Shown piece after piece: positions 1 through 34,571 of a stretch of 34,571 nt of DNA. The position numbers were made by a program, and so were the translations under genes. Within the stretch, counting starts at the first letter, position 1. Each line of letters begins with the position of its first letter. The notes under the pieces were generated by a model. It did no database searches. It was not told the origin of the DNA and saw nothing but the letters and a program-made list of their open reading frames with translations. The DNA is from Alphaproteobacteria bacterium (GTDB lineage: Bacteria; Pseudomonadota; Alphaproteobacteria; Rhodobacterales; Rhodobacteraceae), in NCBI GenBank assembly GCA_030429495.1, contig JAUIFH010000014.1, positions 1 through 34,571 of the forward strand. The letters run 5' to 3'.

Positions 1-106
1 CCGCAACGCCGAGACCGACAACAGCGGCGGTCAGCACGACCCAGTCAACCGTGACGGCGCCGTCTTCTTCGTTGTTGAACTTCTTAGCAAGCTTGAACAG
101 TTTCAT
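1..106 (-). CDS. Flp-type pilin, N-terminal part (cut by the window edge)
   Basis: The 35 visible residues begin MKLFKLAKKFNNEEDGAVTVDWVVLTA and continue into a hydrophobic Ala/Val/Gly stretch. A short basic head, an acidic Glu-Glu-Asp-Gly segment and then a hydrophobic helix is the layout of Flp/Fap-type pilins assembled by Tad systems; many Rhodobacteraceae carry such proteins. The ATG at 104-106 is preceded on the minus strand by a GGAG ribosome binding site (113-116). The 3' end lies outside the window, so length and C-terminus cannot be judged, and no tad assembly genes are visible. It could also be another small single-span membrane protein, but the EDGAVTVDWV segment favours a pilin. 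Confidence 0.72.
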   Translation of the reverse strand, partial: MKLFKLAKKFNNEEDGAVTVDWVVLTAAVVGLGVA

Positions 107-456
107 GTCTATCTCCGTTAGGTTCGCCCGTTCTACCATCCGCGCTCACACTCTCGGGGTTACTTCACCAATCCCCCGCCGTTCGCGGCATGGGCTTATC
201 TGGCCGTCAAAACGTGGCAGGAGTTGGGCGTTGGTCGTACATTTTATAGTTGCGTTAACTTTTCGAACGCACCCGTATTAACATATTGATTTTAAACAAT
301 AACAATTTCAATCCTGGAGTGATTTTTCCTTGTGCCGTGTTGCCGAAAGTCCGAATCGGCGGGGAAAGCGAAGGCCGTTCAGCCGGAAAAGCTGGCTCTT
401 AGGTGCGTTTTCTGAGAGAAAAGCCGCAAGGAAAAAGAACAGGCAGGACAGGCAGA
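107..456. other. Divergent intergenic region, AT-rich core
   Basis: About 350 bases separate the pilin gene (minus) from the transglycosylase gene (plus). The stretch around 240-310 is clearly richer in A and T than the rest of the window and contains three TTAA tetramers. It probably holds the promoters of both flanking genes. On the minus strand TATAAA (plus 243-248) is a possible -10 for the pilin, but no convincing -35 goes with it. I see no convincing protein gene here. Confidence 0.5.
244..259. promoter_or_regulatory. Candidate CtrA box upstream of the pilin gene
   Basis: TTAT-N7-TTAAC matches the CtrA consensus TTAA-N7-TTAAC at all but one core base, with the correct 11-base periodicity. 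It lies about 140 bases upstream of the Flp-type pilin start. CtrA is known to control pilus genes in Caulobacter. The region is AT-rich, which raises the chance of a random match. Confidence 0.35.
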
Positions 457-1317
457 ATGGTGCGGGCCCCCGGACTGGCACTTTGTTTCGGCGCTGCGCT
501 GGCGCTGGCGGGTTCCGTTGCGGCCGAGACCGGGACGGGCGGCTACCGGGATTTCACGTTCAAGATGATCAGTGTGCCGAAGACCGGTCAGGCCGGTCGC
601 ATAACGGTACAGATCGATCCCGAGGAGCAGGCTGAAAGGTTGGCCACCGGGGCGCTGCCGCCGGCGGAGAACCCGATCCCGCGGGGCGGTGCCGCGCCCG
701 GGTTGAAGCCCCCGGCACCGGCTGGGCCGGGCGCCTACGACTGGTACTGGACGGCCGTCTCGCCCGCGCTGGGCGAAGGCCCCGACCGTTTCGACAAGGC
801 GATCGTGGCACTTAGTCAGGGGCCTGAGGGCACGGCGGTCAACGCCCCGCGCCTGCAGCATCTTCAGAACATCGCGTCGGCACATGGCGCTGAAATCCTC
901 AAGGCGACGGTTGGCACCGATGTGTCGCCGGCGCTCGTTCTCGCCGTCATCGGGATCGAAAGCGCCGGCCGGACCGATGCGGTGTCGTCCGCCGGCGCCG
1001 TCGGGCTGATGCAGCTCATCCCGGCGACCGCATCCCGTTTCGGCGTGTCCGACAGCAATGATCCGACCCAGAACATCCGGGGCGGCGTCGCCTATCTCGA
1101 CTGGCTGATGAAGGAATTCAACCGCGATCCGCTGATGGTCCTGGCGGCCTACAATGCTGGCGAAAACGCGGTGAAGGAAAACGGCGGCGTGCCGCCCTAT
1201 GCCGAGACGCGTGCCTACGTTCCAAAGGTTCTGGCGGCCTGGAGCGTGGCGCGCGGGCTGTGCGTGACGCCCCCGCAACTTGTGACCGACGGCTGCGTGT
1301 TCGTCGCGAATGGATGA
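457..1317 (+). CDS. Lytic transglycosylase, SLT domain, exported
   Basis: The protein has 286 residues. An N-terminal signal peptide (MVRAPGLALCFGAALALAGSVAAE) is followed by a Pro/Ala-rich linker and a C-terminal goose-type lysozyme-like SLT domain. The domain shows the catalytic Glu in IGIESAGRTDAVSSAGAVGL, then MQLIPATASRFGV, and AYNAGENAV, all hallmarks of soluble lytic transglycosylases. These cleave the MurNAc-GlcNAc bond of peptidoglycan in the periplasm and leave anhydromuramyl ends. The ATG at 457 is preferred over the in-frame GTG at 403 because it follows AGGA (445-448) at good spacing and starts the signal peptide directly. Its 3' end overlaps or abuts the HAD-UbiA gene, so the two are probably cotranscribed. 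Confidence 0.9.
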   Translation: MVRAPGLALCFGAALALAGSVAAETGTGGYRDFTFKMISVPKTGQAGRITVQIDPEEQAERLATGALPPAENPIPRGGAAPGLKPPAPAGPGAYDWYWTAVSPALGEGPDRFDKAIVALSQGPEGTAVNAPRLQHLQNIASAHGAEILKATVGTDVSPALVLAVIGIESAGRTDAVSSAGAVGLMQLIPATASRFGVSDSNDPTQNIRGGVAYLDWLMKEFNRDPLMVLAAYNAGENAVKENGGVPPYAETRAYVPKVLAAWSVARGLCVTPPQLVTDGCVFVANG

Positions 1318-2761
1318 GTTTGCCGAAATGACCGATGTGAAGCCGCTGGTTCTCGACGTGGATGGCACGTTCCTGAAGACCGACATGTTGCTTGAGAATT
1401 TCTGGGCCGGGCTTGGCCGCGATCCGCTGGCGACACTCGGCGTGGCGGTGCGGTACTTCCGCGAACCGGCGCGGCTCAAGGCCGAACTCGCGGCGATCGC
1501 GCCGATCCGGACCGATCTTCTGCCGGTCAATCCCGAGATCGCCGATCTTGCTCTTCGTTCGCGGGTGGCCGGACGCGAGGTGGTGTTTGCCTCTGCCTCT
1601 GACCGCGGTCTCGTTGAACGGCTTGCGGCCGATTATGGTCTGTCAGAGCGGGTCTTCGCCTCGGACGGGACCCACAACCTCAAGGGTACTGCGAAGGCCG
1701 AAGCGCTGGTCGAGGCCTATGGCGAGGGCGGGTTCGATTATGCCGGTGATTCCGATGCCGACATGCCGGTCTGGGAACGTGCGGAGAACGCGCTCGTGGT
1801 CGGGCGTGTATCGGCCGCCCGGACGCTCACCGCGCGCGGCCACAATGCCGTGGAAATCCCCGGCGGCTGGAACTGGCGTGCGCTTCTCAAGGCGCTCAGA
1901 CCGCACCAATGGGTCAAGAATATCCTTCTCCTGCTCGCAATGATTGCGTCGCACCGGTTCGACCTGGAGACCATCGTCCCGATCCTTTGGGGGATCGTTG
2001 CGTTCTCTGCTGCGGCTTCGTCGATCTATATCGTCAATGATCTGCTCGACCTTGAGGCGGACCGCCTGCATCCGACGAAATGCCGCCGTCCTTTCGCGAG
2101 CGGCGACGTGCCGATCACCGTGGGAATGGCGGCCTGTGCAGCGTTGGCGGTGATCGCGCTCGGTGTCGCCGCCGCGCTCAACCCGGCCTTCTTCGGGATC
2201 GTCGTGCTCTACATGGTCACGTCGCTGGCTTACTCGTTGAAGTTGAAACGGATGCGCTGGGTCGACATCGCCACCCTGGCGGGCCTTTACACGATCCGCG
2301 TCGTCGCCGGCGCCGCGGCGGGGCAGGTCGACGTCTCGATTTACATGCTGATCTTCATATTCCCGATCTTCGTCACGCTCGGCTGCGTTAAGCGGCTGAC
2401 CGAACTGACCCTCGCCACCTCGGACGAACGCCTGCCGGGCCGGGGTTACGGGCGGCCCGACCGGGGCGACCTTCTCAACGTCGCGGGGCTCGGCACGGTC
2501 GGCGCGCTCCTCATCTTCTTCCTCTATTCGATCAGCGACCAAGGGAAGGAGCTTTACCCCGCGACGTGGATTCTCTGGATTGCGATGATCCCGATGGGCC
2601 TTTGGCTGGTGCGGATGGTCCTACTGGGCTGGTATGGGAAACAGGACTACGACCCGATCGTGTTCGCGATGCGCGACAAGTTCGGAATCGGAATCCTGAT
2701 GATCACGCTTTCCCTGATGTTCTGGGCGTCCGGCCTGTGGTCGCAGTGGTTTGGCGGCTAG
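1310..2761 (+). CDS. HAD phosphatase-UbiA prenyltransferase fusion (DPPR synthase-like)
   Basis: The 483-residue protein has two parts. Residues 1 to about 185 form a HAD hydrolase with DVDGT (16-20), the Ser motif SASDRG, a conserved Lys region (KGTAKAEAL) and the acidic motif YAGDSDAD. From about 190 it is a polytopic UbiA-family membrane protein with the first Asp-rich motif NDLLDLEADRLHPTKCRRP (from 243), the second region YSLKLKRMRWVDIA, and a DYDPIVFAMRDK tail. The NDxxDxExDRxHPTKxxRP form and the DPxVFAxRD tail resemble the mycobacterial decaprenyl-phosphate phosphoribosyltransferase Rv3806c more than heme or quinone prenyltransferases. I infer transfer of phosphoribose from PRPP to a polyprenyl phosphate, with the fused HAD removing the 5'-phosphate. 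ATG 1310 overlaps the upstream gene by 8 bases; ATG 1328 is an alternative start. Confidence 0.82.
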   Translation: MDEFAEMTDVKPLVLDVDGTFLKTDMLLENFWAGLGRDPLATLGVAVRYFREPARLKAELAAIAPIRTDLLPVNPEIADLALRSRVAGREVVFASASDRGLVERLAADYGLSERVFASDGTHNLKGTAKAEALVEAYGEGGFDYAGDSDADMPVWERAENALVVGRVSAARTLTARGHNAVEIPGGWNWRALLKALRPHQWVKNILLLLAMIASHRFDLETIVPILWGIVAFSAAASSIYIVNDLLDLEADRLHPTKCRRPFASGDVPITVGMAACAALAVIALGVAAALNPAFFGIVVLYMVTSLAYSLKLKRMRWVDIATLAGLYTIRVVAGAAAGQVDVSIYMLIFIFPIFVTLGCVKRLTELTLATSDERLPGRGYGRPDRGDLLNVAGLGTVGALLIFFLYSISDQGKELYPATWILWIAMIPMGLWLVRMVLLGWYGKQDYDPIVFAMRDKFGIGILMITLSLMFWASGLWSQWFGG

Positions 2762-3000
2762 CTCTGGCCCTTCGGCTTCAGGCGATAGACCCCTTCGGGA
2801 AGGTTCAGCGCCGCCGCAAGCTCGCGCACTTGGGCAATCGACATGACGATCTTCACGACCTCGTCCTTGCGAGGGTCGAACTGCTCGATTGTCACGCATT
2901 CTGAGAAGCCCTGAATCGTCACGTCCTCTTCCAGATGCGGGCTGCCCTCGTCGACGAGGGTGATGATGGTGGCGTCGAAGTCGTGCTCGATGGTGAACAT
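2758..3000 (-). CDS. Small conserved-looking protein of unknown function
   Basis: The 80-residue acidic protein begins MFTIEHDFDATIITLVDEGS and ends RLKPKGQS. It has no signal peptide, membrane segment or cysteine cluster. It reads as a compact alpha/beta protein with a beta-rich first half (EHDFDATIITLVDEG, EDVTIQGF, CVTIEQFD) and a helix near the end (MSIAQVRELAAALNLPEG). The stop codon overlaps that of the convergent HAD-UbiA gene by three bases. Balanced composition and a clean frame support a real gene. I do not recognise the family. Confidence 0.68.
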   Translation of the reverse strand: MFTIEHDFDATIITLVDEGSPHLEEDVTIQGFSECVTIEQFDPRKDEVVKIVMSIAQVRELAAALNLPEGVYRLKPKGQS

Positions 3001-3168
3001 GGGCGAACACTAGCGCGCCTAGGGGGGAGGCTCAATGGCCCCTGGCGCCCGTGTGCGGCTGCAACGATTGCACCGGGGCGTGATTGCGCCCCTCTTTCGC
3101 GCCGAACAAGGCGGCGCTATTCTGGCGAAGGCAAACAAGAGCAGTAAAACAGCCCCGGAGAGAGGCGA

Positions 3169-3876
3169 ATGAAGAAGACAGCCATCCTCGCAGTCCTCGT
3201 CCTTGCCGCCTGCGTGGAGCAGGCGCCACCGTCCGCGCCGGCCGCCCGGCAACCGCTGCCTGCAGCCGGGCCGGTGCTTTCGCCGGATGTCGCGGCACGG
3301 AACTTCGTCACTGTCCTGGCGCGGATGGAGCCGGTGATCGAGCGCGAATGCCGCACCCGTCAGCCACGTGCGAATTGCGATTTCCAGATTGTCGTCGATG
3401 ACCGCGCCAATCAGCCGCCGAATGCCTACCAGACGGTCGACCGGTCGGGGCGACCGATCATCGCCTTCACGCTGCCGCTGATCGCTGAGGCGCGGAATTC
3501 CGACGAACTTGCCTTCGTGCTGGGTCACGAGGCTGCGCATCACATCGCGGCCCATCTGCCACGCCAGCAGGAAACCGCGATGACCGGGGCGCTGATCTTC
3601 GGAGTCCTGACTGCGGCGACAGGCGGTGACGCGGCAGCGGTGCGCAGCGCGCAGGACATTGGCGGCACGCTCGGCGCACGCCGATACGCGAAGGATTACG
3701 AGCTTGAGGCAGATGCGCTGGGTACCATCCTCGCCTGGCGCGCGGGATATGATCCTGAACGCGGCGCGGCTTTCTTCACGCGGATTCCCGATCCGGGGAA
3801 CCGTTTCCTAGGCACGCATCCGCCGAACGCAAGCCGCATCGACACAGTGCGCCGCACACTGGCCGGGCTGCGCTGA
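3169..3876 (+). CDS. M48-family metalloprotease, probable lipoprotein
   Basis: The 235-residue protein starts with a lipoprotein signal (MKKTAILAVLVLAAC, lipobox LAAC with Cys15), then a Pro/Ala-rich linker. The zinc site HEAAH (120-124) follows a helix LAFVLG, and the third ligand is Glu180 in YELEADALG, which is the M48 (HtpX/Oma1/BepA-like) arrangement. It ends with THPPNASRIDTVRRTL, typical of M48 proteases. There are no membrane spans beyond the anchor, unlike HtpX. A role in periplasmic or outer-membrane protein quality control is inferred from the family. GGAGAG precedes the ATG. Confidence 0.88.
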   Translation: MKKTAILAVLVLAACVEQAPPSAPAARQPLPAAGPVLSPDVAARNFVTVLARMEPVIERECRTRQPRANCDFQIVVDDRANQPPNAYQTVDRSGRPIIAFTLPLIAEARNSDELAFVLGHEAAHHIAAHLPRQQETAMTGALIFGVLTAATGGDAAAVRSAQDIGGTLGARRYAKDYELEADALGTILAWRAGYDPERGAAFFTRIPDPGNRFLGTHPPNASRIDTVRRTLAGLR

Positions 3877-3888
3877 CACCATCATGGC

Positions 3889-3902
3889 TTGATCTGGATC
3901 AA
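3889..3902. promoter_or_regulatory. Perfect FNR/FnrL-type box
   Basis: TTGATCTGGATCAA is a perfect match to the FNR consensus TTGAT-N4-ATCAA. It lies 13 bases after the M48 gene stop and 62 bases before the ATG of the DUF6455 gene. A class II position (centre near -41.5) would put the transcription start around 3937, leaving a short leader that contains the GGGAG ribosome binding site. In Rhodobacterales the oxygen-sensing iron-sulfur regulator FnrL uses this site; DNR/NnrR-type NO regulators bind similar palindromes. Confidence 0.75.
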
Positions 3903-3964
3903 TGCGGACTGCGGCGTGTCGGCGATCCTGTAAGCGCAGGCCGCAGCAGCGTGGGAGTGTCGTG

Positions 3965-4249
3965 ATGGGCGGAGTGGTGAGACTGGTCGAACCGGTTCGT
4001 GGCGGGGCATCCGACCTGCCGTATTTCCTGACCGAGGCAGAGACCCGCCGCCATGGCGTCGATATCGGCGGAGCGGTGCAGTCAGGGATTCTGACCGAAG
4101 GTGATTTCCGTCAAATGCTGGCGTTTTGCCGCGAGTGTCGGGACGGCGGCGATCTGCGCCGTGTTCCCGGCCACGACCGGCTGGCGGCGGCGACACCCGA
4201 CTGGTGCGCGAACCGCGCCGTGCTGGAAGGCCTGCGCGGCCTCGTCTGA
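3965..4249 (+). CDS. DUF6455-like small cysteine-containing protein
   Basis: The 94-residue protein contains RRHGVDIGGAVQSGILTEGDFRQML, then a Cys-x2-Cys pair in FCRECRDGG, and PDWCANRAVLEGLR. This layout (GVD, CxxC, a following Trp-Cys-x-Asn) fits the DUF6455 family common in Rhodobacterales; function is unknown. The ATG at 3965 is chosen over an in-frame ATG at 3902 because it has GGGAG at good spacing and because 3902 overlaps the FNR box. The perfect FNR box upstream suggests induction or repression by oxygen or nitric oxide. The three Cys could bind a metal or take part in redox chemistry, but this is inference. Confidence 0.7.
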   Translation: MGGVVRLVEPVRGGASDLPYFLTEAETRRHGVDIGGAVQSGILTEGDFRQMLAFCRECRDGGDLRRVPGHDRLAAATPDWCANRAVLEGLRGLV

Positions 4250-4302
4250 TCGGGGTCTTTCTGTTCGCCGGGTTCGCCGCTAGATCGGTGGGCGGAGGGG
4301 AC

Positions 4303-4665
4303 ATGCGGATTCTCGAGAATGTGATTTCCGATCGCGGGTCGCGGTATGCTGTATCCGGCGGCCCCGTGCCGGACCGCGCCGGTGCGGAGGCGTTTCTTGC
4401 CGAACTTACGCGCATTCGCAAATTCTCGCGGGCGACGCATAACAGCTGGGCCATGATCCACGAATGCGGTGGGCAGCGCGAATTCATGAAGAACGACGAC
4501 GGCGAAAGCGGGGCCGGCGCGGCGATCTTGCGGATGCTCGAACGCGAAGGGCTGGTCAATCACATCGTCGTGGTCACCCGCTGGTATGGCGGGGTGAAGC
4601 TTGGCGGCGATCGGTTCCGCCACGTGACGGCGGCTGTGCGCGCCTATCTTGCCGAGCTGGCGTGA
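4303..4665 (+). CDS. YigZ/IMPACT (UPF0029) N-domain protein
   Basis: The 120-residue protein carries the UPF0029 signature NDDGESGAGAAILRMLEREGLVNHIVVVTRWYGGVKLGGDRFRHV, comparable to DDGEPSGTAG...VVVTRYFGGTKLG in YigZ and IMPACT. It is shorter than E. coli YigZ (about 200 residues) because it has only the N-terminal domain. The molecular function in bacteria is not settled; eukaryotic IMPACT affects translational control through GCN1. The ATG at 4303 follows GGAGGGG (4294-4300). It lies 53 bases after the DUF6455 gene and may share its FNR-controlled transcript. Confidence 0.78.
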   Translation: MRILENVISDRGSRYAVSGGPVPDRAGAEAFLAELTRIRKFSRATHNSWAMIHECGGQREFMKNDDGESGAGAAILRMLEREGLVNHIVVVTRWYGGVKLGGDRFRHVTAAVRAYLAELA

Positions 4666-4787
4666 CGGCGGACCCGGCAGGGTAGGGTAATCCGGTATCG
4701 GAGAGCGCCGCAACTGGTGGTAGAGTCAGGTCCAAGGTCACGGGTGGGTGGCTTGCAGAGCGCTGCAAATAGGGTGTGGCGCCCAGG

Positions 4788-4816
4788 ACCCGCCGCCGCG
4801 CTCCCCGGCGGCGGGT
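4788..4816. terminator. GC-rich hairpin between convergent genes
   Basis: A perfect 10-base-pair stem (ACCCGCCGCC, 4788-4797, with GGCGGCGGGT, 4807-4816) encloses a 9-base loop. It lies 10 bases past the rimO stop and about 120 bases past the YigZ-like gene, so it could end transcripts from both sides. No clear U tract follows on either strand. A shorter inverted repeat (TTGCAG/CTGCAA, 4753-4768) lies nearby and is unexplained. Confidence 0.5.
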
Positions 4817-4825
4817 TCCTACGTT

Positions 4826-6196
4826 TCAAACGCGGCGTCCCCACAGATCGTATTCGCTGGCCTCGTCTACTTCGACTGTGACGATATCGCCCGGCGTCAG
4901 TTCGTCGAAATTTTCGTCGATAAAGAGGTTCCCGTCGATTTCGGGCGCATCGGCCTTGGTACGGCAGGTCGCGCCTTCCTCGTCCACCGCGTCGACAATG
5001 ACCTCCATCCGCTGTCCGACCTTCGCGGCAAGCTTCGCCTCGGAGATTGCCTGCGCCTTCGCCATGAACCTGTCCCAGCGATCCTGCTTGACCTCTTCGG
5101 GAACATGATCGGGAAGTGCGTTCGAACGCGCGCCGTCGACATTCTCGTACTGGAAGCAGCCGACACGGTCGAGTTGCGCTTCGTCCAGCCAGTCGAGGAG
5201 AGTCTGGAACTCCTCCTCCGTCTCGCCGGGATAGCCGACGATGAAGGTCGACCGCAGCGTGATCTCGGGGCAGATGCCGCGCCATGCGGCGATCTCGTCG
5301 AGTGTCTTGGCGGCGGCGGCGGGGCGTGCCATGCGCTTCAGCGTCTCGGGATGGGCGTGCTGGAATGGGATGTCGAGATAGGGCAGCACCAACCCCTCAG
5401 CCATCAACGGGATCAGGTCGCGCACATGGGGATAGGGATAGACATAGTGCAGCCGCACCCAGGCGCCGAGGTTGCCCAGATCGCGGGCCAGGTCGGTGAT
5501 GTGCGCCCGGTGGCCGTTCTTCTCGGCGTGTTTCAGGTCAAGGCCGTAGGCCGACGTGTCCTGACTGATGACCAGAAGTTCTTTCACGCCTGCCGCGACC
5601 AGCTTCTCCGCCTCGCGCATAACCGCGTGGGCGGGGCGGGAGGCGAGGCGGCCGCGCATGTCGGGGATGATGCAGAACCGGCACTTGTGGTTACAGCCCT
5701 CGGAAATTTTCAGGTAGCTGTAGTGGCGCGGCGTCAGCTTCACGCCGGCAGGCGGCAGCAGGTCCACGAAGGGATCGGGGCTGGGCGGCACCGCGTGATG
5801 AACGGCATCCAGCACCTGTTCGTACTGATGCGGGCCTGTGACCGCCAGAACCGAGGGGTGCGCGCCGGTGATGTAATCCGGTTCCGCCCCAAGGCAGCCG
5901 GTGACAATGACCCGCCCATTCGCGGTCAGAGCCTCACCAATCGCATCAAGACTTTCTGCCTTGGCGCTGTCGAGAAAGCCGCAGGTATTCACGATCACGG
6001 CGTCCGCACCCTGGTAGTCGGGCGAGATCGCGTAACCCTCGGCGCGAAGCCGCGTCAGAATACGCTCGCTGTCCACCAGCGCCTTGGGGCAGCCGAGCGA
6101 GACCATGCCGATGCGCGGCTGGCCGGGACGGGCCGGCAGGTCCGGCATCGTCGTGCGGGCGAGGTCGGGGCGGAGATCGGGCGGGTTCTGGCTCAT
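4826..6196 (-). CDS. rimO: Ribosomal protein S12 methylthiotransferase RimO
   Basis: The 456-residue radical-SAM enzyme has the N-terminal UPF0004 domain ([18 protein letters not shown] ... [16 protein letters not shown] ... VIVTGCLGA) with three Cys for the auxiliary cluster. The radical-SAM motif is CNHKCRFC in [15 protein letters not shown], and a C-terminal TRAM domain ends the protein. RimO adds a methylthio group to the beta-carbon of Asp88/89 of ribosomal protein S12. [10 protein letters not shown] and [11 protein letters not shown] distinguish it from the tRNA enzyme MiaB. Length is normal for the family. Confidence 0.96.
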
Positions 6197-6238
6197 GGCG
6201 GCGGCATATACGCCCTGGCGGGCGGCAAGGAAAGTGCC

Positions 6239-7000
6239 TCAGTTCCTCAGCCGCCAGCCGGTCCGGAAGATCGCCCAGACTGCCCCGATCCCGAGGGCGA
6301 GGAAGATCGCCACGGCCACAAGCGACATGGCGACCGGCACGTCGGCCTGCCCGAAGAACGACCAGCGGAAGCCCGAGACGAGGTAGAGGACCGGGTTGAA
6401 CTTGGCCACGCCTTCCCAGAAGGGCGGCAGCATGGAGGCGGAATAGAAGGCTCCGCCGAGGAAGACCAGGGGCGTGATCACCATCAGTGGAATGAACTGC
6501 AACTGCTGCCAGTCCTTTGCCCAGATGCCCATCAGAAAGCCGAAAAGCGAAAAGCTGAAGGCAGTCAGGATCAGGAAGGCCAACGCCCAGACCGGGTGCG
6601 CCATGGGAAGGTCCACGAAGAAGAGCGCGGTAAGATAGATCACCAGTGCGATGATCACCGATTTCAACGCGGCCGCCCCGACATAGCCCATCACCACCTC
6701 GATGAAGGACATGGGCGCGGCGAGGATTTCGTACATCGTGCCCACGAATTTCGGCATGAAGATTCCGAAAGAGGCATTGGTGATCGACTGCTGAAGCACG
6801 GTCAGCATGATCAGCCCGGGCACGATGAAGGCGCCGTAGGACACGCCCTCGACCGACTGGATGCGGGTGCCGATGGCGGCGCCGAAGACGACGAAATAGA
6901 GAACGGTCGAGACGACCGGCGAGGCGAGCGACTCCCAGGGCGTGCGCCAGAACCGCGCCATTTCGTGGGAAAAGATCGTGCGAACGGCCTGCCAGTTCAT
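6239..7000 (-). CDS. ABC-2 type transporter permease
   Basis: The 253-residue protein has about six hydrophobic segments and the ABC-2 permease layout of the YadH/NodJ type: an N-terminal amphipathic region ([31 protein letters not shown]), the loop [28 protein letters not shown], and the end-loop [37 protein letters not shown]. Its start overlaps the ATPase gene stop by four bases, so the two form a translationally coupled exporter. The substrate cannot be inferred. Confidence 0.92.
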
Positions 7001-7923
7001 ACCTTTTCCTCCAACAGCCGCAGGAAGACCTCCTCAAGCGAGGATTGTTCGGTGACGATGTCGCGCACGGCGATCCCTTCGCCCGCGAACCCCGCCAGAA
7101 GCCGGGCGATCCCGCTGCGGTCGGCGCGGGTGTCGTAGTCGTAGCGCACGTGGCGACCGTCCCCCAACAGCGCCACCCCTTCGCCCGCGAGCGTCGCGGG
7201 CAGGACGGTTAGCGGCTCGGCCAGTTCGACCGTCAGCCGCTTGCGGCCAAACTCGTGCATCAGCTTCGCCGTTTCCTCGACCAGCATCAGCCGGCCCTTG
7301 TCGATGATGCCGATCCGGTCGGCCATTTCCTCGGCCTCTTCAAGGTAGTGCGTCGTCAGGATGATCGTGACGCCCTCTTCGCGCAGGCGCCGAACGACCG
7401 CCCACATCTCTCGCCTGAGGTTCACGTCCACCCCGGCGGTGGGTTCGTCGAGGAATAGCACCTTCGGCCCGTGCGACAGAGCCTTGGCGATCAGCACCCG
7501 CCGCTTCATGCCGCCGGACAGTTCCATCAGCTTGGCGTCCCGCTTGTCATGAAGCGACAGCGCCTTCAGCACGCCTTCCAGATGGGCGTCGTCGGGCGCC
7601 TTGCCGTAAAGGCCGCGACTGAAGCGGACGGTGCCGATCACCGTCTCGAACATCTCGATTGAAATCTCCTGCGGCACGAGACCGATCAGCGACCGCGCTG
7701 CCCGGTAGTCGCGAATGATGTCGTTGCCGCCGACACGAACGGTACCGCCCGTCGGCGTGACCAGACCGCAGAGGATCGAGATGAAGGTGGTCTTGCCCGC
7801 GCCGTTCGGACCGAGAAGCGCGAGGATCTCTCCTTCGCGGATATCGAGCGTCACGCCCGAAAGCGCGGCCGTGCCGCTCGCATAGGTCTTCGAGAGGTCG
7901 CTGACCTCGATGATCGGGCGCAT
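6997..7923 (-). CDS. ABC transporter ATP-binding protein (YadG-like)
   Basis: The 308-residue ATPase has Walker [11 protein letters not shown]-loop VPQE, signature LSGGMKRR, Walker [13 protein letters not shown] and the switch His in [16 protein letters not shown]-terminal extension of about 80 residues ([19 protein letters not shown] ... [10 protein letters not shown]) is typical of DrrA/YadG/NodI-type exporters. It pairs with the overlapping permease gene. The ATG at 7921-7923 follows a GGAGTG-type site. Substrate unknown. Confidence 0.94.
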
Positions 7924-7955
7924 CGGGGCACTCCTGTTCGCGTGCGGGAGGCTAT

Positions 7956-8043
7956 AGCGTTTCGGGTTCGCATTGAATCAGAATTCGAACCTTTTTTAGC
8001 TCGAGTTCTGAGAGGTGCCGTTTCAATCGAAACCCGAGACGCT
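7956..8043. repeat. Long imperfect palindrome (two nested inverted repeats)
   Basis: Outer arms 7956-7977 and 8022-8043 (22 bases each) pair at 18 positions plus one G-T, with a central bulge. Inner arms 7979-7990 and 7999-8010 pair at 10 of 12 positions around the loop CTTTTTTA (7991-7998). The element lies between the gcrA stop and the start of the ABC ATPase gene, both on the minus strand. It has no U tract beyond its outer arm, so it is not a standard terminator. The length and nested arms resemble a dispersed intergenic palindromic repeat; no second copy was seen in this window. Confidence 0.7.
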
Positions 8044-8093
8044 TTGGCCCTCCGAATGTCGGAAGGGAAGCGGGGCCTTCAGAGGGAAGCCGG

Positions 8094-8666
8094 TCAGCGC
8101 CGCCGGTCGCGGCGCGAGGACATCGGCTGGAACGCGACGCCGACATGGGCCTCGCAATAGGGCTTTCCGGGTTGGGCAGAGAGGCCGCAGAACCAGAAAT
8201 CGTCCGTTGCGGGGTCGCCGATCGGCCATTTGCAGGTCCGCTCGGTCAGTTCCATGAGGGATATCTTGCGCGCCTTCTTCTCGACCTCGCGGACGGAGGC
8301 AAGCGCCTCCGGGCTGATCTCTCCGGCCGAGGGCTGCGGCGGCAACGGCTGTCCGGCCACAGGCACGGGCCGGCGCACGGGTGCGGCCTGGGCGGCAGGT
8401 GCCGGTTCGGCGCGTTGCGGCGCCGGCTTCGGCTCCGCCTTCGCGGGTTTCGGCGCAGCCTTGGTCTCGGCCTTGGGGGCCGGTTCGGCCTTGGCCTTCG
8501 CCGGTTCCGGCGTGCCGCCCACGCGGTTCGACAGGCCGAGGCGATGGACCTTGCCGATCACGGCATTGCGGGTGACGCCACCCAGTTCCTTGGCGATCTG
8601 GCTTGCGGACTGGCCTTCGCCCCACATCTTTTTCAACAGCTCGACGCGCTCGTCGGTCCAGGACAT
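8094..8666 (-). CDS. gcrA: GcrA cell cycle regulator
   Basis: The 190-residue protein begins MSWTDERVELLKKMWGEGQSASQIAKELGG-VTRNAVIGKVHRLGL, the diagnostic GcrA DNA-binding N-terminus. A low-complexity Ala/Pro/Lys linker follows, and the C-terminal domain holds CKWPIGDPATDDFWFCG and GKPYCEAHVGVAFQ. In Caulobacter GcrA associates with sigma-70 RNA polymerase and activates promoters with CcrM-methylated GANTC sites. The start at 8666 is chosen over one 39 bases upstream because MSWT is the conserved family start and GAGG lies seven bases before it. Confidence 0.95.
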   Translation of the reverse strand: MSWTDERVELLKKMWGEGQSASQIAKELGGVTRNAVIGKVHRLGLSNRVGGTPEPAKAKAEPAPKAETKAAPKPAKAEPKPAPQRAEPAPAAQAAPVRRPVPVAGQPLPPQPSAGEISPEALASVREVEKKARKISLMELTERTCKWPIGDPATDDFWFCGLSAQPGKPYCEAHVGVAFQPMSSRRDRRR

Positions 8667-8885
8667 GATTGATCCTCGGCTTGGAGACCCGCAGATTTCG
8701 GTCACGGCCGGATCGGCCGGCCAACAGGTCCAGAATTCGGTTCATCCCATTCTAGCGGGGAGATGCAGAGATACAAGCGAGGGAGGCGAGTTTCAAGTGC
8801 GGACCGGAGCGTTCTGCCGGGCCAACGACCCGTCCAATGGGAAACACTGATGGACAGGCCCCGGCTTTCGGGCTAAGGGACGGCC
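8667..8885. other. Divergent intergenic region gcrA / argD leader
   Basis: About 220 bases lie between gcrA (minus) and the putative arg leader peptide (plus). They should hold promoters for both. I see small inverted repeats (GTCCA 8832-8836 with TGGAC 8851-8855; CCCG/CGGG just before the leader ribosome binding site) but no clear -35/-10 pair and no operator that I can name. Confidence 0.4.
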
Positions 8886-8942
8886 ATGACGAACCGGACC
8901 CGCATCATCGCCCGTCCCCGACGCCGCCGCTTCCGCGCCTGA
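8886..8942 (+). CDS. Putative arginine-rich leader peptide upstream of argD
   Basis: An 18-codon ORF encodes MTNRTRIIARPRRRRFRA, with 8 Arg codons including a run of four (8919-8930). AAGGGA (8875-8880) lies five bases before the ATG, a good ribosome binding site. The stop is 96 bases before the argD start. Placement before an arginine biosynthesis operon and the Arg content suggest ribosome-mediated control by arginyl-tRNA supply, by analogy with the his, trp and leu leaders. I found no strong terminator/antiterminator pair after it, and GC-rich DNA is prone to chance Arg codons, so this is tentative. Confidence 0.42.
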   Translation: MTNRTRIIARPRRRRFRA

Positions 8943-8983
8943 CGTCCGTCACCCCGTGGCCCCGCGCCATCCTCCTGAAATCG

Positions 8984-8989
8984 TTGACA
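8984..8989 (+). promoter_or_regulatory. Possible -35 element (TTGACA) before argD
   Basis: A consensus TTGACA lies 50 bases before the argD ATG. No convincing -10 is found at 16-18 bases downstream. If it is used, transcripts would bypass the Arg-rich leader ORF. Confidence 0.25.
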
Positions 8990-9038
8990 CGGCCAGCCCC
9001 CTGAGGCACCCCTTGGCTTTCATTTGCGGAGTTCTTCC

Positions 9039-10232
9039 ATGATCCCGTCCATCCTGCCGACCTACAACCGCGCGCCCCTATCCTTCGTGAGGGGCGAAGG
9101 ATCCTGGCTGATCGCGGAGGGCGGGGGCCGATATCTCGATCTTGGTGCCGGAATTGCCGTGAATGCGCTGGGCCATGCCAACCCGGACCTCGTCGCGGCG
9201 CTGACCGAGCAGGCCGGGAAGCTCTGGCACGTCTCCAACCTTTACCAGATCCCCGAGCAGCAGCGTCTTGCGGACCTGCTTGTCACGCACACCTTCGCCG
9301 ATACTGTTTTCTTCACCAATTCCGGGACCGAGGCCGCGGAACTGGCGATCAAGATGGCGCGGAAATACTGGAGCGAGAAAGGCGCGGGCGACCGGATCGA
9401 GATCCTGACCTTCGAGGGCGCCTTTCACGGGCGGTCCACAGGCGCCATCGCGGCGGCGGGGTCGGAGAAGATGGTGAAGGGATACGGGCCGCTGATGCCC
9501 GGGTTCCGCCAGCTTCCCTGGGGCGACATGGCGGCGCTGAAGGCCGCGATATCGGATGCAACCGCTGCCGTCATGGTCGAGCCGATCCAGGGCGAGGGCG
9601 GTATAAGGCCGCTTTCCGACGAGGACCTGCGGACGATCCGCGCGCTTTGCGACGAGACCGGCGCGCTCCTGATCCTTGACGAGGTGCAATGCGGGGTGGC
9701 CCGGACCGGCCGGCTGTTCGCGCATGAATGGGCGGACGTGACGCCCGACATCATGATGGTCGCGAAAGGTATTGGGGGCGGCTTCCCGCTTGGCGCGGTG
9801 TTGGCCACGGAAATGGCGGCCGCAGGCATGGTCGCCGGTACGCATGGCTCCACCTATGGCGGCAACCCGCTGGCCTGCGCGGTAGGCACGAAAGTGATGG
9901 AGATCGTGACCGATCCCGCATTCCTCGCCGAGGTGAACCGCAAGGCATCGCTTCTGCGCCAGAAGCTCGAGGGGCTGGTGGCCACACATCCCGGCATCTT
10001 CGAGGGCGTGCGGGGGCAGGGGCTGATGCTCGGCCTGAAATGCCGGATCGCGCCGGCGGACCTTGTCCGGGCCGGATACGGCGAACATGTCCTGACCGTG
10101 CCGGCAGCGGACGACACGCTGCGGCTTTTGCCGCCGCTGACAATTACCGATGACGAGATCGCCGAGGCGGTCCGACGACTGGATGCCGCCGCAGCTACGC
10201 TTCAGCCGGCAACGGCAGACTCCACAGCCTGA
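9039..10232 (+). CDS. argD: Acetylornithine aminotransferase
   Basis: The 397-residue class III PLP aminotransferase begins [24 protein letters not shown]. It shows [58 protein letters not shown], the Asp of [14 protein letters not shown] and the PLP Lys in [15 protein letters not shown]. It transfers the amino group from glutamate to N-acetylglutamate semialdehyde in arginine synthesis, and may also serve in lysine synthesis. ATG 9039 is preferred over TTG 9024 because GGAG (9028-9031) precedes it. It is followed 61 bases later by argF. Confidence 0.95.
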
Positions 10233-10246
10233 AATAACGTTCGCGG

Positions 10247-10269
10247 GCAGGGCCGAGAGCCCGCCCTGC
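10247..10269 (+). other. Intercistronic hairpin argD-argF
   Basis: GCAGGGC (10247-10253) pairs perfectly with GCCCTGC (10263-10269) around a 9-base loop, 15 bases after the argD stop and 24 bases before the argF ATG. There is no U tract, so it could stabilise or process the transcript rather than end it. Confidence 0.4.
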
Positions 10270-10293
10270 GGACTCCCGTGAAAGAGACACCGA

Positions 10294-11220
10294 ATGAAAC
10301 ACTTCCTTGATATCCACAAGACCGAGCAATCCGACCTGAGGACGATGATCGACCAGGCCATCGCCATGAAGGACGCACGCAACGGCCGCCCGAAAGGCAC
10401 GCCCGACGACGAGACGCCGCTTGCCGGCCGCATGGTCGCGCTGATCTTCGAAAAGCCTTCGACACGGACCCGCGTCTCCTTCGACGTCGGCGTGCGCCAG
10501 ATGGGCGGGCAGACCATGATCCTCTCCGGCAAGGAGATGCAGCTTGGTCACGGCGAGTCGATCGCGGATACGGCGCGGGTGTTGTCGCGCTTTGTCGATC
10601 TCATCATGCTTAGGACCTTCGAGGAGGCGACGCTTCTGGAGATGGCCGAGCATGCCACCGTTCCGGTGATCAACGGGCTGACGGATGCGAGCCATCCGTG
10701 CCAGATCATGGCCGACATCGTCACCTACGAAGAGCATCGCGGTCCCATCGCCGGGCACAAGTTCGTCTGGTCTGGCGACGGCAACAACGTCTGCTCAAGC
10801 TGGCTGCATGCCGCCGGTCAGTTCGGCTTCGACCTGACCTTCACGGGGCCCGAGACGCTCGATCCCGATCCACGCGCGGTGGCGTTCGCGCGCGAACGCG
10901 GCAGCAAGGTCGAGATCGTGCGCGACCCGTTCGAGGCTGCGAAGGGAGCGGATGCCATCGTCACCGACACCTGGGTCTCGATGCATGACCCCGAAAGCGC
11001 CCGGGAACGTCGCCACAACCAGTTGCGGCCCTATCAGGTCAATGCAGAGATGATGGCGAAGGCCAAGCCGGATTCGTTGTTCATGCATTGCCTGCCGGCG
11101 CACCGCAACGAAGAGGCGACGAACGAGGTCATGGACGGGCCGCACTCGGTGATCTTCGACGAGAGCGAGAACCGGTTGCACGCCCAGAAGGCGATCCTGC
11201 GCTACTGCCTCGGCGTGTGA
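10294..11220 (+). CDS. argF: Ornithine carbamoyltransferase
   Basis: The 308-residue protein has the carbamoyl-phosphate site [13 protein letters not shown], the HPCQ motif in [11 protein letters not shown], the ornithine-site region WVSM, and the catalytic [10 protein letters not shown] loop. It condenses ornithine and carbamoyl phosphate to citrulline in the cytoplasm. The order argD-argF is common in alphaproteobacteria. Length is normal for the family. A strong hairpin overlaps its stop codon. Confidence 0.97.
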
Positions 11221-11233
11221 GGCGCCGGGGCAG
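11205..11233 (+). terminator. Hairpin overlapping the argF stop codon
   Basis: CTGCCTCGGCG (11205-11215) pairs with CGCCGGGGCAG (11223-11233), 11 base pairs with one G-U, around a 7-base loop that includes the argF stop. It lies between the convergent argF and TauE genes. There is no U tract, as is common in GC-rich genomes, so function as a terminator is likely but not certain. Confidence 0.5.
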
Positions 11234-11240
11234 GCCTTGC

Positions 11241-12146
11241 TCAGTTCACCGAGTAAAGCTCGGCCGGCATGATCGCCAATTCCAGCCCGATCTTGACGCA
11301 GACAGCAAGGACGAGCAGCGACAGCAGGATGCGAAGCTGCTCGGCCTTGAGCTTAAGCCCGATCTGCGCGCCGATCTGCGCGCCGATCACCCCGCCGACA
11401 AGCAGCAGCACGGCAAGGATCATATCGACGCTGTAGTTCGTCGTCGCATGCATCATCGCGGTGAAGGCCGAGACGAAGATGATCTGGAACAGCGACGTGC
11501 CGACGACGACCTTGGTCGGCATGTTCAGGATGTAGATCATGGCCGGAACCATGATGAAACCGCCGCCGACGCCCATGATCGCCGCGAGAAAGCCGACAAG
11601 CGCGCCGACCGCAAGCGGCGGGATGACCGAGATATAGAGGCCCGAGGTGCGGAACCGCATCTTGAACGGCAGCGCGGTCACCCAGCCGCGCGGCCTCCGC
11701 GCGGCAGCCGCATATGCCGCGTCCTTCGAGCGCATGATCGCCCGCAGGCTTTCGGAAAACATCAGCGCGCCGATGCCGCCGAGGAAGACGACATAGAAAA
11801 GCCGGATCAGCAGGTCGACCTGCCCGAGCGCCTTCAGGTAGTTGAAGACCACCATTCCGAAGGCAGAGCCGACAATGCCGCCGCCCAGCAGCATCCAGCC
11901 CATTCGGAAATCCACCGTGCGGCGGCGGATATGCGCGAGGATCGCGGATACCGACGAGGCGACAATCTGGTTTGCCGATGTCGCCACCGCGACCGCTGGC
12001 GGGATGCCTATGAAGAACAGCATCGGCGTGATCAGAAAGCCGCCACCGACGCCGAACATGCCCGACATCAGTCCGACGCCGCCGCCGATGAGAAGCAGGA
12101 CGAAGACGTTTACGGAGACCTCGGCGATGGGCAGGTAGAGATGCAT
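11241..12146 (-). CDS. TauE/SafE family sulfite/anion exporter
   Basis: The 301-residue polytopic inner-membrane protein has two TauE/SafE repeats: GGGVGLMSGMFGVGGGFLITPMLFFIGIPPAVAVATSANQIVASS near the start, and GALVGFLAAIMGVGGGFIMVPAMIYILNMPTKVVVGTSLFQIIF in the second half. The paired GxGGGF motifs define the family, proposed to export sulfite or sulfonate-derived anions. I start at MHLYLPIAEVSVNVF (12146), where the family-like sequence begins. An upstream in-frame ATG at 12188 has a GGAG site and would add 14 residues. No sulfur genes adjoin it, so the substrate is open. Confidence 0.88.
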   Translation of the reverse strand: MHLYLPIAEVSVNVFVLLLIGGGVGLMSGMFGVGGGFLITPMLFFIGIPPAVAVATSANQIVASSVSAILAHIRRRTVDFRMGWMLLGGGIVGSAFGMVVFNYLKALGQVDLLIRLFYVVFLGGIGALMFSESLRAIMRSKDAAYAAAARRPRGWVTALPFKMRFRTSGLYISVIPPLAVGALVGFLAAIMGVGGGFIMVPAMIYILNMPTKVVVGTSLFQIIFVSAFTAMMHATTNYSVDMILAVLLLVGGVIGAQIGAQIGLKLKAEQLRILLSLLVLAVCVKIGLELAIMPAELYSVN

Positions 12147-12275
12147 ACGGAGCGCAGCGCAGGTTCGTGTGATGGTTACCCGTGACATGCCGCTCCGGCG
12201 GGCCGCTGTCAAATAGTCAGCGCTGCTGCAATCGCACGCGGTGCGCTTTAGCCGGAACGGGATCGCGACTCGCGC

Positions 12276-14732
12276 TTAGGCGCCACGGCGGGGTTTCGCC
12301 CGCAGAGTGGGTTCCGCCACCGTCGGATCTTCGGGCCAGGGATGCTTTGGGTATTGCCCGCGCATGTCCTTTCGGACGTCGGCGTAGGAGGACGCCCAGA
12401 AGCCCGCCAGGTCGAGCGTGGTCTGCACCGGCCGCTGCGCCGGTGACAGCAACGTGATCCGCAGAGGCAGGCGCTTTGGCCCGATCGTCGGGTGAACGGT
12501 CACGCCGAACATTTCCTGCAGGCGCACCGCGATTGAGGGATGGTCGCCCTCGTAGTCGATCGGGACGCGGCGGCCGAGCGGGGTTTCGAAATGTGCCGGG
12601 GCGAGGCGGTCGACGAGTTGGACCTGCTCCCAGTCGAGCGCGGCGCGGAGTGCCTCTGTCAGGTCGAGGCCGCGCAACTCGGCCTCCGTCCGCTTGCCCG
12701 AAAGGTAAGGCAGCAGCCAGTCCTCGGCGCGCTCGAGAAGGGCTGCGTCGGTGAAATTGGGTAGGTCGGTGCCCTCGCGGCGCAAGAGTTCCACCCGTGC
12801 GCGGAAACGCCGCGCCGGTTCGGAGAAGGTCAGACCGATATGGCGCATCCCATCGAGCGCCGCCCGCGCCAACGCCTCGGGCGGGGCGTTGGGCCAGTGA
12901 CGGTCGTCGAGGATCAGCGCGCCAAGCCGTTCCTGGCGTCGCGCGACGACACGGCCCTCGCGCCGGGACCATTCACAGACGTCCTGCCAGGCAATCTGAT
13001 TCCCGAACAGCTTGCGCAGGCTCGCCTCGCCGATTGCAATGCCCTGCCGGATCTTCGCCTCGCGCGGGTCGCCGTCGAGGTCGGTCGCGACGATCAGCCG
13101 CCCGGTTCCGATCGGGTCGCCCTCATTCGCGACCGCGCCCTTGCCGCCGGAAAGCACGTAGCGCGGCTGCTCACCCTTGCGGCGAAGCCCGATGCGGTCG
13201 GGATAGGCGAGTGCGGCCATCTCGGGGGGTTTCAAGATCGCCTGCCCGTGTTCGACCATCCGCGACAGCCGCTTCGCCTCGGCACGGATGCGTTCGATCG
13301 TGCCCCGGTCGGCGCGGTGCGGGTGATCGGCCTCGTAGCCTTTCGGATCGCGGATCGCGGCGAGGCGCAGCGCGAGGTCCGCCGGCGCGCCGCGCAGCGG
13401 ATCGCGTTCGGCCAGAAGGGCGGCGAGGGCCGCGGCCTCCGGCCCCGCCGTGGTCAGCATGTGTCCGAGGCGGGGGTGAAGCGGCAGCGCGGCAAGCGCC
13501 TTGCCGTGCGGGGTGATGCGGCCAGCCCCGTCCAGCGCGCCGAGAGCGGCAAGAAGCGCCCGCGCCTCGGCAAGGGCAGGGCCGGGCGGAGGTGTCAGGA
13601 AGGCGAGGTCGTCGCCCTCCGAACCCCAGAGCGCAAGCTCAAGCGCAAGTCCGGCAAGATCGGCCGCCTCGATCTCGGCGGGCGGAAAGGGGGCAAGCCC
13701 GCCTTCCTCGCCCCGTGTCCACAGCCGGTAGCAGATCCCTTCCGCCACCCGGCCCGCCCGGCCGCGCCTTTGTTCGGCCTCGGCCTTCGTGACCCGCTCC
13801 GTCACCAGCCGCGACATGCCAGAGGCGGGATCGAACCGTGCCCTGCGCGCGCGGCCACCATCGACGACAACACGGACATCCTCGATCGTCAGGGAGGTCT
13901 CGGCGATGGCCGTGGCGAGCACGACCTTGCGCCCCTCGCGCGAGGGCGCGATGGCGGCCCGCTGGGCCGAGAAATCCATTGCGCCGAACAGGGGGCGGAT
14001 CGCGCAGTCCCCGGGCAGCCGGCCCTTCAGCAGGGCCTCCACCCGACGGATTTCGCCCTCACCCGGCAGGAAGACAAGGATGCCGCCTTCCGTCTCTTCC
14101 GCCGCCTCGGCCACCAATCCCGCCAACGCCGCCTCGAGCCGCATCGAACGGTCCACCGGCCGGGGCAGCCAGCGGGTTTCGACCGGAAAGGCGCGGCCTT
14201 CGGACGTGATGACGGGCGCGGCGTCGAGCATCGTGGCCACAGGCGCGGCGTCCAGCGTCGCCGACATGACCGTCAGCAGCAGGTCCGGACGCAGCGCCTG
14301 CCGCACCTCCCATGCCAGCGCGAGGCCGAGATCGGCGTTGAGCGAGCGTTCGTGGAACTCGTCGAAGATCACCGCGCCGACACCCGAAAGCTCGGGATCT
14401 GACTGGATCATCCGGGTCAGGATGCCCTCCGTCACCACCTCGACCCGCGTCGCCTTCGACACTTTCGCCTCGCCCCGGATGCGGTAGCCGACTGTCCCGC
14501 CGACGCTTTCGCCAAGGGTTTCCGCCATCCGATCAGCCGCCGCGCGGGCGGCAAGCCGACGGGGTTCCAGCATGACGATGCGGTCCGGTGTCAGACCTGC
14601 TTCGAGAATAGCAAGAGGGACCCGCGTGGTCTTGCCCGCGCCGGGTGGCGCCTGAAGCACGGCACGACCCGCCCGCGCAAGCGCGTCGACAAGCGCCGGC
14701 AGCGCCCCGTCTATCGGCAGATGACCTTTCAC
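12276..14732 (-). CDS. hrpB: ATP-dependent helicase HrpB
   Basis: The 818-residue DEAH-type helicase has Walker A QAPPGAGKTT, motif II DEFHERS (the HrpB form), motif III MSATLD, motif V ATAIAETSLTIEDVRVVVDGG and motif VI QRRGRAGRV. A helicase-associated domain follows, then the HrpB C-terminal region ending WPEDPTVAEPTLRAKPRRGA. The family is close to RNA helicase HrpA, but its role in bacteria is poorly defined. Length is normal. The DUF3108 gene lies just upstream (8 bases), so the two are probably cotranscribed. Confidence 0.95.
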   Translation of the reverse strand: MKGHLPIDGALPALVDALARAGRAVLQAPPGAGKTTRVPLAILEAGLTPDRIVMLEPRRLAARAAADRMAETLGESVGGTVGYRIRGEAKVSKATRVEVVTEGILTRMIQSDPELSGVGAVIFDEFHERSLNADLGLALAWEVRQALRPDLLLTVMSATLDAAPVATMLDAAPVITSEGRAFPVETRWLPRPVDRSMRLEAALAGLVAEAAEETEGGILVFLPGEGEIRRVEALLKGRLPGDCAIRPLFGAMDFSAQRAAIAPSREGRKVVLATAIAETSLTIEDVRVVVDGGRARRARFDPASGMSRLVTERVTKAEAEQRRGRAGRVAEGICYRLWTRGEEGGLAPFPPAEIEAADLAGLALELALWGSEGDDLAFLTPPPGPALAEARALLAALGALDGAGRITPHGKALAALPLHPRLGHMLTTAGPEAAALAALLAERDPLRGAPADLALRLAAIRDPKGYEADHPHRADRGTIERIRAEAKRLSRMVEHGQAILKPPEMAALAYPDRIGLRRKGEQPRYVLSGGKGAVANEGDPIGTGRLIVATDLDGDPREAKIRQGIAIGEASLRKLFGNQIAWQDVCEWSRREGRVVARRQERLGALILDDRHWPNAPPEALARAALDGMRHIGLTFSEPARRFRARVELLRREGTDLPNFTDAALLERAEDWLLPYLSGKRTEAELRGLDLTEALRAALDWEQVQLVDRLAPAHFETPLGRRVPIDYEGDHPSIAVRLQEMFGVTVHPTIGPKRLPLRITLLSPAQRPVQTTLDLAGFWASSYADVRKDMRGQYPKHPWPEDPTVAEPTLRAKPRRGA

Positions 14733-14740
14733 ATCGGCGC

Positions 14741-15469
14741 TTATCGCCGTTTCAGGCGGCCTTTGCCATAGAGCGTATCCATCGAAATCTCGACCACCCG
14801 CATCCGCCCGTCGCCGGTCGGTTCAAGCCGCATCACGAAGGGAAAGCGGCTTTTCTCGGCCATGTCGCGCGGGGAAAAGCCCTCAAGCCGCCGGTATTCG
14901 CCGGGGCAGGACACCCCCTTGCCATCGGATTTCGGATCGCCCAGAACGACTTGGCTGCGGCGCTTCCCGTCGAACATGTAGACGGCGAGGCTACAGGCTT
15001 CGGCCTCCGGCACGTCGCGGAGCGCGGCATAAAGCGCGGTCAGCGGATCGACCGTGCCGCCCTGGCTTGACGGGTTCACGCCGCCATCATCGGCAGTCCG
15101 CGGCGGGTTGTAGGTTTTCACCTGCGGGACGCCCGCGCGGTAGTCCATCACCGATTGCGACTGGCGGCTGCCGGTATCGGCGTCCTCGGCATAACGTGAC
15201 GGCGTGAAGCGGCCATTCCGGACGGTGCCGCGTGACCGGGCATCATACCGCACCTTCTTCACGATCGCGACGAGTCCGCCCGACTTCAGCACACCCGATG
15301 CGACGTAGCTGTTTCCGGATATCGCGCCGGAGACAGAAAGCGTTCCGGCATGGATCCCCTTCAGCGTCAGGTCGAAGACCGCGCTGTCGGTCTGATCCGC
15401 GCGGGCCGGTGCGGCGGCGACCGCCACGGCAAACGTGGCGGCGAGGAGGGAACGGGCGACAATCGTCAT
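14741..15469 (-). CDS. DUF3108 domain protein, exported
   Basis: The 242-residue protein starts with a signal peptide ([25 protein letters not shown]) and continues [34 protein letters not shown], a beta-rich pattern typical of DUF3108 periplasmic proteins, ending [21 protein letters not shown]. Function of the family is unknown. I chose ATG 15467-15469 rather than an upstream one at 15511 because it begins the signal peptide. It is divergent from meaB. Confidence 0.82.
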
Positions 15470-15595
15470 TACACTGCTCGTTGTGCTTTTTCGCGCCGAA
15501 GCTCTGGACATCGACGCGCCCGAACAGGCAAGAAAACCCCGGTGAGGTCAACTCACAACCCCGTTTTGTCAGCGAAAGGCCGCCGGTTGCGTAAC

Positions 15596-16573
15596 ATGGA
15601 GTTGAACGAACTCGCGGCTCGCGTCGCCGCCGGTGACCGTCGTGCGCTGGCCCGCGCGATCACGTTGGTGGAAAGCCGCAGGGCCGATCACCGCGCGGAC
15701 GCGGCGGCGCTTCTGGACGCTTTGGGCACAGGCCGGCAGGCATTGCGCATCGGCCTTTCGGGAACGCCCGGCGTCGGCAAGTCGAGCTTCATCGAGGCGT
15801 TCGGGACGATGCTGACGGGGCAGGGGCTCAAGGTCGCGGTTCTCGCCGTCGATCCGTCCTCCGCCCGCTCGGGCGGTTCCATCCTTGGCGACAAGACCCG
15901 GATGGAGCGTCTGTCGCGCAATCCGGACGCGTTCATCCGTCCCTCACCCAGCCAGACCCATCTTGGCGGCGTCGCGCGGCGCACGCGCGAGGCGGTGGCG
16001 CTGTGCGAAGCGGCGGGGTTCGATGTCGTGCTGATCGAAACCGTCGGCGTCGGCCAGTCAGAGACGGTCGTGGCCGAGATGGCGGACCTCTTCATCCTTC
16101 TCCTCGCCCCCGCGGGCGGGGATGAGTTGCAGGGCGTGAAGCGCGGCATCATGGAGATGGCCGACCTGATCCTCGTCAATAAGGCGGACGGCGATCTGAA
16201 GGCGACCGCGACGCGAACCTGCGCCGACTATGCCGGGGCGCTGCGGCTTCTGCGAAAACGGGCGCAGGACCCGGATGGGTTCCCCAAGGCGATGTGCGTC
16301 TCGGCCGCCGAGGAGACGGGGCTGGATACCGCCTGGGCCGAGATGAAGCGTCTGGCCGGCTGGCGCCGCGAGAACGGACATTTCGCCGCCCGCCGCGCCG
16401 CGCAGGCGCGCCACTGGTTCGAGGAGGAGGTGCGGCAGGGATTGCTGGCCCGCCTGACCTCCGATCCCGCCGCGAAGGCGCGGATGGAGGAGTTGGGCGC
16501 CGCTGTCGCCGAAGGCCGCGCCGCGCCGGGGCAGGCTGCGGCGGAGATGCTGGCGGCACTCGCGAAGGGCTAG
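15596..16573 (+). CDS. meaB: Methylmalonyl-CoA mutase-associated GTPase MeaB
   Basis: The 325-residue G3E GTPase (ArgK/MeaB) has P-loop [12 protein letters not shown], switch region [44 protein letters not shown] and the guanine motif VNKAD. A C-terminal dimerisation arm follows ([17 protein letters not shown]). MeaB protects and reloads adenosylcobalamin-dependent methylmalonyl-CoA mutase. No mutase gene is in the window, so the partner is encoded elsewhere. The ATG at 15596 fits the family start ([22 protein letters not shown]); the ribosome binding site is weak. Confidence 0.93.
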
Positions 16574-16586
16574 CCGCCAGCGGGGG

Positions 16587-17324
16587 TCAGATCTTCATCT
16601 TCTTGAAGATCGGCTCGGGGATGTGGCGAATGATCAGCATGATGTAGCGCCAGAAGAACGGCGTGTAGATAGTGTTCCGGCGTTTCTTCACCGCTTTCAG
16701 GATGTCGCCCGCGACGGCCTCGGGCGTCGCGACGAGGAACATGCCCGGCAGCCCCCAGGTCATTGCCGTGTCGACGAAGCCCGGCTTGACGGTCACCACA
16801 TGCCCGCCGGCGCGGGTAAGGCGGTTGCGCAGGCCCGAGAGATAGGTCGCGAACCCGGCCTTGGCGGATCCATAGACGTAGTTGCCGATCCGGCCCCGGT
16901 CACCGGCGACCGAGGCGACGCCGACAACGGTGCCGCCGCCGCGCGCCTCCATCACGGGCGCAAGCATCTGGAGGAAGCGGGCAGGCCCGGTGTGGCTGTC
17001 GGTAACGACCCCGTCGATCAGCGCGGGATCGGCGTCGATCGCGGCCTGCTCGGGCATGGAGCCGACAAAGACGGCGGCGTTGATCTCGCCTTCCTCGGCC
17101 TCCAGCCGTTCCAAGAGGGCCGCGAAGCCTTCGGGTTTGCGGGCATCGAACTGGGCGGTTTCGGCGAAACGGGCGCCGCGCAGGGCGCAGTCGCCGGCAA
17201 GCGCGGCGAGGTCCTCGTCGTCGCGTCCGGCAAGCAGGACACCCGCGCCTTCAGCGGACACCGCGCGGGCGAAGGCGCGTGCCATGGCCGAGGTCGCGCC
17301 GAGGATGATCCAGGTGGAATTCAT
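16587..17324 (-). CDS. DprE2-like SDR reductase
   Basis: The 245-residue short-chain dehydrogenase has the nucleotide-binding GATSAMA motif near residue 9, Ser138 in GVASVAGDRGRIGNYVYGSAKA, and Tyr151-x3-Lys155. The form GDRGRxxNYVYGSAKAG resembles mycobacterial DprE2 (Rv3791), which reduces the 2'-keto intermediate made by DprE1 to decaprenylphosphoryl-arabinose. Its start overlaps the stop of the DprE1-like gene by four bases, giving the same coupled E1-E2 order as in mycobacteria. The C-terminal hydrophobic, basic tail (FFWRYIMLIIRHIPEPIFKKMKI) suggests membrane association. Substrate is inferred from family and context. Confidence 0.85.
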   Translation of the reverse strand: MNSTWIILGATSAMARAFARAVSAEGAGVLLAGRDDEDLAALAGDCALRGARFAETAQFDARKPEGFAALLERLEAEEGEINAAVFVGSMPEQAAIDADPALIDGVVTDSHTGPARFLQMLAPVMEARGGGTVVGVASVAGDRGRIGNYVYGSAKAGFATYLSGLRNRLTRAGGHVVTVKPGFVDTAMTWGLPGMFLVATPEAVAGDILKAVKKRRNTIYTPFFWRYIMLIIRHIPEPIFKKMKI

Positions 17325-18634
17325 GACGCGCTCCTAAGGCTGAGGCGGCGGACAAGGTCGGTCGCGAGCGTGCCGTCGGGATCGGCCTTGGCGACTTCAC
17401 GCTGCCAGTCGGCGATCTCGGGATACATGGAGACGATCTCGGACCCGGTGGCGAGGCCGTCCTTGGCGAAATAGATGCGCCCGCCAGCATCGGCGGCCTT
17501 GGCCTCAAGGCGCCGGATCAGCTCCCGCGCGGCGGCGCGGTTCGGGAAATCGACCGCAAGCGTATAGCCTTCCATCGGGAAGCTCATGTAACCCGCGCGG
17601 CCCGAGCCCATGCGTTTCAGCACCGCGAGCGGTGAGGCGAGGCCAGAGCCCGCGATCAGGTCCAACATGTCACGCAGAGCCGGTGCGGAGGCCAGCGGCA
17701 CGACGCATTGGAACTGGTGGAAGCCGCGCTTGCCGTATAGGCGGTTCCAGTCGTGGATCTTGTCGAGCGGGAAGAAGAAGTCCGAGATCGGCTTGACGAC
17801 CGTCCGCCCTGTATCAGGCACGCGGCGGTAATAGGCGTTGTTGAACATCCGCACGACCGGCCCCGACAGCGCGAATTTCGGCGCGTCGAACGGCACCTTG
17901 CGGTATTTCACCCGCTTGGGGATCAGGCCCGAGCCGGTCTCTCCCTCTTCAAGGATGCCACGCCCGAGTGCGGCGCCCGTCGCGGTGGCGTCGATCCAGC
18001 CGACCGTGTAGGTCGCCTCGGACGTGTCGAGCCGGGCGAGGAATTCGTCCCAATCCGCGATGCGCCGCTCTGTCACGACCATCACGTCGCCCTTGCAGGC
18101 CAGAAGCTTCAACCGGGCCGAGACGATGACGCCGGTCTGGCCCAGCCCGCCCGCCGTCGCGCGGAAGAGATCCGGGGTCTTCTCTGGCGAGACTTCCACG
18201 ACCCCGTTCGCATTCCGAAGGGTGAGCGAGACGACATGTTCGCAGAACGACCCTGCGTGGTGGTGGTTTTTGCCGTGGACATCCTGCCCGATGCAGCCGC
18301 CGACCGTGGCGAAGCCGGTGCCGGGCATCACGGCTGGCAGCCAGCCCTTGGGGGCGAAGGCGGCAGCAATCTCACCCACACGCGCGCCGGCTTCAACGTC
18401 GAGAATGCCGCTCTTCGGATCGAACGAGAGCATTCGGTCGAGCCGGGTCATGTCGATGGCACGGCCGCCGTCGTTCAGGCAGGCGTCGCCATAGGACCGG
18501 CGCATCCCGATGGCAGGCACGAGGCCGTCCGTCAGGATCGCCTCAAGCGCGCGCCGGCGCTCCGGCCGCGCGATCTCTCCCGTCGCGGTCAGCGCTCGGC
18601 CCCAGCCGGTATAATCAGTCTTCTTCCAGAGCAT
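17321..18634 (-). CDS. DprE1-like FAD-dependent oxidase
   Basis: The 437-residue protein has the PCMH-type FAD domain with MRRSYGDACLNDGG (from 44) and VGGCIGQDVHGKNHHHAGSF (111-130), the HGKNHH form of DprE1. The C-terminal half carries VLKRMGSGRAGYMSFPMEGYTLAVDFP and IYFAKDGLATGSEIVSMYP. Aligned with Mycobacterium tuberculosis DprE1 (from memory), Lys418 corresponds to Lys391 and Cys387 to Ala360; both pairs are 31 residues apart. DprE1 oxidises the 2'-OH of decaprenylphosphoryl-ribose. The gene sits between the flippase-like gene (20-base overlap) and the DprE2-like gene (4-base overlap). Confidence 0.87.
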   Translation of the reverse strand: MLWKKTDYTGWGRALTATGEIARPERRRALEAILTDGLVPAIGMRRSYGDACLNDGGRAIDMTRLDRMLSFDPKSGILDVEAGARVGEIAAAFAPKGWLPAVMPGTGFATVGGCIGQDVHGKNHHHAGSFCEHVVSLTLRNANGVVEVSPEKTPDLFRATAGGLGQTGVIVSARLKLLACKGDVMVVTERRIADWDEFLARLDTSEATYTVGWIDATATGAALGRGILEEGETGSGLIPKRVKYRKVPFDAPKFALSGPVVRMFNNAYYRRVPDTGRTVVKPISDFFFPLDKIHDWNRLYGKRGFHQFQCVVPLASAPALRDMLDLIAGSGLASPLAVLKRMGSGRAGYMSFPMEGYTLAVDFPNRAAARELIRRLEAKAADAGGRIYFAKDGLATGSEIVSMYPEIADWQREVAKADPDGTLATDLVRRLSLRSAS

Positions 18635-19628
18635 CTGCCCCCCTCAGGGAAAGTCTTTCGGCGAACGGGAAGACGGCCATGCCGATCCCGAGTGCGAACC
18701 AGAGCGTTGTGACGCGGATGATCGCGGTGGCGGGGACGGAGACCTCCATCGGCACGCCGTCGAGTGCAAGAAGCGCAATCATCGCCGCCTCTGCCCCGCC
18801 GACGCCGCCGGGCGCGCCGGTCAGGCCGCCGGCCAGTGTCGAGAAGACGAAGATCGCCACGGCTTTCCAGAGCCCTATATCCGCCCCCATCCAGCCGAGC
18901 AGCAGGTGGAACGCGTAACCTTCCGCGAACCATCCCGCGAGGCCGAGGGCGAGCGCGGGCAGCATCGCGGCCGGCGCCGAGAACCGCTCGAGCGAGCGGG
19001 CCGCGGCGCGAAGCTTGCCGAAGAGGCGCGGCATGCGGCCCACGGCGCGGTGGGCGAGCGTCACGATCCCTGCCAGAAGGCGCGGCCGCGTCGCCACGAA
19101 GGCTGCCGCCAGCGCGAGGATCGTCACCGGCACCGCGCCGGAAACGCCGGTTGCCGCGAGCGAGACGGAAAGTCCGAGGATCAGCGCCATCGCGGCGAGG
19201 TCTGAGGCCCGGTCGACAAGGGCGAGCGGGGCTGTCCGTTCGAACGCCCAGCCGGTTTCGCGCTTCAGCCAGCGCATCCGGACCAGTTCGCCGACCCTTC
19301 CCGGCGTCACGACCATCGCGAAACCGCCGAGGAAATGGCGCATGTCCTGCATTGGTGTCGTCGAAAGCCCCAAGCGGCGGGCGAAGAGGTGCCAGCGCAG
19401 CCCACGCAGGAGATAGTTGACGAGCGAAAGCGCGAGAAGCAGGGCGCCCTGCCAGAGCGACAGCCGCAGGATCTGGTCCCGCGTCTCTTCCCATCCGGTC
19501 GCGGCGGCTAGGCCGATCAGTCCCAGAACGAAGAGGGCGATCAGGCCGAGAATGACCATCCGGTCCCGCAACCGCCGCGCGGGCGTTCGGGGGGGAGTCT
19601 TGGGAAGGGGCAACTCGGCGCTCATCAT
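18615..19628 (-). CDS. Flippase-like membrane protein (UPF0104/LPG synthase TM family)
   Basis: The 337-residue polytopic protein has about seven to eight hydrophobic segments. Its LWQGALLLALSLVNYLLRGLRWHLFARRLG, GFAMVVTPGRVGELVRMRWL and STLAGGLTGAPGGVGGAEAAMIALLALDGV motifs are typical of the PF03706 lysylphosphatidylglycerol-synthase TM/AglD-like family, often annotated as flippase-like. No soluble lysyltransferase domain is present. It overlaps the DprE1-like gene by 20 bases, so a role with its lipid-linked sugar product is plausible. Two adjacent ATGs (19628, 19625) are possible starts; the longer form has a weak site. Confidence 0.8.
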   Translation of the reverse strand: MMSAELPLPKTPPRTPARRLRDRMVILGLIALFVLGLIGLAAATGWEETRDQILRLSLWQGALLLALSLVNYLLRGLRWHLFARRLGLSTTPMQDMRHFLGGFAMVVTPGRVGELVRMRWLKRETGWAFERTAPLALVDRASDLAAMALILGLSVSLAATGVSGAVPVTILALAAAFVATRPRLLAGIVTLAHRAVGRMPRLFGKLRAAARSLERFSAPAAMLPALALGLAGWFAEGYAFHLLLGWMGADIGLWKAVAIFVFSTLAGGLTGAPGGVGGAEAAMIALLALDGVPMEVSVPATAIIRVTTLWFALGIGMAVFPFAERLSLRGADALEED

Positions 19629-19699
19629 TGCCCGCTCGCTAGCAACGGATTGGGGCAGGAATATGGATTTGTTTCGATATTTTCGACAGTCAAAACGGC

Positions 19700-19987
19700 T
19701 CAGACGAACACATCCGCCCATTCCTTATGCCGCTTCGCCATGGATTTGACGAAGGGGCATAGCGCGATCACGGTGAAGCCCTCGGCACGCGCGTCGGCGA
19801 CGAGGCGTTCGACCAGCCGCTTGCCGGTGCCGGTGCCGCGCAGCGCATCGGGCACGCCGGTATGGTCGGCGATGATCCTGGTCGGGCTGACGACCGACCA
19901 GGTAAGTTCCGCTTCGGCGCCCGACTGGGTCAGGACGTAACGACCCTTGCTCGGGCCATTCTCGCGCCGGATCTCGCGATCAGACAA
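19700..19987 (-). CDS. GNAT-family N-acetyltransferase, YidJ/PF14542-like
   Basis: The 95-residue protein reads (M)[82 protein letters not shown] and ends [12 protein letters not shown]. The acetyl-CoA loop is RGTGTGKRL, and [11 protein letters not shown] is typical of this short GNAT family. The best start is TTG at 19987, which overlaps the scoB stop and follows GAGG. It is cotranscribed with scoAB. The substrate is unknown. Confidence 0.8.
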
Positions 19988-20606
19988 TCGTCGCCTCGGT
20001 CGCGGCGCGCATCTCGTCCTCGGTGACACCATCGGCGAGTTCGACGATGTGCAGACCCTTGTGGGTCACATCCAGCACGCCGAGATTGGTGATGATCCGA
20101 TCCACGACCGCCTTGCCCGTCAGCGGCAGCGTGCATTCGCGCAATACCTTGGATTCGCCATGCTTCGACGTGTGGTCCATGACCACGACGACGCGGCCGA
20201 CGCCGGCCACAAGGTCCATCGCGCCGCCCATGCCCTTGACGAGCTTGCCGGGGATCATCCAGTTCGCCAGGTCGCCTTTTTCGGAGACCTCCATCGCGCC
20301 GAGGATCGCCATGGCGATCTTGCCGCCCCGGATCATGCCGAAGCTGGTCGAACTGTCGAAATAAGACGAATGCGGCAGCTCGGTGATGGTCTGCTTGCCG
20401 GCGTTGATCAGGTCGGGGTCTTCATCGCCCTCGTAGGGGAAGGGGCCCATGCCGAGCATTCCGTTTTCGGACTGGAGCGTGACATGCATCCCGTTCGGAA
20501 TGTAGTTCGACACCAGCGTCGGAATGCCGATGCCGAGGTTCACATACATCCCGTCCTTCAGTTCCTGCGCCGCGCGCGCGGCCATCTGATTGCGGTCCCA
20601 CGGCAT
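19980..20606 (-). CDS. scoB: 3-oxoacid CoA-transferase subunit B
   Basis: The 208-residue protein has the class I CoA-transferase beta-subunit signature: [33 protein letters not shown], with the catalytic Glu in SENG, and [22 protein letters not shown]. It transfers CoA from succinyl-CoA (or a similar donor) to acetoacetate or another 3-oxoacid. It sits three bases downstream of subunit A, so both are made together. Substrate preference cannot be read from sequence. Confidence 0.94.
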
Positions 20607-20609
20607 GAT

Positions 20610-21314
20610 TCAGGCCTCCTCACGCTTGCGCACGGTGCGCTGTTCGATCCGTTTCTCGTGCGGGCCGCTGATGATCCGGTGCACATAGATACCGGGCAGG
20701 TGGATCGCATCCGGGTCAAGGCTACCCGGTTCGACGATCTCCTCCACCTCCGCGACACAGACGCGGCCGCACATGCCGGCCGGCACGTTGAAGTTGCGCG
20801 CCGTCTTGCGGAAGACGAGGTTGCCGGTGGTGTCGGCCTTCCAGCCCTTGATGATGGAGAGATCGGCGAAGATGCCGCGTTCGAGGATGTAGGTCTCTCC
20901 GTCGAACTCCTTGTGCTCCTTGCCCTCGGCGATCACCGTACCGACGCCGGTCTTGGTGTAGAAGCCCGGGATGCCGCAGCCGCCGGCGCGCATCCGCTCG
21001 GCCAAAGTACCCTGCGGGTTGAATTCCAGATCCAGCTCGCCCGACAGATACTGCCGCATGAATTCGGCGTTCTCGCCGACATAGGAGGACAGCATCTTCC
21101 TGATCTGTCGGGTGTCGAGCAGCTTGCCGAGGCCGAAGCCGTCCACGCCGCAATTGTTCGAGGCGATGGTCAGGTCCTTCACGCCGCTTTCGACCAGCGC
21201 GTCGATCAGAAGTTCCGGGATGCCGGACAGGCCGAACCCTCCCGCAGCGATGAACATCCCGTCATGAAGGAGGCCGTCGAGGGCCTCCTTCGCCGAGCCG
21301 TAAACCTTTTTCAT
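20610..21314 (-). CDS. scoA: 3-oxoacid CoA-transferase subunit A
   Basis: The 234-residue alpha subunit begins MKKVYGSAKEALDGLLHDGMFIAAGGFGLSGIPELLIDAL and shows IASNNCGVDGFGLGKLL and MRAGGCGIPGFYTKTGVGT, typical of ScoA/AtoD. Together with ScoB it forms the succinyl-CoA:3-ketoacid CoA-transferase used in ketone-body or polyhydroxybutyrate breakdown. The ribosome binding site GGGGAG lies inside a hairpin (21322-21340). Confidence 0.94.
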   Translation of the reverse strand: MKKVYGSAKEALDGLLHDGMFIAAGGFGLSGIPELLIDALVESGVKDLTIASNNCGVDGFGLGKLLDTRQIRKMLSSYVGENAEFMRQYLSGELDLEFNPQGTLAERMRAGGCGIPGFYTKTGVGTVIAEGKEHKEFDGETYILERGIFADLSIIKGWKADTTGNLVFRKTARNFNVPAGMCGRVCVAEVEEIVEPGSLDPDAIHLPGIYVHRIISGPHEKRIEQRTVRKREEA

Positions 21315-21319
21315 GGTCG

Positions 21320-21340
21320 CTCCCCGAAAATTCTTCGGGG
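21320..21340 (-). promoter_or_regulatory. Hairpin covering the scoA ribosome binding site
   Basis: On the minus strand CCCCGAA and TTCGGGG form a perfect 7-base-pair stem with a 5-base loop (21322-21340). The right arm supplies four of the six bases of the scoA ribosome binding site GGGGAG (complement of 21320-21325), six bases before the ATG. It could repress scoA translation until unfolded, or end the upstream L,D-transpeptidase transcript. Confidence 0.45.
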
Positions 21341-21402
21341 CGATTTGTGACGCGGGGGGAGGTACAAGTCAATCGCCGCAGTGCGGCGCTGATGGTCGCG
21401 GA

Positions 21403-21954
21403 TCAGATCAGGCGGACCTGGGTGCCGATCGGCGTGACCTCGAACAAAGCCTCTACATTGCTGTTGAAGAGACCGATGCAGCCATCCGACGACCGGCGCC
21501 CGATCTTGCGGGTGTCGTGGGTGCCGTGGATCAGGTAGGCGGGCCAGTCGAAATACATCGCATGCGTGCCAAGCGGGTTGTCCGGCCCCGGCGGCATATA
21601 GCGCCAGTCGGGAAAGCGTTCGCGCTGCGATGCGGTCGGCGTCCAGTCCGGCCCGACCTTTTTGCGCACGATGGTCGTGTAGCCGCGTTTGGTCAGTTCA
21701 TCCGTCCGCGGCACCGAGGTCGGATAGATCCGGTAGTCGGTTCCGTCACCGCTCCAGAAATGCAGCGCGCGCGAAGCGGTGTCGGCGACGATCGCCGCCT
21801 TGCCAAGCTCGCTGAAATGGTCGCGCCAGTCCTGCGCCGCAAAGCTCGACACGTTCCTGCGGGTAAGGTCGTCGGCCCGTACCTGTGCCGGGACCAGCAG
21901 CGCGGCGCTGGCGACGCCCAGAAGGCGGCGCCGGGAAAATGTAACGTTGCTCAT
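21403..21954 (-). CDS. L,D-transpeptidase (YkuD), probably Tat-exported
   Basis: The 183-residue protein starts MSNVTFSRRRLLGVASAALLVPAQVRAD, a twin-arginine type signal. The YkuD domain includes the catalytic region YLIHGTHDTRKIGRRSSDGCIGLFN, with the nucleophile Cys in SDGC. The usual family form is SHGC, so a His is replaced by Asp here. Such enzymes form 3-3 peptidoglycan cross-links or attach proteins to the wall. PPGPDNPLGTHAMYF is a typical substrate-loop region. It lies 123 bases after topA on the same strand. Confidence 0.88.
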   Translation of the reverse strand: MSNVTFSRRRLLGVASAALLVPAQVRADDLTRRNVSSFAAQDWRDHFSELGKAAIVADTASRALHFWSGDGTDYRIYPTSVPRTDELTKRGYTTIVRKKVGPDWTPTASQRERFPDWRYMPPGPDNPLGTHAMYFDWPAYLIHGTHDTRKIGRRSSDGCIGLFNSNVEALFEVTPIGTQVRLI

Positions 21955-22077
21955 GGGTTCGCCCCTGTTCTTGCCTGTTTCGCGGGCAGGTTGAGCAAAT
22001 GGAGGCAGAGAAGGCCAGTCACATATTCTTGAGATTCGATATGTTCCGGCTCGGCGCGGGCACGACTGCCGGCGGGG

Positions 22078-24666
22078 TCAGGCCGATCCCGTGTCGCCTG
22101 CCGCTGCTTTGCTGCTTTTCGCGGCTTTCTTGGCCGGCGCCTTTTTCACCGCCATCTTCTTCGGGGGGGCCTTTTTCGGAGCCGCCTTCTTGCGCCCGCC
22201 GCCCTTCTTTGCGGCCTTTGCCGAAATCAGCTCCAGCGCCTGTTCCAGCGTGACCGTCTCGGGTGTGATCTCTTTCGGGAGTGTGGCGTTGACCTTCTCC
22301 CATTTCACGTATGGCCCGTAGCGGCCGGACATGACCTCGATCTGGCCACCGTCGGGGTGCTCGCCAAGCGCGCGCAGCGCGGCCGGTGCGGCACGACCGG
22401 TACGGCTGGCCTTTTCGGCAAGCACTTCGACCGCGCGGTTCATGCCGATCGTGAAGACCTCGTCGGCATCCGGCAGGTTTGCATAGACCCGCCCGTGCCT
22501 GACGTATGGGCCGTAGCGGCCGATCCCGGCTTCCACCGGCTCCCCATCCTCAGGGTGCGGACCGATCGGGCGCGGCAGGCTCAGAAGCATCAGGGCCCGT
22601 TGAAGGTCGAGCGTCTGGGCCGACCAGCCTTTCGGCAGGCTTGCCCGATCCGGCTTGGGGTTCTCTTCACTCGTCTCGCCGCGCTGGACATAGGGCCCGA
22701 ACCGCCCGGTACGAAGCGAAACGGGCAGGCCAGCCTCATCCTCGCCAAGCATGCGGTCGCCGTTTTCGCCGGTCTCGCCATTTGGTGCCGAGAGCGGCCG
22801 CGTATAGCGGCAGTTCGGATAGTTGGAGCAGCCGATGAAAGCGCCGCCGGACCGCGCCGTCTTGAGGCCAAGCCGCCCCTCGCCGCAGGTCGGACAGACC
22901 CGCGGATCGCTTCCATCCTCGCGCGGCGGGTAGAGGTGCGGGGCGAGGAACTCGTCGATCTTCTGAAGCACCTCGCCGATCCTGAGATCGGCGGTTTCCG
23001 CGATTGCCGCAGTGAAATCCCGCCAGAACCGGGCGAGCACATCCTTGTAGTCGCGGCTGCCGGCGGAAATGTCGTCGAGTTCCTCCTCCAGATCGGCGGT
23101 GAAATCGTATTCGACGTAGCGGCGGAAATAGTTGGTGAGGAACGCCGTGACGAGCCGCCCCTTGTCCTCGGGGATCAGACGGCCCTTGTCCTTGCGCACA
23201 TAATCACGGTCCTGGATCGTGGTCACGATCGAGGCGTAGGTAGACGGCCGGCCGATGCCGAGTTCTTCCATCCGCTTGACCAACGTCGCCTCGGTATAGC
23301 GCGGCGGCGGCTGGGTGAAATGCTGTTCCGGCGCGATACGGCGTTTCTCTGCCGGCTCGCCCTGCATGATTTGCGGCAGCCGCGCGCTGTCCTCGCCGTC
23401 TTCGTCGTCGCGGCCTTCGTCATAGACCTTGAGGAAACCTTCGAACATCACGACCTGACCGGTGGCGCGAAGGCCGACTTCGCCGTCGGCGCTGGCGATG
23501 TCGACCGTCGTCCGCTCAAGCCGGGCGGCGGACATCTGGCTGGCGATGGTCCGTTTCCAGATCAGGTCGTAGAGCTTCTTCTGGTCATCCGCGACTTTCA
23601 GCTGGTCAGGCGACAGGCCCATATCGGTCGGCCGGATGCATTCATGCGCTTCCTGCGCGTTCTTGGCCTTGTTCTTGTAGATGCGCGGACTGTCTGGGAC
23701 ATAGTCATTGCCGAACCGCCGTGCGATCTCGTCGCGCGCCGCCGTCACCGCCTCCGGCGCCATGTCGATACCGTCAGTACGCATATAGGTGATGTGCCCG
23801 GCCTCGTAGAGCCGCTGGGCCGCGGACATCGTCGCCTTGGCGCCCATTCCGAACTTGCGGCTCGCCTCCTGCTGAAGGGTCGAGGTCATGAACGGCGCGT
23901 AGGGATTGCGGGTCGCGGGCTTGGCCTCGACCGATTTGATCGCCAGTTCGCGCGAGGTGATCGCCTGGACGGCCAGTTCGGCCGCGGTTTCGTTCGCGAT
24001 GTCGAACTTGTCGAGTTTCTTGCCGCCGAGGATGGTCAGACGGGCCTGGAACTCTTGCCCGCGCGGGGTGGCGAGGGTGGCCGTGACGGTCCAGTATTCG
24101 CGGGCGCGGAAGGCCTCGATCTCCAGTTCGCGCTCGACGATGAGGCGCAGACAGACCGATTGCACGCGGCCGGCGGATTTCGCGCCGGGCAGCTTGCGCC
24201 AAAGCACAGGCGATAGGTTGAAACCGACTAGGTAGTCGAGCGCGCGGCGGGCGAGGTAGGCCTCCACCAGCGCCGTGTCGACGTCGCGGGGATGGGCCAT
24301 CGCCTCGGAGACCGCGGATTTGGTGATCGCGTTGAAGGTGACGCGGCGGACGGTCTTACCCTTCTTGATGCTCGACGCGAGCGCCTCCTGCAGGTGCCAC
24401 GAGATCGCTTCGCCCTCGCGGTCAGGGTCGGTCGCGAGGATGAGCGTGTCGTCGGATTTCAGGGCTTCGGCGATGGCGCGAACGTGCTTTTTGCTGTCGG
24501 ACGCGACCTCCCATTTCATGTCGAATCCCTCGTCGGGATCGACCGAACCGTCCTTCGGTGGCAGGTCGCGGACATGGCCGTACGAGGCGAGAACCGTATA
24601 ATCCGAACCGAGATATTTGTTGATTGTCTTGGCCTTGGCGGGAGATTCTACAACGACGACGGCCAT
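22078..24666 (-). CDS. topA: DNA topoisomerase I
   Basis: The 862-residue type IA topoisomerase has the TOPRIM start MAVVVVESPAKAKTINKYLG, DPDREGEAISWHL, the catalytic Tyr in GHITYMRTDG, and IGRPSTYASIVTTIQDRDYV. The C-terminal part has one zinc-ribbon-like block (CPTCGEGRLGLKTARSGGAFIGCSNYPNCRYTR) and further GRYGPYV topoisomerase repeats, ending in a Lys/Ala-rich tail (KKAAPKKAPPKKMAVKKAPAKK) common in alphaproteobacteria. It relaxes negative supercoils. ATG 24666 is chosen because GAGGA precedes it and MAVVVVESPAKA is the standard start. Confidence 0.97.
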   Translation of the reverse strand: MAVVVVESPAKAKTINKYLGSDYTVLASYGHVRDLPPKDGSVDPDEGFDMKWEVASDSKKHVRAIAEALKSDDTLILATDPDREGEAISWHLQEALASSIKKGKTVRRVTFNAITKSAVSEAMAHPRDVDTALVEAYLARRALDYLVGFNLSPVLWRKLPGAKSAGRVQSVCLRLIVERELEIEAFRAREYWTVTATLATPRGQEFQARLTILGGKKLDKFDIANETAAELAVQAITSRELAIKSVEAKPATRNPYAPFMTSTLQQEASRKFGMGAKATMSAAQRLYEAGHITYMRTDGIDMAPEAVTAARDEIARRFGNDYVPDSPRIYKNKAKNAQEAHECIRPTDMGLSPDQLKVADDQKKLYDLIWKRTIASQMSAARLERTTVDIASADGEVGLRATGQVVMFEGFLKVYDEGRDDEDGEDSARLPQIMQGEPAEKRRIAPEQHFTQPPPRYTEATLVKRMEELGIGRPSTYASIVTTIQDRDYVRKDKGRLIPEDKGRLVTAFLTNYFRRYVEYDFTADLEEELDDISAGSRDYKDVLARFWRDFTAAIAETADLRIGEVLQKIDEFLAPHLYPPREDGSDPRVCPTCGEGRLGLKTARSGGAFIGCSNYPNCRYTRPLSAPNGETGENGDRMLGEDEAGLPVSLRTGRFGPYVQRGETSEENPKPDRASLPKGWSAQTLDLQRALMLLSLPRPIGPHPEDGEPVEAGIGRYGPYVRHGRVYANLPDADEVFTIGMNRAVEVLAEKASRTGRAAPAALRALGEHPDGGQIEVMSGRYGPYVKWEKVNATLPKEITPETVTLEQALELISAKAAKKGGGRKKAAPKKAPPKKMAVKKAPAKKAAKSSKAAAGDTGSA

Positions 24667-24816
24667 GACTTCCTCGTGAAAATGCGCTTTCGGCTTCGGG
24701 CGGCGAACATGTGGGGCAAGGGTGGCGAATGTCAATGACCGGTCCGGTATCGCCCGTGATCTGGCATTCATGCTCCGATCCGGACCACTGTCGTGCTGCG
24801 CTCTGGCGTGGATGTT
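24667..24816. other. Intergenic region between dprA and topA
   Basis: About 150 bases between two minus-strand genes. I see no obvious terminator, palindrome or small gene. It presumably holds the topA promoter. Confidence 0.4.
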
Positions 24817-25965
24817 TCAGTCGATCCGAGACAGAAGCCCGCCGGCCTGTCGGAGGACGCGGCCTTCGAGTTCCAAGGCCACGAGTTCCGGGGCGATGGT
24901 CGCGCTTGGCAAGGCGAGGTCGCGGATAAGCTGGTCCTCGGCCAGCGGACTCGGCCCGAGCCGGTCGAGGATCTGCCTGTGCAGCGCGGCCACGTCGCGC
25001 GGCGCGGTGTGGTGGCCGGCTGCGGTGTCGACGGGGGTGCTTGCTTCACTTGTCGTGCGGCTTGCCGGCATGTCGGGCATGTCGGGTCGGCCAAGCGCCT
25101 CCAGCACGTCCTCGACCCCACGCACCAGCGTCGCGCCGTCGCGGATCAGCATGTTGCAGCCCGCCGCGCGACCGTCGAAGGGATGGCCCGGCACCGCAAG
25201 CACCTCGCGCCCCTGGTCGAGTGCGGTCCGCGCCGTGATCAGGCTGCCGGACCGCGCGGCGGCCTCAACCACGATGACGCCCCGGCAAAGGCCCGAGATG
25301 ATGCGGTTGCGGAGCGGGAAGTGGCGGGCGAGGTGGGCGAGCCCCATCGGCTGTTCCGAGATCCGGAGACCTTGCTTTGCGATCTCCTTCGCGAGATCGG
25401 CATTTTCGGCGGGATAGACGGTATTGACGCCGCCGGCCATGACGGCAATGGTCCCGGTGGACAGCGCCGCGAGATGGGCGGCGGCGTCGACGCCGCGGGC
25501 AAGACCGGAAACGACCGTGATGCCCTCAGCGCCCAGCCCTTCGGCCAGTTTCCGCGCCATGCGTGTGCCGAGCGAGGAGGCGCCTCGCGCGCCAACCAGA
25601 GCCACCATAGGGCGCAGCAGAAGTGCCGGGTCGCCCAGCACCCAGAGCAGGGGCGGAGTGTCGGCGATCTCGGACAGCGCCTGTGGATAGGCGGCTTCCC
25701 CCCGGCAAATCAGATGCGCACCGGCGGCCTTGCCGGCCCTTAACTCGGTCAGGGCAGCGGCCTCGGGGCAGGGTTCGTATGTCTGGACGCCGGCGGCCTT
25801 CGCGATCTCCGGCAGTGCGGTCAGGGCCGCCCCGGCCGAGCCGTATTCGTCCAGAAGCCGCCAGAAGGTGGCGATGCCGACCCTTCGGGAGCGAATGAGG
25901 CGGAGCCACGACAGTCTGTCGTCTTCCGTGGTGGGTGGGGTGAAGGGGGTGGGGTAAGATAACAA
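24817..25965 (-). CDS. dprA: DNA-processing protein DprA
   Basis: The 382-residue protein has an N-terminal helical domain (RLSWLRLIRSRRVGIATFWRLLDEYGSAGAAL), the Rossmann-like core with VALVGARGASSLGTRMARKLAEGLG, VVSGLARGVDAAAH, FPLRNRIISGL and ARSGSLITARTALDQGREVLAVPG, and a C-terminal winged-helix domain (RQILDRLGPSPLAEDQLIRDLALP). DprA loads RecA on incoming single-stranded DNA. In Rhodobacter capsulatus dprA is needed for uptake of gene transfer agent DNA and is CtrA-controlled. The start is a TTG at 25965 with AAAGG very close, so the exact start is uncertain. Confidence 0.93.
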   Translation of the reverse strand: MLSYPTPFTPPTTEDDRLSWLRLIRSRRVGIATFWRLLDEYGSAGAALTALPEIAKAAGVQTYEPCPEAAALTELRAGKAAGAHLICRGEAAYPQALSEIADTPPLLWVLGDPALLLRPMVALVGARGASSLGTRMARKLAEGLGAEGITVVSGLARGVDAAAHLAALSTGTIAVMAGGVNTVYPAENADLAKEIAKQGLRISEQPMGLAHLARHFPLRNRIISGLCRGVIVVEAAARSGSLITARTALDQGREVLAVPGHPFDGRAAGCNMLIRDGATLVRGVEDVLEALGRPDMPDMPASRTTSEASTPVDTAAGHHTAPRDVAALHRQILDRLGPSPLAEDQLIRDLALPSATIAPELVALELEGRVLRQAGGLLSRID

Positions 25966-26019
25966 ACCTTTGTCCGCCGTGCCTTCGCCTCATTCGCAGG
26001 ACCGACATTGCGGCCTTAA

Positions 26020-26036
26020 GGTTAACCGTTGGTTAC
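26020..26036 (-). promoter_or_regulatory. Candidate CtrA box upstream of dprA
   Basis: On the minus strand GTAA-N7-TTAACC matches the CtrA consensus TTAA-N7-TTAAC at all but one core base, with TAACC repeated 11 bases apart. It lies about 55 bases upstream of the dprA start, which suits a -35 overlap. CtrA control of dprA is known in Rhodobacter capsulatus. On the plus strand the same bases form TAACC-GTT-GGTTA. Confidence 0.5.
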
Positions 26037-26181
26037 GATTCGCGGCCCGGATCCTCCCGCGGGTGGAAAATTTCGCGTGGCCGGAACCGACCATGTGTTT
26101 GAAACCTGCCCCGAGGTGCGCGTTGCCTTCGACAGGGCGGGCCGTCAGACTGAAGGCAAGCGGCATCGCGAGAGGTGGCCC

Positions 26182-26556
26182 ATGCGGATGTGCCAGATCA
26201 CCCCGTTCGTTCCCTGTTCCCGGCTCGACCGGCAGATCGGATTCTATCGCGACATCCTGGGGTTCGCGGTTGGCTTCGCCGCCGAGAACTACGCCTTCCT
26301 CAGGCGCGATGATGTCGCTGTGCGGCTTGTCGAGGTCGACCGGACCGTCGACCTGCGTCACCCGGAGCGGGAAGGATCGTTCTACATCGACGTACGGGAG
26401 ATCGACGCGCTTTACCGGTCGCTCGAGCCAGCTTTGCTCACGCTGCCGGCGGGGCGGGTGCGGGCGCCGTTCGATCAGGATTACGGTCAGCGCGAATTCC
26501 ACGTTGCCGATGAGGACTGCACGCTCGTCTTCTTCGGCGAACCGGTCGGGCGCTGA
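26182..26556 (+). CDS. VOC-superfamily (glyoxalase/bleomycin resistance-like) protein
   Basis: The 124-residue protein begins MRMCQITPFVPCSRLDRQIGFYRDILGFAVGFAAENYAFLRRDDVAVRLVEVD and ends with FHVADEDCTLVFFGEPVGR. A beta-alpha-beta-beta-beta repeat with FYRDILGF and a QREFHVADEDCTLVFF end is the vicinal-oxygen-chelate fold, close to bleomycin-resistance-type proteins. ATG 26182 follows GAGGTG and is preferred over an in-frame start at 26029, which would add unrelated sequence. Activity cannot be predicted. Confidence 0.82.
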   Translation: MRMCQITPFVPCSRLDRQIGFYRDILGFAVGFAAENYAFLRRDDVAVRLVEVDRTVDLRHPEREGSFYIDVREIDALYRSLEPALLTLPAGRVRAPFDQDYGQREFHVADEDCTLVFFGEPVGR

Positions 26557-26559
26557 CTC

Positions 26560-27981
26560 TCAGGCAGCCGATCCGCCCACCGTCAGACCACCGATCAGGA
26601 GCGTCGGCTGGCCCACGCCCACGGGAACCCATTGCCCCGCCTTGCCGCAATTGCCAATCCCGGGGTCGAGCGTCATGTCGTTGCCGATGGCGCGGATGTT
26701 TTTCAGCGCCGTCGCCCCGTCGCCGATAAGCGTCGCGCCCTTCACCGGGTCGCCGACGATGCCGTTCTTCACGCGGTAGGCCTCGGTGCAGGAAAAGACG
26801 AACTTGCCGTTGGTGATGTCGACCTGCCCTCCGCCGAAGCCCACGGCATAGATACCGTCCTTCACATCCGCCACGATGTCGCCGGGCTGTGCATTGCCGG
26901 ACAGCATGTAGGTGTTCGTCATCCGCGGCATCGGGATGTGGGCGAAGCTCTCGCGCCGCCCGTTGCCGGTGGGCTTCACGCCCATCAATCGGGCATTCTG
27001 GCGATCCTGCATGTAACCGACGAGGATACCGTCCTCGATCAGCACGTTCTTGCCCGATGGCGTGCCCTCGTCGTCGACCGTGAGCGATCCGCGGCGGTCG
27101 GGGATGGTGCCGTCGTCCAGAACCGTCACGCCCTTCGCGGCGACTTGCTGCCCCATGAGCCCCGCGAAGGCCGAGGTCTTCTTGCGGTTGAAGTCGCCTT
27201 CAAGCCCGTGGCCGACGGCCTCGTGCAGGAGAATTCCGGGCCAGCCGGCACCGAGCGCCACCTCCATGACGCCCGCCGGCGCCGGAACGGCGCGGAGGTT
27301 GACGAGCGCGATCCTCAGCGCCTCGCGTGCGGCGTCCTGCCAGTGTTCCGGCGTCATCAGCCCGGCCAGACCGGTGCGACCGCCGCCGCCGGTGCTTCCC
27401 GATTCGCGGCGGCCGTTTTCCTCGACGATGACCGAGACGTTGAGGCGCGCCATCGGCCGGATGTCGGAGACGAGCCCGCCTTCGGGGCGAAGGATGAACA
27501 CCTCCTGCAGGGAGGCGGCGATGGTGGCCGAGACCTGCACTACGCGGGGATCGAGCGCGCGGGCGAAGGCGTCCATCTCGCGCAGTGTCTCTACCTTCAC
27601 GCCGAAGGCGGCGCCTGCCATCGGGTCGGCGTCGCCATAGAGCTTGCGGTTGGTGCGGACCGGGGGCGGTGCCATCACGCCGCCGCCGTCGCCGATGGCG
27701 AGGCGCGCGGTCTCGGCCGCGCGCGTCAGCGCGGTTTCGGAGATCTCCGTCGAATGGGCATAGCCGGCGACTTCGCCGTTCACGGCGCGCAGTCCGAATC
27801 CTTCTGAAGCGTCATAGCTTGCGTTCTTCAGGCGACCGTCGTCGAAAACCAGCGCCTCGGAGCGGCGACGTTCGAGAAAAAGCTCTCCGTCATCGGCCCC
27901 CGCCGTCGCGTCGCGCAGAATCGCAAGCGCGCGCTCCGGATCGAGATGGGTCTCGAACGGTGAAAATCGGGCATCTGTCAT
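26560..27981 (-). CDS. tldD: Metalloprotease TldD
   Basis: The 473-residue protein has the TldD/PmbA layout with the zinc motif HEAVGHGLEGDFNRKKTSAF and the C-terminal SGNAQPGDIVADVKDGIYAVGFGGGQVDITNGKFVFSCTEAYRVKNG and IRAIGNDMTLDPGIGNCGKAGQWVPVG. TldD pairs with TldE (PmbA) to process modified peptides and degrade antitoxins such as CcdA. No tldE gene is adjacent. The stop is three bases from the convergent VOC gene stop. Confidence 0.95.
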   Translation of the reverse strand: MTDARFSPFETHLDPERALAILRDATAGADDGELFLERRRSEALVFDDGRLKNASYDASEGFGLRAVNGEVAGYAHSTEISETALTRAAETARLAIGDGGGVMAPPPVRTNRKLYGDADPMAGAAFGVKVETLREMDAFARALDPRVVQVSATIAASLQEVFILRPEGGLVSDIRPMARLNVSVIVEENGRRESGSTGGGGRTGLAGLMTPEHWQDAAREALRIALVNLRAVPAPAGVMEVALGAGWPGILLHEAVGHGLEGDFNRKKTSAFAGLMGQQVAAKGVTVLDDGTIPDRRGSLTVDDEGTPSGKNVLIEDGILVGYMQDRQNARLMGVKPTGNGRRESFAHIPMPRMTNTYMLSGNAQPGDIVADVKDGIYAVGFGGGQVDITNGKFVFSCTEAYRVKNGIVGDPVKGATLIGDGATALKNIRAIGNDMTLDPGIGNCGKAGQWVPVGVGQPTLLIGGLTVGGSAA

Positions 27982-28001
27982 CGGCTGTGCCTTCGCGGTC
28001 C

Positions 28002-28015
28002 TTGATTTCGATCAA
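28002..28015. promoter_or_regulatory. Perfect FNR/FnrL-type box before the cytochrome oxidase operon
   Basis: TTGATTTCGATCAA matches the consensus TTGAT-N4-ATCAA exactly. It lies 20 bases from the tldD start and 143 bases before coxB. If the TAATAT at 28060-28065 is the -10, the box centre lies near -63, close to a class I position; it could instead repress tldD. Confidence 0.75.
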
Positions 28016-28059
28016 AATGCGGCTGTTTACCGCGCTGGTTTCGCTTGTCGCATTCCTTC

Positions 28060-28065
28060 TAATAT
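28060..28065 (+). promoter_or_regulatory. Probable -10 element for the coxB operon
   Basis: TAATAT is close to the TATAAT consensus in an AT-richer stretch 94 bases before the coxB start. The best -35 candidate 17 bases upstream (GGTTTC) is weak, which would suit an activator-dependent promoter. Confidence 0.35.
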
Positions 28066-28158
28066 GATTTTACAGAGCGCGTATACAACCGGCCCGCCCG
28101 CTCCGGCGTCGGGTCTGGAAGCGGCAACCAGAAGCCGCGGCAGGAACGGGAACACGAT

Positions 28159-29022
28159 ATGCGCATTGCGACCTTTCTTTCCGGCCTCGGGGCCGCGTTG
28201 ACCTCCACCATGATGGCCGCTGCCGCCATGGCTCAGGACGGGATCACCGGCCTTGAGATCGTCGGCGCCCCCCATGCAGACGGCACGGGCTTCCAGCCGG
28301 CGGCGACTGAACTCGCCCGGGATCAACAGTGGCTTGACCACATGCTCCTGTGGCTTTGCATCGCCGTTGCGGGCTTCGTCGTCCTGCTTCTCGCCATCGT
28401 GATCCTGCGGTTCAACAGCCGGTCCAACCCGACGCCCGCGAAGTTCACCCACAACACGCCGGTCGAGATCGTGTGGACCCTGATCCCGGTCCTGATCCTC
28501 GTCGTGCTCGGTTCCTTCTCACTGCCGATCCTGTTCAAGCAGCAGGAGATTCCGGAGGGCGATGTCGTCATCAAGGCGATCGGCAACCAGTGGTACTGGT
28601 CCTACGAATACCCCGATGAAGAGATCGCCTTCGACAGCTTCATGCTGGGCCGCGAAGGGCTTGAGGCGGCTGGCTACTCGCAGAGCGAATACCTGCTCGC
28701 GACTGATACGGCCGTTGTCGTTCCGGTGAACAAGACCGTCGTGGTGCAGGTCACTGCGGCAGACGTGATCCATTCCTGGACGGTGCCGGCCTTCGCCGTG
28801 AAGCAGGACGCGGTTCCCGGCCGGATCGCGGAGCTGTGGTTCAAGGCAGAACGCGAAGGCATCTACTTCGGCCAGTGTTCGGAGCTTTGCGGCAAGGATC
28901 ACGCCTATATGCCGATCACCGTGAAGGTCGTGAGCCAGGAGGTCTATGACGACTGGGTCCAGCGCACCAAGACGGCGGGCCTTGGTGTCTCGGCGCCGGT
29001 CCAGGTCGCGCAGGCCGACTGA
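28159..29022 (+). CDS. coxB: Cytochrome c oxidase subunit II (aa3 type)
   Basis: The 287-residue protein has a signal peptide ending AMAQDG, two membrane helices ([22 protein letters not shown] and [22 protein letters not shown]), the QWYWSYEYP motif and the CuA site [18 protein letters not shown] ... [15 protein letters not shown], with the two Cys, two His and Met ligands. It accepts electrons from cytochrome c in the terminal oxidase. It begins the operon coxB-ctaB-small ORF-ctaG-ctaE; subunit I is not in the window. Often called ctaC in this group. Confidence 0.97.
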
Positions 29023-29069
29023 GCGGGCGCGGGGCGCGGCCCGTCCGCGCCCTTCCAGGGAGGAATGAC

Positions 29070-30002
29070 ATGAGCGATCTGAGCGCCATCGACCACGGGC
29101 AGGAGGCGGGCTTCGGCGACTACGTCCAGCTCCTGAAGCCGCGTGTCATGTCGCTGGTCGTCTTCACGGCGATGGTCGGGCTGATTGTCGCACCGGGCCA
29201 TGTCCACCCCTTTGTCGCCTTCACCGCGATCCTGTTCATCGCCCTCGGTGGCGGTGCTTCGGGCGCGCTGAACATGTGGTACGACGCCGATATCGACCGC
29301 GTCATGCGCCGGACCCAAGGCCGACCGATCCCGGCGGGCCGGGTGACTGAGGGCGAGGCGCTGGGCCTAGGCCTTGCGCTGTCGGTGCTCTCCTGCCTCA
29401 TGCTCGGGCTGGCGACGAACTGGTTCGCGGGCGCGTTCCTGGGCTTCACGATCTTCTTCTACGTCGTGATCTACACGATGTGGCTAAAGCGCTCGACGCC
29501 GCAGAACATCGTCATCGGCGGCGCCGCGGGGGCCTTCCCGCCGATGATCGGCTGGGCTGCGGTCACCGGCGGAGCGAGCGTTGAATCGCTTCTCATGTTC
29601 CTGCTGATTTTCATGTGGACGCCGCCGCATTTCTGGTCGCTCGCGTTGTTCATGAAGGACGACTATTCGCGGGCCGGCGTGCCGATGCTGACGGTCACGC
29701 ACGGACGCCGCGCCGCGCGGCGCCATATCCTCGCCTACACGCTGCTGCTCGCACCGTTTCCGCTGGCGCTGGCGCTGAGTTCGATCGGCGGACCGGTGAC
29801 GCTGGCGGCAAGCGTCGTGCTGAACCTGATCTTCATTCTCGGCGCGGTTCGCATCGTCCGGCGCGACGAAGCGTCGGCGGAGGCTGACGGATACAAGGCC
29901 GAGAAGGCGTTCTTCCGCTTCTCGCTCGCCTATCTCTTCCTGCATTTCAGCGCGCTTCTTGTCGAAGCGGGCCTTGCGCCCTTCGGACTGGGGGGCTGGT
30001 GA
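29070..30002 (+). CDS. ctaB: Heme o synthase (protoheme IX farnesyltransferase)
   Basis: The 310-residue UbiA-family membrane protein has [26 protein letters not shown], the first Asp-rich motif of heme o synthases, and [33 protein letters not shown]. About eight to nine membrane helices are visible. It attaches farnesyl to heme b to give heme o, the precursor of heme a. GGGAGGA lies just before the ATG. It overlaps the following small ORF (TGATG). Confidence 0.96.
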
Positions 30003-30166
30003 TGGCGCTCAGGCAGGAACACGAGATTTACAACCGCCGGCTGGGCCGGAATCTTGGTCTGGGCCTTGTTCTGCTGGCCTTCGTTGCGCTGATCTTCGGG
30101 CTTACGGTCGTGAAGATCTCGCATCTGGAAGAAGGCAAGCTGCCGTCGGCGGAGGCATCGCAATGA
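30002..30166 (+). CDS. Small single-span membrane protein in the oxidase operon
   Basis: The 54-residue protein is [20 protein letters not shown] followed by a hydrophobic span ([19 protein letters not shown]) and a polar tail ending SAEASQ. Its start overlaps the ctaB stop (TGATG) and its stop overlaps the ctaG start (ATGA), so it is translationally coupled to both. A small protein at this place occurs in cox clusters of related bacteria; I cannot assign a function with certainty but a role in oxidase assembly is likely. Confidence 0.78.
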
Positions 30167-30741
30167 CGCGGCCCGACGGAAACCGTCGTCTCGCGGCGAT
30201 GCTGGTCGGCGTCGTGGTTACGATGGGCGCGCTCGCCTGGGCGGCTGTGCCGTTCTACGACTGGTTCTGCCGTGTCACCGGTTACGGCGGTACGACCAAT
30301 GTCGCGACAGGGGAAGCGGCCAGGATTCTCGACGAAATCGTCACCGTCCGCTTCGACGCGAACACCGCGCCGGGGATGCCGTGGGAGTTCCATCCGGTCC
30401 AGCGCGAGATGAAGCTGAAGATTGGCGAGACGGGCATGGCCTTCTACGAGGCTTACAATCCGACGGACCGGCCGGTCGCCGGCACGGCAAGCTACAATGT
30501 CGCGCCCGACCTCGCCGGCTACTACTTCTCGAAGATCCAGTGCTTCTGCTTTACCGAGCAGGTGTTGCAACCCGGCGAGCGGGTGGAGATGCCGGTCGTC
30601 TTCTACGTCGACCCGGACCTCGTGGACGATCGCGATGCCGGCCGCATCCGCAACATCACGCTGAGCTACACCTTCTACGAAACAGAATTGCCCGAGGCGC
30701 AGGCCAGTCTTGCGCCCGCCAAAGGCTCCGACATCAACTGA
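30163..30741 (+). CDS. ctaG: Cytochrome c oxidase assembly protein CtaG/Cox11
   Basis: The 192-residue protein has one N-terminal membrane helix ([36 protein letters not shown]) and a periplasmic beta domain with the copper-binding motif [29 protein letters not shown]. It delivers copper to the CuB site of subunit I. The start ATG overlaps the stop of the small membrane protein. It is followed by ctaE. Confidence 0.95.
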
Positions 30742-30762
30742 GGCCAAATCAGGGAAACCGAC

Positions 30763-31566
30763 ATGGCGCATGCTAAGAACCACGACTACCATATCCTGAA
30801 ACCCTCGCTTTGGCCGCTGCTGGGGGCCGTCGGCGCATTCGTGATGCTGTTCGGAGCCGTGATGTGGATGAAGGGTATCACGCCCTTCGTTTTCCTGATC
30901 GGCCTCGCGCTGGTGCTTTACGTCATGTACGGCTGGTGGGCGGAAGTGGTCCATGAGGGCGAGACCGGCGATCACACGCCGGTGGTGCGGATCGGCCTGC
31001 GCTACGGCTTCATCCTCTTCATCATGTCCGAGGTGATGTTCTTCTCGGCATGGTTCTGGACCTTCTTCAAGCACGCGCTCTACCCGATGGGTCCGGAAAG
31101 CCCGGCGGTGGACGGCGTCTGGCCGCCGGCGGGTATCGAGACCTTCGATCCCTGGCACCTGCCGCTGATCAACACGCTGATCCTCCTGTGCTCCGGCGCC
31201 GCCGCGACCTGGGCGCACCATGCCATCGCGCACGAGAACAACCGCAAGGACATGATCAACGGCCTCGCGCTCGCGGTATTCCTCGGTGTCTGCTTCACGA
31301 TCCTGCAGGCCTTCGAATACAGCCACGCGGCCTTCGGGTTCGCCGGCAACATCTACGGCGCCTCGTTCTTCATGGCGACGGGCTTCCACGGCGCACATGT
31401 CATCATCGGGACGGTCTTCCTGCTGGTCTGCATGATCCGGGCGACGAAAGGTCATTTCACGCCCGAACAGCATGTCGGCTTCGAGGCTGCGGCGTGGTAC
31501 TGGCACTTCGTCGATGTGGTGTGGCTGTTCCTCTTCGCCGCAATCTACATCTGGGGCAGTGCCTGA
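30763..31566 (+). CDS. ctaE: Cytochrome c oxidase subunit III
   Basis: The 267-residue polytopic protein has the subunit III features [20 protein letters not shown], the membrane Glu in [17 protein letters not shown], and [25 protein letters not shown], ending in [20 protein letters not shown]. Seven helices are consistent. It stabilises the oxidase and supports proton uptake. It is the last gene of the operon before a strong terminator. Confidence 0.96.
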
Positions 31567-31587
31567 TCCGGCATCCCTGACCGAATG

Positions 31588-31623
31588 AAAAGCGCGGGGG
31601 GCGACCCCCGCGCTTCGTCTTTG
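31588..31623 (+). terminator. Strong hairpin after ctaE
   Basis: AGCGCGGGGG (31591-31600) and CCCCCGCGCT (31605-31614) form a perfect 10-base-pair stem with a GCGA tetraloop. It is preceded by AAAA and followed by TCGTCTTT, a weak U-rich tail. It ends the cox operon 24 bases after its last stop, and SURF1 starts 17 bases after the stem, so SURF1 would need read-through or its own promoter. Confidence 0.82.
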
Positions 31624-31631
31624 AGGACCCC

Positions 31632-32312
31632 ATGCGCCGCTATCTTTCCGCCCTGATCCTCGGAGCCGGGGGTATCGCGATCCTGCTGTCGCTCGGTTTC
31701 TGGCAGGTGCGGCGGCTGGCGTGGAAGGATGGCGTGATCACGGCCATCGAGGCAAAGATCGGCGCGGAACCGGTGGCGCTGTCGTCTGTCACGGCGCCCG
31801 ATCCGGCGTACGATCTTTACCGGCCGGTCACGGTCGCGGGACGCACGACCGGGGAGGAAGTTCTGGTCCTGTCCGGCAAGAAAGGGCAGGGCGCCGGGTT
31901 CGAGGTGATCTCGGTCTTCGAAACCGATGATGGCATCCGCATCCTTCTCGATCGCGGTTTCGTCCCCGAAGCCGCGCGCGATACGCCCCGCCCGCCGGTA
32001 GCGCTGGAGGTCACAGGTAACCTGCACTGGCCGAACGATGCCGACAGCTACACACCGCCGCCCGACACTGAGACGGGTCTCTGGTTCGCACGCGATGTCA
32101 CGGCGATGTCCGAAAGCGTCAAGACTTTGCCGCTTCTTGTCGTTGCCCGCAAAACGGCCGGCGACGCCCAAGGTATCGTCCCGGTGGCGGTGGACACGTC
32201 CCACATCCCCAATGACCACCGCCAGTACGCGATCACCTGGTTTTCCCTCGCCGCCGTCTGGGCGGGGATGACAGCGTTTCTGCTCTGGCGTATCAGGCAG
32301 CGGAAGAATTGA
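31632..32312 (+). CDS. SURF1-family protein
   Basis: The 226-residue protein has an N-terminal helix (LSALILGAGGIAILLSLGFWQVRRLAWKDGVI) and a C-terminal helix (WFSLAAVWAGMTAFLLWRIRQ), with LYRPVTVAGRTTGEEVLVLS and ILLDRGFVPEAAR between them. This is the SURF1 topology. SURF1 (Surf1c in Paracoccus) binds heme a and supports its insertion in subunit I. It follows the oxidase operon after a terminator hairpin. Confidence 0.92.
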   Translation: MRRYLSALILGAGGIAILLSLGFWQVRRLAWKDGVITAIEAKIGAEPVALSSVTAPDPAYDLYRPVTVAGRTTGEEVLVLSGKKGQGAGFEVISVFETDDGIRILLDRGFVPEAARDTPRPPVALEVTGNLHWPNDADSYTPPPDTETGLWFARDVTAMSESVKTLPLLVVARKTAGDAQGIVPVAVDTSHIPNDHRQYAITWFSLAAVWAGMTAFLLWRIRQRKN

Positions 32313-32321
32313 GGAACTGAC

Positions 32322-33713
32322 ATGCGCTATATCTCGACGCGGGGCGAGGCTCCGGTTCTGGGTTTCGGCGAGGCGATGCTGACCGGCCTTGCCCGCGATG
32401 GCGGGCTTTATGTGCCGGAGACGATCCCGACGCTTTCGGCAGACGAGATCCGGGCGCTTGGCGGGCTTGCTTACGAAGAGGCCGCGTTCCGCGTGATGCG
32501 ACCCTTCGTCGGTGACGCCTTCAGCGATGAGGAGTTCCGCGCGGCTATCGCGAAAGCCTATGAAGGCTTCGGCCATACCGCCCGCGCGTCGCTGGTGCAG
32601 CTTGCGCCCAACCATTTCCTTCTGGAGCTTTTCCACGGCCCCACGCTCGCGTTCAAGGATTTCGCGATGCAGTTGATCGGACAGCTCTTTCAGATCGCGC
32701 TGAAGCGCGAGGGCCGCCGCGTCACCATCGTCGGTGCGACTTCGGGCGACACCGGTTCGGCAGCTATCGAGGCGTTCCGGGGCCTCGACAATGTCGACGT
32801 CTTCATCCTCTTCCCCGAAGGCCGGGTGTCCGAGGTACAGCGCCGTCAGATGACGACGCCGTCTGAAGCCAATGTGCACGCGCTGGCGCTGAAGGGCGAT
32901 TTCGACGATTGCCAGGCGCGGCTGAAGGACATGTTCAACCATTTCGAATTCCGCGATGCGGTGGGACTGGCCGGTGTCAATTCGATCAACTGGGCGCGGG
33001 TACTGGCGCAGGTCGTCTATTACTTCACCTCTGCCGTGTCGCTCGGCGCGCCGGATCGCAAAGTCAGCTTTACCGTTCCGACCGGCAACTTTGGCGACAT
33101 CTTCGCGGGCTACATCGCCAAACGCATGGGCCTGCCCATCGACAAGCTGGTGATCGCGACCAACCAGAACGACATCCTTCACCGCTGCCTGACGACCGGA
33201 CGGTACGAGATGGACGGGGTGAAGCCGTCGATCTCGCCGTCGATGGATATCCAGATTTCCTCCAACTTCGAACGAGCGCTTTTTGACGCCTATAGCCGCG
33301 ACGGCAAGGCGGTATCGGCGCTCATGGCCGAGATGAAGGAGACGGGCGGTTTCACCGTCAGCCAGGGCGCGCTTCAGACGTTGCGCGACCTCTTCGCCTC
33401 GGGCCGGGTGTCAGAGGAAGAGACGCTCGCCACCATCGCAGCGATGCATGATGCAACGGGCGAGCTTCTTTGCCCGCACACGGCGGTCGGCGTCGCCGTC
33501 GCGGATGTGAAACGCGATCCGATCGTGCCGATGATCACGCTTTCCACCGCGCATCCGGCGAAATTCCCTGATGCGGTCGAAAAAGCCACGGGTCTGCGCC
33601 CGGACCTGCCCGAACGCATGGGTGATCTTTTCTCCCGCCCCGAACGTGTTACATCTGTGCCGAACGATCTGGCGGCCCTTGAGGCGCTGGTCCATGAAAG
33701 GCGGAAGACTTGA
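32322..33713 (+). CDS. thrC: Threonine synthase
   Basis: The 463-residue PLP enzyme begins MRYISTRGEAPVLGFGEAMLTGLARDGGLYVPETIP, with the PLP Lys in GPTLAFKDFAMQLIGQLFQ and the phosphate-binding loop GATSGDTGSAAIEAF. PTGNFGDIFAGYIAKRMGLP is also typical of the fold. It converts phosphohomoserine to threonine. It is the long, ThrC2-type form. It is 9 bases from SURF1 and overlaps the M16 peptidase gene by four. Confidence 0.97.
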   Translation: MRYISTRGEAPVLGFGEAMLTGLARDGGLYVPETIPTLSADEIRALGGLAYEEAAFRVMRPFVGDAFSDEEFRAAIAKAYEGFGHTARASLVQLAPNHFLLELFHGPTLAFKDFAMQLIGQLFQIALKREGRRVTIVGATSGDTGSAAIEAFRGLDNVDVFILFPEGRVSEVQRRQMTTPSEANVHALALKGDFDDCQARLKDMFNHFEFRDAVGLAGVNSINWARVLAQVVYYFTSAVSLGAPDRKVSFTVPTGNFGDIFAGYIAKRMGLPIDKLVIATNQNDILHRCLTTGRYEMDGVKPSISPSMDIQISSNFERALFDAYSRDGKAVSALMAEMKETGGFTVSQGALQTLRDLFASGRVSEEETLATIAAMHDATGELLCPHTAVGVAVADVKRDPIVPMITLSTAHPAKFPDAVEKATGLRPDLPERMGDLFSRPERVTSVPNDLAALEALVHERRKT

Positions 33714-34571
33714 CGATCAGACTGACCACCCTGCCGAACGGGTTGCGCATCGTGACCGAACGGATGCCTGGGCTTGCCTCGGCCTCCCTCGGCATATGGT
33801 TGACGGCGGGCGGGCGGCACGAGCGGCTGGAACAGAACGGCATCGCACATTTCCTTGAGCATATGGCGTTCAAGGGCACGGCGCGGCGCACGGCGCTGCA
33901 GATCGCCGAAGAGATCGAGGATGTGGGCGGCTATATCAACGCCTATACAAGCCGCGAGATGACAGCCTATTACGCCCGCGTGCTTGAGGCCGACGTGCCC
34001 CTCGCGCTTGACGTAATTTCCGACATCGTGCTGAACCCGGTCTTCGACGAGAAAGAGATCGAGACCGAGCGCCATGTGATCTTGCAGGAGATCGGGCAGG
34101 CGCTGGATACGCCCGACGACATCATCTTTGACTGGCTGCAGGAAGCGGCCTTCCCGGATCAGGCGCTGGGGCGCACGATCCTCGGCCCCGCCGAACGCGT
34201 CTCCAGCTTTGGCCGCCGTGATCTGACGGGCTTTGTCGGCGAACATTACGGGCCCGACCAGATGATCCTTTCGGCCGCCGGCGCGGTCGATCACGACGCC
34301 ATTGTCAGGGCTGCGGAGGCGATTTTTGGCGCCCTGAAACCCGTCGGCGCGCTGCCCCTGCAACCTGCCGCCTGGGCGGGAGGGGAGCGGCGCGAGGTCA
34401 AGGATCTGGAACAGGTCCATTTTGCCATGGGATTCGAGGCGCCCGCAGTCACCGCTGACGATTTCTTCACCGGACAGGTCTATGCGACAGCCCTTGGCGG
34501 TGGCATGTCCTCGCGCCTGTTCCAGAAGATCCGGGAAGAACGCGGGCTGTGTTATTCGATCTACGCGCAGG
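33710..34571 (+). CDS. M16 family peptidase, N-terminal part (cut by the window edge)
   Basis: The open frame runs to the window end (287 complete codons visible). It reads (M)TIRLTTLPNGLRIVTERMPGLASASLGIWLTAGGRHE, then the inverted zinc motif HFLEH in GIAHFLEHMAFKGTARR, and the second acidic part EIETERHVILQEI. It resembles the mitochondrial processing peptidase beta subunit. The start is a TTG that overlaps the thrC stop (TTGA) with GGCGGA upstream. Function in bacteria is not well defined. Confidence 0.92.
   Translation, partial: MTIRLTTLPNGLRIVTERMPGLASASLGIWLTAGGRHERLEQNGIAHFLEHMAFKGTARRTALQIAEEIEDVGGYINAYTSREMTAYYARVLEADVPLALDVISDIVLNPVFDEKEIETERHVILQEIGQALDTPDDIIFDWLQEAAFPDQALGRTILGPAERVSSFGRRDLTGFVGEHYGPDQMILSAAGAVDHDAIVRAAEAIFGALKPVGALPLQPAAWAGGERREVKDLEQVHFAMGFEAPAVTADDFFTGQVYATALGGGMSSRLFQKIREERGLCYSIYAQ

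Follow-up and report, generated by a model that had tools for sequence, protein, structure and literature searches.

The stretch of DNA analysed here (the window) is an entire contig of 34,571 bases, and it probably carries, for a Gram-negative host, a counterpart of the mycobacterial pathway to decaprenylphosphoryl-arabinose, in which the product would be flipped and then transferred by a GT-C enzyme. D-arabinose in walls is best known as a mycobacterial trait and as a drug-target pathway. In the route that we propose from sequence, a HAD-UbiA fusion protein would convert PRPP to polyprenyl-phosphate-ribose. DprE1-like and DprE2-like enzymes would then invert C2 by oxidation followed by reduction, as their homology suggests, to yield polyprenyl-phospho-D-arabinofuranose. 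A PF03706 membrane protein may flip this lipid-sugar to the periplasmic side, a role suggested by gene position and by exchange with GtrA in related loci, and in the periplasm a GT-C enzyme would pass the arabinose on to a glycan or protein of the envelope. The gene set thus points to arabinose decoration of the cell surface.

The first-pass annotation of this DNA had described three overlapping genes for the membrane protein, oxidase and reductase, and its coordinates and gene order are correct (see table). All three open reading frames are intact; the PF03706 and oxidase frames overlap by 20 bases and the oxidase and reductase frames by 4, and the open frame of the PF03706 gene continues past its ATG to 19721. 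The annotation had also placed the operon away from nod and exopolysaccharide genes. This holds among the window proteins scanned, where no nod gene scored above cut-off and an ABC transporter at 6242-7923 gives NodI and NodJ scores far under the cut-offs of those models, but the HAD-UbiA gene had been overlooked. We reject the idea that the three genes stand alone, since this synthase gene sits on the same contig.

Table. Genes of the proposed arabinose-donor pathway and the adjoining transglycosylase gene, in window coordinates
Gene	Position	Strand	Length (aa)	Remarks
PF03706 membrane protein	18615..19628	-	337	ATG at 19628
DprE1-like FAD oxidase	17321..18634	-	437	
DprE2-like SDR reductase	16587..17324	-	245	
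HAD-UbiA fusion (PRK08238)	1310..2761	+	483	
Lytic transglycosylase (SLT)	403..1317	+		PF01464, 93.1 bits; overlaps HAD-UbiA frame

The kinship of the oxidase and reductase with DprE1 and DprE2, already suspected in the first-pass annotation, is supported by family scores and by the best solved-structure matches. The oxidase scores 378.3 bits against the NCBIfam DprE1 family (NF053785, residues 6-433; next family 55.2); it misses the cut-off of 500, and we therefore call it DprE1-like. Its best solved structure by sequence is DprE1 4aut (261 bits; next enzyme kind 44), which we take to be the M. smegmatis enzyme. Tyr48, His120 and Lys391 align with the Tyr of SYGD, the His of HGKNHH and the Lys of AKD in 4aut, presumably the DprE1 active-site residues, and are retained in 29, 30 and 29 of 31 aligned sequences, respectively. 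The Cys of VCVDFP in 4aut is Ala in the oxidase, and the Tyr of LQYQF is Phe. We propose that the protein acts as a polyprenyl-phospho-ribose 2'-oxidase. Placement among unrelated FAD oxidases, which would have spoken against this kinship, was not seen, and the scores stand far above those for other oxidases; the grouping test is nonetheless incomplete, because faulty extraction or excessive divergence of the outgroup sequences left both oxidase trees unrooted. In one of these unrooted trees the DprE1 chain of 4aut nests among proteins of the class sample (support 98/90); the second contains 2 of the 7 outgroups, which sit apart from each other on branches about 10 changes long.

The reductase passes the cut-off of the SDR family PRK07102 by 0.2 bits (267.2 against 267) and misses that of DprE2 (NCBIfam NF053786; 154.6 bits, cut-off 250, next 116.9). 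Its best PDB match is DprE2 21gq_C (93 bits; next kind 54), which spans residues 4-244 and includes the C-terminal stretch, and its YxxxK motif lies at residues 151-155. We propose that it is the 2'-keto reductase yielding the arabino product.

The HAD-UbiA protein matches PRK08238 (NF006088) over residues 6-473 of 482 with 522.5 bits, passing the cut-off of 351. Taken by itself, the HAD half falls short in Pfam (20.9 against a cut-off of 27), and the models for decaprenyl-phosphate phosphoribosyltransferase (PRK12324) give 148.1, 130.7 and 126.9 bits, none reaching its cut-off (207, 234 and 474). Decaprenyl-phosphate phosphoribosyltransferase is the enzyme that matches it best, and residues 190-456 match PDB 8j8j with 106 bits. 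Counted from codon 2, D15, D17, N242, D243, D246, D250, R361 and E364 are invariant in the window protein and 24 relatives; the NDxxDxxxD and RxxE motifs and the HAD aspartate are present, with the spacing of the residues tested in ORF15. The domains are those of the Citrobacter ORF15, which is reported as biochemically proven (PMC11127046), with a published assay that uses farnesyl phosphate and PRPP. We propose that the protein is a polyprenyl-phosphate 5'-phosphoribosyltransferase and 5'-phosphatase; its gene on the same contig turns a suggestive enzyme pair into what would be a near-complete donor pathway.

The operon does not reflect chance: its gene order recurs across relatives. Searching genome contigs yielded 136 stretches encoding an oxidase relative, and in all of the best 80 the oxidase gene is followed directly by the reductase gene. 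A HAD-UbiA gene lies within the fetched stretch in 47 of these 80; it is convergent and downstream of the reductase gene in 46, with a gap of 3 to 1,980 bases (median 69), and upstream on the same strand in one (L086). The window has the same order of reductase and HAD-UbiA genes, but separated by about 14 kb. Among the 33 loci without a nearby HAD-UbiA gene, 26 genomes encode one elsewhere, and 7, including four Silicimonas, keep the oxidase with the synthase undetected. Rhodobacter capsulatus DSM 1710 (L076) has the operon of three genes, and its HAD-UbiA gene, at 524.6 bits, lies elsewhere in the genome. The two proteins also co-occur when kinship among genomes is ignored: the synthase is found in 34 of 39 oxidase-positive genomes of the class sample against 67 of 337 overall, and, among 198 genomes of the family sample, in 68 of 73 oxidase-positive genomes (5 having no detected synthase) against 15 of 125 oxidase-negative ones. 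The SLT gene is the next labelled gene on the stretch shared with HAD-UbiA in all 47 relatives, and in four others (L077, L091, L049 and L066) the reductase and SLT genes are direct neighbours, and no ORF of 100 aa separates them.

The membrane protein scores 139.5 bits against PF03706 (LPG_synthase_TM, flippase-like; cut-off 33.4) and 66.3 bits against TIGR00374. Its gene lies 5' of the oxidase gene in 76 of the best 80 relatives; two of the other four (L023 and L090) are contigs that start near the oxidase start, and at L047 and L051 no PF03706 gene was seen among the ORFs 5' of the oxidase. Cassettes from other families carry either PF03706 (L095, L100, L122 and L132) or a GtrA-like protein (L110, L111, L113, L115 and L118), and both together in none of these nine, of which L095 and L118 were run against Pfam. 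GtrA also replaces PF03706 in four annotated plasmid cassettes; at the window locus PF03706 is in place and no GtrA protein was found. Because GtrA occupies its slot in other cassettes, the PF03706 protein is a likely polyprenyl-phosphate-pentose flippase, as the first-pass annotation had suggested.

For the final step, the GT-C family GT87 (PF09594), to which we take AftC to belong, offers the best lead. Ignoring kinship, it occurs in the family sample in 39 of the 73 genomes with the oxidase and in 6 of the 125 without, whereas the control GT-C family PMT_2 occurs in 36 of 73 and 43 of 125. Put the other way, 39 of 45 GT87-positive genomes carry the oxidase (base rate 73 of 198) and 43 of 45 the synthase; for PMT_2 the association, again ignoring kinship, is weak for the oxidase (36 of 79, p 0.03) and more pronounced for the synthase (45 of 79, p 0.0004). 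GT87 genes lie in or beside five cassettes (L106, L124, L156, L164 and L165). The source genome has a GT87 gene between aspS and carB on another contig, which co-occurrence makes the best candidate transferase there. The encoded protein had no phmmer match at 1e-3 to five GT87 proteins found in cassettes and may therefore belong to another subfamily. The genome also encodes three PMT_2 proteins, of which the one on contig 23 (L092) was set aside as an arabinose transferase, since by eye it has GT2 and PAP2-like neighbours of its own and PMT_2 is weakly tied to the oxidase. Multi-span proteins lacking a Pfam match were seen near cassettes at L118, L111, L113, L099, L098, L105, L132 and L133.

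That the locus is a relic, or now serves some other FAD/SDR reaction without polyprenyl sugars, seems very unlikely to us: the missed DprE1 and DprE2 cut-offs and the existence of lineages without synthase would fit such a history, but the frames are intact and overlapping, the motifs are kept, and linkage to a phosphoribosyltransferase-like gene is strong across a class. A less remote, though still rather improbable, alternative is that the PF03706 protein moves a lipid other than the arabinolipid and is linked to the operon by history only. Its relatives, by model name, concern aminoacyl- and glucosaminyl-phosphatidylglycerol, MprF and the GlcN-PG flippase being phospholipid flippases; L047 and L051 retain oxidase and reductase without it, and it is kept in lineages without synthase. 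Set against this are its place in the overlapping operon of the window and in nearly all of the best 80 relatives, and its mutual exclusion with GtrA in the nine cassettes from other families.

Somewhat more room must be left, if still as a minority view, for the donor being made while the transferase is a Pfam-less multi-span protein or a PMT_2-type GT-C, or for a final sugar other than arabinose. Of ten multi-span proteins picked near cassettes, eight (497-574 aa) matched nothing in Pfam at 1e-3, and proteins of this kind recur as tandem paralogues in two plasmid cassettes, two in one and three in the other; PMT_2, present three times in the source genome, is mildly associated with the synthase, and PF09594 had no match at 1e-8 in 34 of 73 oxidase-positive genomes. 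Yet GT87 tracks both oxidase and synthase far more closely than PMT_2 does, and five cassettes have it inside or alongside.

Taking GT87 as the transferase, we consider it possible, though less likely than not, that Rhodobacteraceae with this locus put D-arabinofuranose on a conserved envelope component, as opposed to a variable O-antigen, a pilus island or a Nod factor, via the PF03706 flippase and a stand-alone GT87 enzyme. On this view, the overlap of the SLT frame with the synthase gene would suggest that the acceptor is murein-linked or murein-processed. A near-complete donor pathway in about one third of the Rhodobacteraceae-level family as sampled (the oxidase in 73 of 198 genomes, the synthase in 68 of those) would provide a second natural setting for D-arabinose, with hosts such as Rhodobacter capsulatus in which genetics is easy. 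It would also add a new cargo to those of PF03706 flippases and put forward GT87 as a candidate arabinosyltransferase. What carries arabinose in these cells becomes a directly testable question.

Our literature search, which covered few subscription journals, returned only mycobacterial work by title and abstract for DprE1 in Rhodobacter, no paper by title on such a system for Rhodobacter lipopolysaccharide arabinofuranose or alphaproteobacterial GT87/arabinofuranosyltransferase, and nothing on Rhodobacterales polyprenyl-arabinose or phosphoribosyl, nor on AftC together with GT87. Gram-negative precedents for such a pathway already exist. The mycobacterial and corynebacterial decaprenylphosphoryl-arabinose pathway comprises Rv3806c, Rv3807c, DprE1, DprE2 and Rv3789 (PMC11127046). 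The steps proposed here resemble it in using a UbiA-type phosphoribosyltransferase, dephosphorylation, DprE1/DprE2-type epimerisation and export; they differ in the phosphatase, here a HAD domain joined to the synthase in one protein, in having PF03706 in place of an Rv3789-like protein, and in the Gram-negative host.

A three-component pentofuranose pathway is described as general in Gram-negatives, with Citrobacter youngae O1/O2 as the example (Kelly et al. 2024, PMC11127046), and candidate systems for Araf-containing glycans in the same account hold DprE1/E2 homologues. The window shares with it a HAD-UbiA synthase whose domains come in identical order, but C. youngae has a MATE flippase and a GT136 transferase in an O-antigen locus, whereas the flippase candidate here is PF03706 and the GT87 candidate is encoded outside the window, on a different contig; neither MATE nor GT-C gave a match among the neighbouring proteins scanned, with a model set lacking GT136. 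The noeCHOP and noeCNHOP genes of Azorhizobium and Rhizobium sp. IRBG74 serve alphaproteobacterial D-arabinofuranosylation and include mycobacterium-like precursor genes (PMC2443382, PMC5080398), but that system goes with nod genes and acts on Nod factors. The first-pass annotation had offered noe as its precedent, which is in print for rhizobia but proves too narrow, since pilin and three-component systems have also been published. In Pseudomonas paraeruginosa, PSPA7_6245-6251 and TfpW place D-Araf on type IV pilin (PMC12369383); this Gram-negative system, too, combines genes for making D-Araf, ubiA among them, with a GT-C transferase (a candidate in our case), and a genomic island and pilin acceptor are features of its own. 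Further relatives are the UbiA-GtrA-FAD oxidase-SDR plasmid cassettes of Ruegeria, Cereibacter, Rhizobium laguerreae and Paracoccus sp. AK26, four picked by hand from the 64 plasmid records that matched the oxidase. Their oxidases are 39-42% identical to that of the window and GT87 is annotated beside two of them; they hold the same enzymes in one gene group, with GtrA instead of PF03706.

The DNA window encodes an oxidase, a reductase and a membrane protein on its minus strand, and the first-pass annotation's description of these as overlapping DprE1-like, DprE2-like and PF03706 genes holds: all three frames are intact, neighboring frames share 20 and 4 bases, and the profile scores of their products agree. 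Kinship to DprE1 and DprE2 is likewise borne out, as the nearest solved structure by sequence is DprE1 for the oxidase (4aut, 261 bits versus 44 for the next kind of enzyme) and DprE2 for the reductase (21gq_C, 93 bits versus 54). We nevertheless keep the names as '-like', because the proteins score below the curated cut-offs of the DprE1 model (378 bits; cut-off 500) and the DprE2 model (155 bits; cut-off 250). We aligned 31 oxidase sequences (window, 4aut and 29 relatives) and considered five DprE1 residues. Counterparts of the 4aut active-site residues, tyrosine in SYGD, histidine in HGKNHH and lysine in AKDSR, are conserved in 29, 30 and 29 of the 31 rows; the cysteine of VCVDFP, the benzothiazinone target, is alanine in the window oxidase and in 27 rows, and the tyrosine of LQYQF is phenylalanine in the window oxidase and in 18. 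Elsewhere in the window, an L,D-transpeptidase gene adjoins a 3-oxoacid CoA-transferase pair.

By sequence comparison, the pathway's first step is also encoded within the window, by a putative synthase of the HAD-UbiA type. A UbiA search of the window's own genome gave three matches, one of them inside an open reading frame that scores 522.5 bits against the fusion model PRK08238 (cut-off 351). The best models for its UbiA half are decaprenyl-phosphate phosphoribosyltransferases (148, 131 and 127 bits, each under its own cut-off), and the same half matches structure 8j8j at 106 bits. Citrobacter youngae ORF15, a protein of like make-up, is reported to transfer ribose from PRPP to farnesyl phosphate and to take off the 5'-phosphate; residues tested in it comprise one N and three D of loop II, the R and E of loop IV, and the HAD aspartate (PMC11127046). 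Counterparts of all of these are present in the window protein and invariant across it and 24 relatives, and the loop II and loop IV residues are spaced identically to those of ORF15. The synthase frame is overlapped by a lytic transglycosylase gene, which shares a stretch with the HAD-UbiA gene in all 47 relatives having the latter. Two Defluviimonas genomes (L015 and L016; L-numbers denote stretches fetched from other genomes or contigs) hold a second PRK08238 match elsewhere, in frames of 322 and 318 aa; it scores about 391 bits and spans just the UbiA half.

Features of the window and of related loci
Feature	Location	Coordinates (strand)	Remark
Lytic transglycosylase (SLT)	window	403-1317 (+)	overlaps HAD-UbiA frame
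HAD-UbiA fusion	window	1310-2761 (+)	putative synthase
UbiA match	window	1928-2374	within HAD-UbiA frame
Three-gene operon	window	16587-19628 (-)	
DprE2-like reductase	window	16587-17324 (-)	
DprE1-like oxidase	window	17321-18634 (-)	
PF03706 membrane protein	window	18615-19628 (-)	candidate flippase
3-oxoacid CoA-transferase pair	window	19980-21314	
YkuD L,D-transpeptidase	window	21403-21954	PF03734
GT87 in or beside cassette	L106		Pfam, 124 bits
GT87 in or beside cassette	L124		similarity to L106
GT87 in or beside cassette	L156		order synthase-GtrA-oxidase-reductase-GT87
GT87 in or beside cassette	L164, L165 (plasmids)		annotated
Two tandem paralogues	L164, Rhizobium laguerreae	10236-13369	annotated hypothetical
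Three tandem paralogues	L165, Paracoccus	9978-14694	annotated hypothetical
GT2, PMT_2-type GT-C and PAP2-like genes	L092, own genome, contig 23	308-3457	by eye

The layout recurs among the best 80 of 136 oxidase relatives, which are labeled Rhodobacteraceae, Rhodobacterales, Paracoccaceae, individual genera (Defluviimonas, Rhodobacter and Thioclava among them), or simply 'alphaproteobacterium' or 'proteobacterium'. The oxidase is followed by the reductase in all 80, a PF03706 gene is present in 76, and a HAD-UbiA gene lies inside the fetched stretch in 47. In 46 of the 47 it is convergent and downstream of the reductase, at a median gap of 69 bases (range 3 to 1,980); L086 carries it upstream, on the same strand. 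The window keeps the arrangement of the 46 in gene order and orientation, its reductase and HAD-UbiA ends lying 13.8 kb apart; MeaB, DUF3108 and HrpB genes follow the reductase both here and in L014-L016, and in part in L012 and L018. Oxidase and synthase genes also co-occur across genomes. Among 337 genomes of the class, 39 have the oxidase, 67 PRK08238 and 34 both (Fisher p 9e-23, ancestry ignored); 15 of the 67 match mainly through the HAD part, as judged by hand, and setting these aside leaves the 34 intact. By hand count from coordinates, the genes lie within about 2 kb of each other in 29 of the 34. In a family sample (198 genomes, 197 genera), the synthase occurs in 68 of 73 oxidase-positive and 15 of 125 oxidase-negative genomes (p 8e-32, ancestry ignored).

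For 26 of the 33 loci with no nearby HAD-UbiA gene, one lies elsewhere in the genome; the other seven genomes (L049, L059, L066, L072, L077, L079, L091) gave no PRK08238 match at 1e-30. In L077, L091, L049 and L066 the reductase adjoins the SLT gene directly and the synthase is gone. These seven, including the four with that junction, count against a closed pathway in their lineages. All four genomes with the junction are Silicimonas, and retain the candidate flippase, oxidase and reductase.

The suggestion that the membrane protein could be a lipid-sugar flippase gains indirect evidence, the best of which is an exchange with GtrA across cassettes. Among 40 stretches around class matches (two of these around the synthase alone), a PF03706 gene was recognized in L095, L100, L122 and L132, a GtrA-like gene in L110, L111, L113, L115 and L118, both together in none of these nine, and neither in the remainder. 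Either gene usually sits between synthase and oxidase; L122 and L115 have it at one end of the group. A Pfam check of one stretch per type gave PF04138 at 27.1 bits (cut-off 26.1) in L118 and PF03706 at 144.8 bits in L095. In four plasmid records, hand-picked from 64 with an oxidase match, the genes run synthase, GtrA, oxidase, SDR; one of the four has an additional gene. GtrA is itself a proposed flippase, and the proposed mycobacterial exporter Rv3789 has been likened to GtrA systems (PMC11127046).

No GT-C match was found among the window proteins scanned, and the genome search for a GT-C arabinosyltransferase envisaged in the first-pass annotation yielded candidates elsewhere: three PMT_2 matches and two to GT87, a member of the GT-C clan (PMC7801869). 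One GT87 gene (83.2 bits) lies between aspS and carB, the other (26.8 bits, cut-off 25) beside lepA, the neighbors of both being identified by eye in translated sequence. PF09594 matches at 1e-8 in 45 of the 198 family genomes; 39 of these carry the oxidase (p 4e-15), and 43 carry the synthase (p 6e-18). A search with the aspS-carB protein instead matched 37 genomes, 35 of them oxidase-positive (p 3e-16). All three p values ignore ancestry. Part of this signal may be general, since the PMT_2 control, found in 79 family genomes, is weakly associated too (oxidase in 36, p 0.03; synthase in 45, p 0.0004; ancestry ignored). The link extends to genomes with a distant-type oxidase (at most 48% identical): GT87 occurs in 7 of 20 of these versus 6 of 125 oxidase-negative genomes (p 0.0003, either GT87 search counted). 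Of 14 control genomes, that of Corynebacterium glutamicum alone has a PF09594 match above the cut-off. Against a GT87 role, 34 oxidase-positive genomes of the family sample have no GT87 at 1e-8, and the own-genome GT87 gave no phmmer match at 1e-3 to five cassette GT87s. A carB-like family (named by eye) recurs near relatives' GT87 gene in 12 of 25 stretches, four of them non-GT87a neighborhoods, so the gene's setting offers no clue to the acceptor. The tandem paralogues of L164 and L165 (503-549 aa, 6-9 spans by hydropathy count) are possibly an unnamed GT-C family. The L092 group resembles, by eye, a hexose-type lipid-donor system.

Our literature search did not find this locus described in Rhodobacteraceae, nor PF03706 beside DprE1/E2, nor GT87 as candidate transferase for such a locus. 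The pentofuranose pathway is termed widespread, with DprE1/E2 homologues where Araf occurs (PMC11127046). As those systems are described, the donor proposed here would be of the same kind as that of the rhizobial noe genes (PMC2443382, PMC5080398) and of Pseudomonas pilin arabinosylation (PMC12369383).
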